A DNA stretch of 64,000 nucleotides from Burkholderiaceae bacterium (GTDB lineage Bacteria; Pseudomonadota; Gammaproteobacteria; Burkholderiales; Burkholderiaceae_E): contig JAMLIR010000002.1 of the NCBI GenBank assembly GCA_023954045.1, forward strand, positions 182,793 through 246,792, in the 5' to 3' direction. The notes beneath the pieces were generated by a model, which was given only the letters and a program-made list of their open reading frames with translations, did no database searches and was not told the DNA's origin. Shown here piece after piece: positions 1-64,000 of the stretch; positions within the stretch are counted from its first letter, which is position 1; the number at the start of each line of letters is the position of its first letter. The translations under genes were made by a program, and so were the position numbers.

Positions 1-463
1 CGCCCTGGACCTTCGACAGGTCGCTGGCATGGCAGCCGGCGCACGAGCCGGCGGAGTCGTCGCGCGGCTTCGCGACCATCTTCGCGTGCGCGAGGTCCTC
101 TTTCATGATCCTGGGGTTGCCCTTGTGACAGCCGGCGCACGAGTTGTTCACCTTCGCGTGCTGCGCGTGCCAGGGCGATTTCGTGTCGGGCGCTTTCGCC
201 CGCGTGCCGTTGTGGCACTTGAAACAGCTCGACGCGCCCAGCCCGCAAGCGTTGGCCAGCGGAATCGGCGACACGCGCGAGGCGCTGTCTGCCAGCGCCG
301 ACACGGCCTCGGCGCCCCAGCCGGCTGCCGCTTGCGCATCCGGCTCGTCGCGCGCTGCGGTGCCCAGGCCGGCCAGAAGCGCCATGCCGATCGCCAGCGC
401 GGACAGCAGTCCGCTGCGCCAGGCCCATCTCCTCCAGCCTGCCTTGTCGTGCCCGTGTCTCAT
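1..463 (-). CDS. Multiheme c-type cytochrome, C-terminus beyond window edge
   Basis: Open frame of 154 codons running off the left edge, so the C-terminal part is missing. The N-terminus has a basic stretch followed by a hydrophobic segment (about residues 17-36), consistent with a signal peptide or anchor for periplasmic export. Three CXXCH heme-binding motifs are visible: CFKCH near residue 80 and CAGCH near residues 110 and 145. It therefore binds at least three c-type hemes and acts in periplasmic electron transfer; the redox partner is unknown. The start overlaps the stop of the preceding small gene as ATGA (463-460), which implies translational coupling. It is the last visible gene of a sulfur-handling and cytochrome cluster. 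Confidence 0.85.
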   Translation of the reverse strand, partial: MRHGHDKAGWRRWAWRSGLLSALAIGMALLAGLGTAARDEPDAQAAAGWGAEAVSALADSASRVSPIPLANACGLGASSCFKCHNGTRAKAPDTKSPWHAQHAKVNNSCAGCHKGNPRIMKEDLAHAKMVAKPRDDSAGSCAGCHASDLSKVQG

Positions 464-741
464 TTGCCCTCCTCCCTCTGTTGTTCGTGCCGCCCGGGGG
501 CCGGCCTCGCCGGGCCGGACCCGCCGCCCGGTGCGGGCGCGTCCGCCGCCTTCTGCTGCGATCCCGACCCGAACCGCGCCTCCCATGCCTTGCGGATCTC
601 TTCCTCGCCCAGGCCCGATTCGCAGGAACAGACGGGCCCGCGCGAGCGGTACTTCAGCCGCGGCGGATCCGACGTCGCCGCCTGGGCGAGAGCCGCCGCA
701 AGCAGCAACGCGAGCGCGATCGAGACTCGAATCGAATTCAT
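460..741 (-). CDS. Small secreted protein, unknown function
   Basis: 93-residue protein with a clear Sec signal peptide (residues 1 to about 21, ending LAQAA). The mature part is short and polar. It has a CSC pair near residue 38, a charged helix-like stretch (GLGEEEIRKAW) and a low-complexity Pro/Gly/Ala tail. I do not recognise a family. The start at 741 is preferred over an upstream in-frame Met because the signal peptide begins there. It overlaps the downstream multiheme cytochrome by four bases and lies just behind a sigma-54-like promoter, so it is probably co-expressed with that cytochrome. A role as a periplasmic accessory to the cytochrome is inference only. Confidence 0.65.
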   Translation of the reverse strand: MNSIRVSIALALLLAAALAQAATSDPPRLKYRSRGPVCSCESGLGEEEIRKAWEARFGSGSQQKAADAPAPGGGSGPARPAPGRHEQQREEGK

Positions 742-781
742 GGTTCCGCGATGCACGAAGCTTCGTGCCGATCGCGTTGAA

Positions 782-798
782 CGCACACACCGTGCCAG
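782..798 (-). promoter_or_regulatory. Sigma-54 (RpoN) -24/-12 promoter candidate
   Basis: On the minus strand the sequence reads CTGGCACGGTGTGTGCG. This matches the RpoN consensus YTGGCACGrNNNTTGCW at all but two fixed positions and keeps the required GG-N10-GC spacing. It lies 40 bases before the ATG at 741, a position suitable for driving the small secreted protein and the multiheme cytochrome. Confidence 0.6.
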
Positions 799-883
799 CA
801 TCGGGCCCTCGCCAAATCAATGGGTTATCGGATGCTCCGGCCGCGCGCCGAATTGCAGCGCGCGAGTTGGCCGAAGCAATGTT

Positions 884-2119
884 TCAATTTGCAATAGGTG
901 CGGCGGCGGGCGGCGCGGCAACGACGCGGGCCAGGTCGTACTCGGCCGACAGCACGTCGGCGAGCGCCTGGCGCAGGTGCGAGACGGCCTGCGACGGCAG
1001 CTGCGCGTCGCGCGCGAGATGCTCGCGAAACATCCGCTCGTAGTGCTCGCCGGGCTTCACGCGCACGAGGAGTTCGACTTTCCAGCCCGCGGCACGGGGA
1101 GCCGGGAAGCGCACCGCGAAGTCGCGCGACTCTCCGGCGGGAATGCGCGTGTCCGCCAGCTCGCGGGTGAGTTGCGTGTCGACCGTCCAGCCGATCACCT
1201 GGCGCCCGAGCGTCCGTGTCGAACCGTCGGCGTCGCGGCGCACGAAATCGAGTTCGACCTTCGGCACCATGTACGTCGGGAAGTGGTGGCCCGCCCCGAC
1301 GTTGCGCACCCGGGCGCGCGCCTCGTAGCGGTCGCCGCCCAGCGCGACCACCTCGAGTCCGAGGTCGAGCGCGCTGCGCGTGGTCTCGGGATCGTGGATG
1401 CCGCGCCACGAATGCTGCCGGCCCGGCATGTGGCAGGACTGGCAGGTCCGCTCCGGCGCCATCGGGCTTGCGGACCACTGGTTCCAGGTGTCTTCGAAGA
1501 GCTTGCCCGCGACGCTCGGGCCATCCGGCGGGAACTGGTGGCAGTGCGCGCAGAAGCGACTGTCCTCGAACGCCTTCGACGCGGTGAAGCCGCCGTGCGC
1601 GGTGCCGGGCTCGGCGCCCGGCCGTGCCGGCGGGCCGAAGCGCCGGTGGCCGCGCACGTGACACGCTGCGCAAACCAGGCCCTCGTGGCCGAGTCCCGGA
1701 TCGACGTAGCCGGGCGGCGGCAGCGGCGGCGCGACCTGCCAGCCGTGCTCGATCGCAAGCAGCGCCTTCTGCTCGGCCAACGGAGCGTGACAGCGGAAGC
1801 ATCGATTCGCCTGCGCCTGGTCCATCAGCGCGAGTTGCCAGAGCAGGCCCGGGCCGACGGTGCGGCTGTGCAGGCTGGTGCGCCACGCCTCGTACTGCTG
1901 CGCGTGGCACTGCCCGCACGACTTCGGCGACAGCGACGCCTCGAGGGCCGAGAAGCCGGCGGGCGGCGGCCCCTGTGGAGGAAGGGGCTCCGCCCAGTGC
2001 CGCTCGAGGAAGGCTTCGACCGACGGCGCCGCCGCTCGCTCGCTGCAGCCGGCCGACAGCGCGGCCGCGGCGAGCAACAGCGACAGCGCCGCGCGCCGCG
2101 CGCCAGGCCGGCGCCTCAC
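884..2119 (-). CDS. Pentaheme cytochrome c lipoprotein (cytochrome c554-like)
   Basis: 411-residue exported electron-transfer protein. The N-terminus has a basic region, a hydrophobic core and a lipobox ending LSAGC (Cys at about 25), so it is predicted to be a lipoprotein. Five CXXCH heme motifs follow: CGQCH, CFRCH, CAACH, CAHCH and CQSCH, all in the first 230 residues. The C-terminal ~180 residues lack heme motifs and look like a beta-rich domain (GAGHHFPTYMVPKVEL, then VRVKPGEHYERMF). Many His residues could serve as distal ligands. It starts 19 bases after the rhodanese lipoprotein stop, so the two are likely cotranscribed and could exchange electrons derived from sulfur chemistry. The c554-like assignment is from motif layout only. 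Confidence 0.85.
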   Translation of the reverse strand: MRRRPGARRAALSLLLAAAALSAGCSERAAAPSVEAFLERHWAEPLPPQGPPPAGFSALEASLSPKSCGQCHAQQYEAWRTSLHSRTVGPGLLWQLALMDQAQANRCFRCHAPLAEQKALLAIEHGWQVAPPLPPPGYVDPGLGHEGLVCAACHVRGHRRFGPPARPGAEPGTAHGGFTASKAFEDSRFCAHCHQFPPDGPSVAGKLFEDTWNQWSASPMAPERTCQSCHMPGRQHSWRGIHDPETTRSALDLGLEVVALGGDRYEARARVRNVGAGHHFPTYMVPKVELDFVRRDADGSTRTLGRQVIGWTVDTQLTRELADTRIPAGESRDFAVRFPAPRAAGWKVELLVRVKPGEHYERMFREHLARDAQLPSQAVSHLRQALADVLSAEYDLARVVAAPPAAAPIAN

Positions 2120-2138
2120 CGCGACCGGCCGGCGCGCG

Positions 2139-3626
2139 TCAGCCGCCGCAGGGGTTCGACGGGGCGCCCGACCCGCCGGAGCGACCGGCGACCGGCGACT
2201 CGCCCGTCTTGTAGGCCGTGTCTTCCCGAACGATCACGTTGGCCGAGCGGGCATACGCGTCGACGACGGTGCGCGGCTCCACCAGCGAACTGTCGCTCGC
2301 TGCGCGGAAGAACGAGCGGACGTCGGTGCGCCATGGCGAGTCGGCAGGCAACAGGTAGGTGCCGTTGCGGTCCTTGATGTGCGAGAGCGAATTCCATTCG
2401 ACCATGGCGCCGTCGTAGAAGCGCGTCGGCAGGCCGAGGACCACGGCGGAGGCGACGCCGGTGATCATCGCGCGGAAGGTCGTTTCGCAATAGCCATAGA
2501 TCGTATCACCGGGCTGGTACGCGTTGCCCTTGCCGACGAGCCGGTAGCTCCCGTCCATGAATCCGTAGCCGTTCGCGTCGGTCTCGCCCTCGAGGTAGGC
2601 CTTCAGGTCAGCCTTGGGTTTCCAGCTGAACCCCTTCGTACTGTCCAGCAGGTTGTTGAAGTTCAGCTGCAGCGCGCCCCACGGGTGCCCCTGGCGCGAG
2701 CCGTTGTTCTGGAACTTCTTCATGTAGTCGAACGACACGTTCGACGTGCAGTACGGCACGCCGGCCGTGATCGACGTGCAGTTCGCGTCCTTGACGTCGC
2801 CGCCCTCGAGGAACTCGCCGGCGCTGAACTGGCCGACCTCGCGCGCGTCCCAGATGAACACGCCGTCGGTGCGCTGGTTCACGTCGCTCGCCGGCAGGAC
2901 CTTCAGCATGTCCGCAAAGGTTGCCTGCAGCTGGGTGTTGTCCACCTGCAGCTGCTTGACCGACATCGTGCCGCTGTTCGGCGCGGTGCTCGCGGCCGCC
3001 TGGAAGTAGCTGGCGGCCGGCAGCAGCGCGCCGCCGCTGCCGTTCCACTGGTTGCTGCCGTTGAGCAGCGCCAGGTTCGCCTTGTCGACGCCCCAGTAGC
3101 GCAGCGTGTACCAGCAGCGGCCCTGCGTCATCACGTTGCTCGTGCTCGCCGCGCCCTGGGCGCAGACGATCATGTCGTTGCGCGGGTCGATGTTGTACTT
3201 CTTCAGCAGCGCGTCCACGCCCGGTCCGTCGAGCACCATGCTGCGCGTCTCGACGACGCCGTTGCTGCGCGTCTGGACCCAGCCGCCCTCGAGGTAGGTG
3301 AACACGTTCTTGCCGTCGGACTTCAGGTACTCGAAGCCGGCCGGACCCGCCGTAACCTGCAGGATCACCAGCTTGCCGGTGACACCGGCCGGCCGGTTGG
3401 CGGGCCAGTCGTCGATCCAGCGCTTCAGCGTCGCGCCCGAGATCACGCCGTTGACGTTGTCGTCGTAGCTGTCGGCGGACTCCTGGGCGATCGCCGCCGG
3501 CGAATTGACCACCATCTTGGTCGCCACGGCACTCGTGTCCGCGCCGCCGCCACCACACCCCTGCAGGCCCAGCACGAGGCCCAACACGGCCGCCCCGCCC
3601 AGCGTCGTCTTCGTTCGCGTCCTCAT
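2139..3626 (-). CDS. Two-domain rhodanese-like sulfurtransferase lipoprotein
   Basis: 495-residue protein. The first 25 residues form a lipoprotein signal (LVLGLQGC followed by a Gly run), so it acts outside the cytoplasm. The N-terminal half has the rhodanese pattern of an inactive or first domain (around NGSNQW). The C-terminal half carries the likely catalytic loop YGYCETTFRA with the Cys near residue 380, followed by GLPTRFYDGAMVEW, which matches the rhodanese domain end. Family knowledge: such proteins move sulfane sulfur between thiosulfate-like donors and thiol acceptors. An AGGAGG ribosome site lies about 9 bases before the ATG at 3626. Its position between TusA/DsrE/YeeE genes and multiheme cytochromes suggests extracytoplasmic sulfur oxidation or reduction; the substrate is unknown. 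Confidence 0.8.
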   Translation of the reverse strand: MRTRTKTTLGGAAVLGLVLGLQGCGGGGADTSAVATKMVVNSPAAIAQESADSYDDNVNGVISGATLKRWIDDWPANRPAGVTGKLVILQVTAGPAGFEYLKSDGKNVFTYLEGGWVQTRSNGVVETRSMVLDGPGVDALLKKYNIDPRNDMIVCAQGAASTSNVMTQGRCWYTLRYWGVDKANLALLNGSNQWNGSGGALLPAASYFQAAASTAPNSGTMSVKQLQVDNTQLQATFADMLKVLPASDVNQRTDGVFIWDAREVGQFSAGEFLEGGDVKDANCTSITAGVPYCTSNVSFDYMKKFQNNGSRQGHPWGALQLNFNNLLDSTKGFSWKPKADLKAYLEGETDANGYGFMDGSYRLVGKGNAYQPGDTIYGYCETTFRAMITGVASAVVLGLPTRFYDGAMVEWNSLSHIKDRNGTYLLPADSPWRTDVRSFFRAASDSSLVEPRTVVDAYARSANVIVREDTAYKTGESPVAGRSGGSGAPSNPCGG

Positions 3627-3681
3627 CCTGAGTCCCTCCTCGTTGTTCGTCCGTCGGCCGTCCGCCCCCGGGGCCGATCGA

Positions 3682-3885
3682 TCAGCCACTTGCCGGCACC
3701 TTCAGCACGACCGGCATGAATCCCTCTTCCAGAGCATCGAGCAGCGCCGCGTAGTCGCCCGAGGGCGCCGGCGCCAGCTCGAGCTCGCGCACCTGCGCCC
3801 CCGCGCCGCGCAACGCCTCGCCCAGGCCGTCGATGGCGGGGACCCCCGCCGGCCTGACCAGGACCACCCGTTTCGCCGCGCTCAT
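3682..3885 (-). CDS. Very small DsrE/F-like protein fragment or accessory, function unknown
   Basis: 67-residue cytosolic protein beginning with a beta-strand-like VVLVRPAG segment and ending in PVVLKVPASG. The start at 3885 is fixed by an ATGA overlap with the stop of the upstream DsrE-like gene. It has no Cys, so it cannot carry persulfide itself. Its size and strand pattern suggest a degenerate partner in a DsrEFH-like assembly, but I cannot assign it firmly. It lies in the sulfur-trafficking operon. Confidence 0.55.
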   Translation of the reverse strand: MSAAKRVVLVRPAGVPAIDGLGEALRGAGAQVRELELAPAPSGDYAALLDALEEGFMPVVLKVPASG

Positions 3886-4139
3886 ACGCAATACACCACG
3901 TCGCTTTCGAGAATCCGGGCGGCGAGTTGCGCCGCGCCGTCACCCTCGGCCAGGCCGGAGACGGGCACGTCGGCGAAGTCCAGCGCCTGGAGCTGCTCGT
4001 CGATCGCAGGCCCGGACGGGGTCGCGCCCCACACGGCCACTTCGATGCAGTCGTCGAGCAGCGTGAGGCCGGCGGCCATCCTCAGGGCCTCCGCCTTGTT
4101 GCGCACCGCGAGCATCAGGATGCGTTTCGGATCCGTCAT
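3882..4139 (-). CDS. Small DsrE/DsrF-like sulfur relay protein
   Basis: 85-residue protein with an alpha/beta pattern (RILMLAVRNKAEALRMAAGL, then CIEVAVWG) and a C-terminal ESDVVYCV ending, as seen in DsrE-superfamily subunits. Cys residues near position 31 and at 84 could carry persulfide. The start at 4139 gives an MTDPKRILML N-terminus, which fits the fold better than a longer upstream extension rich in Arg and Ser. It lies 10 bases after the next upstream gene and overlaps the following one by four bases, so it is tightly coupled to the operon. The function is inferred from fold and context. Confidence 0.65.
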   Translation of the reverse strand: MTDPKRILMLAVRNKAEALRMAAGLTLLDDCIEVAVWGATPSGPAIDEQLQALDFADVPVSGLAEGDGAAQLAARILESDVVYCV

Positions 4140-4149
4140 GCGCCGCCCC

Positions 4150-4461
4150 TCAGAACACCAGCACCCGGTCGCACAGGTGCGCGAGCTGGGCGTTCTGGTA
4201 CTGGCCGCCGAACACGATCGGCCCCGCGAGCGCCTCGCGCCCGAAGCGCCCGGCCGCGTGGAGCTCGACGCTGTGCTCGCAGACCGTGACCGTGCCCGGG
4301 CGCGCGCGCGCACGCTCCAGGAACCCGGCGTCGGCGAGCAGGCTCACGCCGGTGTCGGTGAGGAAGCACTGCGCCTGCCAGCCGCGCGCGAACGCCGCGT
4401 CGAGCAGCCCGCTCGCGTGCGCGGCGAAGGCTTCGTCGGTGATCACGATTCCGAGCCGCAT
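4150..4461 (-). CDS. DsrE family protein
   Basis: 103-residue protein whose start, MRLGIVITDEAFAAHASGLL, is typical of the DsrE/DsrF-like superfamily. It has Cys near residues 32 (QAQCFLTDTG), 61 (VTVCEHS) and 97 (LCDRVLVF); VTVCEHS is at the place where the family keeps a sulfur-binding Cys. These cytoplasmic proteins accept sulfane sulfur from TusA or rhodaneses and pass it on. It lies three bases downstream of a TusA gene and 10 bases upstream of another DsrE-like gene, so the three probably form a relay. Confidence 0.75.
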   Translation of the reverse strand: MRLGIVITDEAFAAHASGLLDAAFARGWQAQCFLTDTGVSLLADAGFLERARARPGTVTVCEHSVELHAAGRFGREALAGPIVFGGQYQNAQLAHLCDRVLVF

Positions 4462-4464
4462 CGA

Positions 4465-4716
4465 TCAGGCCTTGCGGATCTTCCACGCGAACGAGCCGCC
4501 TTCTTCGCGGCGCTCGAACAGTTCGTCGCCGTCGGTCTCGCACATGGCCATGATCGATTCGCCCGACGACGGGTTGTCGAACAGCACCGTGAGGACGTCG
4601 CCGCTCGCCATCTTCTGCAGGGCCTTCTTCGTGTACATCTGCGGGTGCGGACAGGTGTAGCCGCAGACATCGAGCTTCCACTCGTGCTCGCCGACCCGGT
4701 CGAAAGTCATCGCCAT
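4465..4716 (-). CDS. TusA-family sulfurtransferase
   Basis: 83-residue protein with the TusA signature CPHP at residues 22-25 (the canonical motif is CPxP), plus a second Cys at 18. The Cys of this motif carries persulfide sulfur in the family. The start at 4716 was chosen because AAGGAG lies seven bases upstream; a TTG two codons earlier is less likely. It lies between the YeeE/YedE permease and the DsrE-like genes, fitting a path in which imported sulfur is handed to TusA and then to DsrE. Confidence 0.88.
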   Translation of the reverse strand: MAMTFDRVGEHEWKLDVCGYTCPHPQMYTKKALQKMASGDVLTVLFDNPSSGESIMAMCETDGDELFERREEGGSFAWKIRKA

Positions 4717-4751
4717 CGCCAATCTCCTTCTCGTTCAGCAGGCGCGCGGCG

Positions 4752-6182
4752 TCAGAGCGCCGACGCCTCGTTGCGCGCCGCGCTCCATTCCATCCACCAG
4801 GCAAACACCTTGACGCCGACCCAGGAGCCCGCGGCCATGCCGAACAGGAACACCCAGCCGCTCGGGTCGCCGTTGGTGACCGTGGCGAAGAAGGCGCCGA
4901 TGTTGCAGCCCATGCCGATGCGCGCGCCGATCCCCATCAGCGTGCCGCCGGCCAGCGCGAACACCGCCGATTCCAGGTTCGGGAACTTCCACTTGAATTC
5001 GCGGCGGGACAGCGCCATCGCCGCGGCGCCCAGGATGATGCCGATCGACATGAACCCGGGCGCGTTGAGCAGCGGATTGGGCAGGCCGTTGTCCAGGCCG
5101 AAGAAGATGTTGTCGGTGCCCATCAGGCCGAGCTTGTGCAGCAGCCAGCCGCCCCACTGCGCCTCCTGCGTGGTGATGTACCAGTAGCCGGGGTCGAACA
5201 CCGTGTCCTGGATCGACAGCCCGCTGGTGTAGCCCATCGCCGCCAGCAGCTCGCCGAAGTTCAGGATGCCGTAGTGGTTGCGCAGCGCGCCGGTCACCCA
5301 CATGTGAAGGCCGGCGAGCACGCCGAGCCCGACGCCGGCGATCGCGGTGTTCTTCGACGAAGTGAACATCGACCAGATGCCGGCCAGCTCGTCGGCGAAC
5401 GACGGCGCGGTCTTCTTCGCGCGCCGCATGTAGCCCTTGCGGTAGTAGCGCAGGTACAGCACCAGCAGGATCACGATCACCGGAACGAACGCTGTCAGCA
5501 GCGTGTTGGCCAGCAGGATGCCGGCCGCCGTGTCCCCGGCCCCCAGCGCCTCGGCGGTGGTCGTGCCCTTGAGGTCCCAGATGTGGCCCGCGGTAAAGAT
5601 GTCGAACCAGCCGCGCGTCACGCTCAGTTCGGCCGGCATGTCCTTGGCGGCGGCCGATGCCACCCACGAGGACGGAACCAGTGCGTCCCACCACCCGCTC
5701 GCGCTCACCACGATCGCCTGCGAGAACGAGATCGCCACGATCACGAGCATCGCGTTCATGTTGCCTTCGCCGGCCTTGTACAGCGACCCGGACGCGCAGC
5801 CTCCGGTGAAGACGATGCCGAATCCGAAGATCGCGCCGCCGACGACCACGTGCCAGCCGAGCACGTTCGGATGGAAGGTGCTGAACCCGCTCAGCGTCAC
5901 GATCGCCGCGACCGTCGCGTAGAGCGCGACCGCAATCATCATCCCGACGGCCATCCGCGGGACGCCCACCGCGAACAGGTCGCGCACGGCCGACGCCATG
6001 CAGAAGCGCCCGTACTGGAGCAGCGCCCCGTAGGCGAGGCCGAACCACGCGTAGACGAGCAGGTAGACGAAGCGCGTGTCGATCGACAGCGCCCACGCCG
6101 AACCGAGCGCCACCAGCGCCACCACCCCGAGCGCGCGCCGATTCGCGCGCCGGCGAACCTCGCCGGCGGCTTCCGTCTGCAT
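4752..6182 (-). CDS. YeeE/YedE-family sulfur (thiosulfate-type) transporter
   Basis: 476-residue integral membrane protein with many hydrophobic helices and two Sulf_transp repeats. The conserved Cys motifs are QYGRFCMA near residue 60, GGCASG near 130 and GMGCNIG near 430. In the family these Cys residues line the path for thiosulfate-type uptake (TsuA-like). The start at 6182 follows AGAAGG by about 10 bases; an upstream in-frame ATG at 6221 is possible. A soluble TusA is encoded on each side, the usual partner arrangement for YeeE-TusA systems. The larger insert between the repeats (about residues 180-330) is longer than in compact family members. Confidence 0.88.
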   Translation of the reverse strand: MQTEAAGEVRRRANRRALGVVALVALGSAWALSIDTRFVYLLVYAWFGLAYGALLQYGRFCMASAVRDLFAVGVPRMAVGMMIAVALYATVAAIVTLSGFSTFHPNVLGWHVVVGGAIFGFGIVFTGGCASGSLYKAGEGNMNAMLVIVAISFSQAIVVSASGWWDALVPSSWVASAAAKDMPAELSVTRGWFDIFTAGHIWDLKGTTTAEALGAGDTAAGILLANTLLTAFVPVIVILLVLYLRYYRKGYMRRAKKTAPSFADELAGIWSMFTSSKNTAIAGVGLGVLAGLHMWVTGALRNHYGILNFGELLAAMGYTSGLSIQDTVFDPGYWYITTQEAQWGGWLLHKLGLMGTDNIFFGLDNGLPNPLLNAPGFMSIGIILGAAAMALSRREFKWKFPNLESAVFALAGGTLMGIGARIGMGCNIGAFFATVTNGDPSGWVFLFGMAAGSWVGVKVFAWWMEWSAARNEASAL

Positions 6183-6231
6183 GTTCACCAAGCCTTCTCC
6201 CAGTGCATGCGCATGCCGCACCCGTCCGCGC

Positions 6232-6549
6232 TCAGGCGCTGCGGCGCAGGTAGATGCGCCAGTGCCCGGTCCCGCGAACGGTCGCCAGGTGCTCGCAGTC
6301 CAGCTTCAGCGCGAGCGCCGGAAACCCTTCGGCGGCCGCCGCGTTGTCAGTGAGCACCTCGATGACCTCCCCCACGCCAATCTCGCCGACGACCTTGACG
6401 GTCAGCAGTTGCGGGCGCGGGCACATCTCGCCCAGGCAGTCGATCGACCGCGCCAGGGGCACGGCGCCCAAGCCCGGCAGTTCGACCGTCCGCAACACGG
6501 AAACCGGAGGGCTGCGCCGCTTGGGCAGGAGGCGGTCAAACCAGCCCAT
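6232..6549 (-). CDS. TusA-family sulfurtransferase with N-terminal extension
   Basis: 105-residue protein. Residues 1-30 form a basic extension (MGWFDRLLPKRR) before the TusA domain. The motif CLGEMCPRP gives Cys 38 and the catalytic-type Cys 43 in CPRP. The C-terminal strand WRIYLRR completes the fold. It is the first gene of the sulfur operon, 41 bases behind a sigma-54-like promoter and 49 bases ahead of the YeeE permease. A second TusA follows that permease, so the operon has two carriers that may serve different acceptors (inference). Confidence 0.85.
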   Translation of the reverse strand: MGWFDRLLPKRRSPPVSVLRTVELPGLGAVPLARSIDCLGEMCPRPQLLTVKVVGEIGVGEVIEVLTDNAAAAEGFPALALKLDCEHLATVRGTGHWRIYLRRSA

Positions 6550-6590
6550 GGCCCATCCCTTCGCTTTCCGCAATTCGACGGCGAGCAACA

Positions 6591-6607
6591 AGCAGGCAAC
6601 GTGCCAG
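6591..6607 (-). promoter_or_regulatory. Sigma-54 (RpoN) -24/-12 promoter candidate
   Basis: On the minus strand the sequence reads CTGGCACGTTGCCTGCT, with GG-N10-GC spacing and only two deviations from YTGGCACGrNNNTTGCW. It ends 42 bases before the TusA start at 6549, nearly the same geometry as the matching site at 782-798, which supports a shared RpoN regulon for this cluster. Confidence 0.65.
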
Positions 6608-6634
6608 CATGGAAACCCCTTTGAGAAACAATCG

Positions 6635-6665
6635 CTTGTCGAAGAATGCCCGAGCGGGCGACAAG
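6635..6665. promoter_or_regulatory. Inverted repeat upstream of the sulfur operon promoter
   Basis: CTTGTCG (6635-6641) and CGACAAG (6659-6665) form a 7-bp dyad with 17 bases between them, enclosing a second dyad GCCCG-AG-CGGGC (6648-6659). It lies about 30-60 bases upstream of the sigma-54-like site. An activator or enhancer-binding site is possible, as is a simple hairpin. A nearby ATTGCAATTT on the minus strand (6669-6678) recurs as ATTGCAAATT (886-895) upstream of the other sigma-54-like site. Confidence 0.35.
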
Positions 6666-6718
6666 TGAAAATTGCAATCCGCCGGCGACGGCGGTGAATT
6701 ACGCAACGGCAGGAGGCA

Positions 6719-6735
6719 GGCCGGGGCGCCCGGCC
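6719..6735 (-). terminator. GC hairpin after nnrU
   Basis: GGCCGGG-GCG-CCCGGCC forms a perfect 7-bp stem 10 bases beyond the NnrU stop codon. No T-run follows, so it would be a weak or Rho-assisted terminator. Confidence 0.4.
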
Positions 6736-6745
6736 GACGCCGCGC

Positions 6746-7324
6746 TCAGGCGAACGGGCGCACGCCGATCAGCGGGCCGTGCAGGTACAGCGCGAACACG
6801 AACCACGCGACCGCGCCGACCACCACCGACGTGAGGTCGTTGGCCAGCGCGCCGGCGCCGCGCTTCGTGCCGGCCGCGCGATCGCGCCGGCGCAGCGACG
6901 CGTAGGCGATCACCGCCCACGCGAGGAACGCGCCGAACAGCACGACGTCGGCGAGCCGGCCGTTCGAGAGCAGGTGCGCGAACGCCCACAGCTTGACGCC
7001 GGCGACCATCGGGTGGCCGACCAGCGCACGGATGCGGCTGCGCGGTACGTAGGCCGCGGCGATCAGGATGAACGACAGCAGCGTGAACAGCGACGCCGCG
7101 TGACGCATCCACACCGGCGGCTGCCACAGGTCGACGGGCGCCGCGCGCGCAAGGCCGAAGCCCCAGACGACGAGCGCCAGTCCGGCCAGCGAGACCAGCG
7201 AATACAGCCCCTTCCAGGCGCCCTCGCCCATCGCCGCGACGCGCGCGCTGCGCCAGTCGTCGGCGACGATGCGGATCGAGTGGGTGCCCAGGAAGAGGAT
7301 CAGGCCGAGGATGAGTACGGTCAT
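6746..7324 (-). CDS. NnrU family membrane protein
   Basis: 192-residue membrane protein. It starts with MTVLILGLILFLGTHSIRIV, then has GLYSLVSLAGLALVVWGFG and VGHPMVAGVKLWAFAHLLSNG, all typical of NnrU. About five to six hydrophobic segments are visible. The family was named from denitrification gene clusters, but its biochemical role is unsettled; no denitrification genes are near here. It is divergent from the carbonic anhydrase gene with a 77-bp intergenic region. Confidence 0.88.
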   Translation of the reverse strand: MTVLILGLILFLGTHSIRIVADDWRSARVAAMGEGAWKGLYSLVSLAGLALVVWGFGLARAAPVDLWQPPVWMRHAASLFTLLSFILIAAAYVPRSRIRALVGHPMVAGVKLWAFAHLLSNGRLADVVLFGAFLAWAVIAYASLRRRDRAAGTKRGAGALANDLTSVVVGAVAWFVFALYLHGPLIGVRPFA

Positions 7325-7401
7325 GGTCGTCGAGTGTATGCGAAACGCCCGCGCGCGGCGCGATTTCCCTCGCGGATCGGCACCGTGAGAAAATCGCCGG
7401 C

Positions 7402-8046
7402 ATGCGCGTCCTCCAGCACCTCTTCGACAAGAACAAGGCCTGGTCCGAAAGGGTCCGCCGCGACGACCCGCAGTTCTTCGAGCGGCTGTCGCAGCAGCAG
7501 TCGCCGCGCCACCTCTGGATCGGCTGCTCCGACAGCCGCGTGCCGGCCAACGAGATCATCGGCCTGCCGCCGGGCGAGGTGTTCGTCCACCGCAACGTCG
7601 CCAACGTGGTCGTCCACACCGACCTGAACTGCCTGTCGGTGATGCAGTTCGCGATCGACATCCTGAAGGTCGAGCACGTGATGGTCGTGGGCCACTACGG
7701 CTGCGGCGGCGTGCGCGTGGCGCTGCGCGGCGAGCGCGTCGGGCTGTCCGACCACTGGATCGGCCACGTGAGGGACGTCTTCGAGCAGCACGAGGCGCGC
7801 ATCCGGCCGCTGTACCACGAGTCGCACCAGGTCGACCGGCTCTGCGAGCTCAACGTGATCGAGCAGGTGCACAACGTCTGCCGATCGACGATCGTGCGCG
7901 ACGCCTGGGATCGCGGGCAGCCGCTGTCGGTGCACGGCTGGATCTACGGCCTGAACAACGGCCTGCTGCGCGATCTCGGCGTCACCGCCCAGAACCGCAA
8001 GGAAGCGGCCGAGCGCTACGAGGCGGCGATCCAGGCGCTGACATGA
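7402..8046 (+). CDS. can: Beta-class carbonic anhydrase
   Basis: 214-residue zinc enzyme that interconverts CO2 and bicarbonate in the cytoplasm. Zinc ligands are visible: Cys42 and Asp44 with Arg46 in CSDSR, and His98 and Cys101 in HYGCGG. The length matches the E. coli Can type. It starts a compact run of genes, ending in a four-base ATGA overlap with dadA. A single-gene promoter is expected in the gap to divergent nnrU. Confidence 0.95.
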   Translation: MRVLQHLFDKNKAWSERVRRDDPQFFERLSQQQSPRHLWIGCSDSRVPANEIIGLPPGEVFVHRNVANVVVHTDLNCLSVMQFAIDILKVEHVMVVGHYGCGGVRVALRGERVGLSDHWIGHVRDVFEQHEARIRPLYHESHQVDRLCELNVIEQVHNVCRSTIVRDAWDRGQPLSVHGWIYGLNNGLLRDLGVTAQNRKEAAERYEAAIQALT

Positions 8047-9347
8047 AAGTCGTCGTGCTCGGCGCGGGCGTGGTCGGCGTCGCCAGCGCCTGGTTCCTGA
8101 ACCGGCAGGGCTTCGAGGTCACCGTCGTCGACCGGCAGGGCGAGCCCGCCGCCGAGACCAGCTTCGCCAACGGCGGGCAGATCTCGGTGAGCCACGCCGA
8201 GCCCTGGGCCAACCCGGCCGCGCCGATGAAGATCCTGCGCTGGCTCGGGCGGCGCGACGCGCCGCTGCTGTTTCGGCTGCAAGCCGACCCCGCGCAGTGG
8301 CGCTGGGGCCTGGCGTTCCTGCGCGAGTGCACGCACGAACGCGCGCGCCACAACATCGCGCAACTGGTGAGGCTGGGCCTGTACAGCCGCGCGACGCTGC
8401 AGGCGTTGCGCCGCGAGACCGGCATCGGGTACGACGAGTGCAGCCGCGGCATCCTGCACTTCTATACCAGCGCCGCCGAGTTCGAAGCGGCCCGCGAGCC
8501 GGCGCGGCTGATGACCGAGCTCGGATGCGAGCGCCGGGTCGTCTCGGCCGACGAGGCGGTGGCGATCGAGCCGGCGCTGCGCCAGGCGCGGCCGATGCTG
8601 GTCGGCGCCACGTACACCGCGGCCGACGAGTCGGGCGACGCGTGCCGCTTCACGCGCGAGCTCGCGGCACTGTGCCGCGCGCGCGGCGTGCGTTTCCTGA
8701 TGCAACACCGCGTGACCGCGCTGCGCGCCGCGGGCGGGCGCGTCGAGCACGTCGAGGCGATCGACGCCGAGGGCCGCTACGTGCGGATCGAAGCCGACCG
8801 CTACGTGCTCTCGCTCGGCAGCCACAGCGCGCGCCTCGCGGCTCCGCTCGGGCTGCGATTGAATATCTATCCGGCCAAGGGTTACTCGCTGACGATGCCG
8901 GTGCGCGACGCGGCGCTTGCAAACGAAGTCTCGCTGACCGACGACGAATACAAGCTGGTGTTCTCGCGGCTCGGCGAGCGGCTGCGGGTCGCCGGCACCG
9001 CCGAGCTCGGCGGCTACGGGCGCGCGCTCGACCGCGCGCGCTGCGCGGCGATCCTGCGCCGCGTCGAGCAACTTTTCCCCGGCGCTGGCGACGCGTCGCG
9101 CGTCGAGTACTGGAGCGGCCTGCGGCCCGCGACCCCGTCGAACCTGCCGTACATCGGCGCGAGTCGCGTCGCGAACCTGTTCCTGAACACCGGCCACGGC
9201 ACACTCGGCTGGACGCAGGCCTGCGGCAGCGGCCGCGCGCTGGCGGACCTCGTCGCCGGACGTCCGCCCGAGGTCGACTTCGCGTTCTGCGGTGCCTCCG
9301 GCCCGCGATCGCCGACCGCTGCGGGCTGTGAGAACATCTCCGCATGA
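8043..9347 (+). CDS. dadA: D-amino acid dehydrogenase, small subunit type
   Basis: 434-residue FAD-dependent oxidoreductase that oxidises D-amino acids to 2-oxo acids and passes electrons to the respiratory chain. The N-terminal Rossmann motif VVLGAGVVGVASAWFL (residues 3-18), the SFANGGQISVSHAEPWANP segment and the C-terminal NTGHGTLGWTQACGSG motif are standard for DadA. It overlaps the carbonic anhydrase by four bases and the MBL hydrolase by four bases, so it is translationally coupled to both. No alanine racemase (dadX) is next to it. Confidence 0.93.
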   Translation: MKVVVLGAGVVGVASAWFLNRQGFEVTVVDRQGEPAAETSFANGGQISVSHAEPWANPAAPMKILRWLGRRDAPLLFRLQADPAQWRWGLAFLRECTHERARHNIAQLVRLGLYSRATLQALRRETGIGYDECSRGILHFYTSAAEFEAAREPARLMTELGCERRVVSADEAVAIEPALRQARPMLVGATYTAADESGDACRFTRELAALCRARGVRFLMQHRVTALRAAGGRVEHVEAIDAEGRYVRIEADRYVLSLGSHSARLAAPLGLRLNIYPAKGYSLTMPVRDAALANEVSLTDDEYKLVFSRLGERLRVAGTAELGGYGRALDRARCAAILRRVEQLFPGAGDASRVEYWSGLRPATPSNLPYIGASRVANLFLNTGHGTLGWTQACGSGRALADLVAGRPPEVDFAFCGASGPRSPTAAGCENISA

Positions 9348-10450
9348 AAGCGACGCGCTCTCCGCAAGACCGCGAGCCGGGCTCGCACGACGGCGCGGCG
9401 TCGCCCGCCGCCACGCGACCGCCCGCCTCCGCGTATCCGTTCGAGGGCGTGCCCGACACGGGCACCGCGCGCGAGATCCGGCCCGGCGTGCTGTGGATCC
9501 GCATGCCGCTGCCGTTCGCGCTGAACCACATCAACCTCTACGCGCTCGCGGACGGCGACGGCTGGACGATCGTCGACACCGGCGTGCGCACCGAGACGAC
9601 CGCCGCGGCCTGGCAGCAGCTGCTGGGCGGCGCGCTCGGCGGACGACCGATCCGCCGCGTGCTCGTCACGCACATGCACCCCGACCACGTCGGGATGGCC
9701 GGATGGCTCACGCGCAAGTTCGATTGCCGGCTCTGGATGACGCGGCTCGAGTACCTGACCTGCCGCGTGCTGGTGGCCGACACCGGCAGCGAGGCGCCCG
9801 AGGACGGCGTCGAGTTCTATCGGCGCGCGGGCTGGGACGACGCCGCGCTCGAGCAGTATCGCGCGCGCTTCGGCGGTTTCGGCAAGGGCGTCTACCGGCT
9901 GCCCGACAGTTATCGCCGAATCGTCGACGGCGAGACGATCCGCATCGGCGAGCACGACTGGACCGTCGTCGTCGGCCACGGCCATTCGCCCGAGCACGCG
10001 TGCCTGCACAGTCCGGCGCTCAGGCTGCTGGTCTCAGGCGACCAGGTGCTGCCGCGGATCTCGTCGAACGTGTCGGTGTTTCCCACCGAGCCCGACGCCG
10101 ATCCGCTGGGCGACTGGATCGAGTCGCTGGCGAAGCTCGAGCGCGCGCTGCCCGACGACGTCCTGGTGCTGCCGTCGCACAACGAGCCGTTCAACGGCCT
10201 GCACGCGCGGCTGCAGTCGCTGGCCAGCGGCCACCTGCGCGGGCTCGACCGGCTGCGCAAGTCGCTCGCGCAACCGAAGCGCGTGGTCGACCTGTTCGGC
10301 GCGCTGTTCGCGCGCGACGTGCGCACCGACCCGCATCTGCTCAGCATGGCCACCGGCGAGTGCATCGCGCACCTGAACTACCTGCGGGCGCGCGGCGAGG
10401 TGGTGGTCGAACCCGATGCGAACCGCGTCGACTGGTATCGGAAGATCTGA
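9344..10450 (+). CDS. MBL-fold metallo-hydrolase
   Basis: 368-residue metallo-beta-lactamase-fold protein. The metal-binding motif THMHPDHVG is at residues 109-117 (His110, His112, Asp114, His115), with further ligand-type residues at GHSPEH near 210 and SGDQVLP near 230. The C-terminal ~100 residues form a helical extension (GLHARLQSLASGHLRGLDRL) seen in MBL hydrolases related to the glyoxalase II group. The substrate is unknown. The start overlaps dadA by four bases. The N-terminal ~40 residues are low-complexity and probably disordered. Confidence 0.87.
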   Translation: MKATRSPQDREPGSHDGAASPAATRPPASAYPFEGVPDTGTAREIRPGVLWIRMPLPFALNHINLYALADGDGWTIVDTGVRTETTAAAWQQLLGGALGGRPIRRVLVTHMHPDHVGMAGWLTRKFDCRLWMTRLEYLTCRVLVADTGSEAPEDGVEFYRRAGWDDAALEQYRARFGGFGKGVYRLPDSYRRIVDGETIRIGEHDWTVVVGHGHSPEHACLHSPALRLLVSGDQVLPRISSNVSVFPTEPDADPLGDWIESLAKLERALPDDVLVLPSHNEPFNGLHARLQSLASGHLRGLDRLRKSLAQPKRVVDLFGALFARDVRTDPHLLSMATGECIAHLNYLRARGEVVVEPDANRVDWYRKI

Positions 10451-10452
10451 AG

Positions 10453-11121
10453 ATGTACTACGAACCCGGTGTGATCCCGCACGGCCTGCCGCACGACCCG
10501 TTCAAGTCGTGCGTGATTCCACGCCCGATCGGCTGGATCTCCACGGTCGACGGGCAGGGGCGACACAACCTCGCGCCGTTCAGCCAGTTCCAGAACGTGA
10601 CCTTCAATCCGCCGATCGTGATGTTCTCGGCGAACCAGGACACCGGCGGCGTGCGCAAGGACTCGGTGCGCAACGCCGAGGAGACCGGCGAGTTCGTCTG
10701 GAACATGGCCACCTACGCGCTGCGCGAGGCGGTCAACATCACCGCCGAGGAGCTTCCGCACGGCGTCGACGAGTTCGAGCGCGCGGGGCTTGCGAAATTG
10801 CCGTCGCGCAAGGTGAAGCCCGCGCGCGTGGCCGGCTCGCCGATCCACTTCGAGTGCGTCTACCTGAACACGCTGCGCTTTCCCGGCGTGCCGCCGATGG
10901 GCACGGCCGACGTCGTGTTCGGCCGCGTGGTGGCGGTGCACATCGATGACGCGGTGATCGACGCCAACGGGCTGGTCGACGTGCTGAAGATCCAGCCGCT
11001 GGCGCGGATGGGCTACTACGACTACACGTTCGTCGACAACAAGTTCTCGATGGTGATCCCGGGCAACAGCCGGAAGCTGCTGGCGGGGCTGGAGGGATCT
11101 GCGGAGAAGGCGCGGGACTGA
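10453..11121 (+). CDS. Flavin reductase-like (FMN-binding split-barrel) protein
   Basis: 222-residue protein with the flavin reductase-like domain: PRPIGWISTVDGQGRHNLAP near residues 21-40, then NPPIVMFS and TGEFVWNM. These proteins bind FMN and often supply reduced flavin to a monooxygenase or act as oxidoreductases. The ATG at 10453 is two bases after the MBL gene stop, continuing the operon. The gene ends back to back with the minus-strand ketopantoate reductase-like gene; the two stop codons form the palindrome TGATCA. Confidence 0.85.
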   Translation: MYYEPGVIPHGLPHDPFKSCVIPRPIGWISTVDGQGRHNLAPFSQFQNVTFNPPIVMFSANQDTGGVRKDSVRNAEETGEFVWNMATYALREAVNITAEELPHGVDEFERAGLAKLPSRKVKPARVAGSPIHFECVYLNTLRFPGVPPMGTADVVFGRVVAVHIDDAVIDANGLVDVLKIQPLARMGYYDYTFVDNKFSMVIPGNSRKLLAGLEGSAEKARD

Positions 11122-12051
11122 TCAGCCTGCCAGTTGGCTCTCGCGCGCCCGGATCAGCGCGACGACGACGTCGTTCGCTGGACTCGGCACGCCGGTCTCG
11201 GCGCCGAGGCGCGAGATCGCGCCGTTGATCGCATCGACCTCGCCTCGCCGGCCGGCCATGGCGTCGATCAGCATCGAAGGGCGGGCGTTCGGGATCTTCG
11301 AGCCGAGGTTCTTCACGTGCCCGATCGGGTCGGCGAGGCCGAGGTCGACCCCCAGCGCCCCGGCGACCGCGACCGCCTCTCGCGAGCACGCGGAGGCGAC
11401 GCGCCAGGCTTCCTCGTTCGCGATGATCTGGCCGATCGTCAGGCCGGTGAGGCACGCGGTCCCCGAGTAGGCGACGTTCATGACCAGCTTCTTCCAGACC
11501 ATGGACGCCACGTCGTCGTGCAGCGCGACCTTGAAGCCGGACGAGCGCCAGATCTGCGCGGACGCGGCAAGGTCATCGAGCGGAAGCCCGGCGTAGCGTC
11601 CGAACCAGGTGACCTCCATCCCGTTGTGGTGCGCGTGGCCCCACTCGGGAATCGACGCGCCGAAGCCGCCGACCACGCCGACCGCCAGCCGGTCGGGATC
11701 GATGTGCCGGCCCGCGCGCTCAGGCGAGCCGAGGCCGTTCTGGATCGTCTGCACCACCGTCGTGGGACCGACCAGCCCCTTGCTCGATCTGGCCGCGGAT
11801 TCGACGTCGAAAGCCTTGGTCGCGATGACGACCAGGTCGCAGCGGCCGATGCCGTCGGTCGTCACCGACGCGCTGGCCAGCCTGACGGTGCGGTCGCCGC
11901 TGAAGCCGCTGACGCGCAGGCCGTGCGCGTTTATCGCGTCGACGTGCGCCTGCCAGAAAGTGACCGCGTGCACCTCGTGCCCGGCCGACGCCATCAGGCC
12001 GGCGTAGACCGAGCCCATCGCCCCGCAGCCGACGATTGCGACCTTCGCCAT
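11122..12051 (-). CDS. Ketopantoate reductase-like 2-dehydropantoate 2-reductase
   Basis: 309-residue NADP-dependent reductase. The N-terminal dinucleotide motif VAIVGCGAMGSVYAGLMASAG (residue 4 on), TKAFDVESA, QNGLG and the C-terminal PSMLIDAMAGRRGEVDAING motif fit the ApbA/PanE family. It could make pantoate for coenzyme A or be a paralogue acting on another 2-oxo acid, so I do not assign panE. The start at 12051 is 47 bases after the gyrB stop on the same strand. Its stop abuts that of the convergent flavin reductase-like gene. Confidence 0.83.
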   Translation of the reverse strand: MAKVAIVGCGAMGSVYAGLMASAGHEVHAVTFWQAHVDAINAHGLRVSGFSGDRTVRLASASVTTDGIGRCDLVVIATKAFDVESAARSSKGLVGPTTVVQTIQNGLGSPERAGRHIDPDRLAVGVVGGFGASIPEWGHAHHNGMEVTWFGRYAGLPLDDLAASAQIWRSSGFKVALHDDVASMVWKKLVMNVAYSGTACLTGLTIGQIIANEEAWRVASACSREAVAVAGALGVDLGLADPIGHVKNLGSKIPNARPSMLIDAMAGRRGEVDAINGAISRLGAETGVPSPANDVVVALIRARESQLAG

Positions 12052-12098
12052 CGATCCGTCCCCTGCCCAGCCGGCGTGCGCGCGCTGCGGCGACGCCG

Positions 12099-15715
<3,617 letters not shown>

Positions 15716-15943
15716 TGCTTTAGATTCCTGTTGCTGTTGTTGGATGTACGAGGCGCAACTCTGGGGACAACCCGCCCTGCCCTGCGCGGGCATTGGGTTT
15801 GCGGCGATTCCGGGGGTGTGGAAGACGCGCACCGGGGCCTGTGGACCCGGTCGAACAACCAGCGCCTGCCCGCAAAAAAGGCAGGTTGTTCACATTCGGT
15901 CCCGTACTTGTCCAGCCCTTGCCCACGCCGCGCATGCCGGTCC
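15716..15943. other. Candidate oriC in the dnaA-dnaN gap
   Basis: 228-bp noncoding region. It has TTGTTCACA (15886-15894), one mismatch from the DnaA box TTATNCACA, and weaker boxes at 15762-15770 (reverse TTGTCCCCA) and 15817-15825 (reverse TCTTCCACA). A long inverted repeat is present: GAACAACC (15853-15860) and CCTGCC (15865-15870) pair with GGCAGG and TTGTTC (15880-15891) around an A6 loop. The dnaA-rpmH gap is only about 100 bp, so this is the roomier site for an origin in the cluster. The boxes are degenerate, hence moderate confidence. Confidence 0.45.
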
Positions 15944-17443
15944 TCATCCGCGCAGCGTCTGGTCGAGCACGTGCAACTGGCGGTTCCACTCCTGGTCGTG
16001 CTGGCGCAGTTCCGCGATGCGCTTGACCGCGTGCATGACGGTAGTGTGGTCGCGGCCGCCGAAGGCCTCGCCGATCTCGGGGAAGCTCTTCTGCGTGAGC
16101 TCCTTCGCGAAATACATGGCCACCTGGCGCGCGCGCGCGATGTGTGCGGGCCGGCGCTTGCTGTACATGTCGGCGACCTTGATCTTGAAGAAGTCGGCCA
16201 CCGTCTTCTGGATCGACTCGATCGAGATCGGCGGCCGGCTCAGCTCGAGCAGGTCCTTCAGCGCCTCCTTGGCGAGGTCGGCGGTGATCGCCCGATTGCG
16301 GAAGCGCGCGAAGGCGATCACGCGCAGCAGCGCGCCTTCCAACTCGCGCACGTTCGAGCGCAGGTTCTTCGCGACGAAGAAGGCGACCTCCTCGGGGAGC
16401 TTCTCGCCCGACTGTTCGGCCTTCTTCAGCAGGATCGCGACCCGCATCTCGAGCTCGGGCGGCTCGATCTCGACGATCAGTCCCGAGCCGAAGCGCGACA
16501 CCAGCCGGTCCTCGAAGGCCGAGAGCTCCCTCGGGTAGGTGTCGCTGGTGATGATCAGCTGCTTGCGGGCCGTGAGCAGCGCCTCGAAGGTATAGAAGAA
16601 CTCTTCCTGGGTGCGGTCCTTGCCGCCCAGGAACTGGATGTCGTCCACCAGCAGCAGGTCGAGCGACTGGTATTTCTTCTTGAACTCGTGCAGCGACTTG
16701 CGCTGGATGCCGCGGACCATCTCGTCGAAATAGTCCTGCGCGTGGATGTAGCGCACGCGCGCGTTGGGGTTGCGCTCGAGGATCGCGTTGCCCACCGCGT
16801 GCAGCAGGTGGGTCTTGCCCAGCCCCACCCCGCCGTACAGGAACAGCGGGTTGTAGGCGGTGCCGGGGCGCTCGACGACCTGCAGCGCGGCCGACCAGGC
16901 GATCTGGTTGGCCTTGCCGTGGACGAAGGTGTCGAAGGTGAGCTCGGGGCGCAAGCGCGTCTGCGCGTCGGGTGCGGCGTGCGCGGGCGGCAGCGCGGCC
17001 GCGGCCGGCTCGACGGCGTCGAACGCGTCGACGTCGATCTCGTCGAGCGCCGTGAGGTCCAGGGCCGCGCGGGCCTCCGGGGACGCGCCGCGCATCGCAT
17101 CGGGCGGTATGGCGTCGTTCGCGGCGGCGGCCGCGCGATGGATCTCGAAGCTCACGCGCAGCTCGGGCTCGATGGTCTCGCGCGCGATCGTCTCGATCCG
17201 CGACTCGAACTGCGACTTCACCCAGTTCAGCTTGAAGTGGTTCGGGACGCCCAGCCGCAGCAGGTGCTCGCCCGCGTCGTAGCCCAGGAAGACGAGCGGC
17301 TTGATCCAGGGCTTGAATTGCTGTGCAGGGATCTCGTTCTCGAGCCGAGCCACGCAGGCGAGCCAACGGTCCAACATGTTGTCGATCGATTCGGACAAGC
17401 GTGACGGGGGAGCGGGGTCGGGAGGGGACACGAAACCGCCCAT
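15944..17443 (-). CDS. dnaA: Chromosomal replication initiator DnaA
   Basis: 499-residue AAA+ initiator that binds DnaA boxes and melts oriC. Domain I starts near residue 24 ([17 protein letters not shown]), followed by an Ala/Pro-rich linker (about 100-165). The ATPase has Walker A GGVGLGKT at 204-211 and Walker [14 protein letters not shown]. The C-terminal DNA-binding helix-turn-helix contains [15 protein letters not shown]. The start at 17443 is used, but the ATG at 17377 aligns better with typical N-termini, so the first 22 residues are uncertain. Confidence 0.96.
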
Positions 17444-17479
17444 TTTACCCCGTCATTGCAGTCCGGCGCCAACGCAAAA

Positions 17480-17509
17480 TTGACAGCCGACCCGCTAATG
17501 CGTTGTAAT
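17480..17509 (+). promoter_or_regulatory. Sigma-70-type promoter for rpmH
   Basis: TTGACA (17480-17485) and TGTAAT (17504-17509) are separated by 18 bp, a near-consensus -35/-10 pair. The predicted start would lie about 30 bases before the rpmH ATG at 17546. Confidence 0.65.
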
Positions 17510-17545
17510 GAAAGGCTTTTCCCTCCCCGGCCGAGGACTTTCCCG

Positions 17546-17680
17546 ATGAAACGCACCTATCAGCCCTCCGTCGTGCGGCGAAAGCGCACGCACGGCTTCC
17601 TTGCACGCATGAAAACCCGTGGCGGTCGTGACGTCATCCGCGCGCGCCGCGCCAAAGGCCGCAAGCGTCTCGCCGTCTGA
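17546..17680 (+). CDS. rpmH: 50S ribosomal protein L34
   Basis: 44-residue ribosomal protein with the standard sequence pattern [20 protein letters not shown] and the KRLAV end. The length is exactly the family norm. It begins the conserved rpmH-rnpA-yidD-yidC-mnmE run divergent from dnaA and is overlapped by the rnpA reading frame. Confidence 0.97.
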
Positions 17681-18050
17681 GCGCTCGCGCCAGCCCCGCG
17701 GCGAGGACGCGCGCCTGCCGCGAAGCGTGGTCGCAGCGCTGCTGCGTACGCGGCCCGGGGTCCGCAGCGAGCACTTCAGCCTGCACTGGAGGGTGCTCGA
17801 AGGTCCGCCGGGCGTATTGTTCATGGCGATCCCCAAACGCCTGCTGGCGAGAGCGGTCGACCGCAACGCGGTTCGCCGCGTGGCGCGCGAAGCCTGGCGC
17901 GCCGCCGCCGTCGCGCGTGCGCCGGTCGCCGCGATGCTTCGGATGACCGCGGCGCCGGCGGCGCGTGGCGCGCGGCACCGCAAGGCGCTGGTGCGCGCCG
18001 AACTCGACCAGGCGTTCCAGGCGATGGACCGGCGCCTGGGCGGTGGCTGA
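17619..18050 (+). CDS. rnpA: Ribonuclease P protein component
   Basis: Basic protein of up to 143 residues that supports the RNase P ribozyme in tRNA 5' processing. The core is recognisable: [43 protein letters not shown] contains the RNR-type motif (here DRNAVRR). The first possible starts, GTG at 17619 and 17628, lie inside rpmH; the next GTG, near 17721, would remove the conserved PR segment. The gene therefore either overlaps rpmH by about 60 bases or uses a rare start. The C-terminus is followed by AGGAGG for yidD. Confidence 0.9.
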
Positions 18051-18065
18051 ACAGGAGGAGCGTTG

Positions 18066-18344
18066 GTGAAGCGGGTGCTGGCAGCGTTGATTCGTTTCTA
18101 TCGGGTGGCGATCAGCCCGATGACGCCGCCGCGTTGCCGTTTCCTGCCGACCTGTTCCGATTACGCGCTGGAGGCGATCGAGCGCCACGGCGCCGTCGCC
18201 GGCGGCTGGCTCGCGGTGCGGCGCCTCGCGCGATGCCATCCCTTCAATCCCGGCGGCCTGGACGAAGTCCCGGACCGCCCGCCCGCGTTCTGCCAATGCC
18301 GCTGGCCCGCGGCGCTGCGTCGCGACGAATCCACCGAACGATAG
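18066..18344 (+). CDS. yidD: Membrane protein insertion efficiency factor YidD
   Basis: 92-residue protein with the YidD signature [32 protein letters not shown] and a second Cys at RCHPFNPGG. It helps YidC and Sec insert membrane proteins. GTG at 18066 is preferred over TTG at 18063 because AGGAGG (18053-18058) is then seven bases upstream. It is three bases from yidC. Confidence 0.95.
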
Positions 18345-18347
18345 ACC

Positions 18348-20105
18348 ATGCAGACCCAACGAATGATCCTCTGGATCGTCTTCTCGATGTCGCTGTTGTT
18401 CCTGTGGGATTCGTGGCAGCGCCACCAGGGCCATCCGTCGCTGTTCGGCGGCGCGACGCCGCAGGCGAGCGCCCCGGCGGCCTCGGGCGACGGCAAGCCG
18501 CGCACCGATGCCAGCATCCCGCCGAGCTCCGGCGCCGGCGCCGAAGTGCCGGGCGCGGCGCCGGCCGCGCAGGCTGGCGGCCAGGGAGTGCCATCCGGAG
18601 CGCCCGGCGCGGGCGCCGCGGTGGCCCCGGCGGCTTCGGGTCCCTCGGGCCAGGCCATCCGGCTGGCCAACGACGTGCTGGCGCTCGACGTGAACCCGGT
18701 CGGCGGGCAGATCGAGCGGGCCGAGCTGCTCCAGCATCGCGACCTGAACGACCGCGCCCACCACCTGGTGCTGCTGCACAACCAGCCGGGCAAGCTGTAC
18801 GTCGCGCAGAGCGGGCTGATCGGCGCCGCCGACGGCCCCGGCTATCCGAACCACCGGACCCCGATGACGCCGGTCGACGGCAACGCGGGGCCGCACGTGC
18901 TCGCGGCCGGGGGCGACGCGGTGCGGCTGTCGCTCGCCGCGGAGAGCGGCGGAGTGCAGCTGGTGCGCACCTACACGCTGGCACGCGGCGCCTACGTCGT
19001 CGACGTGAAGGACGAGATCACCAACGTCGGCGCCACGCCGGCGCGGCCCGTTCTGTACATGCAGCTGACCCGCGACGGCAACCCGCCGCCCGGCGAGTCG
19101 AAGTTCTACAGCACCTACACCGGTCCGGTCGTCTACTCCGACGCCGACAAGTTCCAGAAGGTGCCGTTCGGCGACATCGAGAAGGACAAGGCCAAGCACG
19201 CGATGAGCGCCGACAACGGCTGGGTCGGCATCATCCAGCACTACTTCGTCTCGGCGTGGATTCCGGCGGCCAAGGTCAATCGCGAGTTCTACACGCGCAA
19301 GGTCGACACGAACCTGTACTCGGTGGGCATCAAGGAGCCGCTGGCCGAGTTGGCGCCGCAGGCGAGCACGACCGTTCAGTCGCGGCTGCTGGTGGGCCCG
19401 CAGGACCAGCGGATGCTCGAGGGCATCGCGCCGGGCCTCGACCTGACCGTCGACTACGGCTGGCTCACCGCCGTCGCGCAGCCGATCCACTGGCTGCTGC
19501 AGAAATTGCACGGGCTGGTGGGCAACTGGGGCTGGGCGATCGTGCTGCTGACGATCGTCGTGAAGACGATCTTCTTCCCGCTGCAGGCGGCGAGCTACAA
19601 GTCGATGGCGCGGATGAAGGCGGTCACGCCGCGGCTCACCGCGATCCGCGAGCGCTACGGCAACGATCGCGTGAAGATGAACCAGGCGATGATGGAGCTG
19701 TACAAGACCGAGAAGATCAATCCGCTCGGCGGCTGCCTGCCGATCGTGGTGCAGATCCCGGTCTTCATCGCGCTGTACTGGGTGCTGCTCGCGTCGGTCG
19801 AGATGCGCGACGCGCCGTGGGTCGGCTGGATCACCGACCTGGCGGCCCCGGACCCCTACTACATCCTGCCGCTGGTGATGGCGGGAACCATGTTCATCCA
19901 GACCAGGCTGAACCCGACGCCGCCCGACCCGATGCAGGCGAAGATGATGATGATCATGCCGCTGGTGTTCTCGGTCATGTTCTTCTTCTTCCCGGCGGGC
20001 CTGGTGCTGTACTGGCTGGTGAACAACGTCTACTCGATCGCGCAGCAATGGGTGATCACGCGCAAGATCACGCAGGAGGCGGCGGCGGCGAAGGCGCGCG
20101 GCTGA
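18348..20105 (+). CDS. yidC: Membrane protein insertase YidC
   Basis: 585-residue inner-membrane insertase. It has an N-terminal membrane segment ([19 protein letters not shown]), an Ala/Pro/Gly-rich linker to about residue 105, a large periplasmic beta domain, and a C-terminal Oxa1-like core with five membrane segments (from about 365, [19 protein letters not shown]). The hydrophilic-groove Arg is expected in the [15 protein letters not shown] segment. It is followed by a strong hairpin that probably ends or attenuates the rpmH-yidC transcript. Confidence 0.97.
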
Positions 20106-20130
20106 CCGGGCCTGCCCGGGGGTCACTGCG

Positions 20131-20154
20131 AAGCGGCGCCTGCGGGCGCCGCTT
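20131..20154 (+). terminator. Hairpin terminator after yidC
   Basis: AAGCGGCGCC-TGCG-GGCGCCGCTT forms a perfect 10-bp stem with a four-base loop, 25 bases after the yidC stop, followed by a short GCCTTT. It is a likely intrinsic terminator or attenuator before mnmE. Confidence 0.7.
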
Positions 20155-20188
20155 GCCTTTGGGCGGCACGGCCAAGGATGATGCGACG

Positions 20189-21643
20189 ATGATCTCCGAT
20201 CTTCCGATCGCCGCGATCGCGACGGCGCCGGGCAGGGGTGGCATCGGGGTCGTTCGGGTCTCCGGACGCGACCTGTCGCCGATCGTCGCGGCGGTGCTGG
20301 GCCGGGCGCTCGCTCCTCGGCATGCGACCTACGGGCCGTTCCTGGCGGGCGACGGCGGGGCGATCGACCAGGGGATCGCGATCCACTTTCCCGCGCCGCA
20401 CTCGTATACCGGCGAGGACGTGCTGGAGCTGCAGGGGCACGGCGGGCCGGTCGTGCTGCAACTGCTGCTTCGCCGGGTGCTGGAGGCCGGCCGCGACATC
20501 GGCCTGCGGCTGGCCGAGCCCGGCGAGTTCACGCAGCGGGCGTTCCTGAACGACAAGCTCGACCTGGCGCAGGCCGAGGCCGTTGCCGACCTGATCGACG
20601 CCAGCACCGAGCAGGCGGCGCGCTCGGCCACCCGCTCGCTGTCGGGCGAGTTCTCGGCGGCGGTGCATGGCCTGGTCGACCGGCTGATCGAGTTGCGCAC
20701 GCTGGTCGAGGCGACGCTGGACTTCCCCGAAGAGGAGATCGACTTCCTGGAGGCGTCCGACGCGCGCGGCCGGTTGGCGCGCATTCGAGACGATCTGCAT
20801 GCATTGCTGGCCAATGCGCGGCGCGGCGCGTTGCTTCGCGACGGGCTGAACGTGGTGCTGCTCGGCGAGCCGAACGTCGGCAAGAGCTCGCTGCTCAATG
20901 CGCTGGCCGGCGCCGAGGTGGCGATCGTCACCGAGATTCCGGGTACGACCCGCGACCGGATCGCGCAGGCGATCCAGATCGAGGGGGTGCCGCTGAACAT
21001 CATCGACACGGCGGGGCTGCGCGAGACGACCGATCAGGTCGAGCGACTCGGGATCGCCCGGACCTGGGCCGAGGCGGCGCAGGCCGACGTGGTGCTGCAC
21101 CTGCTGGACGCCCGCGAGACCGACACCGCGGCGGCAGAGGCAATCGAGCGCGAGCTCGATCATCGGCTCGCCGAGGCGGTGCCGATGGTGCGGGTCTACA
21201 ACAAGATCGACCTGGCGGGGGTGGCGCCGCGGATCGAGCGGGCGGACAGTGCCGGTACAGTCGCTGATCGGAGAGCCGCCGGGGGCGAGACGATCGGCGA
21301 CGAAAACCGGCCGGAACGCGGCCAATCAGTATCGTCGGTCTGGCTCTCGGCGAAGACGGGGGCGGGGATCGACCTGCTGCGGACGCTTCTGCTCGAGCTG
21401 GCGGGGTGGCAGGCGAGCGGCGAATCGACCTTCATCGCCCGCGAGCGGCACCTGATCGCGCTGCGCGCGGCGCAGACGCACGTCGAGGCGGCGGAGATGC
21501 ACGCGCGCGAGCGGGCGCAGCAGCTGGATCTGTTCGCCGAGGAGCTGCGGTTGGCGCAGGAGCGGCTGAACGAGATCACCGGGGAGTTCACCGCGGACGA
21601 CCTGCTGGGGGTGATTTTCAGCAGGTTTTGCATCGGAAAGTAG
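20189..21643 (+). CDS. mnmE: tRNA-modification GTPase MnmE
   Basis: 484-residue GTPase that with MnmG adds carboxymethylaminomethyl groups at tRNA wobble uridine 34. It shows the N-terminal folate-binding domain ([20 protein letters not shown]), G1 GEPNVGKS at 226-233, G3 DTAGL near 273, NKID near 345 and the catalytic C-terminal FCIGK. It has an unusual ~35-residue Gly/Arg/Glu-rich insert after NKID, making it slightly longer than usual. Its last 18 bases (21626-21643) are the left attachment site of an integrated element and appear to be element-supplied, with synonymous codons differing from the copy at 43021-43038. Confidence 0.97.
21626..21643 (+). repeat. attL direct repeat (mnmE 3' end, element-side copy)
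   Basis: TTTTGCATCGGAAAGTAG, the final codons of mnmE plus stop. It matches attR at 13 of 18 positions, including the shared core TGCATCGG. Differences from attR are mainly at third codon positions, so the encoded FCIGK end is preserved. Confidence 0.88.
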
Positions 21644-21756
21644 ACTTGATTCCGAGACTGTCCGAGGACGTCCAGCAGGGTAATCTAAGGGGCTGAATAT
21701 ATTGAACATAAATTTCCGCTGATGTCTAATGTGTACCGACTGCAGCCAACGTAAGT

Positions 21757-21814
21757 TGTGTCCAAGTAATTGACCATGGCGGTTTTTGGACAGCTCTATC
21801 GGTCTGCTTGGACA
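21757..21814. repeat. Left-end TGTCCAAG repeats (candidate integrase arm sites)
   Basis: TGTGTCCAAGTAA (21757-21769) in direct orientation, then TTGGACA (21786-21792) and CTTGGACA (21807-21814) in inverse orientation, all between attL and the integrase start. The 13-bp form recurs exactly at the right end (42953-42965). Such end-specific short repeats are typical of tyrosine recombinase or excisionase arm-binding sites; this is inference. Confidence 0.55.
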
Positions 21815-21827
21815 AACGGAGGTGCAC

Positions 21828-23039
21828 ATGCCGCTCAACGACAACGCACTCAAGGCGCTCAAACCCAGGGCGAAGCCGTACACCGTGACTGACGATCGCG
21901 GCCTGTACGTCGAGGTCTTTCCAACCGGCGGGATCGTCTGGCGCTGCCGTTATCGCCTGAACGGCGAGACCGAGAAGCTCACGTTGGGCAAGTACCCTGC
22001 GCTCACGCTGAAGAACGCCCGAAGGAAGCGCGACGAGGCGGCGGAGGCCGCGGCGATGGGCCAGTCGCCGGCACGCCAGAAGCAACTCGCGAAGGTGGCC
22101 GCCGCCGGAACCGCCACGGTGGCCGAGTTCGGCGAGCGCTTCTTCCGGGAGGTGGTGGCGAAGGACCGGAAGGACATCACGATCCCCCGGAGGTACTTCG
22201 ACAAGGCCATCGTGCCGGCGATCGGCGTGAAGCCCGTACGCGACGTCAGCACCGAGGACGTGCGCTCGATCATATGGAAGAAGAAAGAGGAGGGGTTCGA
22301 CGCCGCCGCCGGCCAGATCCGCGGTTTGTTGAAGCGGCTGTTCGACTACGCGATGACCGCCGGGCTGGTTTCGGTGAACCCCGTCCTGGCGCTGCCGATG
22401 CGCCATGTCCATCGGGTGAAGTCACGGGAGCGCGCACTCTCCCCAGACGAGATCCGATCGTTCCTTAAGGCAGCCTTCGAATCCAACATCCGTCGCCAGT
22501 TCAAGATCGGTCTGCACCTCATCCTGCTGACCATGGTGCGCAAGTCCGAACTGCTACTGGCCCGGTGGGAGCACGTCGACCTCGAGAAGGCGGAGTGGCA
22601 CATCCCGGCGGAGCATTCAAAGACTGGCAAGCCGCACAGCGTGTACCTGTCGCGACAGGCCGTGGCCATGCTCCGCGAGTTGAAGGCCCTGGCTGGGGGC
22701 AGCAAGCTCGTGATGCCCGGTCGAGGTAGCCTGACCAAGCCGTTCGCGCATAACGCGATCAACAACGCCCTGAAGGTGGCGCTGAAAGGCCAGGACATCC
22801 CGGCGTTCACGATCCACGATCTGCGTCGCACTGCGTCCACCCTGCTTCACGAGAACGGCTGGCCGTCCGACGTGGTCGAGAAGGCGCTGAACCACACGAT
22901 CGGCGGGGTTCGCGGGGTCTATAACCGGGCCGAGTACGAGCCGCAGCGCCGACAGATGCTGCAGTTCTGGGCGGACTACATCGAGCTGCTGGTGCAGGAT
23001 GGGCGCGTGATCATGGGGCGGTTCAAACCGGCAGCTTAA
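21828..23039 (+). CDS. P4-type tyrosine integrase
   Basis: 403-residue site-specific recombinase. It begins with the DUF4102 arm-binding domain (MPLNDNALKALKPRAKPYTVTDDRGLYVEV). A core-binding domain follows, then a catalytic domain with the first Arg in LTMVRKSELL (near 238), Lys in HSKTGKPHS, HDLRR (near 332), the second His in ALNHTIGG and nucleophile Tyr in VYNRAEY (near 367). All expected catalytic residues are present, so it appears active. The start at 21828 follows GGAGG by about seven bases. It lies 184 bp inside attL, as usual for an element-encoded integrase. Confidence 0.95.
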   Translation: MPLNDNALKALKPRAKPYTVTDDRGLYVEVFPTGGIVWRCRYRLNGETEKLTLGKYPALTLKNARRKRDEAAEAAAMGQSPARQKQLAKVAAAGTATVAEFGERFFREVVAKDRKDITIPRRYFDKAIVPAIGVKPVRDVSTEDVRSIIWKKKEEGFDAAAGQIRGLLKRLFDYAMTAGLVSVNPVLALPMRHVHRVKSRERALSPDEIRSFLKAAFESNIRRQFKIGLHLILLTMVRKSELLLARWEHVDLEKAEWHIPAEHSKTGKPHSVYLSRQAVAMLRELKALAGGSKLVMPGRGSLTKPFAHNAINNALKVALKGQDIPAFTIHDLRRTASTLLHENGWPSDVVEKALNHTIGGVRGVYNRAEYEPQRRQMLQFWADYIELLVQDGRVIMGRFKPAA

Positions 23040-23063
23040 GCGGCCAGCGGGCACTCAGGTGCA

Positions 23064-23078
23064 AACTGGCTTCCAGTT
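23064..23078 (+). terminator. Small hairpin after the integrase gene
   Basis: AACTGG-CTT-CCAGTT forms a 6-bp stem 24 bases after the integrase stop. There is no T-run; it could be a weak terminator. Confidence 0.3.
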
Positions 23079-23160
23079 GAAATCCGCCAAGATTTGTTGG
23101 GCATGGGTCAGGCTCGCTGTGCTCGGCAGGGCTGACGTAACGATGTTGACAGTAACTCGA

Positions 23161-23182
23161 GGTCACGTCCCGGGACGTGACC
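23161..23182. repeat. Perfect 22-bp palindrome
   Basis: A perfect palindrome centred on CCCGGG, with arms GGTCACGTCCC and its complement. It lies in the noncoding gap between the integrase and the defence operon and overlaps the stop of a degenerate reading frame. It may be an operator or a recombination-related site; no direct evidence separates these. Confidence 0.5.
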
Positions 23183-23500
23183 CGCGCAGGCGTGACTGGT
23201 CGTAGGTGCCGAACGGGTTGTAGGGGTTCTTCGCGACGCAGAGAGTCGAGTCGATGACACTGACACCGCGAGCCGGATCTCGCCTCTCGAGTTCGGCCAC
23301 GAGGTAGGGAACAGCGGTCGTGCTTCCACCGCAGAAGCCCTACTCTCGAGGCGCAGGGTTTTCGATCAGGGTGAACAGCCGTGCCAGATGGTCGATCTGA
23401 TCGGGCCGAGAGACCTCGCATGAAGCCCCGGACCGACCACGCGAACTTGGTCGCTCTCCTCGGGCCGAGCCGAGCCAGCAGGGATGTGAGTGCATCGTCG
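23163..23500 (-). pseudogene. Degenerate reading frame of unknown family
   Basis: A protein-like frame is visible on the minus strand. Codons from about 23410 read RPDQIDHLARLFTLIENPAP, then a TAG (23342-23340), then GFCGGSTTAVPYLVAELERR continuing to a TGA at 23163. A neighbouring frame upstream (ALTSLLARLGPRRATKF) would join it with one frameshift. There is no start codon or ribosome site that fits. I read it as the remains of a gene with at least one nonsense codon and one frameshift. The family is not recognised. Confidence 0.4.
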
Positions 23501-23508
23501 GGCGAATC

Positions 23509-23529
23509 GACGGACTCCTGAAGTCCGTC
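23509..23529 (-). terminator. Hairpin at the end of the defence operon
   Basis: GACGGACT-CCTGA-AGTCCGTC forms a perfect 8-bp stem that overlaps the stop codon of the DUF1998 helicase gene. No T-run follows on the minus strand. It probably stabilises or terminates the operon transcript. Confidence 0.45.
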
Positions 23530-26500
23530 ACTTGGGGCTAAACCACGAGTCATCCTCCTCAACCTCTTTGGCCTTGCCTCGACCGACCACCGCCTTGGCG
23601 ATCTTGCGCATGTGCACGCGCATCATCGACTTGTCGAAAAGCTGCTGGTAGGTGATCTCGACCACCTCGTAGTCCTTGCTGCGCAGCTCGTCGCGGATCT
23701 GCCGGTCCCGGAACATGGTCTCCGCATTGCCATGAATGTGGCCGCTCATTCCGTCGAGGTATACGCAGACGCCTTCGAACTGCTCGTTGGGCTGATGAAA
23801 GTAGACGTCGGGACGCGTGGTCACTCCGCCGGACAGCTTGATGGGCCGGTCGGTCTCGAACCCCTCCAGGCCCGCCGCTGTGAGCATCGCCCCCAGCTGA
23901 GCCTCCGCGCCGTTGGCTGGCGTCTTGCTGAGCGTATCGTCCGGCAGGACCGGCGGGATCGGGTGCGATTCCACCAGACCCGTACCCCAGTCTCGCAGGC
24001 AGTCCAGCGCCACGTGCCTGTTGAGGCTGTCGTGATAGAAGGCGTTGCGGAAGTGCTGCAAGCAGTCCACACACGACGACTCGCACGCCGAGGCGCACCC
24101 GGTCACCAGAGCGATCGCTGCCGCAACGACGTCAGACCAACGCCGGACGATCTGCTCCAGCAGCCCTGAGCCGCCGGGCATCGGGTCATAGAGCAAGCCA
24201 TCGACCTCTTCGACGCCGGGTTTGCCGAACACCAGGATCTGCAGGTCGGACATCTCCATGTCCAGAACCTCGGCAGCGCCTTGTCGCAGCGCCTCCAGCA
24301 CGCTGTAAGCCACTTCCTTCGAGGCGCACTCCGGCAAGGTCAGCGCATCGGAGACAACCTCGGCATAGAAGCTCACGAACTCGATCGGACGTCCGCACCG
24401 CTCGGTGTGGTGCTTGTTGAACTCGTCGATCTCCTTCGCATGGCTCAGGGGCGACCGGGTGTGTCCGCACACCAGACAGATCGGGTAGCCCAGCAAGCCC
24501 TGCGAACGCACCTTGGCCGCGGCGCCGACATTCACCAAGCGCATGTGCACGCCGCGCTTCAGGTGCACCGGCCGCGGCCCCCATTCAAAGGCGTAGCCCC
24601 CTCCGTGGCGGCCTTGCTCATGCCCGAAGACGGCCACGGGCATTTGGTAGCGATAGTCCTCCTCGTCAGAGATGTAGGACTGGTGAGGCGCATCGACATC
24701 ACACATGGCGATGCCGAGCAAGCCCACGGCACCGAGCGTCGACGTGGCATCCGTAGGCGCGGGTACCCCGCCGGCCTCCTGCACTGACTCCCGTGAGACG
24801 TCCACCGAGAACGCCAGCGGATCCTCCGGCTCCAGGTGGAACCGCCTTGCCACAAACTTGTGGCCGTTGGCATAGATAAGGTTGCCGGGGACGTACTCCC
24901 GGATCGCGACCGAGGTACTCCGCCGCAACTCCCAGTCCTGGATGTCGGAGCCGTAGCGCGGGGCCTCGTGCGTCACCGTGATGGCACCGGTGTCGAGTCC
25001 ATATCCGGGTAGGAATCCCTCCGCGGCCAGCACGCCATAGGTGTTGATGTCATCGACACCCTCGGCTTGGCTGGCCCGGCGCCGCGTCTCGCCCTTGAGC
25101 TTCTTCACCAAGCGCTCGCAGCGATACCGCAGCGCTTCCTCGTCGGCATCCAGCGCGCCCTTGTTCTGGGCCACCTTCTGCAGCCGATTCAATTGCCCCA
25201 AGGCCCACTGAAGGCGCGCGTACAGCCGCTTCACGACCTCCTGCAACTCGTCGCTAAGTCCCGCAACCAAACGACTGATCTGCTCGGGCGCGACGACCAC
25301 CTGATCTTCGGCGGGCCATCCCTGTCGGAACGCGGCGTGAACAGCGTCGATCAGCTGCGCCTCGTAGCGCTTGACCACCACGCCCAGCGACGAGACGTCC
25401 AGGGGCTCAGGCCGCACAAAGCCCTCGGCGGTGAAGAGGTAGGGCTTGATCAGCCGCGGGAAGCAGACGCCCAGCACTTCCTTCAGCTGCTCCAGCTCCA
25501 TGCCGGGGAGCTGCTCGTCGCGCAGCATCTTGAACAGGGCCGTCAGCACCGTGGCATGGACGTGCTTGCGCACCATGACGGCGTTGCGCAGGTTGAAGCT
25601 CGGCGGCTCCACAAGGCCCTCGAGCATCTTCAGCGGCTCGTTGAAGTAGGCCCGGTCGTGGCTGGCGGCGCGGGCATAGGTCAAGTCCAGCGCCATGCGG
25701 AACTGTCGCCCGGCCCGGCCCGCCCGTTGCCAGTAGTTCGCCGGCAGCGGCGGCACGTTGCGCATCAGCACCGCGTCCAGCGTGCCGATGTTGACGCCCA
25801 TCTCCAGGGTCGGGGTGCAGACCAGCGTGTTGATGCGCTCGTTGTCGCTCTTGAACGCGTTCTCGATCCGCTCGCGATCGGGCCCGGGAATCTGCGCCGA
25901 GTGCTCCCGCGCGCGCAGCATCGCGAACTCCTGGTCGAGCAGCAGCAGCTCGTAGCTGTCGGGGTCCTCGTCCTTCCAGGCCAAGGTGCCAGTGCACCGA
26001 TAGGCCATGCACCGCATGTTCGGCGTCGGGCGACTGTGCAGGCGCCTACAGTTGCCGCACATGTACGTGCCCTTGTGCGGTGTCAGCATCAGCCGGTCGG
26101 CGTCCACCTGGTACGCCCCTGCACAGTGCGGCAGCGGGTTGCCGCGCCCCCCTTTGAGCTGCACCGGCACCAGCAGCTTGAGCTCCTGGCTCAAGAGAGC
26201 CCACACGTCCTCGAGGAACGGCTTCACGTCATCGGGGGCCACGCCCCACGCCACCGCCGCCTGCTTGGCCGCGGTGTCGTAGTTGCTGTACCACTGCATC
26301 AGGCGCGCCTGGTCGTCCTGGCCGTCGCGCTGGAACTTGAGGCCCTTCGGAACGTCCTTCATCGATGGCAGGTAGCCCTGCATGACCTCCTTGACGCCAT
26401 CCATCCACACCTTGGAGAACGCAAGGGTCTCGCGATCGAAGAGGATCTTTCGCGACCGGGCTGCATCCAGCAGCGAAGCCACTCCCTCGGCCAGGTCCTG

Positions 26501-28927
26501 TGGCTTGCAGCCGATGCGGTGGGACCACTTCAACAGCAAGGGCAGTTCGGGGTCCAGCCCCTGGTACTGCACCTTCATCCGTCCCCACGGTTCCAGGCCG
26601 ATGCGCTGTCGCGCGCCGAGCGCCAGCTCGCGCAGCAGCTGTGCGCGAATGAACCACTTGCGCTCCCCTGCGTGGGCCTGGCTGGTCTGCGACTTCGGCA
26701 CCACCCGCCAGACCTCGGGGATCAGCGCCCGTGACAGCTCGTCGTCGGCATCCAGGAACTGGTCCAGCCACAGTGTCAGATCCCCCACGCCCACGGGCCC
26801 CTGCTTGATCTTCTTGTAAAGCAGTTCCCGCAGGCGGAAGCGGCGCGACCGGTCCTGCATCCAGCCGGCCTGGAAGGCAGCGTCCTGCCGGTTGTCGGCA
26901 AAGACGAGCAGCCGCCGCCGTTCGGCGCGATGGATCATGCTCTGCGCCAGCACATGCACGTCGGCCACCGTGGTCGCGCGCACCGGGCGTGCGGGCTCCC
27001 GGTACTGGCCGATGAAGCGCCGGCCGCTGGCGCCACAGGACACGCAGCGGGCCAAGTAGCCCGGCTGGTCCTCCTTCTGCTGCACGAAGTGCAGCGCGGC
27101 CATCGGCTTGTTGCGGCCGCACCCCACGCACTCATCAACAGGCTCGCTGTGCGCGGCACCGCAGTAGCGGCACACATACAGCGTCTGCGTCCGCGGCGGC
27201 GCGTCGTCGTCGCCGTCACTGCCCACCAGGTGGTCGAGTGACACCGCACGCATGCCGCCGTGTGCCTTGTCCATCGGGCGCCACGCGCGGACCTCGCCCT
27301 CGGCCTGTCCACCACCGGGTTCCAGCCCGGTGAAGTGGAAGTCCTCCAGCCCGTGCTCGAAGTAATGCTGGCCACAGGTGGTGCAGCTCAGCACCGGGAA
27401 CCGCTGCAGGTCATCACCTTGCGCCAGGGCATCCTCGGCCGACAACCACAGTCGTGCCTCGCGCGTCGGCTCGGGAAACGTCACCACCGCACCGCTGACC
27501 CCGCGCACGAATCCATGCACCACGGGCCGCAGCAATGGCCTCGTGTCGGTCCGGGCCGCGGCCCCAAGCGCCAGCCAAATCAGGATCTCCTCTTCGGAGA
27601 TCGCCCGGCCGAGCGCCTGCCCCAAGTCCTCCACCAGTTCGGACAGCGGGCGCGGCCGACGCAGCTTCTCGGCGATCTGGTAGACCACCTCGTTGTGGCT
27701 GAGATAGCGGTGCAGCGCGTGGCGCCAGTGGCCGTCGGTCCAGCGGGTTCCGGTCACCGTCTGGAACCAGATGCGCAGCGCCTGAATATCGGCCTCGGTG
27801 GCGTCGTCACGATCCACCTGGGTGAGGATGGCCAGCAGGTTCTGCAGGTGCAGCGCCTGGTCGCCGGCCAGGGGGCCGCTCGCCGTGCGCGGCTCGCCCC
27901 ACACGTCGGCCTCGTAGGACTCGCCGACCAGTTCCACTGCCGCGCCGTCCACGCCGAAGAACCGGCTGGCGAACAGGCGCCCCGCCTCCAGCCCCTTGAC
28001 GGGGTCGGCGATGGTGGCCGACGTGGCAATGCACGTCGTCGAGGCTTCGGTCTTGCCGCAGTACGCCCGCAGCCGGCGGATCAGGCAGGCCGTCTCGGCA
28101 CCCTGGGCACCGGAGAAGGTGTGCGCCTCGTCGAAGACGAGGTACTCCAGGCGGGCGCCGTCGAACAACTCCAGGTCCCGCTGGCGGGTCAGCAGCAGTT
28201 CCAGTTGCTTGACGTTTGTCAGCAGGATGCGCGGCTGCTTGCCCGGCGTGCGCATCTCTTCGCGAGACACGCGCTCCTCGGGCGGATGCACCGCGACGTC
28301 GAGCTTCTTCTTCTGCACGTCCGCCAGCTTGGCCCGGTAGTCGGCCGCACTGCTGCCAGCCGGCAGGCGCACGCCGACGATATCGGCCTCGGTCTGCGGC
28401 GTCTTGCCGACATACATGCCGAAGCTCACACCAGTGCCGGCCAACAGCTCGCGCATGCGCTGCAGTTGGTCCTCGGCCAGCGCATTCATCGGGTACACGA
28501 TCACGGCGGTGACGCCGGCTGGCTCGTGGGCGTCGCGTAGCGCCAAGCAGCGGCTCACGATCGGCAGCAGGAAGCACTCGGTCTTGCCCGAGCCGGTGCC
28601 GGTGGCCACCAGCGTCGTCTTGCCGGCGTGGATGGCTCGAAAGGCCTGCTCCTGGTGTCCGTAGGCCGTGGGATACGGCGACAGCTGCTTGATGTGGGGA
28701 TGCAGCACCCCTTCAGCGATCAGCTGGTCGAGGCTGGCACCCTGGCGGAACGTGCGTGACAGCGAGACGAACGGCCCCTTCAGCAGCGGCGTCGCGCGTG
28801 TGTGCTCCAGGTTCAGGAGCTTGCGCATCTGGGCATAGAGCCCTTCGTCCGCAAACGCGTAGGTGCTGAGTTGGTACCGAAGGAAGTCGCTGACGACCTG
28901 CTCGGTGTACGTGATCGGGTTCAGCAT
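23528..28927 (-). CDS. DEAD/DEAH helicase with DUF1998 and C-terminal nuclease-like domain (DrmA/DrmB- or DruE-like)
   Basis: 1799-residue protein. The superfamily 2 helicase N-terminus has Walker A ATGTGSGKT at 108-116, VIVYPMNALAEDQ (motif Ia) and DEAH at 266-269; the second lobe has TPTLEMGVNIGTLDAVLMRN and QRAGRAGR. Several zinc-ribbon Cys pairs lie in between (CTTCG, CRYCG, CVGCG, CVSCG, CGNC). The DUF1998 Cys cluster CASACESSCVDCLQHF is near 1610. The last ~110 residues (PDVYFHQP near 1704, VYLDGMSGHIH, RDRQIRDELRSKDYEVVEI) follow a Vsr/DUF559-like PD-(D/E)xK nuclease pattern. It lies 29 bases after the methyltransferase gene. DISARM class 1 normally splits helicase and DUF1998 into DrmA and DrmB; here they are one protein. 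A phage-defence role is inference. Confidence 0.8.
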   Translation of the reverse strand: MLNPITYTEQVVSDFLRYQLSTYAFADEGLYAQMRKLLNLEHTRATPLLKGPFVSLSRTFRQGASLDQLIAEGVLHPHIKQLSPYPTAYGHQEQAFRAIHAGKTTLVATGTGSGKTECFLLPIVSRCLALRDAHEPAGVTAVIVYPMNALAEDQLQRMRELLAGTGVSFGMYVGKTPQTEADIVGVRLPAGSSAADYRAKLADVQKKKLDVAVHPPEERVSREEMRTPGKQPRILLTNVKQLELLLTRQRDLELFDGARLEYLVFDEAHTFSGAQGAETACLIRRLRAYCGKTEASTTCIATSATIADPVKGLEAGRLFASRFFGVDGAAVELVGESYEADVWGEPRTASGPLAGDQALHLQNLLAILTQVDRDDATEADIQALRIWFQTVTGTRWTDGHWRHALHRYLSHNEVVYQIAEKLRRPRPLSELVEDLGQALGRAISEEEILIWLALGAAARTDTRPLLRPVVHGFVRGVSGAVVTFPEPTREARLWLSAEDALAQGDDLQRFPVLSCTTCGQHYFEHGLEDFHFTGLEPGGGQAEGEVRAWRPMDKAHGGMRAVSLDHLVGSDGDDDAPPRTQTLYVCRYCGAAHSEPVDECVGCGRNKPMAALHFVQQKEDQPGYLARCVSCGASGRRFIGQYREPARPVRATTVADVHVLAQSMIHRAERRRLLVFADNRQDAAFQAGWMQDRSRRFRLRELLYKKIKQGPVGVGDLTLWLDQFLDADDELSRALIPEVWRVVPKSQTSQAHAGERKWFIRAQLLRELALGARQRIGLEPWGRMKVQYQGLDPELPLLLKWSHRIGCKPQDLAEGVASLLDAARSRKILFDRETLAFSKVWMDGVKEVMQGYLPSMKDVPKGLKFQRDGQDDQARLMQWYSNYDTAAKQAAVAWGVAPDDVKPFLEDVWALLSQELKLLVPVQLKGGRGNPLPHCAGAYQVDADRLMLTPHKGTYMCGNCRRLHSRPTPNMRCMAYRCTGTLAWKDEDPDSYELLLLDQEFAMLRAREHSAQIPGPDRERIENAFKSDNERINTLVCTPTLEMGVNIGTLDAVLMRNVPPLPANYWQRAGRAGRQFRMALDLTYARAASHDRAYFNEPLKMLEGLVEPPSFNLRNAVMVRKHVHATVLTALFKMLRDEQLPGMELEQLKEVLGVCFPRLIKPYLFTAEGFVRPEPLDVSSLGVVVKRYEAQLIDAVHAAFRQGWPAEDQVVVAPEQISRLVAGLSDELQEVVKRLYARLQWALGQLNRLQKVAQNKGALDADEEALRYRCERLVKKLKGETRRRASQAEGVDDINTYGVLAAEGFLPGYGLDTGAITVTHEAPRYGSDIQDWELRRSTSVAIREYVPGNLIYANGHKFVARRFHLEPEDPLAFSVDVSRESVQEAGGVPAPTDATSTLGAVGLLGIAMCDVDAPHQSYISDEEDYRYQMPVAVFGHEQGRHGGGYAFEWGPRPVHLKRGVHMRLVNVGAAAKVRSQGLLGYPICLVCGHTRSPLSHAKEIDEFNKHHTERCGRPIEFVSFYAEVVSDALTLPECASKEVAYSVLEALRQGAAEVLDMEMSDLQILVFGKPGVEEVDGLLYDPMPGGSGLLEQIVRRWSDVVAAAIALVTGCASACESSCVDCLQHFRNAFYHDSLNRHVALDCLRDWGTGLVESHPIPPVLPDDTLSKTPANGAEAQLGAMLTAAGLEGFETDRPIKLSGGVTTRPDVYFHQPNEQFEGVCVYLDGMSGHIHGNAETMFRDRQIRDELRSKDYEVVEITYQQLFDKSMMRVHMRKIAKAVVGRGKAKEVEEDDSWFSPK

Positions 28928-28956
28928 GTTGTTGTTGGCTCCCTGTGCTCGACTTG

Positions 28957-31900
28957 CTAGAACAGCCCAGACTGATAACCCACTTCCGGCCGTCGTACAC
29001 CGTCAGCCGGCGGGTCGTCATCCCGACTCGCGTACTTGACCGCTTCGACCGGGACCAGCTGCTTCACGATCGCCGCATGCGCCGCACACTCTTGCCAGGA
29101 CCGCGATACGTCCTCGTTCACCTGCCAGTCGAAGAGTCGCGGACCAAACTGTGATGCAACGGGATGATGCTCTCGTGATCTGGCGTCCCGGCCCAGCGCA
29201 AAGTCGCCAAGACAGAGCTGCTCCGGTATCAACCATCCGTCACCCTGGTTCTGGCTCAAGAAGCCCTCCAGGCCCTTGTCCTGCAGATCGCAAAAGGCGA
29301 CAAAGGCAAGCACTGGGTGGCGAAGCTCTGGTTGGAGATCCTTGTCTGTTCGCCAGAAGCCCTTTGGGTTCAAGGCTTTGGCAGCCTCACCCGTGAGGCG
29401 TTCGACAGGAAGGTCGCAGTCGGCAATGACTTGCCGGAAGTCATGGTCAGAGAGCCCCAGCGTTGTGGCGATCAGGGCGTCATTGATGGCCTGTAGCCTT
29501 CGCCGCTCATGGACGGTCAACGCGAACGACCGCCGCCATCCACGATCTTCCGAACGGAAGGGCAGCCATTGCGCGGCGAATACTTGGTGAGGCAGGCTCA
29601 GACGAATGCTGTTGAGTGCCGCTGCCTGCATCGTCACCTGATCCAGAGACGGCAGGGGCGTCTCCGCCAGGATGAAGTAGTTCAGGTTCAGGCCACCAAG
29701 CCTGGTCCGCAAGGCGAAGTCGTAGGCGAACGAGTTGAGCGCTGCGATCAGTGCCAACGTCCGCTCTGGTGTCGTCGACTGGAGGACCGCCACTGAGTTT
29801 CCCGCCGGGAAGCCAGCGACGGGGCCGGAGAACATCGAACGACTGTTGGTCGCCGATCCGACCGCCAAGTAGCCAGCCTTCAACCCTACGAGGGACTTCG
29901 TCGCCTCGGCAAGCGCTGAGAGGTAGCTACCCCGTCCCATGAGGTACTGCGGATCCAGCTGCTTCTGGCCGAGCGGCTGGTCTCGCCAGTCGGCCTTGCG
30001 CCCCTTCCCGCTCACCCACCCCTTCTCGCTGAAGTCGAACTGGCCGATCATCCGCCCCTCATAGAGCGGCAGCGCCACGTCCTCGATCTGCTCGACGTGG
30101 ATGGCCTGCCGGCCATCGCGCGACAGCACCAGCCCCTCCGGCCGCTCCAGGATGTGTGCCGGCCCGCTGTAGTCGCGCCACGACCCCTTCAGCCAGTGCC
30201 CGTACTCGTCCGGCTGGTAGCCCTTGGCCTCCCACTTCGGCCGCTCGGGGAACAGCTTGGAGTCGTTGGTCATGTGGAACTCGGTGGCGTACTTGACGCC
30301 CCAGCCGCGTTCGCTCTGATCGCCCAGCAGCACGCCGTTGGCGTAGATCTTCTGCAGCACCTTCAGGTCCTGCTCGGTGCGGATCTCGAGGATGGCCTTG
30401 GAGTACGGCGAGAACTCGATCACCCGCTCGCGCGGGTAGGCCATCACGTGGCCCTCCGCGTGGTTCCAGTCGTCCACGTCGCGGTGCATGAAGGCCGCGC
30501 GGATGGCCTGGGTCTGGCCGCCCTTCTGCACGATCACCGGGCAGAACTTGAACCGCGAGTCGATGTCGAAGACCTTCTCACGGTTCTCGAAGCCGAACAG
30601 CCACTGCCAGTCGCAGCGGTCGAGCAGCAACGTGCGCAGCGCCGTCGAGCCCTTGTCGGTGTACAGGCCGCTGGGCGTGATCATGCCCAGGCGCCCGGCC
30701 GGCTTCAGCAGCGCGTGGCTCAGCTCCATGAACATCTTGTAGGTGTTCAGGTCGGCCGAGCCCTGGTGCAGGAAGGGGTGGGCGCGGTCGGCATAGCTGG
30801 CGCGCTGCTGCCGGCGGGCACGCCACTTGTCGTGCAGGCGCTTGGAGACCGCGAAGCTGTCGCGCCCGCGCCCGCCGAGGTTGATCTCGTGCTTCTCGTT
30901 GCCGTTGTTGTCGCGGTAGACCTTGTCGCCGAACGGGTGGCCCACGCATTTCACCCAGTTCGACATCGCCTTCAGCGCGGCGTTGTAGCGCAGCCAGGCC
31001 TCCTCGATCTGGGCTGAGCCGGTGAAGTAATCGACCTGCTTGCCCAGCGCCTCCTGCTTGCCGTAGGCGCGGTACAGCGGGTCGATGTTGGAGAAGAACT
31101 CCTTGGAGTTCGGCTTCTGGATCTCCCACGGCGGGTTGCCCAGCACGGCGTCGAAACCGCTGCGCTGGGGCGTGAAGACATCGGGGAACTCCAGCTCCCA
31201 GTGGAAGAAGCGACGTGCCTGCGCCACCCGGGCCGCCGTGTCCAGCGCCTGCGCCGACGGCGTGCCGAACTGGCTGGGCAGCGGCGCCACGTCCACCTCG
31301 TCGCCGGGCCAGAACCACAGCGCGCACCAGAGGTCGAGCCGGGCCTTGAGCGCGTGGTAGTGCGGGTTGGACAGCACCTGCTCCTGGTAGAGCCGCGCAC
31401 GCGCCTCGGTGTCGTGCACCGGCAGCTGGTGCAGCCGGTCGAACACCGCCACCAGCTCGGCATGCACACCCGTGGCCAGCGTGGCGTCGCCCAGCCGGAG
31501 CTGGCCGTTCAGCTCGGCGATGAGCTCCTGCTGCACCTGGGAGCGGCAGGCCTTGATGGCGGCCGTCCACACGTCGCCCTGCTTCTCGGTGCGGCCGGCG
31601 TTCCGTCCACGCGTGGCGGTAACCGTGTGGAAGTGGTGGACGAAGCGCTCGTGGTTGCCATCGCCACCTTCGCGTTCCCAGGCCATGGCCGGGTACTCCT
31701 GGAAGGTGTCGAACCAGGCACCGACCAGCCCGTTGCCGACCTTGAGCTTGTGGTCGAGGAAACCGAAGGGCAGGCTGCGGTCCATGGTCTCGACCCACAG
31801 CGCCATGCGCCCGAGTTCGACGGCCAGCGGGTCGATGTCGACGCCGTAGATGCAGCGCTCGACGATGTGGCGCTTCAGACGCGCGCGCAACGCGTCCTCG

Positions 31901-34056
31901 AAAGCCTCGTGATCGGGGGGGAACGGCAGCAGTTCGCTGCCCAGGCCCTCGGCAGCCTGCCCGTCGGCCAGCCGGGCCACGGCGCCGTCCTGCTGCCGCT
32001 CAATGCGGCCGTGGAAGTACAGCGACTGCACCAGCGCATCGACCAGAAAACGCAGGCTGCCCGCGAGAAAAGAGCCCGAACCCATGGCCGGGTCGCAGAT
32101 CTTCAGCGCGAGGATGTCCTCCGGCCGCCTGGGGCGCCAGGCGGTCACTTCCACCAGCCCCGTGGCCGGGTTCGTCTCGGTGCTCGCCGGCTCGAAGGCC
32201 AGAGCTTGCAAGGTGCGGCGCACCGTGGGTGCCGCCAGTTGGGGCCGCGTGTAGAAGGTGCCCGCGCCCTTGCGGGTGCCGCCCCAGCGCACCAGATAGA
32301 ACTGCCCCGGCGCCACCAAGCGGGCGCAGAGCTGCCGGCCCGCACGGCGGCGGGCTTCTTCGTACTCGGCCCCCATCGTGGCCGCCCGGCCGCGGGGGCG
32401 CTTAACGAGGCCGGCCACCTCGGCGGCACGTTCCAGCCAGGTCTGTGCGCGCAGCAGGTGGTCGGTAGGTTCGGTGTCGATGTCGGCGGCGTCATCGGCC
32501 GCGGCGGTTTCGTCGACGACCTCTTCGTCGACGTCGGTCTCGTCGGCGTCGGGCCCCTCGGCCTCGGCTTCATCGGCGCCATCCTCGCCAGCGTCGTCAT
32601 CGCCTTCGGTAGCGGCTGGCCCCTTGTCCTTCTTCTTCAGTTCATCGAAGAGCTGCTTGATCGCCTTGTCGTCCATCGCCTCCAGCCGAGACAGCGGCAG
32701 AGCCGGCTCACGGCCCACGCCGAGAAAGACGATGGGGTCGTCGCCGTCGGCTTGCTTGAGCTCGAAGTCCAGCAGGCCTTCGTACAGGATGCCGATGTAC
32801 TCGGAGGACAGCGCCGAGAAGTCCACGGGGCCATCCACCCACATGCCGCGGCGGCCCTGCCGCACCTTGACCTTGGTTCGCGTCAACAGGCGCAGGATGT
32901 GATGCACCTGCTTGTCGGAGATGGCGTTTGACGGGCTTTCCAGCAGCGCCAGCGCGCGGTCGACGCCCGTGCGCTCGGTGGCGCTGCCGGGTTCGAACAG
33001 GGCGCCGCCGTACTGCGGCACCGGCAGCGCCTCGTGTGCCGAACCCTGATGGATCAGGTTGAACAGCGCCATCAGGCGTGGCCAGGCACTGCACCCCTGC
33101 GACAGGCGCTCGCTGCCACGGCCGCCCGAGCGGCGGTCAAGCTGCTGGCGCAGGCCGTCGAGACTGTAGGACTGTTGATAGATGCGGTTGTCGACCGGCA
33201 GCAGCCCGCGCGCTTCGGCGAAGAAAGTGATGATGCAGCGCATCACGATGCGGGTGCCAGCGCGGTACAGGTCGGCGTAGTCGACCTGGGTGCCCTGCTG
33301 GGTCACGGCCTCGATGGCGGCGTGCGATGCGGTGATGAGCTCCTCAACGGCCTGGCGGACGCGCTCGCCGAGGACAGCGGACAGCTCGGCCTGGCCCTTG
33401 CGCGAGTCCAGCACCGCGCCGAGCAACAAGCCGGGTGCACCCGGTTTCGGCGCCAGCAGCGCGTCGCGGGTTAGCAATTGACGCCAAGCCAGCACCTGCG
33501 CGGACGGCTGGCCCTCCTCGAACCAGAGGTCGATGTCCCACTCGCACCACGCGTCGTAGTCGCCGCCGGCATGCATCAGCCGCCACTGACGGCCGTTGGT
33601 CACCAGCGCGAGCGGCTGGTTGAGCCTGCGCAGCCACTCCACCACCCGGCTGAGCAGCTTGCGTGAGCGCCCGACGCCGAGCCTGGCCCCGGCGTGACGG
33701 GACACACCCCCCTCCGGCACGAAGACTGGCAGCGTCTCGCCGTTCGGCCCCAGCCAGAGCCGGCGCGGCTTGACCAGCTCGCCCGTGAAGCTGCGGAAAG
33801 CCCAGCGGCTCTCGACTTGAGGGCCTTTCTGCCACTCCTGTTCAGGCAGGCTGGACAGCGACTCCAGCACATGGTCCAGCAGCGGGGAGAGGGCTTCGTC
33901 GGTGCCGTCGAAGCGGGTCAGCTCTCGGCGCAGCTGGTCCGCGGCAAAACCTGAGAGCGGTGCCAGCGGCGCGGCAAAGACCTCCTGGATCTTGCGTGGG
34001 GCGATCAGCAGACCGCCATGGTTGAGGGACGACCACCAGTCCAGCACCGGGTTCAT
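28957..34056 (-). CDS. Large Eco57I/PglX-like N6-adenine DNA methyltransferase
   Basis: 1699-residue protein. The AdoMet-binding motif DPAMGSGSFL lies near residue 650 and the catalytic NPPWE near 975, in the order of gamma/Eco57I-type N6-adenine methylases. The N-terminal ~350 residues include NGRQWRLMHAGGDYDAWCEWD, resembling the N-terminal domain of PglX/type II G enzymes. An acidic, low-complexity linker (about 485-540, Asp/Glu/Ala-rich) precedes the catalytic core. The C-terminal region (GYLAVGSATNSRSMFSG, LNSFAYDFALRTRLGGLNLN) looks like a target-recognition domain. The start overlaps the upstream SNF2 helicase stop as ATGA. It is longer than typical PglX (about 1200 residues). It probably marks host DNA and takes part in defence (inference). 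Confidence 0.85.
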   Translation of the reverse strand: MNPVLDWWSSLNHGGLLIAPRKIQEVFAAPLAPLSGFAADQLRRELTRFDGTDEALSPLLDHVLESLSSLPEQEWQKGPQVESRWAFRSFTGELVKPRRLWLGPNGETLPVFVPEGGVSRHAGARLGVGRSRKLLSRVVEWLRRLNQPLALVTNGRQWRLMHAGGDYDAWCEWDIDLWFEEGQPSAQVLAWRQLLTRDALLAPKPGAPGLLLGAVLDSRKGQAELSAVLGERVRQAVEELITASHAAIEAVTQQGTQVDYADLYRAGTRIVMRCIITFFAEARGLLPVDNRIYQQSYSLDGLRQQLDRRSGGRGSERLSQGCSAWPRLMALFNLIHQGSAHEALPVPQYGGALFEPGSATERTGVDRALALLESPSNAISDKQVHHILRLLTRTKVKVRQGRRGMWVDGPVDFSALSSEYIGILYEGLLDFELKQADGDDPIVFLGVGREPALPLSRLEAMDDKAIKQLFDELKKKDKGPAATEGDDDAGEDGADEAEAEGPDADETDVDEEVVDETAAADDAADIDTEPTDHLLRAQTWLERAAEVAGLVKRPRGRAATMGAEYEEARRRAGRQLCARLVAPGQFYLVRWGGTRKGAGTFYTRPQLAAPTVRRTLQALAFEPASTETNPATGLVEVTAWRPRRPEDILALKICDPAMGSGSFLAGSLRFLVDALVQSLYFHGRIERQQDGAVARLADGQAAEGLGSELLPFPPDHEAFEDALRARLKRHIVERCIYGVDIDPLAVELGRMALWVETMDRSLPFGFLDHKLKVGNGLVGAWFDTFQEYPAMAWEREGGDGNHERFVHHFHTVTATRGRNAGRTEKQGDVWTAAIKACRSQVQQELIAELNGQLRLGDATLATGVHAELVAVFDRLHQLPVHDTEARARLYQEQVLSNPHYHALKARLDLWCALWFWPGDEVDVAPLPSQFGTPSAQALDTAARVAQARRFFHWELEFPDVFTPQRSGFDAVLGNPPWEIQKPNSKEFFSNIDPLYRAYGKQEALGKQVDYFTGSAQIEEAWLRYNAALKAMSNWVKCVGHPFGDKVYRDNNGNEKHEINLGGRGRDSFAVSKRLHDKWRARRQQRASYADRAHPFLHQGSADLNTYKMFMELSHALLKPAGRLGMITPSGLYTDKGSTALRTLLLDRCDWQWLFGFENREKVFDIDSRFKFCPVIVQKGGQTQAIRAAFMHRDVDDWNHAEGHVMAYPRERVIEFSPYSKAILEIRTEQDLKVLQKIYANGVLLGDQSERGWGVKYATEFHMTNDSKLFPERPKWEAKGYQPDEYGHWLKGSWRDYSGPAHILERPEGLVLSRDGRQAIHVEQIEDVALPLYEGRMIGQFDFSEKGWVSGKGRKADWRDQPLGQKQLDPQYLMGRGSYLSALAEATKSLVGLKAGYLAVGSATNSRSMFSGPVAGFPAGNSVAVLQSTTPERTLALIAALNSFAYDFALRTRLGGLNLNYFILAETPLPSLDQVTMQAAALNSIRLSLPHQVFAAQWLPFRSEDRGWRRSFALTVHERRRLQAINDALIATTLGLSDHDFRQVIADCDLPVERLTGEAAKALNPKGFWRTDKDLQPELRHPVLAFVAFCDLQDKGLEGFLSQNQGDGWLIPEQLCLGDFALGRDARSREHHPVASQFGPRLFDWQVNEDVSRSWQECAAHAAIVKQLVPVEAVKYASRDDDPPADGVRRPEVGYQSGLF

Positions 34057-37000
34057 GCGCCTGCTCCCGGGAAACGGATTTCGACGGTGAGCGGGAAGAC
34101 CTGCGCATCGCTTCTGAGGCTGTAGCGCAGCGGCACGACACGGTCGAGGATGCGCGCCTTCTCGCTCTTCAGGCGCTCCAGCAGATCGCCGAACTGGCCG
34201 GTGCGGCGTTTCAGCTCGTCTTGCAGGTCACGCAGCTCGCGTGCGGCGCGCTCGTCGGCGTCCTCCAGCAGATCGAGCTGCAGCGACGCCGAGCGGCGTT
34301 CCTCGATCTCGCGCCGCAGCTTGTCGAGGCTTTGGTCGCGCTGGAGCGCGGCTACTTCATTGATGCGCCGTTCGAACGCCTCCTTCTCGTGGAGGCGCGC
34401 CGCCGTGCCGACCTCGACCAGGTGACCCCGGATGGACTCCGTCAGCCGGGCCCGGTAGCCCTTGATCAGGTTTCGGACTTCGACGTCGATGTCGTCCCAC
34501 AGCTGGCGCGCAGCCTCGACGCGGTGCGACGCCAGCGCCGCCGAAGCTGCACCGTGGTGTGGTCCGGCGTACGGCAAGGCCTCGCCCAGGTCGCCGCCGT
34601 TCACGGGGAACACCAGCGTTCGCACCCAGTGATGCAGGGTCTCACGCAGCTCATTGACTGCCATCTCCTCGACCGTTAGCAGCACCAGGGCCCGCGCTCC
34701 GGAAGGCACGACGCCCTCGCTAACCGTCCAGCGGCTCGGAGCGATTCCATCGGACTGGCCACCCGGAAAACGCAGCCGTGCGAACGACGCGAGAGCGTGG
34801 CGCAGCACGGGATGCCCCAGGTGGAGCAAGACCGTGTCCGGCGAAGGCCGGAACACCGGTCGCCCATGGATGTGTTCGATGAAGAACTGGTTGTCGAACA
34901 CCAGCCAAGGGAGCGCGCCGACCGCGCCGCGCGCACCCGGGAGGCGCAAGCCGTCCTCGATGACCGGCTTCCAGCGCGGCGGCACCGGAGCGACCAGCCG
35001 CATGCGGCCACGCGCATCGGGACCCTCCAGCACTTGTCGACCCGCACCGACACCCATGGCCACCTGCAGCGTCTGCTTGAGCGTATCGGGAGTGAGGTCG
35101 AGATCGACGAGCAGCTGCCGGAAGCGTGCCTGCTCGGCGACGCCGCGCTCCTCGGTCTGGACTTGGGCATCCTTCGCCGCGTTGCGGCGTACGGCGACTT
35201 GCTGGTCGAGCTGGACGAGGACGTCCTGGTCTTCCTGCAGCTCGAGCATCCTGCGCTGGAAGGCGGCATTGAACAACTCTGCGACAGACCCCAGATCCTC
35301 GCGGATGTCGTTGACCTTGCCGATGACGCGCGATACGAAACGCAGATCGGCATCGTCGTCACTGGCGAAGTGGAAGACCGTGACGTCACGGGCCTGACCG
35401 TGGCGGTCGATACGGCCGTTGCGCTGCTCCAGCCTCGACGGGTTCCACGGGATATCGAAGTGCAGCAGCAGCCGCGCGGTGTGCTGCAGGTTCAGGCCCT
35501 CCGAAGCGGCATCGGTGGCCACCAGCACGCGAACCGGTGACTGTGGGTCGTTGAACGCGGCCTTGACGGCCTCGCGCTCAGCCTCTTGCATGCCGCCATA
35601 GAGGACGGCGATTCGGCCTTCTGAGGCGCTGAACTCGGAAGCGCAGCGCTGCACGATGTAGTCCAGCGTGGTCTTGTACTCGGTGAAGATGATCAACCGT
35701 TCGTCGTCGACCCACTCGTCGGCGTTGCGCAGGCGCTGACCGATCAGTTCGGACAAGCGCTGAAAGCGCGCGTCCGATGCGGGAACCAGTCGTGTGACCG
35801 GCAGAGCATTGAGCTTCAGCGCGGCGAGGCAGGCGTCGACATCAGCGATCTCGCCTGCAAGAGCATTCGCATAACGGTGGATCCACGCACCCACGACCTT
35901 CGCCGCGTGGTGTCCGCGGCTCTCACGCTCCTGGTCGTCGTCGATGTCCTCCTCGGTAGCGCGGCGCGCCGATGCGACCTCCGTGGCTTCAGGCTGCTGA
36001 GCATCAGCCAGCCCCGCCTTGAAGCGAAGCCAGGTGTCGGCGAACGTAACGGGACTGGAGAGCAATCGCTTGCGGAAGATCTCGATCGCGAAGTTCAGGA
36101 CGGCTCTTACCTCGGGTGTCGTACGGATCAGCTGCTTCAGACTGATGCAGAAATCGCGAACGGCCCGGTTGAGCTCCTTCTCGGCCTTGAGCATGTAAAG
36201 AGGCAGAGGCTCGAGGTGCCGATTTGCAAACCTGGGCGGACGGCCCGCGGACTTGTCTTGCGCGTTGATCTCGCTCTTCAGCCGGCGGATGAGCACGTCG
36301 CCGATCATCTGGCGCTCTTTGGCCGTGAACTGCGGTGTGCGCGTGAAGCGGACAGGGTCGAGCTGCTCGAGCAAGCCAGAGAAGCAGCGCGTGTAGCCGT
36401 TGTGCGGCGTGGCGGTGAGGAACAGGCGATGCTCGAACCAGGGTGTAAGGCGCCGCAGCATGTCCGCCAGGTCGCTGTCTTCACCGAAGTTCGAGGGCAT
36501 CAGGTTATGGGCCTCGTCGACGATGAGCAGATCCCAGGGCAACTGCGCTGACGCTCGAGCGTCATGCGAGGCGCGACAAGTCGCCTCGAACTGCTCCAGC
36601 ACGTCAGGCTGCCGGAGGTAGTGGTAGGACGTGATGATCCGTGGCAGCGCGCGCCAAGGATTGACGTCCAGGCCAAACTCGCGCTGGAGCTTGTGGGTAG
36701 CGGTCTTGTCGACGATGTCGAAGCCGAGCGAGAACTTGTCTTCCATCTCGGACTGCCACTGCTGTCGAAGCGAGGCTGGCGTGAGGATCAGGACGCGTCG
36801 AATCCGCCGTTTGCGGATGAGCTCAGCCAGGATCAAGCCCGCTTCGATGGTCTTGCCCAGGCCCACGTCATCCGCGAGCAGGATCGAGACACGCGGCATC
36901 TTCATCGCGCGTGCCAGGGGAACCATCTGGAAGTCGTCTGCGCTCACGGCGCCGTACACCGGAGCGGTTGGCACTGGTTCACTCAGGCGAGTGGGCGAGG

Positions 37001-37313
37001 CCGCTGCCAGAAAAGGGGTGATTGCGCTCCAGCGTGTGGCACGCTGCAACGCCAGGAAGTCGCTCGGCGCCATCGGCGCCTCAACATCAACCCGAGGCAG
37101 CGCGTTCGGCTCCAGCAACTCGGGCTGGCACTCGCGCTCCCACAGCAGCACCTCTTCAGCGCCGCCGTCATGGTCCGAATACTCGACCGTCACCAAGTGC
37201 AGCAGCTTTGACGTGTGCGGCTCTTCAAAGGGCTCCACGGAGGTGACGACGCCGCGGCGGGATCTGACGGTGGCAAGCATGCCGATGCGGGGCACCAAGA
37301 CATCTGAGGGCAT
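34053..37313 (-). CDS. SNF2-family helicase (DrmD/HepA-like)
   Basis: 1086-residue SWI2/SNF2 ATPase. Walker A ADDVGLGKTI is at about 147-156, DEAH at 266-269, FLTATPHNG motif III near 300 and the second-lobe VLVATDAASEGLNLQ with QRNGRIDRHGQ motif VI near 600. The C-terminal ~350 residues are charged and partly coiled-coil (LRELRDLQDELKRR). The start at 37313 begins MPSDVLVPRIGMLATV; the longer upstream frame is low-quality. It is the first gene of the three-gene operon and overlaps the methyltransferase gene by four bases. In DISARM class 1 a SNF2 helicase (DrmD) followed by a methylase (DrmMI) occupies these positions. Confidence 0.87.
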   Translation of the reverse strand: MPSDVLVPRIGMLATVRSRRGVVTSVEPFEEPHTSKLLHLVTVEYSDHDGGAEEVLLWERECQPELLEPNALPRVDVEAPMAPSDFLALQRATRWSAITPFLAAASPTRLSEPVPTAPVYGAVSADDFQMVPLARAMKMPRVSILLADDVGLGKTIEAGLILAELIRKRRIRRVLILTPASLRQQWQSEMEDKFSLGFDIVDKTATHKLQREFGLDVNPWRALPRIITSYHYLRQPDVLEQFEATCRASHDARASAQLPWDLLIVDEAHNLMPSNFGEDSDLADMLRRLTPWFEHRLFLTATPHNGYTRCFSGLLEQLDPVRFTRTPQFTAKERQMIGDVLIRRLKSEINAQDKSAGRPPRFANRHLEPLPLYMLKAEKELNRAVRDFCISLKQLIRTTPEVRAVLNFAIEIFRKRLLSSPVTFADTWLRFKAGLADAQQPEATEVASARRATEEDIDDDQERESRGHHAAKVVGAWIHRYANALAGEIADVDACLAALKLNALPVTRLVPASDARFQRLSELIGQRLRNADEWVDDERLIIFTEYKTTLDYIVQRCASEFSASEGRIAVLYGGMQEAEREAVKAAFNDPQSPVRVLVATDAASEGLNLQHTARLLLHFDIPWNPSRLEQRNGRIDRHGQARDVTVFHFASDDDADLRFVSRVIGKVNDIREDLGSVAELFNAAFQRRMLELQEDQDVLVQLDQQVAVRRNAAKDAQVQTEERGVAEQARFRQLLVDLDLTPDTLKQTLQVAMGVGAGRQVLEGPDARGRMRLVAPVPPRWKPVIEDGLRLPGARGAVGALPWLVFDNQFFIEHIHGRPVFRPSPDTVLLHLGHPVLRHALASFARLRFPGGQSDGIAPSRWTVSEGVVPSGARALVLLTVEEMAVNELRETLHHWVRTLVFPVNGGDLGEALPYAGPHHGAASAALASHRVEAARQLWDDIDVEVRNLIKGYRARLTESIRGHLVEVGTAARLHEKEAFERRINEVAALQRDQSLDKLRREIEERRSASLQLDLLEDADERAARELRDLQDELKRRTGQFGDLLERLKSEKARILDRVVPLRYSLRSDAQVFPLTVEIRFPGAGA

Positions 37314-37368
37314 GTGTTCGCGTGGTTCCGGGTTGGATGGTTGCGGTAATTGAGCCGATGAGCGGCGA

Positions 37369-37635
37369 TCAATGTCGATACTGCGCGGCGGCAGATTCCA
37401 GACGGCCAGAGACCGCTGAAACCAGCGACGGGGGCGACAGAACAGTGACCTGGTCGCCCTGGCGGAGGATGTCCATCGCAATCTCGGTTTCGTCGGCGTA
37501 GGGTGTCGGCGCCGATCCAATTCTGAGCCACCGTGCCGACTCGATGCCCGAGCCGGCGCAGGCGATCAGCTGAAGGTTTCCGGCGACGTGGTTGATCGCC
37601 TGGCGTTGGGCGAAGGTGAACTTCGGTCCGGTCAA
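37369..37635 (-). pseudogene. UvrD-start/WYL-end chimeric remnant
   Basis: 88-codon frame. Residues 1-30 (FTFAQRQAINHV, IACAGSG) read like the Q motif and the beginning of Walker A of a UvrD-type helicase, but the Lys/Thr of the Walker motif are missing. From about residue 35 (ARWLRIGSAPTPYADE, then ILRQGDQVTVLSPPSLV) it reads like the C-terminal end of a WYL-domain regulator. This suggests a deletion that fused the first codons of one gene to the end of another. The start is TTG at 37635, overlapping the ribbon-helix-helix gene stop as TTGA. It may still be translated, but its function is doubtful. Confidence 0.5.
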
Positions 37636-37883
37636 GAGACGATCTCCTCAGGCTGCCGTCTGCCCGCGGACCGGTCTTCTGCCCTTCTCGGGCGCCGCGG
37701 CATCGGCGGCGACGCCGCCGATGCGTCCGGAATCCGGATGCCGTGCACGCGACAGTAGTCGCGGATGAGCCCCTCGACCATGTTCGAGATCGACCGGTGC
37801 TCGCCCTCGGCGGCGACGCGAAGGGCGTCCTTGAACGCGGGCTCGACGCGCAGCGTGAGCGTACTGGTCTTTGCTGGGGCCAT
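37632..37883 (-). CDS. Ribbon-helix-helix (Arc/CopG-type) DNA-binding protein
   Basis: 83-residue protein from the ATG at 37883 (an in-frame ATG at 37895 is also possible). It begins with a strand TLTLRVEP, followed by helices KDALRVAAEGEHRSISNMVEGLIRDYC, the pattern of ribbon-helix-helix repressors that bind as dimers. The tail is basic and Pro-rich. It lies upstream of the defence operon on the same strand and opposite AlpA, so it may repress one or both divergent transcripts (inference). Confidence 0.7.
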   Translation of the reverse strand: MAPAKTSTLTLRVEPAFKDALRVAAEGEHRSISNMVEGLIRDYCRVHGIRIPDASAASPPMPRRPRRAEDRSAGRRQPEEIVS

Positions 37884-38067
37884 GGCTATGCCCATTCAGC
37901 GCTTGTAGTGCAGGTGTACCGCAATGTACAGCGAAGGCCTTGGGGCTCCAACGGAACTCTGAATCGGGTGAAGAAACCCGGCGACGGGTGGACGAAGTCG
38001 GGGAAACAACGGGAAATATATGCAGCCATGTTCCCGGACAGGCCGGGGACGTCCATCGGAGACGAAC
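37884..38067. promoter_or_regulatory. Divergent control region of the element
   Basis: 184-bp noncoding gap between the minus-strand regulator/defence block and the plus-strand AlpA module. Both transcripts must begin here. I see no convincing -35/-10 pair or strong palindrome by eye. The AlpA ribosome site GGAG is about eight bases before 38068. Confidence 0.5.
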
Positions 38068-38334
38068 ATGGCAACCGAAGTTCTCGATGACTCCGCGCTC
38101 TGCCGGCGTAAGGCAGTCGAAGCGACGACCGGTTTTCCGAGGTCGACACTCTATGACCGAATCGCGAAGCGGCTGTTTACGAGGCCCGTATCCCTGGGTG
38201 GTCGCGCAAAGGGTTGGCCCCGCCGGGAGGTCAAAGCGCTGAACGAGGCGCGCATCGCAGGGAAGTCGGACGGGGAGATCCGGGAACTGGTCGAGCGTCT
38301 CGAGGCTGCGCGCACCGCGGCCCCTTCCGAGTGA
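38068..38334 (+). CDS. AlpA-family regulator / excisionase-like protein
   Basis: 88-residue protein with a MerR-like helix-turn-helix of the AlpA type: CRRKAVEATTGFPRSTLYDRIAKRLFTRPVSLGGRAKGWPRREV. AlpA-like proteins of P4-type elements activate excision or integrase expression. The start at 38068 gives the normal length. It opens the plus-strand module, seven bases before the next gene, and would partner the P4-type integrase at the left end. Confidence 0.82.
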   Translation: MATEVLDDSALCRRKAVEATTGFPRSTLYDRIAKRLFTRPVSLGGRAKGWPRREVKALNEARIAGKSDGEIRELVERLEAARTAAPSE

Positions 38335-38341
38335 GGCCGGC

Positions 38342-38665
38342 ATGACGGATCGGACACACGAACGAAAGCAGGCTGAGTCAACCACCGAAACCCCTCAAAC
38401 CACCAATGCCGAGTTTCTGGCGGGGATCTTCGCTGACCTGCGGGACGGCGAGCGGCCAATCGTGCTCGGCGTCCGAGGACGGAGCGCCGGCAAAGGTTGG
38501 CTCCCCTGCCTTCCCGTAGACGAGCAGGGGGCGAACTGGTACTTCGCGCCGTCGGCTCGAGTGGGCCGACTACCATGCGACGTCAATGGAAGCATGACCA
38601 GCCCATTCGCTGACGGCTCGCGGAGTGGCACTCCGAGAGGCGATACAGCGTGGACGAGATCGTGA
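38342..38665 (+). CDS. Short N-terminal primase-like fragment
   Basis: 107-residue protein. Residues 20-72 (NAEFLAGIFADLRDGERPIV to ANWYFAPSA) resemble the N-terminal segment of plasmid or phage primase-like replication proteins. The remaining 35 residues are polar and look unconserved, as if the conserved frame were lost. It overlaps the next gene by 16 bases. It may be a frameshifted N-terminus of that gene or a genuine small protein; I cannot tell. Confidence 0.5.
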   Translation: MTDRTHERKQAESTTETPQTTNAEFLAGIFADLRDGERPIVLGVRGRSAGKGWLPCLPVDEQGANWYFAPSARVGRLPCDVNGSMTSPFADGSRSGTPRGDTAWTRS

Positions 38666-40578
38666 GCCGGCTCGGTCTGGCGGCGATCGGCGAGGTCACT
38701 GGCCAGCCCCGCCGCGGAAGAGTCGCAAGAGAGGCTGTTCTGGAACACGCCGGTGAGGAGGAAATCTACGTACCTCGAGCGGAGGAGAATGCGGTCTTGG
38801 CCGCGCTGCGGCAGCGCGGGCTGTACAAGGCGCCTCTTGGCAGCGGCAAGCACGACGTTACCTGCCCGTGGGTGCACGAGCACACTGGCCAGATCGATCA
38901 TGGGACAGCGTACTTCGAGCCGTCCGATCTTTCGGCGATCGGCGGCTTCAAGTGTCACCACAGCCACGGGGCCGAGAGGCGTATCGGCGCACTGCTCGAA
39001 TTCCTGGGCGTGAGCCTTACTGAGGCAAAGCACAAGCCGACCATTCGCCTGGCACCGGGTGCGCTGCACCAGGTCGTCGATGCTGCCGAACTGGAGCTGG
39101 CTTCCGGCGGGCAGCACTACCAGCGCGGTGGCCTGATTGTGACGGTCGTGACCGATCCGGGAACGGGCGAGACGAGGATCAAACCCACGTCTCCAAACGC
39201 CCTTCTGCGTGCGTTGTCGGCCTGTGCCACCTGGGAGCGGTACGACGCGCGCAGGGATGCATTCGTTGTGACCGACCCGGCGGCCAAGTACGTGAACGTG
39301 CTGTACGACTCGGAAAGCTACCGTCACCTGCCAGTGCTCAGAGGGATCGCGCGTCAGCCGTACCTGCGTGCCGACGGTAGCCTCATGTCGCGGCCAGGCT
39401 ACGATCCGGCGTCGGGCATGTTTGGCGCTTTCGACGAGAGGGCGTTCTCGATCAAGCCGGCTCCGACCAGGGAGGATGCCGCGCAGGCTCTGCAAGAGCT
39501 CCGAGCTCTGTTGGAGGAGTTCAACTTCGCGCAGCCCCACGACGAGGCCGCGGCACTGGGCCTGATTCTCACGGCGGCAATCAGGTCTGCCCTGCCAGTC
39601 GCCCCGATGGGACATATCAAGGCACCGCAGATCGCCTCGGGCAAGAGCTATCTTCAGAGTCTGATCGCGGCCTTTTCCGGCCCCTCCAAGCCGTCAGCCT
39701 ATGCGTTTCCGACAAACGAGGCGGAGTGCGCGAAACTCTTGCTGGCCGCGTTTCTCGAGGCGCCTTCGGTGCTGGTGTTCGACAACCTTACGACGGATCT
39801 CATCCCCTACAAGAGCCTCTGCTCCGCCCTGACCGAGGAGTTCCTGACCGGCCGAGTGCTCGGGGTAAGCAAGACGGCGACGGTGCCTACGCAAACCATG
39901 GTTCTCAGTTCCGGCAACAACGTGGATCCGGTGCGCGACATGACGCGCCGCGTGCTCACGGTGACACTGGACCCTCGGTGCGAGACGCCGGCCGCGCGCA
40001 CCTTCAATGGTGACCCACTGGGTACTGTTCGGCGGGAGCGCGGCCGTTTCGTGTCGCTGGCCCTGACGGTCGTCCGTGCGTATCTGGCGGCGGGCGCTCC
40101 CCCTACGGGCGCAATCACGGCGCTGAGACCCCTTGGAAGCTATGGCGACTGGACGCGGCTGGTGCGGGCGCCCTTGGTGTGGCTGGGGCTTCCCGATCCG
40201 GCAACGGCGATGTTTGAGCGCATGGCCGAAGACCCGGATCGAGAGACGCTGGGGGCGCTGTTGGATTCCTGGTGCCGGCGATACGGCGATCGGCCGACCC
40301 CGGTGCGTCGCGTGCTGAAGGACGTCGCATCCGGTCGTGCGCCAGAACTCGAGGAGGTCGTCCGTGACGTCGCAGATGAGCACGGAACAATCAATCGGCG
40401 GCGGCTTGGGCGTTGGATTGCGAGGCATCAGGGGCGGATCGTCGATGGTCGGCGGTTCGAGCGCGGTCCGAAGAGCAGCGGTTCAGAGACGTGGCGCGTA
40501 GTGGGTTTGGTGGTTTCGGGGGTTAGCGCCGCGCCCAGCGCTGAATCTGTCGCAATTGCAGACGTAGAGGTGTTCTGA
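38650..40578 (+). CDS. Primase/helicase-like replication protein of the element
   Basis: 642-residue protein. Near residues 68-115 a zinc-type Cys/His arrangement is present (DVTCPWVHEH, FKCHHSHG), as in element primases. From about 240 an ATPase-like region begins; APQIASGKSYL near 330 resembles a Walker A, and VLVFDNL near 380 a Walker B. A VSKTATVPTQTMVLSSGN segment follows, typical of D5-like or DUF927-type helicases. It probably drives element replication. The start is GTG at 38650; an N-terminal part may be lost in the preceding short frame. Confidence 0.68.
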   Translation: MDEIVSRLGLAAIGEVTGQPRRGRVAREAVLEHAGEEEIYVPRAEENAVLAALRQRGLYKAPLGSGKHDVTCPWVHEHTGQIDHGTAYFEPSDLSAIGGFKCHHSHGAERRIGALLEFLGVSLTEAKHKPTIRLAPGALHQVVDAAELELASGGQHYQRGGLIVTVVTDPGTGETRIKPTSPNALLRALSACATWERYDARRDAFVVTDPAAKYVNVLYDSESYRHLPVLRGIARQPYLRADGSLMSRPGYDPASGMFGAFDERAFSIKPAPTREDAAQALQELRALLEEFNFAQPHDEAAALGLILTAAIRSALPVAPMGHIKAPQIASGKSYLQSLIAAFSGPSKPSAYAFPTNEAECAKLLLAAFLEAPSVLVFDNLTTDLIPYKSLCSALTEEFLTGRVLGVSKTATVPTQTMVLSSGNNVDPVRDMTRRVLTVTLDPRCETPAARTFNGDPLGTVRRERGRFVSLALTVVRAYLAAGAPPTGAITALRPLGSYGDWTRLVRAPLVWLGLPDPATAMFERMAEDPDRETLGALLDSWCRRYGDRPTPVRRVLKDVASGRAPELEEVVRDVADEHGTINRRRLGRWIARHQGRIVDGRRFERGPKSSGSETWRVVGLVVSGVSAAPSAESVAIADVEVF

Positions 40579-40922
40579 TGAGCGCGAGGGAATTGCTCGA
40601 GGAACTGCGAGCGGCGGGGATCACCGTCGCTGTTCGTGGGAACAAGCTGCTCGTGCGGCCGGCCGACAGACTCACCGACGGGCATCGCGATGCGCTTAGG
40701 GCGGCGAAGCCCGAGGTGCTGACGTTGCTCGCAACTTCCGGTGACGCGGAAACCTTCGGGGCGCCAGCGGCGCCCTTTGTGGCGGAGCATCGGATCGGCA
40801 GTGGCGAGGCCGCAGTGTTGGCGCAGGACCTGATCCGCGCAATCGCCGCACAGGCGAGAAGATGCACATGGCCGCGGTGCTGTATAGGCGGCCCTGGGCC
40901 CGGAGAGGTCGATCGAGTCTAA
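40578..40922 (+). CDS. TubC N-terminal docking-domain-like small protein
   Basis: 114-residue protein whose first 50 residues (ARELLEELRAAGITVAVRGNKLLVRPAD, then ALRAAKPEVLTLL) match the TubC_N docking domain common in phage and plasmid proteins. The C-terminal half is divergent with a CTWPRCC cluster. It overlaps the preceding stop as TGATG, so it is coupled to the replication protein. Confidence 0.7.
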   Translation: MSARELLEELRAAGITVAVRGNKLLVRPADRLTDGHRDALRAAKPEVLTLLATSGDAETFGAPAAPFVAEHRIGSGEAAVLAQDLIRAIAAQARRCTWPRCCIGGPGPGEVDRV

Positions 40923-40935
40923 TGAGGTGAGCGAC

Positions 40936-41433
40936 ATGGGGAATACCATCGTGAGCAAGCGGCGTTCGGGCGTGGCCTTGACCGAGGCGGTCGTTGCGCA
41001 CATCTGCGAGCAACTGGTGCTCGGCCGCAGCCTGCGGTCGATCTGCCTGGACGACGAGGGGATGCCCGCGCTTGGGTCCGTGATGCGATGGCTAGATGCG
41101 GATGCCGCCTTCAGAGAGCGGTACGCGCGCGCGCGCGAACTCCAGGCCGACACGCTGGTCGACGAAATCCTCGAGATAGCGGATGACGGGCGCTACGACA
41201 CCTACGTCGACGACCAGGGGAACACGCGCACCGACCACGAGGCGATTGCGAGGGCGCGGTTGCGGATTGATGCGCGCAAGTGGGTCGCCGCCAAGATGCG
41301 ACCTCGCAAGTATGGGGACCGGCTCACGCTGGAGCCCGTGGACGATCGCTGTGAACATGCCCAGATTGCAGCGGTCGATCTATCGAGCATCAAGCGGGCG
41401 CTTGAGCGGGTTCGCGGTGGGCAGCAGGGGTGA
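40936..41433 (+). CDS. Terminase small-subunit-like protein
   Basis: 165-residue protein. It has an N-terminal helix-turn-helix-like region (TEAVVAHICEQLVLGRSLRSICLDDEGMP) and the core FRERYARARELQADTLVDEILEIADD with RIDARKWVAAKMRPRKYGDR, which is the pattern of phage terminase small subunits. No large subunit is in the element. Small terminases without a large subunit are typical of phage satellites that redirect helper packaging; here that is inference. The ATG at 40936 has a GAGG ribosome site eight bases upstream; a GTG at 40927 is less likely. Confidence 0.75.
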   Translation: MGNTIVSKRRSGVALTEAVVAHICEQLVLGRSLRSICLDDEGMPALGSVMRWLDADAAFRERYARARELQADTLVDEILEIADDGRYDTYVDDQGNTRTDHEAIARARLRIDARKWVAAKMRPRKYGDRLTLEPVDDRCEHAQIAAVDLSSIKRALERVRGGQQG

Positions 41434-41561
41434 GCGCTTCCCGTCAGAGTGATCGATTCACGCCTTGCAGCGGCGGCGGGTGAGACTGAGAATCCACAGG
41501 AACGAGGGCAGGTCACCGAGACCACGGATGGCTGCCATCGGGCTGCAACTAGCCCGCAATC

Positions 41562-42158
41562 ATGGTGCCCGCTGGCATGACCGACACAGCCCCTGAGTAC
41601 ACCCTAGTGATCCGAAGGAAGGATTTCTTGAGCGCCGTCCGGGCGATCAAGCCCAAGCGGGTGAACGTTGCCGACAAGCTGAGCGAGTTCCAGTTCGGCT
41701 TCATCGACGGGGAGGCCGTGTTCTGCCGCCACGGTGCTCAGACACGTCGCCCTGCAAGCGGCAACTGGCCCGGCTTCGCGTGCTTCAGGTTCGCGATGAT
41801 GCTGGCGGTGCTGAAGATTCCGCCCCCCGGCGACCCCATCGAGATCCGTTGCAGCGGCAAGACCTTGCAGATCGGCTCGACGAAGGTGTCTGTACGTTGG
41901 ATCGGCGTTTCGGAGTGGATTGCCGAGTTGGCGCTCGAGGCGCATCTGCACGGGCCGGATGACGAGCCGGTATCCGAACCGCTCTACTGTCCGAGGTGTG
42001 GCAAACGAGAGGGCATTCTGTTCAGCGATCTGCCCCGCAAGGCGGGAAGGTACCCCGTGCGCCAGGAGCAATTGATCGTCGGCGGTGACCTGTTCGGGGC
42101 CACGCCGACTCGGGAATGCAGGACATGTCGGCACCAGTGGATTGAGTTGGACGATTAG
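41562..42158 (+). CDS. Unknown protein with clamp-like N-terminus and C-terminal zinc ribbon
   Basis: 198-residue protein. The first ~125 residues alternate short strands and helices (YTLVIRRKDFLSAVRAIKP, FQFGFIDGEAVFC, IEIRCSGKTLQIGSTKVSV) in a way that recalls one domain of a sliding clamp. The C-terminal part has CPRCGKRE near 143 and CRTCRHQW near 188, a zinc ribbon. I do not recognise a family. The start (41562 or 41577) lacks a good ribosome site. The 128-bp gap before it shows no gene. It ends convergent with the next gene, overlapping it by four bases. Confidence 0.6.
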   Translation: MVPAGMTDTAPEYTLVIRRKDFLSAVRAIKPKRVNVADKLSEFQFGFIDGEAVFCRHGAQTRRPASGNWPGFACFRFAMMLAVLKIPPPGDPIEIRCSGKTLQIGSTKVSVRWIGVSEWIAELALEAHLHGPDDEPVSEPLYCPRCGKREGILFSDLPRKAGRYPVRQEQLIVGGDLFGATPTRECRTCRHQWIELDD

Positions 42159-42739
42159 AGGGGTAATCGCGGCTCCTGGCCCCAGCCGTGCAATTCCTCC
42201 GGGTATGCGGCGAACGCAATTTCGCCGACGTCCATTGGGGAGAAATCCAGGAACCGCACGGAATTGGGGAAGGATTGTGCGGCCGCGTGGAGGCGATCCA
42301 TGCCCCCCAAGTTCCTGTCGATGCTCATGTCGCACAGGGTCCACGGGTCCTCCCATGAAGGGAGCCCCACCGCCTTGGCCATGCGCTCGGCCAAGTAGTG
42401 AAAGCACGCGAGCCCCGCCACGTAGAGAAGATGACGGCACGCCTGTGCATTGTTGATGCTCTCGACGCCGACAGCAGCGCCGCAGAACGGACAGTGGATC
42501 GACCAGCCGGACCAGCCTTCGAGCGCAATAGGCGGACGGTTTGACGACGGAGGCGGACTTGCGGCCCCGTCCTCCTCCGCCTCCAAATGCGTCTGGTCTT
42601 CCGAAAGCGGGGTTGGCGCGTCGGGGGGCTCTCGGATCAGATCTCGAACCAACTCAAGCGCGTCTGCCAGCAGCGCAACCCGCTGCTCCCGTGTGCTGGC
42701 CTGCTCCACTTTGAGCACCCAATCGTCGAGGTCGATCAC
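42155..42739 (-). CDS. Unknown protein with central zinc-binding motif
   Basis: 194-residue protein. The N-terminal helix (MIDLDDWVLKVEQASTREQRVALL) is followed by an acidic/Pro/Ser linker, then CPFCGAAVG near 84 and a Cys-His pair (ACRHLLY) near 100. This fits a zinc-binding domain like that of small phage or plasmid HNH or regulatory proteins, but no catalytic motif is clear. It is convergent with the clamp-like gene and is the last gene before the right end of the element. Function unknown. Confidence 0.6.
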   Translation of the reverse strand: MIDLDDWVLKVEQASTREQRVALLADALELVRDLIREPPDAPTPLSEDQTHLEAEEDGAASPPPSSNRPPIALEGWSGWSIHCPFCGAAVGVESINNAQACRHLLYVAGLACFHYLAERMAKAVGLPSWEDPWTLCDMSIDRNLGGMDRLHAAAQSFPNSVRFLDFSPMDVGEIAFAAYPEELHGWGQEPRLPL

Positions 42740-43020
42740 GGTCTCCGCTCCGTCGGTGCGAGTTGGGGCCTATGGGGGACCATGGACCCACCGATACTCG
42801 CGTCGAGCGACTGTGCCCGTGGGGCCGGTTAGCGTTCGCACGGCGTTGGCGTGTAGACCATGGCCCCGCGCCTGGACCTTTTGACTCGAGGCTCCGGTCG
42901 AATGCTACCTTGGTGCGCCGATGTGGACACGCGAACGGTGGGTGTCCAAGAATGTGTCCAAGTAAGCAGCGAGGGCCGTGTAGCTCGTTGAATGCAAAAG
43001 ACAAATCGGCGCCTATAACA
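42740..43020. other. Noncoding right end of the element
   Basis: 281 bp with no convincing gene. It holds the right-end TGTCCAAG repeats (42923-42965) and the attR junction begins at its edge. The promoter for the minus-strand gene at 42155-42739 should also lie here. Nothing else was recognised. Confidence 0.7.
42923..42965. repeat. Right-end TGTCCAAG repeats
   Basis: GTGGACAC (42923-42930, inverse), GTGTCCAAG (42942-42950) and TGTGTCCAAGTAA (42953-42965). The last is identical to 21757-21769 at the left end. They lie 55-100 bases inside attR and are candidate integrase or excisionase binding sites. Confidence 0.55.
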
Positions 43021-43038
43021 TTCTGCATCGGGAAATGA
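43021..43038 (+). repeat. attR direct repeat (displaced original mnmE 3' end)
   Basis: TTCTGCATCGGGAAATGA encodes FCIGK-stop in frame, the ancestral mnmE end that the element displaced. The GC-rich codon choice (TTC, GGG) suits the host better than the attL copy (TTT, GGA). Four bases later the next chromosomal gene starts. Confidence 0.88.
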
Positions 43039-43042
43039 CGCA

Positions 43043-44206
43043 GTGAGAATCCTCGAAATCCGCGAATCGACCCGCCCGATCGCGTCGAACATCCGCAACG
43101 CGTACATCGACTTCTCGAAGATGACGCTGAGCCTGGTGGCCGTCGTCACCGACCAGGTGCGCGACGGCCGGCCCGTGATCGGCTACGGCTTCAACTCGAA
43201 CGGCCGCTACGGGCAGGGCGCGCTGATGCGCGAACGCTTCATTCCGCGGGTGCTCGGCGCCGCGCCCGACAGCCTGCTCGACGGGCGAGGCCTGCTGTGC
43301 CCGCACCGGATCTGGGCCGCAATGATGACCAACGAGAAGCCTGGCGGCCACGGCGAGCGCTCGGTCGCGGTGGGCACGATCGACATGGCGGTCTGGGATG
43401 CGGTGGCGAAGATCGAGGGCAAGCCGCTCTACCAGTCGCTCGCCGATCGGTACGGCGACGGTCGCCCGAACCGGCGCGTGTTCGTCTACGCGGCAGGCGG
43501 CTACTACTGGCCGGGCAAGGGCCTCGACGGGCTGATGCAGGAGATGCGGAGCTACCTCGACCGCGGCTACTCGGTGGTCAAGATGAAGATCGGCGGCGCG
43601 TCGCTGGCCGAGGACTGCCGGCGAATCGAGGCGGTGCTCGCGCTGCTGGGGCCGGGCCAGCGGCTAGCGGTCGACGCGAACGGCCGCTTCGACCTGACCA
43701 CCGCGATCGACTACGCGAAGGCGCTCGCGCAGTACGACCTCTTCTGGTACGAGGAAGCGGGCGACCCGCTCGACTACGCGCTGCAGGCCGAGCTCGCGAA
43801 CCACTACGACAAGCCGATGGCGACCGGCGAGAACCTGTTCTCGATGCAGGACGCGCGCAACCTGATCCGCCATGCCGGCATGCGGCCCGACCGCGACTGG
43901 CTGCAGTTCGACTGCGCGCTGAGCTACGGCCTGGTGGAGTACCTGCGCACGCTGGCGATGCTGGATGAACACGGCTGGTCGCGCAGCCGCTGCATCCCGC
44001 ACGGCGGCCACCAGATGTCGCTGGCGATCGCGGCGGGGCTGGGCCTGGGCGGCAACGAGTCGTATCCCGACCTGTTCCAGCCCTATGGCGGCTTTCCCGA
44101 CGGCGTGCGCGTCGAGGACGGCTACGTCACGCTGCCCGAACTGGTCGGGATCGGCTTCGAGGGCAAGGCGGACCTGCGCGCCGCGATGCACGCCCTGGCG
44201 CATTAA
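43043..44206 (+). CDS. tarD: Enolase-superfamily dehydratase, D(-)-tartrate dehydratase-like
   Basis: 387-residue enolase-superfamily enzyme that would dehydrate D-tartrate to oxaloacetate using Mg2+. KxK at K180-M-K182, metal-site residues around VDANGRFD (D211) and WYEEAGDP, and the catalytic His in PHGGHQMSLAIAAGLGLGGNE near residue 320 match the Bradyrhizobium TarD type. The start is GTG at 43043. Without the inserted element it would lie four bases after mnmE. The family and motifs are clear; the exact substrate is inferred. Confidence 0.8.
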   Translation: MRILEIRESTRPIASNIRNAYIDFSKMTLSLVAVVTDQVRDGRPVIGYGFNSNGRYGQGALMRERFIPRVLGAAPDSLLDGRGLLCPHRIWAAMMTNEKPGGHGERSVAVGTIDMAVWDAVAKIEGKPLYQSLADRYGDGRPNRRVFVYAAGGYYWPGKGLDGLMQEMRSYLDRGYSVVKMKIGGASLAEDCRRIEAVLALLGPGQRLAVDANGRFDLTTAIDYAKALAQYDLFWYEEAGDPLDYALQAELANHYDKPMATGENLFSMQDARNLIRHAGMRPDRDWLQFDCALSYGLVEYLRTLAMLDEHGWSRSRCIPHGGHQMSLAIAAGLGLGGNESYPDLFQPYGGFPDGVRVEDGYVTLPELVGIGFEGKADLRAAMHALAH

Positions 44207-44213
44207 GGGCCGG

Positions 44214-44234
44214 CGCAGCGGCCGCGCCGCTGCG
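44214..44234 (+). terminator. Hairpin between the dehydratase and E1 alpha genes
   Basis: CGCAGCGG-CCGCG-CCGCTGCG forms an 8-bp stem seven bases after the dehydratase stop. No T-run follows; it could attenuate or define the mRNA end. Confidence 0.4.
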
Positions 44235-44278
44235 TGTACGATGCCGGGCTCGACCCGTTCCCGGAATTTCCGCCAGCG

Positions 44279-45307
44279 ATGACCGACGATTCCGCGCTCG
44301 ACGCCGACCGGCTGCTCGGGCTCTATCACACGATGTGCCGGATCCGTGCGTTCGAGGACGCGGCGGAGGAGGCGAGCCGCGGCGGCGTCGCCGCGTTCGG
44401 GCAGGCGAGCGGCACGCGCGCGCAGGTGCGCGGCCCGCTGCACCTGTCGACGGGCCAGGAGGCGGTGGCCACCGGCGTCTGCGCGCACCTGCGCGCGAGC
44501 GACTGGCTGACCTCGACGCACCGCGGCCACGGGCACACGATCGCCAAGGGCGCGAACCTAGAGCGGATGATGCACGAGCTGTTCGGCCGCGCGAGCGGCT
44601 TTTGCGGCGGCAAGGGCGGCTCGATGCACATCGCGGACTTCTCGGTCGGCATGCTGGGCGCCAACGGCGTCGTCGCCGCCGGGATTCCGATCGCGGTGGG
44701 CGCGGCGCAGTCGATGCGCGTGCAGGGACGCGACGCGATCGCGGTGACCTACTTCGGTGACGGCGCGCTCAATCGCGGGCCGTTCGCGGAGAGCCTGAAC
44801 TGGGCGGCGGCGTTCGAATTGCCGGTGCTCTTCGTCTGCGAGGACAACCGCTGGTCGGCCACCACGCGCACCGAGGCGATGTCGGCCGGCGAGGGCGCGG
44901 CCGCGCGCGCGCGCGGCTTCGGCGTGCCGGCACTGGAAGTCGACGGGATGGACGTCGAGGCGGTGTGGCAGGCCGCGCGCGAGCTGGTCGCGCAGGTGCG
45001 CGCCGGCGACGGCCCGCGGCTGCTGCACGCGAAGACGTATCGGTTCAAGGGGCACGTGTCGGTCGACCCGGCCGCGTATCGCGATCCGCGCGAGCTCGCC
45101 GCGGCGATGAACGACGACCCGCTGCTGCTCGCGCAGCGCAGGCTGGTCGAGCGCGGCGTCGCCAACGAGGCGATCGAGGCGCGGATGCGCGCCGCGCGCG
45201 ACGAGGTCGCCGCGGCGCTGGCCACGGCCGACGCCGCGGCCTGGCCGGCCGAGCAGGCTGCGTTCGAGGACGTGCAGGACACCGGGAGCGGCCGATGGTT
45301 CAGCTGA
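44279..45307 (+). CDS. TPP-dependent dehydrogenase E1 alpha subunit
   Basis: 342-residue protein with the E1 alpha fold: MCRIRAFEDAAEEASRGG near 20, GPLHLSTGQEAVATG near 52-66 and the TPP-binding motif YFGDGALNRGPFAESLNWAA, with GDG near 160 and Asn following. It decarboxylates a 2-oxo acid (pyruvate or acetoin-type) as an alpha-beta heterotetramer with the next gene. No E2 or E3 gene is nearby, so the complex partner lies elsewhere or the pair works alone. The start at 44279 gives the typical N-terminus; a frame from 44234 is less likely. It overlaps the beta gene by 13 bases. Confidence 0.88.
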   Translation: MTDDSALDADRLLGLYHTMCRIRAFEDAAEEASRGGVAAFGQASGTRAQVRGPLHLSTGQEAVATGVCAHLRASDWLTSTHRGHGHTIAKGANLERMMHELFGRASGFCGGKGGSMHIADFSVGMLGANGVVAAGIPIAVGAAQSMRVQGRDAIAVTYFGDGALNRGPFAESLNWAAAFELPVLFVCEDNRWSATTRTEAMSAGEGAAARARGFGVPALEVDGMDVEAVWQAARELVAQVRAGDGPRLLHAKTYRFKGHVSVDPAAYRDPRELAAAMNDDPLLLAQRRLVERGVANEAIEARMRAARDEVAAALATADAAAWPAEQAAFEDVQDTGSGRWFS

Positions 45308-46311
45308 CGCAGTCGCCCGCCGGCGAAGCGGGGGCGTCCGGCGGCGCGCGGACGATGAACTACGCCGCGGCGGCGGCCGCGGCGCTCGACGACCTGATGC
45401 GCGCCGACGACTCGGTCGTCGCGCTCGGCGAAGACCTCGGCCGCGGCGGCATCTTCGGCCAGTATCGCGGGCTGCTCGAGGCGTTCGGCCCGGCGCGCGT
45501 GATCGACACGCCGATCTCGGAAGCGACGATCGCCGGCTCGGCGGTCGGCATGGCGCTGACGGGCCTGAAGCCGGTGGTCGAGATGCGGGTCGTCGACTTC
45601 GCGCTGTGCGCGATGGACGAGATCGTCAACCAGGCCGCGAAGAACCGCTTCATGTTCGGCGGGCAGGGCCGCGTGCCGATGGTGATCCGGATGCCGATCG
45701 GCATCTGGAGCGCGTCGGCCGCGCAGCACTCGCAGTCGCTGGAGGCGTGGTTCGCGCACGTGCCCGGGCTCGCGGTCGTCTGCCCGGCCACGCCGCAGGA
45801 CAACTACGCGCTGCTGAAGGCGGCGGTCGCGAGCGGCGATCCGGTCGCGTACTTCGAGCACAAGGAACTCTGGGCACTCGAAGGCGAGGTCGACGCGTCG
45901 CAGGCGGTCGAGATCGGCCGCGCGCGCATCGCGCGGGCCGGGCGCGACCTCACGATCGTCGCCTGGAGCCGCGCGGTGCACGAGGCGCTCGAAGCCGCGC
46001 GCACGCTCGCGCAGCAGGGGATCGACGCCGAAGTGATCGACCTGCGCACGATCTGGCCCTGGGACCGCGAGACGGTCGAGGCCTCGGCCCGGCGCACCGG
46101 GCGCGTGCTGGTGGTGCACGAGGCAGTGCAGGTGGCCGGGTTCGGCGCCGAGATCGTCGCGACGCTGGCTGAGCGCTGCGACGCGCGGCTCGCGCGGTTG
46201 GGCGCGCCGCGCGCGCCGGTCGGCTATTCGCCGCCGCTGGAGGCGCAGGCGCGCATCACGGCGGCGAAGATCGTCGAAGCGGCGACGCAGCTCGTCAGCC
46301 GGGCGCGCTGA
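45295..46311 (+). CDS. TPP-dependent dehydrogenase E1 beta subunit
   Basis: 338-residue E1 beta subunit. It has ALGEDLGRGGIFGQYRGLLEAFG near 43-65, VIDTPISEATIAGSAVGMALTGLKPV and MPIGIWSASAAQHSQSLEAWFAHVPGL, the transketolase pyrimidine-binding and C-terminal domains of the family. The start at 45295 overlaps the alpha gene by 13 bases, so translation is coupled. Which 2-oxo acid is used cannot be read from the sequence. Confidence 0.88.
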   Translation: MVQLTQSPAGEAGASGGARTMNYAAAAAAALDDLMRADDSVVALGEDLGRGGIFGQYRGLLEAFGPARVIDTPISEATIAGSAVGMALTGLKPVVEMRVVDFALCAMDEIVNQAAKNRFMFGGQGRVPMVIRMPIGIWSASAAQHSQSLEAWFAHVPGLAVVCPATPQDNYALLKAAVASGDPVAYFEHKELWALEGEVDASQAVEIGRARIARAGRDLTIVAWSRAVHEALEAARTLAQQGIDAEVIDLRTIWPWDRETVEASARRTGRVLVVHEAVQVAGFGAEIVATLAERCDARLARLGAPRAPVGYSPPLEAQARITAAKIVEAATQLVSRAR

Positions 46312-46371
46312 GCGGCGCCAGGGCCACGCGCGCCTCACGCGGGCCGGAGCCGGCGCCGGCCTGCGGCGCGG

Positions 46372-46863
46372 TCACTCGTCGAGCGGCTCGAAGACCCCGA
46401 GTTCGCGGTTCTTGCGCACGTTCGACCACGGCCGGGCGATGCCGTTCATCGCGACCCAGACGCCCGCCGGCAGGCTGCGCGCGAAGGCGATCGCGGCGCC
46501 GAGATTGAAGCTCGCGTCCGAATCGGCCAGCGCGAACGGAACCATCGCGCCGGTGAGGACGATCGTCTTCGCGAGCCCCGCCTGGCCGAGCACGCGTGCC
46601 GTCTCGACCATCGTGTCGGTGCCGTGGACGACCACCAGCGCCGGCTCGGGCGCGGCGCGGCACGCCGCCAGCACGCGCTGCCGGTGCTCGTCCACCATGT
46701 CTAGGCTGTCGATCATCATCACCACCTCGACCTGCAGCGGGCCCGCGACGCGGGCGCGGGCGACGATCTCGTGCAGGTGGGTCTCGCCGAAGCCGAGCAC
46801 GCCGGTCATCGGGTCGTAGCGCTTGTCGAAGGTGCCGCCGGTGGCGAGGATGCGCAGGTTCAT
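46372..46863 (-). CDS. Short asparaginase-domain protein
   Basis: 163-residue protein covering only the N-terminal domain of L-asparaginase. ILATGGTFDK near residue 5 (nucleophile Thr in TGGT), VVHGTDTMVETA near 80 and TGAMVPFALADSD near 105 are present, while the C-terminal domain of full asparaginases (about 330 residues) is absent. This compact form is known in proteobacteria and has all active-site motifs. It is convergent with the E1 beta gene. Confidence 0.8.
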   Translation of the reverse strand: MNLRILATGGTFDKRYDPMTGVLGFGETHLHEIVARARVAGPLQVEVVMMIDSLDMVDEHRQRVLAACRAAPEPALVVVHGTDTMVETARVLGQAGLAKTIVLTGAMVPFALADSDASFNLGAAIAFARSLPAGVWVAMNGIARPWSNVRKNRELGVFEPLDE

Positions 46864-46941
46864 GATTAGAATCGTCGGGAGCAGGCCGGCGGCCTCCATC
46901 GCGCCGCAGTGTACCGTCGGCCCGCAGGTGGCGCATCGACG

Positions 46942-47832
46942 ATGTTCGAACAGGTGGTCTTCGCAGGCGGCGGGCACCGCTGCTGGTGGCAGGCGGGTTT
47001 CTGGGAAGTGGTCGCCCCGGCGATCGGGCTGCGCCCGCGCGTGATCGCCGGGGTATCGGCCGGCGCCGCGACGGCGTGCCTGCTGTTCGCCAACGACTCG
47101 CAGACCGCGCTGGCCTACTACCGCGAAGTGCTGAAGGGCAATCCGCGCAACGCGTATCCGCTGAACCTGTTCCGCCGCGGCCGGCGCGTGTTCCCGCACA
47201 ACGCGATCTATCGCAACGCGCTGAAGGCGCTGCTCGGCGGCGAGCACTTCAGCCAACTGATGCGCAGCGCGCCCGAGATCCGTGTGCAGTTCGCGCGCAT
47301 CCCGCGCTGGCTCGGGCCGCGCAGCGCGGTCGCGCTGGGCATCGTCGGCTACAACGTCGAGAAGTACCTGCGGCGCTCGCTGCACCCGGGGTTCGGTCGC
47401 GCGGTCGGTTTTCGCAGCGAGATCGTTCGCGTGCAGGACTGCCGCAGCGACGACGAGCTGGTCTCGCTGATCATCGCGTCGAGCTGCACGCCGCCGTTCA
47501 CGCCGATCGAGTATCGCGACGGCAGGCCGACGATGGATGGCGGCCTGGTCGACAACGTGCCGGTCGACGCGGTCGATGCGGACGGCGGACCTACGCTGGT
47601 GCTCGCGACGCGACGCTATCCGCAGCACGCGCCGGTGTTCATTCGCGCGGGGCGCGTCTACGTGCAGCCGTCGCGCAAGGTCGCCGCTTCGAGCTGGGAC
47701 TACACGACGCCCGACGCCTACGAGCAGACCTGGAAGCAGGGGCGCGAAGACGGCGAGGCGTTCCTGCGCGGTTTCCCGTCGCTGCACGCGGGCTTCGCGT
47801 CGCCTCCCGAGCGGGCGGCCGGACTCGCGTGA
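46942..47832 (+). CDS. Patatin-like phospholipase
   Basis: 296-residue acyl hydrolase. The oxyanion loop FAGGGHRCWW (residue 7 on), nucleophile motif GVSAG near 37 and the Asp of DGGLVDNVPVDAV near 203 form the patatin Ser-Asp dyad. It likely hydrolyses membrane lipids. There is no signal peptide. The start at 46942 is chosen over 46909 because MFEQVVFAGGG is the family start. It is divergent from the asparaginase gene and convergent with DUF3300. Confidence 0.87.
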   Translation: MFEQVVFAGGGHRCWWQAGFWEVVAPAIGLRPRVIAGVSAGAATACLLFANDSQTALAYYREVLKGNPRNAYPLNLFRRGRRVFPHNAIYRNALKALLGGEHFSQLMRSAPEIRVQFARIPRWLGPRSAVALGIVGYNVEKYLRRSLHPGFGRAVGFRSEIVRVQDCRSDDELVSLIIASSCTPPFTPIEYRDGRPTMDGGLVDNVPVDAVDADGGPTLVLATRRYPQHAPVFIRAGRVYVQPSRKVAASSWDYTTPDAYEQTWKQGREDGEAFLRGFPSLHAGFASPPERAAGLA

Positions 47833-47872
47833 GCCGGCGCGCGCCGCCCGCGCGGCGACGCGATCGGCTCAC
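47829..47872. terminator. Bidirectional hairpin between convergent genes
   Basis: GTGAGCCG (47829-47836) pairs with CGGCTCAC (47865-47872) around a very GC-rich 28-base loop. The arms cover the stop codons of the patatin gene and of the convergent DUF3300 gene, so one structure could end both transcripts. Confidence 0.5.
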
Positions 47873-49137
47873 TGGGAACCGCCGCGCTGCTGCGACTCGT
47901 GCGGCCGAGCGGGCTGCCGTTGCGGCGATTGCTGCCGCTGTTGCGGCTGCGGAACCGGAGGCACTCCGAGCCGCGGCGCGGGCTGCACCTGCGCGCCCTG
48001 CGACGGGCCGGCTGGCAGCGGACGCTGTATCGGCTTTTGCGGCGCGATCGGCCGCGCCTGCGGCGGCGTCACGGGCTTGGGCTCGCGCTGCGGCGCCGGC
48101 GTCACGCGCGGGGCCGGAGCAGGCGCCACACGCGGGGATGGGGCTGGCGCCACGCGCGGCGACGGCGGAGGTGCCACCCGCGGGGCCGGAGCAGGCGCGA
48201 CGCGCGGGGACGGCACCGGCGGCGCGACCCGCTGGGCGGGGCCGGGAGGCTGCGCCCGGTAGCGCTCGCGCACGACCGGCGTGCGGTACTCGATGCGACC
48301 CCGGTGCGCAGGGTCGTGATGCCAGACCAGCGGCCGCGGCGCCGATGCATTGGTGACGATCACGTTGAACACGGGGGCGTTGTCGACCACGATCGGGCGG
48401 CTGCGCCACACGGGCCGCGGATCGTGCCACAACGAGCCCAGGACGACGGTCAGCGGTCCCCAGACGATGCCCACCGAATAGACCTCCGGGAAGTACGGCG
48501 GGCGATAGACGACCGGGGGGACCCACAGGAACGGCGGGTGCGTCGGCCACCACCAGGTGCCGTACACGATCTGCGGGTTGTAGAAGGGCACCCACACCAG
48601 CCCCGGTCGCCACGGCTCGATCAGGATGACCCGTTCCTGCACGATCACGTGCTGCTGCTCGGTCGAGCGCAGCGAGCCGGCCGCATAGGCCTTCGCGCGC
48701 AGCGCCTGCACCGTGTCCATCACCTGCTCGCGCTGCGCGAGAAGGGCTTCGCCCAGGCGCTGCGTCCAGTCGAGTTCCTCGCTCATCATCGCCAGCACCG
48801 ACGGGAACTGGGTCAGCGCCGCGACGCTCGGATCCCAGCCCATCGGAGCCACCGCGCGCTCCAGCGCCGGGCCGTCCAGGCCGGGATTGCCCTGGACGAA
48901 GCGCGCGGCCTGCACGACCTCGAGCGGATAGGTCGCGGCCATCAGCACCTGCGCGAGCAGCGCGTCCGGGTACAGCGCGATCGGCGCCAGCATCTGGTCG
49001 AGTTCCTGCTGCGCGTACGGCGCCTGCGTGCGCCAGCTGGCCGATGTCTGCGCCTGTGCGGGCGGGGCCGGGGCGACGGCGAGGGCCGCCGCGGTGGCGG
49101 TGCAGGCCAGCCAGGCGATCGGGCGTGCGAGCTTCAT
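47869..49137 (-). CDS. DUF3300 protein with Pro-rich repeat tail
   Basis: 422-residue exported protein. It has a signal peptide (ALAVAPAPPAQAQ), then the DUF3300 domain: LDQMLAPIALYPDALLAQVLMAATYPLEVV near 50, WDPSVAALTQFPSVLAMM, WVPFYNPQIVYGTWWWP. From about residue 290 it becomes a tandem repeat of PAPSPRVAP-type units, then a Gln/Pro-rich tail. Function of the family is unknown; it is found in the cell envelope of proteobacteria. A paralogue lies immediately upstream on the same strand. Confidence 0.88.
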   Translation of the reverse strand: MKLARPIAWLACTATAAALAVAPAPPAQAQTSASWRTQAPYAQQELDQMLAPIALYPDALLAQVLMAATYPLEVVQAARFVQGNPGLDGPALERAVAPMGWDPSVAALTQFPSVLAMMSEELDWTQRLGEALLAQREQVMDTVQALRAKAYAAGSLRSTEQQHVIVQERVILIEPWRPGLVWVPFYNPQIVYGTWWWPTHPPFLWVPPVVYRPPYFPEVYSVGIVWGPLTVVLGSLWHDPRPVWRSRPIVVDNAPVFNVIVTNASAPRPLVWHHDPAHRGRIEYRTPVVRERYRAQPPGPAQRVAPPVPSPRVAPAPAPRVAPPPSPRVAPAPSPRVAPAPAPRVTPAPQREPKPVTPPQARPIAPQKPIQRPLPAGPSQGAQVQPAPRLGVPPVPQPQQRQQSPQRQPARPHESQQRGGSQ

Positions 49138-49225
49138 CGGAGTCTTCCTGCGGGTTCGGTCGGTACAGTGAAACGCGGCAGCGCGGGTCCGGTCCATCGC
49201 ACGAAGCCTGCGCCGTTGACGGCGG

Positions 49226-50530
49226 TCAACGTTCGCGGCGCTCGCCCGGGCGCGGACCGCGGGCTTCGGGCCGCCCCGGCGGTGGCCGGCCGTGAACCCC
49301 GGGCTGAGCCCGTGGCGGCGGGGCCACCTGCGGCCGCGGCTCAGCACGCGGCGCGGGCGCTTCGAGCCGGGGCGGCTGCCGGTTCGTCCAGGGGTGCGGC
49401 GGCGCCGTGCGTTGCGCGGGTTGCGGCTCGACGCGCGGGACCGGCATCGGTTTCTGCACTCGCTGCGGAAGCGATTCCGGCTGGCGCGGCCGGGGCGGGC
49501 CGCCCCGTCTCGTGCCTTCGCCTCGCTGGTCGGCGCGAGGCCGTCCGAAGTCGTTGCGCGGCTGGGCGAAATCGCGATCGGCGAGGCCGCGGCCGCTGCG
49601 GAAGTCCCGTGACGGCTCGGGGGTTTGACGCGGCATCGGCGGCGGTGCGATCGCGGCGGGCGGTCGCGGCGGCCGCGCGTCGGGCGCTCCGCCGTGCCAC
49701 CGGCCGTTCGGCGGCGCGGGGCGATTCCAGCGGGGGTCGGGCCCCGCGCGGTCGAGCGGGCCGGGCCCGGGCCGTTGCGGCCCGAAGCGGCCGGGCCAGA
49801 CCGGTCGCGGGTCGTGCCAGAGCCGCGGGCGCAGCGGCACGACGGGGCTCCAGGCGAGACCCGATCCGTAGACCGCCGAGAAGTGCGGCGGCCGCCACGC
49901 CGGCGGCGGCACCCAGAAGAAGGGCGGTCGGTCGGGCCACCACCACGTGCCGAACACGACGACCGGGTTGTAGTAGGGCACCCACAGGTATCCGGGGCGC
50001 GCCGGCTCGATCGCGATGACCTGGTCCTGAACGATCACCTGCTGCTGCTCGGTCGATCGAAGCGTGCCGGCAGCCCAGGCGCGCGCGCGCAGCGACTGGA
50101 CCGTGTCCATCACCTGGTCGCGCTGCGCGAGGAACGCGTCGCCGAGTTGCTCGGTCCATTCGAGCCGCTCGCTCATCATCGCCAGCACCGACGGAAACTG
50201 CGTCAGCGCGCGGACGCTCGGATCCCAGGCCATGCCCTCCACCGCGTCGGCCAGCGCGTCGCCGGCAAGGCCGGGGTTCTGGCGCACGAACCGATCCGCC
50301 TCGACCACGTCGAGCGGGTAGGTGGCGGCCATCAGGACCTGCGCGAGCAGCGCGTCCGGGTACAGCGCGATCGGTGCGAGCATCTGGTCGAGCTGCTCCT
50401 GCAGGTACGGCGCCTGCGCCGGCACGGACGAGTAGACCTGCTGCGCCTGCGACGGGGCCGCCGGCGCCAGCATCATCGTCGCGGTCGCGGTCGCGCAGGC
50501 CAGCCAGGCGATCGCGCCGCGTCGCTTCAT
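49226..50530 (-). CDS. DUF3300 protein, tandem paralogue
   Basis: 434-residue exported protein with a signal peptide (MLAPAAPSQAQQ). The DUF3300 core, LDQMLAPIALYPDALLAQVLMAATYPLDVV and WVPYYNPVVVFGTWWWPDRPP, is highly similar to the next gene. The C-terminal ~200 residues are Pro/Arg/Gly-rich and disordered-looking but lack the regular repeat of its neighbour. The two genes are a tandem duplication, separated by 88 bp. Function unknown. Confidence 0.88.
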   Translation of the reverse strand: MKRRGAIAWLACATATATMMLAPAAPSQAQQVYSSVPAQAPYLQEQLDQMLAPIALYPDALLAQVLMAATYPLDVVEADRFVRQNPGLAGDALADAVEGMAWDPSVRALTQFPSVLAMMSERLEWTEQLGDAFLAQRDQVMDTVQSLRARAWAAGTLRSTEQQQVIVQDQVIAIEPARPGYLWVPYYNPVVVFGTWWWPDRPPFFWVPPPAWRPPHFSAVYGSGLAWSPVVPLRPRLWHDPRPVWPGRFGPQRPGPGPLDRAGPDPRWNRPAPPNGRWHGGAPDARPPRPPAAIAPPPMPRQTPEPSRDFRSGRGLADRDFAQPRNDFGRPRADQRGEGTRRGGPPRPRQPESLPQRVQKPMPVPRVEPQPAQRTAPPHPWTNRQPPRLEAPAPRAEPRPQVAPPPRAQPGVHGRPPPGRPEARGPRPGERRER

Positions 50531-50690
50531 CGTCCACCCCCGTTTCGATCGGTCTTCCATGAACGTTCAACGCGGCCGGCGCAACCCGCGCCGACGCGCG
50601 CCGCCGCTCGCGCGCGTAAGAAGATGTAAAGCGGGGGGCGAAGCGTAAGCGCGTGCTCGCGCAGCGCCGTCGGCGCCGCCGCCTGACCGG

Positions 50691-50709
50691 CCGGCGCGCA
50701 ACGCGCCGG
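50691..50709 (-). terminator. GC hairpin after the molybdopterin dehydrogenase gene
   Basis: CCGGCGCG-CAA-CGCGCCGG forms a perfect 8-bp stem nine bases after the stop codon at 50719. It lacks a T-run. The rest of the 188-bp gap up to the DUF3300 gene shows nothing further. Confidence 0.45.
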
Positions 50710-50718
50710 TGTGTGGCG

Positions 50719-53043
50719 TTATCCGTGCAGCGCGCGCCAGACGCGCTCGGGCGTCAGGGGCATCTGCAGCGATAGTGCGCGCTCACCCTTGCCGGCGCGC
50801 CACAGCGCGTCGACGACTGCGTTGACGGCGCAGGGCGTCGCACCGATCGTGCCCAGTTCGCCGACGCCCTTGACCCCGAGCGGATTGGTCAGGCACGGGA
50901 TCGACTGATCCATCCCGGTACGGAAGCCCCCCGCGAGGTCGGCGCGAGGCATCGCGTAGTCGAGGAAGCTGGCCGACAGCAGCTGGCCGCTCTCGCGCTC
51001 GTGGATCACCTGCTCGCACAGCGCCTGGCCCAGTCCCTGGACCGCGCCGCCGTCGAGCTGGCCGCGCACGATGTCGGGGTTCACGACGCGGCCGACGTCG
51101 TTGACCGACGCGTAACCGGCCACCTCGATCACCCCGGTGTCGGGGTCGATCTCGACCTCGCAGACGTGGCAGCCGTTGGGCCAGCTCGGCCCCTCGACCG
51201 AACTGGTCGAATCCATCCAGATCCGCCGCTCGGGCTGGCGAGCGGCGAGCTCGAACAGGCCGATCGAGCGATCGGTGCCGACGATGCGGAACTCGCCCTC
51301 GACGTACTCGATGTCGGCGGGCGGTGCTTCGAGCGCCTCGGCGGCGAGGTCCTGGGCCTTGCGCACCGTGCGCTCGGAGGCGACGCGCACCGCCGAGCCC
51401 CCGGTGAACAACGAGCGCGATCCGGCGCTGCCGAAGCCGCTGCCGCGGTCGGTATCGCCCTGCACGATCCGGATCCGCCCGATCGGGACCTGGAACACGT
51501 CGACCGCCAGTTGCGCGTAGCTGGTCGCGATGCCCTGGCCCATCGCCTGCGTAGCCGACCAGATCTCGATGAACCCGTCGGCGGCCACGTCGACCGTGAC
51601 GCGCTCCTCGAAGACGTTGCCGCCGGTCCACTCGAGGAAGGTGGCGATGCCGCGGCCGCGCAGCTGCCCGCGCGCCTTCGACGCGGCCAGCCGCGCGTCG
51701 AAGCCGTTCCAGTCGGCGAGCGCCAGCGCCTGGTCCATGATCGACTCGAAGCGCCCGCTGTCGTAGGTCTGGCCCATCGCGTTGCGGTAGGGCATCTGTT
51801 CGGGTCGGATCATGTTGCGCCGGCGCAGCTCGGACTGCTCGATGCCGAGCCGGCGCGCGGCGGCGTCCATCAGCCGCTCGGTGATGTAGATCGCCTCGGG
51901 GCGTCCGGCGCCGCGATAGGCGCCGGTGGTCGTCGTGTGCGTGAGGACCGCGCGGAACTCGAAGTCGATCACCGGGATGTCGTAGACGCTGGTCTGCACC
52001 CAGGGTCCGATCAGCAGCTGGATCGCGACCCCGGTCGGGGTCGCGTAGGCGCCGACGTTGGCCAGCGCGCGGATGCGCATCGCGAGAATTCGCCCGCTGG
52101 CGTCGAGCGCGAGCTCGGCGCGGCTGCGCACGTCGCGGCCGTGGACCGCGCCGAGGAACTCGTCGCTGCGCTCGGCGCACCACTTCACCGGACGATCCAG
52201 GTGGCGCGCGGCAAACGCGACCGCCGCATCCTCGGGATACAGGCCGGTCTTCATACCGAAGCCGCCGCCGACGTCGCCGACGACGACGCGCACTTTCTCC
52301 TTCGGAAGCTTCAGCAGGTCCAGCGCCAGCGTGTCGCGCGCGCCCGAGGGCATCTGCGTGCTCATCCGCAGCGTCAGCCGCCCGCTCGCGGCGTCCCAGG
52401 TGGCGAGCACCGCGCGCGGCTCCATCGCCGAAGGCGCGAGCCGCTGGTTGACCAGGTCGAGCGAGACCACGTGCGCGGCGGCGCCGAACGCGGCTTCGGC
52501 GGCTCCGGCGTCGCCGTGCCGCATGGCAGCCGCGAGGTTGCCCGGCGCTTCGTCGCACACCAGCGGCGCGCCCGGCGCGATCGCGTCGTCGAGCTCGACG
52601 ACGGCCGGCAGGTCCTCGTAGTCGACCAGCACTGCGTCGCGCGCGTCGATCGCGGCCTGGCGCGACTCGGCCACGATCGCGGCGACGGCCTCGCCGACGA
52701 AGCGCACGCGCTCGTGCGCGAGCGGGCGCCGCGGCGCGGCGATGCCGGGCGAGCCGTCCGGGCGCTTGAAGCCGGCAGGGCCGGGGAACACGCCGACGCC
52801 GGCGCGCACTAGGTCTTCGCCGGTCAGCACGGCGACGACGCCGGGCACCGCGAGCGCGGCCGACGCGTCGATCGAGACGATCCGCGCGTGCGCGTGCGGC
52901 GAGCGCAGGAAGCACAGGTGGGCCTGTCCGTCGGCGTCGAAGTCGTCGACGAACGCGCCGCGGCCGGTGACCAGCGTCGCGTCCTCGATGCGCCGGACGG
53001 CCTGGCCGCTGCCGAAGCGTCCGTATCCGTGGGGGTCGGCCAA
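50719..53043 (-). CDS. Molybdopterin-binding subunit of a xanthine dehydrogenase/CO dehydrogenase-family enzyme
   Basis: 774-residue large subunit. The N-terminal domain (RRIEDATLVTGRGAFVDDF, FLRSPHAHARI) precedes molybdopterin-binding regions: VVGDVGGGFGMKTGLYPED near 250, GAYRGAGRPEA near 370, MGQGIATSYAQL near 490 and the catalytic Glu motif GVKGVGELGTIG near 725. The loop is AYRGAGR rather than the AYRCSFR of true CO dehydrogenase, so it is a form II/aldehyde-oxidase-like enzyme of unknown substrate. No FAD or 2Fe-2S subunit gene is adjacent, so it is an orphan large subunit here. Confidence 0.88.
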   Translation of the reverse strand: MADPHGYGRFGSGQAVRRIEDATLVTGRGAFVDDFDADGQAHLCFLRSPHAHARIVSIDASAALAVPGVVAVLTGEDLVRAGVGVFPGPAGFKRPDGSPGIAAPRRPLAHERVRFVGEAVAAIVAESRQAAIDARDAVLVDYEDLPAVVELDDAIAPGAPLVCDEAPGNLAAAMRHGDAGAAEAAFGAAAHVVSLDLVNQRLAPSAMEPRAVLATWDAASGRLTLRMSTQMPSGARDTLALDLLKLPKEKVRVVVGDVGGGFGMKTGLYPEDAAVAFAARHLDRPVKWCAERSDEFLGAVHGRDVRSRAELALDASGRILAMRIRALANVGAYATPTGVAIQLLIGPWVQTSVYDIPVIDFEFRAVLTHTTTTGAYRGAGRPEAIYITERLMDAAARRLGIEQSELRRRNMIRPEQMPYRNAMGQTYDSGRFESIMDQALALADWNGFDARLAASKARGQLRGRGIATFLEWTGGNVFEERVTVDVAADGFIEIWSATQAMGQGIATSYAQLAVDVFQVPIGRIRIVQGDTDRGSGFGSAGSRSLFTGGSAVRVASERTVRKAQDLAAEALEAPPADIEYVEGEFRIVGTDRSIGLFELAARQPERRIWMDSTSSVEGPSWPNGCHVCEVEIDPDTGVIEVAGYASVNDVGRVVNPDIVRGQLDGGAVQGLGQALCEQVIHERESGQLLSASFLDYAMPRADLAGGFRTGMDQSIPCLTNPLGVKGVGELGTIGATPCAVNAVVDALWRAGKGERALSLQMPLTPERVWRALHG

Positions 53044-53204
53044 GCTCTGTTCTCCATGAATGGGGGTGCCATGTCCCGGCGTGGCGGCCCGTGAATCCTA
53101 CTGCAATCGCCTCGCGGGCTGGCGCGTGACGACGTGCTCGCGGATCTTGCGAAGCCGGGCCGTTCGGCCCAGCATGACGGATCCGCAGCCACCGGAGAAC
53201 GTCC

Positions 53205-53765
53205 ATGAGCGTCGCTTCCAGAACCGCGATCGCCGCCTCGCTGCTGCTTGCGAGCAGCGGCGCGTTCGCATTCCAGTTGAGCAGCCCCGACGTCGGCGCG
53301 CGCGCGCCGATCGGCAACAGGTTCGTCTTCAAGGGTTTCGGCTGCGAGGGCGAGAACGTCTCGCCGGCGCTCGCCTGGAAGGTGCCGCCGGCGGGCACGA
53401 AGAGCTTCGCCGTGCTGGTCCACGATCCCGACGCGCCGACCGGAGGCGCCGGCTGGTGGCACTGGGTGGTCTACAACCTGCCGGCCAGCACGACCTCGCT
53501 GCCGCAGGGCGCGGGCGCAGCCGACGGCAGCAAGCTGCCGGCCGGCGCGGCGCAGCAGAAGACCGACTTCGGCGCGCCGGGTTGGGGCGGCCCGTGCCCG
53601 CCGGTCGGCGACAAGCCGCACCGCTACGTGTTCACCGTGTACGCGCTGAAAGTCGAGAAGCTCGACATCCCGGAGGGCGCGAGCGCGTCGCTGGTGGGGT
53701 TCATGGTCAACGCCAACGCGATCGGCAAGGCGACGCTGGTCGGCAAGTACGGCCGCAAGAAGTAG
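53205..53765 (+). CDS. YbhB/YbcL-family (Raf kinase inhibitor-like) periplasmic protein
   Basis: 186-residue protein with a signal peptide (residues 1 to about 22, ending GAFA). The PEBP-family motifs NVSPALAWKVPPAGTKSFAVLVHDPDAPTG (near 48-77) and GPCPPVGDKPHRYVFTVYAL are clear. It binds small anionic ligands in the family; its bacterial role is not settled. It is divergent from the molybdopterin enzyme (161-bp gap) and is followed at five bases by the lipid kinase. Confidence 0.9.
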   Translation: MSVASRTAIAASLLLASSGAFAFQLSSPDVGARAPIGNRFVFKGFGCEGENVSPALAWKVPPAGTKSFAVLVHDPDAPTGGAGWWHWVVYNLPASTTSLPQGAGAADGSKLPAGAAQQKTDFGAPGWGGPCPPVGDKPHRYVFTVYALKVEKLDIPEGASASLVGFMVNANAIGKATLVGKYGRKK

Positions 53766-53769
53766 GCGG

Positions 53770-54687
53770 ATGGGGGGCGGGCGCGCGTTCGTTGCGGGCC
53801 CGGCGCTCGTTCTGCTCAATCCGCGCGCGGCCGGCGGCCGCGCCGGGCGCCTCGCGGAACCGCTGCGGCAATGGCTCGCGGCGCGGGCGCCCGATGCCGT
53901 CTTCGCGGCGGCCGACGACCTGTCGCGCTCGCGCGCGCTGTTGCGCGAGCGTCCGGAAGGCTCGCGAGCGGTGCTGGTCGGCGGCGACGGCACCGTGCAC
54001 CGCCTGCTCCCCGAGCTGCTCGGCCGAAGCCTGAGCCTGGGCCTGGTGCCGGTGGGCAGCGGCAACGACCTCGCCGGCGCGCTGGGCCTGCGCGGGCTGG
54101 CCTGGAACGACGCGCTCGCGCTGGCGCTGCAGGGGGCCGATTCGGCGTGCGATCTCGGCGAGCTGTCGACCGCCGCGGGCGCGCTGCCGTTCGCGTCGAG
54201 CCTGGCGGCCGGATTCGACGCGGCCATCGCGCGGCGCGCGGCCGAGGGCCCGCCCTGGCTGCGTGGGCTGCCCCGCTACCTGTGGGCCACGCTGCGCGAG
54301 CTGGCTGCGCTGCAGCGCCGGCGCCTGCGGGTCGTCGCGGACGGCGCAGTCGTCCACGACGGCGAGGCGCTTTTCGCGTCGTCGCTGAACACGCCGAGCT
54401 ACGGCGCCGGAATGCCTGCCGTGCCGGGCGCGCGGATCGACGACGGCCGGCTCGACCTGCTGGTGGCCGGCCGCTTCGGGCGCGTCGGCGCGCTGCTGAT
54501 GCTGCCGCGGCTGCTGGCGGGCCGGCACCTCGGCCACCCGGAGGTGTGCGCCGCGTCGTTCGCGGAATTGCGCGTCGAGTGCGACGCCGAGCTGCCGCTG
54601 GCCGCCGACGGCGAGCCGCTGGCCGGTGCGCGCGAATTCACGGTCCGGGTGCGCCCGGGGGCGCTGCGCGCGGTTCGCGCCGCTTAA
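53770..54687 (+). CDS. Diacylglycerol kinase-family lipid kinase (YegS-like)
   Basis: 305-residue protein with the DAGK catalytic domain. LVLLNPRAAGGRAG near 13, GGDGTVHRLLPELL near 76 (GGDGT) and LVPVGSGNDLAGALGL near 100 form the nucleotide-binding site. The C-terminal half has the ASSLNTPSYGAGM and LPLAADGEPL motifs. It phosphorylates a lipid head group or similar substrate. A perfect palindrome, CTTAAGGCCTTAAG (54683-54696), covers its stop codon. Confidence 0.87.
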   Translation: MGGGRAFVAGPALVLLNPRAAGGRAGRLAEPLRQWLAARAPDAVFAAADDLSRSRALLRERPEGSRAVLVGGDGTVHRLLPELLGRSLSLGLVPVGSGNDLAGALGLRGLAWNDALALALQGADSACDLGELSTAAGALPFASSLAAGFDAAIARRAAEGPPWLRGLPRYLWATLRELAALQRRRLRVVADGAVVHDGEALFASSLNTPSYGAGMPAVPGARIDDGRLDLLVAGRFGRVGALLMLPRLLAGRHLGHPEVCAASFAELRVECDAELPLAADGEPLAGAREFTVRVRPGALRAVRAA

Positions 54688-54696
54688 GGCCTTAAG
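54683..54696. repeat. 14-bp perfect palindrome at the lipid kinase stop
   Basis: CTTAAGGCCTTAAG, spanning the TAA stop and upstream of htrA. It could be an operator for htrA or a transcript-end structure; there is no direct evidence for either. Confidence 0.4.
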
Positions 54697-54763
54697 AGCC
54701 GCCTAAGACAGGGGGTCGATAGTCGGACGCATCAGTCACGCAGACACCTGCAAAGGAGAGAGC

Positions 54764-56230
54764 ATGAGCATGCGTTCGATGACGCCCACCCGCATCGTCG
54801 CCGCGCTGGTCGCCGCCGGAGTGATCGGCGGCGCGGGCGCGACGTTCGCCTACGGCACGATCGCCCGCGCGGCGGCGCCGGTTCCCACGGCCGTCGCGCC
54901 GGCCTTCGCGGCCGCGCCGGCCGTCGCGACGACCGACTTCTCGCAGATCGTCCAGCGCTACGGGCCGGCCGTGGTGAACATCAGCGTCAGCGGCATGAAG
55001 AAGGTCGTCGAAGAAGGCATCCCGGGCCTCGACCCGAACGACCCGTTCTACGAGTTCTTCAAGCGCTTCCAGGGGCCCAACGCGGGCGGACCGCGCGAGA
55101 TGCCGGTGCGCGGCGAGGGATCGGGCTTCATCGTCGACCCCGACGGCATCGTGCTGACCAACGCGCACGTGGTGCGCGACGCGAAGGACGTGACCGTCAA
55201 GCTCACCGACCGCCGCGAGTTCCACGCGAAGGTGCTCGGCACCGATCCGAAGACCGACGTCGCCGTGCTGAAGATCGACGCGAAGAACCTGCCGGTGGTG
55301 CCGCTGGGCAGCGCGCGCGACCTGAAGGTCGGCGAGTGGGTGCTGGCGATCGGCTCGCCGTTCGGCTTCGAGAACTCGGTGACCGCGGGCGTGGTGAGCG
55401 CCAAGGGCCGCTCGCTGCCCGACGACGGGTTCGTGCCGTTCATCCAGACCGACGTCGCGGTGAACCCGGGCAACTCGGGCGGGCCGCTGTTCAACACGCG
55501 CGGCGAGGTGGTCGGCATCAACTCGCAGATCTTCAGCCGCACTGGCGGCTACCAGGGGCTGTCGTTCGCGATCCCGATCGACGTGGCCACGCGCGTGCGC
55601 GACCAGATCGCCGCGACCGGCAAGGCGAGCCACGCGCGCCTCGGCGTCTCGATCCAGGAAGTGAACCAGACGCTGGCCGATTCGTTCAAGCTCGACAAGC
55701 CCGAGGGCGCGCTCGTCGCGAACGTCGAGAAGGGCGGCCCCGCGGACACGGCCGGGCTGCGCAGCGGCGACGTGATCCTGAAGGTCGACGGCAAGCCGAT
55801 CGTCGCCTCGGGCGACCTGCCGGCGCTGATCGGCCAGGCGCTGCCGGGCGAGAAGGTGACGCTCGAGGTGTGGCGCCAGGGCAAGCGCGAGGAGCTCACC
55901 GCGAAGCTCGGCGACGCAGCCGAGAAGGTCGCGAGCGCGTCGAAGTCCGAGGAGAAGGTGGCCAAGGGCCGGATCGGACTGGCCTTGCGCCCGCTCGAGC
56001 CGCAGGAGCGGCGCGAAGCCGGCGTCGACGGCGGCCTGCTGGTCGAGGGCACCGGCGGCCCGGCGGCGATGGCCGGCGTGCAGCCCGGCGACGTGCTGGT
56101 CGCGGTGAACGGCACGCCGGTGAAGAGCGTCGAGCAGGTGCGCGCCGCGATCGCGAAGTCCGACAAGTCGGTGGCGCTGCTGATCATGCGCGACGGCAAC
56201 CGGATCTTCGTGCCGGTGCGGATCGGCTGA
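54764..56230 (+). CDS. Periplasmic serine protease, DegP/HtrA type
   Basis: 488-residue periplasmic protease that degrades misfolded envelope proteins. An N-terminal membrane/signal segment (residues 10-32) is followed by the catalytic triad His135 (LTNAHVV), Asp165 (TDVAVLKI) and Ser238 (NPGNSGGPLFN). Two PDZ domains follow (about 275-370 and 400-480). An AGGAGA-type ribosome site precedes the ATG at 54764. It is convergent with the NRAMP gene, 10 bases away. Regulation by an envelope-stress sigma factor is plausible, but I see no clear promoter. Confidence 0.94.
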   Translation: MSMRSMTPTRIVAALVAAGVIGGAGATFAYGTIARAAAPVPTAVAPAFAAAPAVATTDFSQIVQRYGPAVVNISVSGMKKVVEEGIPGLDPNDPFYEFFKRFQGPNAGGPREMPVRGEGSGFIVDPDGIVLTNAHVVRDAKDVTVKLTDRREFHAKVLGTDPKTDVAVLKIDAKNLPVVPLGSARDLKVGEWVLAIGSPFGFENSVTAGVVSAKGRSLPDDGFVPFIQTDVAVNPGNSGGPLFNTRGEVVGINSQIFSRTGGYQGLSFAIPIDVATRVRDQIAATGKASHARLGVSIQEVNQTLADSFKLDKPEGALVANVEKGGPADTAGLRSGDVILKVDGKPIVASGDLPALIGQALPGEKVTLEVWRQGKREELTAKLGDAAEKVASASKSEEKVAKGRIGLALRPLEPQERREAGVDGGLLVEGTGGPAAMAGVQPGDVLVAVNGTPVKSVEQVRAAIAKSDKSVALLIMRDGNRIFVPVRIG

Positions 56231-56240
56231 CGCGCGGGCT

Positions 56241-57371
56241 TCAGAGCGTCGCGAACATCGCCCCCACCGTGGCCGCCATCGCCACGGTGGCGATCCAGCC
56301 GAGCCAGCGCAGGCGCACCGTGATCGCGTTCTCGCCCATGACGTCGCGGCGGCTCGCGAGCAGCATCATCACGCCCATGATCGGCACCGCGATAACGCCG
56401 TTCAGCACCGCAGCCCAGAACAGCGCCTTTACGGGGTCGATCGGCGCGAAGCACAGCGCGACGCCGCCGACGGTCGCCACCGCGATCACGCCGTAGAAGC
56501 CGCGTCCCTCGCCCTGCTCGAGCCGCAGGTCGAGGCTGCCGCGCCAGCCCGCCGATCCCGCGACCGCGTAGGCGGCCGAGCCCGCGAGCACCGGCACCGC
56601 GAGCATGCCGGTGCCGATGATGCCGAGGCTGAACAGCAGGAACGTGAAGTGTCCGGCCACCGGGCGCAGCGCCTCCGCCGCCTGCGCCGAGGTCTGGATG
56701 TCGCGCACGCCGGCTGCGTGCAGCGTCGCCGCGGTGCTCAGGATGATGAAGAACGCGATCAGGTTCGAGAACGTCATGCCGACGATCGTGTCGACCTTGA
56801 TGCGGCGCAGGTGCCGGCGTACCTGCGCCGGCGTGTGCGGAAGGCCGCCGCGCGCGTCCGCGTCCTCGACCTCCTGGCTGGCCTGCCAGAAGAACAGGTA
56901 GGGGCTGATCGTCGTGCCGAACACGGCGACGATCATCAGCAGCAACTCGTGCGTATGCGTGAGCTTCGGCCACGCGGTCTCGCGAACGACCTGCCACCAG
57001 TCGATCCGGATCGAGAACGCGACCGCGACGTAGGCGAGCAGCGCGAGCGTGAGCCACTTCAGCACGCGCACGTAGCGGCGGTACGGCAGGAACACCTGCA
57101 GCACCAGGCACAGCAGCCCGAAGGTGACCGCGTAGACGTGCGCCGAGCCGCCGAGCAGCAGCCGCAGCGCTTCCGCCATCGCTGCGAGGTCGGCGGCGAT
57201 GTTCAGCGTGTTGGCCACCAGCAGCATGCCGACGACCATGAACAGCACCGGCCGCGGAAATCGCTCGCGGATGTTGGCCGACAACCCGCGCCCGGTCACG
57301 TAGCCGATGCGCGCGCTGATCACCTGGATCGCCGCCATCAGCGGCAGCGTGAACACGACGGTCCACAGCAT
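56241..57371 (-). CDS. NRAMP-family divalent metal transporter (N-terminus uncertain)
   Basis: 376 residues from the first ATG, with about ten membrane segments and motifs of the NRAMP family such as GMTFSNLIAFFIILSTAA and the transport signature near AVFGTTISPYLFFWQ. Upstream of this ATG the same frame continues as canonical N-terminal sequence (LGPGLITGAADDDPSGIATY), placing the real N-terminus near 57512. No ATG, GTG or TTG lies in that stretch. The best candidate is CTG at 57512, giving 423 residues, the usual length. Either a rare start or an upstream frameshift is needed. It probably imports Mn2+ or Fe2+. Confidence 0.82.
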   Translation of the reverse strand: MLWTVVFTLPLMAAIQVISARIGYVTGRGLSANIRERFPRPVLFMVVGMLLVANTLNIAADLAAMAEALRLLLGGSAHVYAVTFGLLCLVLQVFLPYRRYVRVLKWLTLALLAYVAVAFSIRIDWWQVVRETAWPKLTHTHELLLMIVAVFGTTISPYLFFWQASQEVEDADARGGLPHTPAQVRRHLRRIKVDTIVGMTFSNLIAFFIILSTAATLHAAGVRDIQTSAQAAEALRPVAGHFTFLLFSLGIIGTGMLAVPVLAGSAAYAVAGSAGWRGSLDLRLEQGEGRGFYGVIAVATVGGVALCFAPIDPVKALFWAAVLNGVIAVPIMGVMMLLASRRDVMGENAITVRLRWLGWIATVAMAATVGAMFATL

Positions 57372-57549
57372 CGAGTAGCCGAACTGCGCGCCGGCCTGCG
57401 AGTAGGTCGCGATGCCGCTCGGATCGTCGTCGGCCGCGCCGGTGATCAGGCCTGGGCCGAGCTGGCGCAGGCCACGACGGACGTTGCGCTGGACGTCGCG
57501 CTGGAAGCGCAGCCGGTCGGTGTTGCGGATGTCGGACTCCGGCGCGACG

Positions 57550-58797
57550 CTACGTCGCCTCGATCGGCACCGCGCTCGCGATCAGCGCTTCCCAGGCCGC
57601 CGCGTCGCCGGGCCAGTCGCGGTCGCCGCGCTCGCCGAGCCGGCGCAGGATCTGCGCGAGCTGCCAGGTCGGCGGCTGGCCGAGCGCCGCCGGCCTGTCG
57701 CGCCAGACGCGCCGCACGACGTTGTCGCCGACCGCGAAGCGCTGCGCGATCGCCTCGATGACGGCGCGGTCCTGGCCGGCGTCGATCGCTCGCTTGAGCA
57801 CGCCGGCCCAGCGCAGGCTGTGCGCGCTGTCCTGCCGCGCGGCGAGCGGCCGCAGGTCGAAGGTAGGGGCCTGGCGCCGTCGCGCGTGCCGTCGCGCCGC
57901 GTCGGCCTGCGTGTCGAGCGCCTCGCCGTCGATCCCCGCGTCGCCGTCGTCATCGTCCCCGTCGCGCGGCGCCGCCCAGGCGTCGAGCGGCACCAGCGTC
58001 TCGGCGAAGAAGGTCGCGAACGCCGGCAGCCGCGCCAGCAGGTGCGCGCGCGGCGCCGCGTGCCGCGGGTCGAGGCGCAGCCAGTTGTAGCAGCCCAGGT
58101 GCTTGCCGGCGCTGCCGCGCGCGAGCTTCGCGAGCGTGACCGGGTCGAGGCTCGATTCGACGATCGCCGCGATGCGCGCGTCGATCGCGTCCTCGCGCAG
58201 GTCGATCGAGCGCAGCGCGCGGCCGTAGAAGGCGACGTCGACGATCTCGTCGCGCAGCGCGGCGCGCAGCTGCGCGAGGAAGTCCGGGCAGCGGCCCGCG
58301 CGGTCGAACAGCGACGCCGGCGCGCCCGGCTCGAGACGGTGCTCGCGGTCGAGGTGGCGTCCCCAGTCGCCGCGGCGGCGGTCGAGCACGGTGAGCATTT
58401 CATCGGCCAGCGACTCGAACAGCAGGTCCAGCGTCTCGTCGGCGCCCTGGCTGCGCGCGAGGAGGTCGACCAGCAGCTTCAGCGTGCGGTCGGACAGCAG
58501 CGCGCGGAAGTCGTAGACGAGCTGGTCGCGATCGACGCCGACGAAGCGGACGTTCAGCCCCCAGGCGCGAGTGAGCTGCGCGAAGATCGGGTTGGCCATC
58601 AGGGACAGCCGCGACGCGAGCGGCAGCAGCACGACGAACAGGCGCCAGTCGGAAGACGGGTTGCGGAAGACCAGCGCGCGGGGGCTGTGCCGGTAGCTGC
58701 GCGCCAGGAACGCGAGTTCGGGGCCGACCGTGCCTGCGTCCTGCAGTTCTGCGTCGATCGGGACGCCGTCGACCGCGAGGAACTCGACGTCCTTCAA
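57550..58797 (-). CDS. Conserved hypothetical protein
   Basis: 415-residue soluble protein. The first part (VEFLAVDGVPIDAELQDAG, ARSYRHSPRALVFRNPSSDW) is followed by long helical regions with many Leu/Arg/Ala and an Asp-rich loop (DGDDDDGDAG near 305). No catalytic motif is recognised. The start at 58797 is TTG, overlapping the stop of the upstream 58-residue gene as TTGA; the reading frame extends upstream only into that gene. It lies just upstream of the NRAMP gene. Function unknown. Confidence 0.6.
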   Translation of the reverse strand: MKDVEFLAVDGVPIDAELQDAGTVGPELAFLARSYRHSPRALVFRNPSSDWRLFVVLLPLASRLSLMANPIFAQLTRAWGLNVRFVGVDRDQLVYDFRALLSDRTLKLLVDLLARSQGADETLDLLFESLADEMLTVLDRRRGDWGRHLDREHRLEPGAPASLFDRAGRCPDFLAQLRAALRDEIVDVAFYGRALRSIDLREDAIDARIAAIVESSLDPVTLAKLARGSAGKHLGCYNWLRLDPRHAAPRAHLLARLPAFATFFAETLVPLDAWAAPRDGDDDDGDAGIDGEALDTQADAARRHARRRQAPTFDLRPLAARQDSAHSLRWAGVLKRAIDAGQDRAVIEAIAQRFAVGDNVVRRVWRDRPAALGQPPTWQLAQILRRLGERGDRDWPGDAAAWEALIASAVPIEAT

Positions 58798-58970
58798 TCG
58801 GCCCGCTTGGCGAGGAACAGCAGCCCGCCGCCGAACACCATCAGCGCGGCGGCCATCAGCGTTCGCGCGACCGATCCGCGCCACAAAGCCTCGGCGGCGA
58901 ACAGGATGCCGGCCGTCAGCACGATGCGCGCAGTGCCGGCGGTGCGCTGGGCTGGGCTGAGTTGGGCCAT
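58794..58970 (-). CDS. Small membrane protein, 58 residues
   Basis: Starts MAQLSPAQRTAGTARIVLTA at 58970 and ends at a TGA (58796-58794). Two hydrophobic segments are visible (residues 15-25 and 36-52, with MVFGGGLLFLA). Its stop overlaps the next gene as TTGA, so translation is coupled. It lies nine bases after the MOSC gene stop. Function unknown. Confidence 0.65.
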   Translation of the reverse strand: MAQLSPAQRTAGTARIVLTAGILFAAEALWRGSVARTLMAAALMVFGGGLLFLAKRAD

Positions 58971-58979
58971 GGCACTAAT

Positions 58980-59579
58980 CTACCCCAGAAAAGATCGTGA
59001 CGCTGCCCTGCGGGTCTTGAGTCGGTGGGCTTGCTCGATGCTAACCGCCCGCTCGCCGGCGAGTACATCGATTCGGTCACCGGCGGCCAGTTTCCCGGGG
59101 CGAACGACCGCGCAGTAGAAGCCGGTGTAGCCCGACTGCACCATCATCTTCGACGCCCAGCCGAACCCGAAGTGAGCGTCGAATTTGTAGCAGGGCGAGC
59201 GCGGCTGCGTGACGACCAGCTCGACCTCGCCGATGCGCAGCCTGTCGCCGACCCAGGCCTGCGCCTCGAGCAGCCCCGACACGGTCAGGTTCTCGCCGAG
59301 CGAGCCGTGCGGCAGCGCGCCGGCGAGGCCCGCCTGCCCGCGCACCGTCTCCCAGAACGGATAGTGCTCGGCGGGGTACAGGTAGACAGCCTTGTCCAGC
59401 CCGCCGTGCACGCTCAGGTCGACCTGCTCGTCGCCGTCGAGCCCGAGGGCGCCGACGGTCACCGGGCCGGGCACCGGCGTCTTGCGGATCGCGCTGATCA
59501 CGCGCCGCACGCCGCCGTCGCCGGCCCGCGCGTCGAGCGGGGCGGCGCGGCCGACGCTGACGGCGAGCAGTTGCGGCAT
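58980..59579 (-). CDS. MOSC-domain protein (YiiM-like)
   Basis: 199-residue protein with the MOSC domain. The motif GLDGDEQVDLSVHGGLDKAVYLYP near 48-70 and the sulfur-carrier Cys in TQPRSPCYKFD near 130 are present. MOSC proteins carry sulfur or bind molybdenum cofactor; YiiM-type members protect against reactive N-hydroxylated compounds. The start at 59579 begins MPQLLAVSVG. It ends the minus-strand run beginning at the DUF2817 gene. Confidence 0.88.
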   Translation of the reverse strand: MPQLLAVSVGRAAPLDARAGDGGVRRVISAIRKTPVPGPVTVGALGLDGDEQVDLSVHGGLDKAVYLYPAEHYPFWETVRGQAGLAGALPHGSLGENLTVSGLLEAQAWVGDRLRIGEVELVVTQPRSPCYKFDAHFGFGWASKMMVQSGYTGFYCAVVRPGKLAAGDRIDVLAGERAVSIEQAHRLKTRRAASRSFLG

Positions 59580-59586
59580 CGAAGCC

Positions 59587-60718
59587 TCAGGAACGCGCGC
59601 CGGGCAGGCGTGCGAGCGCCTGCGCGACCAACGCGGCGCCCGACTCGACGACCCGGCGCTCCCAGTCGCGGCTGTCGGGGCGGAACGCCTCGAGCATCCC
59701 GGCCTCGATCGCGCGCCCGGTGGCGTCGCGCCGGTCGCCGTGGTGCGCGAGCCAGTTGTCGGCGCGCATCGCGCGGATCACCCGCATCGGCTCCCAGGTG
59801 CCGTACTCCGGATACGCGAACGCGAAGCGCGCGGCGGCGGGCAGCGCCGCGGCCAGCCCGCGGTCGAGCAGTCCGTTGAGCGGCGTCGACACCGATTCGC
59901 CTCCCGCCGCCGACTTCACGCCGGCCGGCCACACCTGCTGCGAGAACGCGTAGCCGGCATGGGACCGGCGCGCCGGTGATCAGCTCGCAGGCGGCGAAGT
60001 CGCCGAGGCCGGTGTGGAAATCGAGCCAGATCACGGTCTGCGCATCGCGCAGGTGCTCGCGCACCAGCGCCAGCAGGTGCCGCGTTCCGGCGGCCTGCGC
60101 GTGGCCGCCGAACTGCAGGCCCTCGGGATAGCGGTACTGGCCCTCGACCGCTGCCTGCTGGAAGCGGCGCAGCCCGTGCGCGGCGATGAACGCGTCGATG
60201 CGCGCCCAGCGTTCGGCCTCGCGCGCCGGGTCGAGGTCGGTGGGGTTCAGGCAGTCGTACAGCGCCTCGTAGTCGGCCGAACACTGCGTCGGGTCGAAGC
60301 GGTCGCGGAAGTTGCGGTTGAAGTCGACGTTGTCTTCGTTGACGCGCCGGTGCCAGGCGAAGCCGTACGGGTTGTTCGCGTGCTGGATCACCAGCGCGGC
60401 ATCGCGCGCGAGTTCCAGCTTCGGCAGGACGTTCGCCAGCGTGTGGTGCTGGATCGCGCTGCCGGTGTAGCCCTCGACGCCGTGGGTGCCGCTGGAGAGC
60501 ACCAGCACGTGGCGCGGGCGGCGCGCGCCGAACGAGACCCAGTCGAGCGCCAGCGTCTCGCCTTCGGGGCCGCGCGGGTCGATCGAGCGCGAGTCGACCA
60601 GCACCGGGTGGTGCGTCGACAGCGCGTGCGCGGCTTCGAGCAGGCGCTCGCGCGAGACGCGGTACGAGGGCTGGAAGTACGCAGCCGGAGCGCCGGCCGG
60701 CGGGTCGAAGGGGCTCAT
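59587..60718 (-). pseudogene. DUF2817 / M14-like metallopeptidase, frameshifted
   Basis: Family features are clear in the N-terminal frame from the ATG at 60718: LVLSSGTHGVEGYTGSAIQH (zinc His), NNPYGFAWHRRVNEDNVDFNRNF and WLDFHTGLGDFAACELITG. Just after this (near 59960-59980) the frame breaks. The C-terminal part continues in another frame as YAFSQQVWPAGVKS to the end at 59587. A one-base change would restore a protein of about 376 residues. It is either an assembly error or a real pseudogene; the rest of the frame is intact. Confidence 0.8.
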
Positions 60719-60783
60719 GGTCGTCGGCCAGCTCGCTGCCAGTGGGCGATCGCACCGCGCCTTGCGGCCCGGCAGCGCCGTCG

Positions 60784-60875
60784 GTGGGCAAGCGGTGGAC
60801 ATCCCGGGGACGGGCTTGGGGACAGCCTTGGGGATAGCTCTGGGGACAGCCGCTGGACAGGCGGTGGGCAGCCGG
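60784..60875. repeat. Degenerate 11-12 bp tandem repeat array
   Basis: Eight units such as GTGGACATCCC, GGGGACGGGCTT, GGGGACAGCCTT, GGGGATAGCTCT and GGGGACAGCCGC follow one another with 11-12-bp spacing. On the minus strand they read TGTCCCC and TATCCCC, resembling degenerate DnaA-box cores. The array fills the gap between the DUF2817 and hydratase genes, where no gene is seen. Confidence 0.6.
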
Positions 60876-60937
60876 TGCGGGAACCGGGGACTGCCAGTGG
60901 ATATCGGCTGCGCATCGCGGGGACGGCGGCGGGACGT

Positions 60938-61798
60938 TCAGTGGACATCGAGCGCCAGCCCCGGCAGGTCGAGCCCGCGCACCCGTGTCTCCCAACGCTG
61001 CCCGGGTCGGATCGGCTGCGCGTCGGTCAGCGTGCCGGTGCTGATCAGCGAACCCGGCTCGATCGAGCGGCCACGCCGGCGCAGCTCGCGCGACAAGTGA
61101 GCGGTCGCATGCATCGGCCCGTCGAGTGCATTGGCGCCGCGGCCGCGCTCGACCATCCGGCCATCGCAGAGCAGCTCGACCTCGAGTTCGCCGAGCCGCG
61201 CGAGCGCCTGCGCGGCGGGTGCTCCGAGCAACGACACCGGTTGCGCAGGGCCGAGCACCAGCGCCCCATGCAGGGCCTGCGCGGCAAACGCCTCGGCGGC
61301 GCTGAAGCGCCAGCCGGGGAACGGGCTCTGGACGATCTCCAGGCCGTGCGCGATCCAGTCTGCGGCCGCGAGCACGGCCTCCGGCGTGTCGGCGGCCGGC
61401 GCCTCGCGCAGCGCGACGACGATCTCCGGCTCGATCCGCGGTTCGACGAAGCGCGAAGCCGCGAGCGCGACCGGCGAGGGTGCCAGCCCGCTGAGCGGCG
61501 GCGCACCGGTCCCCGCGTTCGCGGTCGGCACGCCCGCGGCGACGCGAACGAGCGTGGCGTTCCAGACCGGGGCCCAGATCGGGTGGAACACGCCGTACAG
61601 GGGCCAGATCGAGCGGTTCGTGAACCCGATCTTGTAGCCCACGGGCCGCTCGCCGCGCGCCAGTCGGGCGATCGCGATGCTGGCCTGGATCGCTTCGGCG
61701 CTGGCCAGGTCGTCGAGCGTCTCGTAGCGCGAGCGGTCGAGGCTGCGGGCATGGTCGCAGGCGTCTAGGATCGTCGCGGAGGTCAGCGGCACGGGCAT
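60938..61798 (-). CDS. 2-keto-4-pentenoate hydratase-like protein (FAH family)
   Basis: 286-residue protein. GYKIGFTNRSIWPLYGVFHPIWAPV near 52, EPRIEPEIVVAL near 120 and SLISTGTLTDAQPI near 255 match the MhpD/hydratase branch of the fumarylacetoacetate hydrolase superfamily, which hydrates 2-keto-4-pentenoate-type intermediates of aromatic degradation. The metal-binding ExE is probably EPEIVV. It is divergent from the MocR regulator with a 56-bp gap, so the regulator may control it. No meta-cleavage gene is nearby. Confidence 0.83.
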   Translation of the reverse strand: MPVPLTSATILDACDHARSLDRSRYETLDDLASAEAIQASIAIARLARGERPVGYKIGFTNRSIWPLYGVFHPIWAPVWNATLVRVAAGVPTANAGTGAPPLSGLAPSPVALAASRFVEPRIEPEIVVALREAPAADTPEAVLAAADWIAHGLEIVQSPFPGWRFSAAEAFAAQALHGALVLGPAQPVSLLGAPAAQALARLGELEVELLCDGRMVERGRGANALDGPMHATAHLSRELRRRGRSIEPGSLISTGTLTDAQPIRPGQRWETRVRGLDLPGLALDVH

Positions 61799-61854
61799 GC
61801 CCGCGATTATCCCGCAGCGCGCGACGGCAGGTGGCGAGGGTGCGATGATGTCGC

Positions 61855-63360
61855 ATGCCGCAAGTCCCGAACGCCGCACTCTGGAAGCAGCTGTTCCAGC
61901 GTTCCGCGCGCGAGAACATGAACCTGCAGGGCCAGATCCGCGAGATGCTGGTCTCGGCGATTCTCGACGGCCAATTGCCTCCGGGCGCGCCGGTGCCGTC
62001 GAGCCGCGAAATGGCCGACCAGCTCGGCGTGGCGCGCAACACCGTCGTGCTGGCGTACCAGCAACTGGCCGACGAAGGTTACCTCGTCTCACGCCAGCGC
62101 AGCGGCCACTTCGTCAACGGCGACATCCTGTCGGGTCGCGTCAACAGCGCGGCGCTCGAGGGCGCGGCCAGGACGGGGCGCGCCCAGCCAGACTGGCAGC
62201 GGCGGTTTCGCGAGCGCTTCACCACGCAGCGCTCGATCGTGAAACCGGCCGACTGGCAGTCGTATCCGTACCCGTTCCTGTACGGCCAGTTCGACCCGAC
62301 CCTGTTCCCCACCGCGGCCTGGCGCGAGTGCTGCATCAAGACGCTAAGCGTGCTCGACACCCGCGACTGGGCGCCGGACCAGATCGCGCGCGACGACGAG
62401 GCGCTGGTCCAGCAGATCCGGACCCGCGTGCTGCCGCGCCGCGGCGTCTGGGCCTCGGCCGACGAGCTGATCGTGACCGTCGGCGCGCAGCACGCGCTGT
62501 ACCTGGTGGCCGACCTGCTGATGCGCGAGGGAACGCGGGTGGCGATGGAGGAGCCGGGCTATCCAGACGCACGCAACATCTTCGCCAGCCGCACCTCGCG
62601 CCTCGAGCCGATCCCGGTCGACCTGGACGGCTTGCCGGTCGACGAGCGGCTCGACGGCGTCGACTACGTCTACGCCACGCCGAGCCATCAGTGCCCGACC
62701 GGCGTGACGATGCCGCTGGCGCGCCGCGAGGCCCTGCTGCGCATGGCCGACGAGCACGACTTCATCGTCATCGAGGACGACTTCGAGAGCGAGAACCGCT
62801 TCGACGGCGAGCCGACGCCGGCGCTCAAGAGCCTCGACCGCAGCGGCCGCGTGATCTACGTGGGCAGCCTGTCGAAGAGCCTCGCGCCGGGCCTGCGCAT
62901 CGGGTACGTGGTCGCCGCGCCAGGGCTGATCGCCGAATTGCGCGCGCTGCGCCGGCTGATGCTGCGCCACCCTTCGGCGTTCATCCAGCGCGCGTTCGCG
63001 CTGTTCCTCTCGCTCGGGCACTACGATGCGCAGTTGCGACGGCTGGCGCAGGCGCAGACCGAGCGCTGCGCCATCGTGCTCGAAGCGCTGCAGCGGCATG
63101 CGCCGCAGTGCCGGCCCGTGCCGGTCACCGGCGGCGGCTCCTGCTGGGTTCGCCTGCCCCCGGCCGTCGAAGCGAGCGAACTGGCCCGTCGTGCCGCAGC
63201 GAAGGGCGTGCTGGTCGAACCGGGCGACGTGTTCTTCGTCGCGCAGCCGCCGCCCGAGTCCTGCGTCCGGCTCGGCTACCAGTCGATCCCGGCGAAGTCG
63301 ATCGAGGCGGGCATCCGCGTGCTGGCCGAAGCGGTCGCGACGGTGCAGGCCACCCGCTGA
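61855..63360 (+). CDS. MocR/PdxR-family PLP-dependent transcriptional regulator
   Basis: 501-residue regulator. An N-terminal GntR-type winged helix (residues about 22-85, SREMADQLGVARNTVVLAYQQLADEGYLVSRQRSGHFV) is fused to an aminotransferase class I-like domain with the PLP Lys in YVGSLSKSLAPGLRIGY near 343. It senses PLP or an amine. It is divergent from the hydratase gene and upstream of a SnoaL-like gene and a partial gene that it may activate. Confidence 0.9.
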   Translation: MPQVPNAALWKQLFQRSARENMNLQGQIREMLVSAILDGQLPPGAPVPSSREMADQLGVARNTVVLAYQQLADEGYLVSRQRSGHFVNGDILSGRVNSAALEGAARTGRAQPDWQRRFRERFTTQRSIVKPADWQSYPYPFLYGQFDPTLFPTAAWRECCIKTLSVLDTRDWAPDQIARDDEALVQQIRTRVLPRRGVWASADELIVTVGAQHALYLVADLLMREGTRVAMEEPGYPDARNIFASRTSRLEPIPVDLDGLPVDERLDGVDYVYATPSHQCPTGVTMPLARREALLRMADEHDFIVIEDDFESENRFDGEPTPALKSLDRSGRVIYVGSLSKSLAPGLRIGYVVAAPGLIAELRALRRLMLRHPSAFIQRAFALFLSLGHYDAQLRRLAQAQTERCAIVLEALQRHAPQCRPVPVTGGGSCWVRLPPAVEASELARRAAAKGVLVEPGDVFFVAQPPPESCVRLGYQSIPAKSIEAGIRVLAEAVATVQATR

Positions 63361-63491
63361 CGACCGCGGCCGCCGACGCCCGCGCGGGGCGGCTGGCCTC
63401 ATCGAATCAGGCGATCTGGCGCTACGAAGCACGGCGCCGTCCTCATACGCTTCACGGGTCGCCGCTTCCGGTTGCCTGGAGATCGCCCCAC

Positions 63492-63890
63492 ATGCCGAAT
63501 TCGTCCCGCCAGATCGATGCCGCGTTCCTGCAGTCGTTCAGCGACGCGTGGAACCGTCACGACGTCGACGCGTTGATGACGTTCATGACCGACGACTGCG
63601 TGTTCGAAACCGCCGCCGGCCCCGATGTCTGCGGCGCGCGTCACGTCGGCCGCGAGGCGGTGCGCAAGGCCTTCGAGGCGGCGTGGCTCGTCTTCCCCGA
63701 CGCGCAGTGGGCCGACGGCAGCCACTTCGTCTGCGGCGATCGCGGCGTGTCGGAATGGACCTTCAGGGGGACGAAACCCGACGGGACCCGCATCGAAGCG
63801 CGCGGCTGCGACCTGTTCACGTTCCGAGACGGTCGCATCGCGGTCAAGAATGCCTTCCGCAAGGATCGTCCGCCGGTCAAGGCCGGTTGA
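63492..63890 (+). CDS. SnoaL/NTF2-like protein
   Basis: 132-residue protein of the NTF2-like fold: LQSFSDAWNRHDVDALMTFMTDDCVFET near 13-40 and GCDLFTFRDGRIAVKNAFRK near 107-126. Members are ketosteroid-isomerase-like enzymes or small-ligand binders; the substrate is not evident. It lies 131 bp after the MocR gene and 20 bases before the next gene, so it is probably cotranscribed with the latter. Confidence 0.83.
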   Translation: MPNSSRQIDAAFLQSFSDAWNRHDVDALMTFMTDDCVFETAAGPDVCGARHVGREAVRKAFEAAWLVFPDAQWADGSHFVCGDRGVSEWTFRGTKPDGTRIEARGCDLFTFRDGRIAVKNAFRKDRPPVKAG

Positions 63891-63910
63891 GCCCCGCCGG
63901 AGCCACCACG

Positions 63911-64000
63911 ATGGACATGCCGGTCGATTGGCGCGGGACGCTGGCGCCTTACGACCCCCGCTACGATCCGCTGGTCGCGCGCGGTCCGGGCCGCGGCACC
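63911..64000 (+). CDS. Partial gene at the right edge, function not assignable
   Basis: First 30 codons only, from the ATG at 63911 (MDMPVDWRGTLAPYDPRYDP), with no stop before the window ends. The Tyr/Asp/Pro-rich start has no recognisable motif. It follows the SnoaL-like gene by 20 bases and is likely in the same operon. Confidence 0.55.
   Translation, partial: MDMPVDWRGTLAPYDPRYDPLVARGPGRGT

Follow-up and report, generated by a model that had tools for sequence, protein, structure and literature searches.

A candidate ARMADA-kind antiphage operon with a DISARM-type front, carried by a satellite-like element at mnmE

Genes at the locus and the integrated element

The window, which is the whole 64,000 nt stretch of DNA analysed here, has three intact genes on its minus strand that encode proteins of 1086, 1699 and 1799 aa (Table 1). 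ORF calling reveals no internal stops. The first two frames overlap by 4 bases and the 1799-aa frame is 29 bases away, so that the arrangement described in an earlier sequence-only reading is borne out by intact frames and motifs. The 1086-aa length is counted from an ATG; the open frame begins at a TTG at position 37520 and represents an ORF of 1155 aa. Pfam, NCBIfam and PADLOC agree on a SNF2/DrmD-like protein, an Eco57I/PglX-like methylase and a protein with DEAD and MZB (DUF1998) domains, i.e., three ARMADA gene families side by side. ARMADA consists of a SNF2 helicase, a PglX-like methylase and a helicase in which YprA and DUF1998 are fused and the C-terminus is Vsr-like (2025 preprint, PMC12458937). 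The pairing by which it is recognized, a PglX-like methylase and a RapA/BrxHII-like helicase in one operon, is present here.

Table 1. Positions of the operon and of features of the element that carries it
Feature	Position	Strand	Basis
Left attachment sequence, final 18 bases of mnmE	21626..21643	+	sequence
Tyrosine integrase, adjoins mnmE 3' end	21786..23039	+	Pfam Phage_integrase, Arm-DNA-bind_3; PHROGs integrase
ArmC, YprA/DUF1998 helicase of ARMADA/Druantia branch, 1799 aa	23528..28927	-	Pfam, PADLOC, trees
ArmC C-terminal 137 residues, likely Vsr-type (PD-(D/E)xK) nuclease domain	23531..23941	-	invariant residues, weak Vsr match
ArmB, PglX-like adenine methylase, 1699 aa	28957..34056	-	PADLOC, Pfam Eco57I, part-wise scores and trees
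ArmA/DrmD-like SNF2 (RapA-type) helicase, 1086 aa, operon gene 1	34053..37313	-	NCBIfam, Pfam, tree
88-aa ORF ending in WCX, the domain found C-terminally in WYL regulators	37369..37635	-	Pfam WCX E 4.5e-6
Small ribbon-helix-helix-like protein	37632..37895	-	Pfam, PHROGs matches weak, below cut-off
AlpA-like excisionase/regulator	38020..38334	+	Pfam Phage_AlpA E 2.3e-8; phrog_66
Primase/replication-type protein, 642 aa	38650..40578	+	phrog_29234 (unknown function) E 3.7e-95; phrog_19930 DNA polymerase/primase E 1.4e-18
Phage terminase small subunit	40927..41433	+	Pfam Sf6_terminase E 7e-41; phrog_1482
Right attachment sequence, second FCIGK-stop end	43021..43038	+	13/18 identity to left copy

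Judged by its sequence, the 88-aa ORF immediately upstream of ArmA is a leftover scrap of a WYL-type regulator. It is read this way because whole WYL genes are found upstream of ArmA in two relatives (L004 and L016) and in divergent orientation in a third (L009). A UvrD-like start for this ORF (E 0.12) was dropped. In L023 a relative of the ribbon-helix-helix-like protein also lies upstream of ArmA.

The host of the operon is a satellite-like element that spans approximately 21.4 kb and lies at the mnmE 3' end, in agreement with the earlier placement inside an integrated element; both the adjoining tyrosine integrase (403 aa from the ATG at 21828) and the second FCIGK-stop end mark it as such. 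The primase/replication-type protein has no Pfam match above cut-off. By bases alone the attachment sequences are weak, as a 15-base mnmE end has three matches with 4 or fewer mismatches in the interval from 23 kb to 64 kb. Their assignment is based on the FCIGK-stop codons and on the mnmE end of a congener, to which the right copy is identical at 18/18 positions.

Affinities of the three proteins

ArmA has the Pfam domains SNF2-rel_dom and Helicase_C and unbroken DVGLGKT, DEAH and QRNGRIDR motifs. It scores 640.6 bits with the NCBIfam model DISARM_DrmD, which passes the cut-off of 610 and is as expected of the DrmD of DISARM class 1; scores in the window's clade (641–666) are barely above the cut-off, and those of real DISARM are 1241 and 1367. 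With PADLOC the DrmD model gives 647 bits vs. 225 bits for the HmaA model. The "DISARM/Hma-like" label of the sequence-only reading therefore stands only in its first half: the cassette is DISARM-related, but an Hma identity is rejected. In the SNF2 tree the clade and DISARM DrmD group with support of 100/100. A join with ARMADA I and II is rejected by the AU test (p 0.004), as is a join with ARMADA II alone (p 6e-6), and under a mixture model the DISARM grouping has 99/98 and the ARMADA join p 0.027; all AU tests, here and below, were set after the trees were viewed and their p-values are optimistic.

ArmB has unbroken DPAMGSGS and NPPW motifs. Its PADLOC scores are 2035 bits with PDLC03622 (REase_MTase_IIG) and 434 bits with DrmMI. 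Residues 1–575 are DISARM-like and residues 1000–1699 are ARMADA I-like. By score the N-terminal part is nearest DISARM (15/15) and the C-terminal part nearest ARMADA I (15/15), and trees of the two parts give the same sides. As to the DrmMI methylase of DISARM class 1, the resemblance is thus confined to the N-terminal part. The whole-length ArmB tree leans toward ARMADA II (85/99.7).

ArmC carries DEAD, Helicase_C and MZB (DUF1998; 41.5 bits, cut-off 24.2) on one protein, as had been proposed, and its TGTGSGKT, DEAH and QRAGRAGR motifs are unbroken. HMM comparison keeps it among the DUF1998 helicases. The view of it as the helicase of a DISARM variant needs revision, however: it belongs to the ARMADA/Druantia branch and is not a DrmA-DrmB fusion, with DruE models scoring best in PADLOC (384 bits, partial) and DrmA only 56 bits. 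BrxA-like and MarR-like inserted domains are among the features of ARMADA ArmC. The ArmC proteins of the clade average 398 bits to ARMADA I vs. 56 bits to DISARM DrmA+DrmB. In the ArmC tree the clade is apart from ARMADA I (11 rows), ARMADA II (7 rows) and the Druantia references with support of 100/100. Joins with ARMADA I (p 0.50), with ARMADA I and II (p 0.45) and with ARMADA II (p 0.056) are not rejected by the AU test. A first ArmC tree had put the clade in a basal place below Druantia, ARMADA I and ARMADA II (96/96); the order is no longer fixed when more rows are added, and therefore no basal place is claimed.

The C-terminal 137 residues of ArmC likely form a Vsr-type nuclease domain. 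They have no Pfam match, but E, PD, YLDG, HG, D and R are invariant in 14/14 rows. The match to a Vsr protein is weak (E 0.004, yet probability 8%), as are those to 3r3p (E 0.085) and to folds with a structure model of the last 320 residues. The motif and the weak Vsr match are consistent with the earlier suggestion of a nuclease-like C-terminus on the fused protein.

Relatives and the fourth part

The lineage is rare, with 28 relatives among 84,980 species. All three genes are visible in 18 of these, in every case in A-B-C order on a single strand. The end of ArmC can be read in 23 relatives. ArmD, a helicase with a RelE-like start, is added in 5 of these, and a LexA-type S24 domain is fused to ArmC in 10; the two are found together in 0/23. 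On the tree, with 3 and 2 changes and zero informative pairs, this mutual exclusion could not be distinguished from chance. In the window, three ArmD proteins used as queries gave zero matches at E 1e-3, and there is no S24 domain on its ArmC; six relatives with more than 2 kb of downstream sequence also have neither. No account of an S24-YprA helicase fusion was found in the main text of PMC12458937 or in the limited literature searched.

Near-copies were dropped from the ArmC tree (six), the SNF2 tree (five, and five further under the mixture model), the whole-length ArmB tree (eight) and the ArmB part trees (twelve). Truncated or frameshifted ArmC sequences (L012, L024, L025, L027, L028, L029) were excluded, as was L013 from A2 and A4, since its contig stops shortly past an odd ArmC end. 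Reference labels were assigned by gene order and neighbours. Three references (L034, L186, L187) are labelled Druantia-like, DruA or DruH not having been found alongside them. A search of halophile plasmids and Chloroflexota for BRIGADE and TALON references gave none that was certain, and they are not in the trees by name.

Proposed function and competing explanations

The operon resembles ARMADA Type II in its SNF2-methylase-YprA order, its fused YprA/DUF1998 protein with a Vsr-like end and the ArmD carried by some of its relatives. It differs in its DISARM-like SNF2 protein and methylase N-terminal part, the absence of ArmD, an ArmC of 1799 rather than 2113 aa, and a separate clade in both the ArmC and SNF2 trees. 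With Type I it shares three genes, no ArmD and a methylase C-terminal part that fits Type I best, but YprA is usually first in Type I and the window's SNF2 protein and ArmC are outside the Type I rows. A first guess, a Type I operon in reversed order, was given up when five reversed-order references fell with Type I and apart from the clade. DISARM class 1 is approached by the SNF2 protein and the DrmMI-like start of the methylase, whereas the window has no separate DrmA or DrmB and its helicase is of another branch; two DrmC proteins gave nothing against the window by tblastn at E 1e-3, as the sequence-only reading had supposed, and plain DISARM is rejected. Druantia provides the top models for ArmC, but in place of DruA, DruB, DruC and DruH, each of which as a single tblastn query gave zero matches in the window at E 1e-3, there are a SNF2 protein and a methylase.

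The best explanation, with a probability of roughly two in three, is that the three genes form an ARMADA-kind antiphage system that acts in a restriction-like way, in which a DISARM-type front is joined to an ARMADA-type back and which is cargo of the satellite-like element; set against the references used here it falls in neither Type I nor Type II, and the labels of the preprint itself may differ. From sequence comparison the lineage has a mosaic appearance: its SNF2 protein goes with DISARM, as does the methylase over its N-terminal third, whereas the C-terminal part of ArmB and the YprA protein go with the ARMADA/Druantia side. An antiphage function is probable by analogy with ARMADA Type II, the type tested in the 2025 preprint, which protects E. 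coli and needs its ATPase and methylase motifs as well as ArmD (PMC12458937); the same motifs would be needed here. ArmB would methylate adenines so that host DNA is marked as self, and ArmA would translocate along DNA and together with ArmB distinguish unmarked incoming DNA. ArmC may load onto an exposed 3' single strand, as in the 3'-tail loading of DruE, and unwind it, and its putative nuclease domain would cut the incoming DNA. By inference, the three genes would be enough without ArmD.

Several observations were counted against this explanation. ArmD, which E. coli ARMADA II cannot do without, is absent here, and the upstream regulator is only a scrap. Joins of ArmC with the ARMADA types are not rejected, ArmB as a whole leans toward ARMADA II, and the DrmD scores barely exceed the cut-off.

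A more specific proposal, to which slightly less than even odds are given, is a third ARMADA type. A DISARM operon front would be joined to an ARMADA back at a seam within the methylase gene, and DISARM-type recognition would feed an ARMADA-type helicase-nuclease. The fourth part would be exchangeable, i.e., ArmD, a fused self-cleaving S24 of the LexA/UmuD type, or nothing. If so, the fused S24 would let RecA-coated single strands switch the nuclease.

Somewhat unlikely is an early-diverging or unusual branch of ARMADA Type I (with reversed order) or Type II (with the same order and ArmD lost), which would fall within the types of the preprint. The Type II gene order, the ArmD of 5/23 relatives, the unrejected ArmC joins with Type I or with both types and the lean of whole ArmB are as expected of such a branch, but the SNF2 joins with Type II and with both types are rejected and the ArmC clade lies outside all 18 Type I and Type II rows. 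Less credible is a decayed island copy, formerly working, that has lost its regulator and fourth part and gives no protection. The WCX remnant and the lack of both ArmD and S24 agree with decay, but three large frames and all their motifs are intact, and the six relatives with downstream sequence likewise have neither part. A true DISARM with fused DrmA and DrmB and a lost DrmC is strongly disfavoured: it would explain the DrmD score and the start of the methylase but not the preference of ArmC for ARMADA I, and DrmA+DrmB rows from three DISARM systems gave nothing against the window at E 1e-3. Least probable of all is a stand-alone Type IIG restriction enzyme next to unrelated helicases, since the IIG model, although PADLOC's top label for ArmB, is also the label given to the ArmB of E. 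coli ARMADA II (934 bits), the cassette is kept in 18/28 relatives, and the N-terminal 580 residues have no nuclease fold match in a model of modest confidence (pLDDT 73).

DISARM, ARMADA and Druantia have parts in common, and a hybrid lineage would be a link that shows exchangeable parts and a possible seam. In a compact three-gene system of this kind, recognition and killing could be separated by swaps. The LexA-type S24 domain fused to the nuclease in relatives suggests that the SOS response may be linked to restriction-like defence, which can be tested. The operon is mislabelled by current models, with gene 1 above the NCBI DrmD cut-off and gene 2 matching Type IIG best in PADLOC.

Gene content and host element

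The operon ArmA-ArmB-ArmC is read as an ARMADA-kind system with a DISARM-type front and an ARMADA-type back, with a probability near 0.7. ARMADA is defined in a 2025 preprint by a RapA/BrxHII-like ArmA, a PglX-like ArmB and a YprA-like ArmC that ends in a Vsr-type nuclease; Type II adds ArmD, which is RelE-like plus UvrD/GajB-like (PMC12458937). The experiments in the available text of that preprint concern Type II only; in E. coli this type guards against 13 of 80 phages, with all four genes individually required for protection (PMC12458937).

The sequence-only reading described three tightly packed large minus-strand genes without DrmC. The packing is borne out by the intact ORFs, the 4-base overlap of ArmA and ArmB and the 29-base gap between ArmB and ArmC, and the absence of DrmC holds as well: two DrmC queries gave no tblastn match in the window at E 1e-3. 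At the same threshold there was no match in the window to ArmD (three proteins) or to DruH, DruA, DruB, DruC, McrB, McrC, S24 and WYL (one query each).

Coordinates of features in the window
Feature	Position	Strand	Description
SNF2 helicase ArmA	34053-37313	-	1086 aa, intact ORF
Methylase ArmB	28957-34056	-	1699 aa, intact ORF
YprA/DUF1998 helicase ArmC	23528-28927	-	1799 aa, intact ORF
Left mnmE-type end	21626-21643		FCIGK-stop
Right mnmE-type end	43021-43038		FCIGK-stop
TubC_N-type ORF	40578-40922		114 aa, Pfam E 1.9e-8
AsdA match	16757-16837	+	Rfam, 54 bits (cut-off 52)
Gene opposite AsdA match	15944-17443	-	

The sequence motifs of all three proteins are intact. ArmA is DrmD-like (NCBIfam 640.6 bits, cut-off 610; PADLOC DrmD 647). 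The best PADLOC model for ArmB is REase_MTase_IIG PDLC03622 (2035 bits), and DrmMI matches residues 6-988 with 434 bits. ArmC has the Pfam domains DEAD, Helicase_C and MZB; in PADLOC the DruE models score highest (384 bits, partial), with DrmA far lower (56 bits). The window operon has an ARMADA architecture but lacks ArmD, and in this it differs from Type II.

The operon is bracketed by two mnmE-type ends that have 13 of 18 bases alike, the right one being identical to the mnmE end of a congener (18/18). The element is phage-satellite-like because its cargo includes an integrase, AlpA, a primase-type protein and a terminase small subunit. ARMADA II is reported to occur on satellite-like elements at tRNA genes (PMC12458937), and mnmE (trmE, thdF) is among the sites where islands are known to insert (PMC7449626). 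Integrase-like sequence also follows mnmE in two of the four congeners read (L210, L213), and mnmE, with its 3' end at 21643 in the window, seems to be used repeatedly for insertion in the genus. The TubC_N docking-domain match is unexpected in a satellite-like element. A separate observation is the match to AsdA, an antisense of dnaA, opposite a minus-strand gene.

A proposed seam within the methylase gene

Reference loci for the trees were fetched together with neighbouring genes. The ArmC tree (53 rows) separates the clade of the window operon and its relatives (17 rows, 100/100) from ARMADA II (7 rows, 100/100), ARMADA I, reversed-order operons among them (11 rows, 100/100; 98/97 when one more protein is added), and a group that holds Druantia as well as Chloroflexota and further YprA proteins (12 rows, 100/99). 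Tests do not reject a tree that joins the clade to ARMADA I (p 0.50), to both types (p 0.45) or to ARMADA II (p 0.056). The SNF2 tree (35 rows, rooted on the long RapA branch) groups the clade with DISARM DrmD (100/100); placement with ARMADA I and II instead has p 0.004, and with II alone p 6e-6. A mixture model of 30 SNF2 rows retains the DISARM grouping (99/98; ARMADA alternative p 0.027). NCBIfam DrmD scores are 641, 645 and 666 for three clade proteins, 296-379 for five ARMADA I and II proteins, and 1241 and 1367 for two DISARM proteins. By BLAST, DISARM is the best match for 13/13 clade rows (mean 405 bits vs 255 for ARMADA I and 227 for II).

ArmB looks mosaic. Residues 1-575 match DISARM best in all 15 clade members (mean 126 bits vs ARMADA I 63 and II 42), and residues 1000-1699 match ARMADA I best in all 15 (149 bits vs II 43 and DISARM 15); the middle part is split, with ARMADA I best in 10 and DISARM in 5. 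In unrooted trees of 32 rows, the N-part lies with DISARM (100/99.9; ARMADA I alternative p 0.002) and the C-part is split from DISARM (100/100), on the ARMADA side. The C-part tree rejects a join to ARMADA I alone (p 3e-6); the cause is L038, an ARMADA I row with a DISARM-like C-part. DISARM methylase C-parts are scarcely alignable. Whole-length ArmB leans to ARMADA II (85/99.7), and a DISARM join is not rejected (p 0.19).

Swapping of target-recognition parts could by itself account for the methylase seam. The SNF2 result and the apparent ArmB mosaic, taken together, make a DISARM-type front on an ARMADA-type back the preferred reading. The rejected join of the C-part to ARMADA I alone and the whole-length ArmB result blur a simple seam, and slightly reduce the odds of a third ARMADA type, formed by this fusion with its seam in the methylase gene and an exchangeable fourth part; that proposal is tentative, somewhat short of even odds. 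In L038, a Paraburkholderia plasmid operon in ARMADA Type I order, the methylase C-part falls with DISARM (DrmMI 697 bits); exchange between the families runs in the opposite direction too.

The ArmC end and proposed activity

The sequence-only reading suggested that nuclease activity may come from the fused C-terminus, and a Vsr-type nuclease end is now the likely prediction: E, PD, YLDG, HG, D and R are kept in 14/14 rows over the last 137 residues. In a profile comparison with a Vsr protein these motifs line up (29% over 80 columns, E 0.004, with a probability of only 8%), and the single match up to E 10 in a PDB-set search is the mobile-intron nuclease 3r3p (E 0.085). A model of residues 1480-1799 (pLDDT 82, pTM 0.45) best matches the DUF1998 helicase MrfA (E 6.6e-4), with weak matches to an R2 element protein (E 0.011) and then to TnsA (E 0.18). 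By analogy, ArmB would most likely provide self-marking, ArmA would translocate and survey, and ArmC would unwind 3'-tailed DNA and then cut it; the ArmC steps are modelled on DruE (PMC13192584) and also lean on ArmA/ArmB/ArmC motif mutants of ARMADA II (PMC12458937).

Relatives and the fourth part

A pattern scan of one genome per species (84,980 species) found 58 stretches, 28 with a relative, an undercount since exact short peptides were required. Best-segment identities are 50-79%, and the taxa include Beta- and Gammaproteobacteria, cyanobacteria, Gemmatimonadota, Planctomycetota, Chloroflexota and others. All three genes are present in 18 of the 28, always in A-B-C order on a single strand; eight more have a methylase upstream of ArmC, and L010 and L027 have ArmC alone. 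A sample of 300 genomes from the window's order gave 21 matching genomes at E 1e-20, namely the window's own and 20 others whose YprA proteins are all more distant. An IMG/VR contig (L214) carries a relative; it is the one locus of this lineage, by best match, among the seven found in IMG/VR.

The end of ArmC could be read in 23 relatives, and the fourth part was counted in these. ArmD is downstream in five (L011, L014, L023, L029, L030), with Pfam UvrD in both proteins tested and, in one, a sub-threshold match to the RelE-like HigB. Ten others end ArmC with an S24 peptidase domain in place of ArmD (L004, L006, L008, L009, L015-L018, L020, L022), with Pfam support in both proteins tested. The other eight have neither, L007 and L013 with <200 bases downstream, and neither is present in the window copy. 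SMEP, YTxK and Ala-Gly are kept in all ten S24 tails; we take the first two to be the Ser-Lys pair and the last the cleavage site, as in LexA and UmuD. This analogy suggests that S24-fused ArmC may undergo RecA-triggered self-cleavage. McrB-like and McrC-like genes are directly downstream of S24-fused ArmC in L004, L006 (Pfam McrBC and AAA_5) and L016; a McrBC-associated DISARM-like system has been mentioned (PMC11090510).

Cargo genes are present between ArmB and ArmC in L011, L017, L020, L025, L026, L028, L029 and plasmid L031. They are unrelated and different at each locus examined, e.g., a kinase-helicase plus PLD-like protein (L011), an AbiEi/AbiEii-type pair (L017) and a large TPR protein (L020). 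In one cyanobacterial genome (L199/L205), this lineage's ArmC is broken into several pieces.
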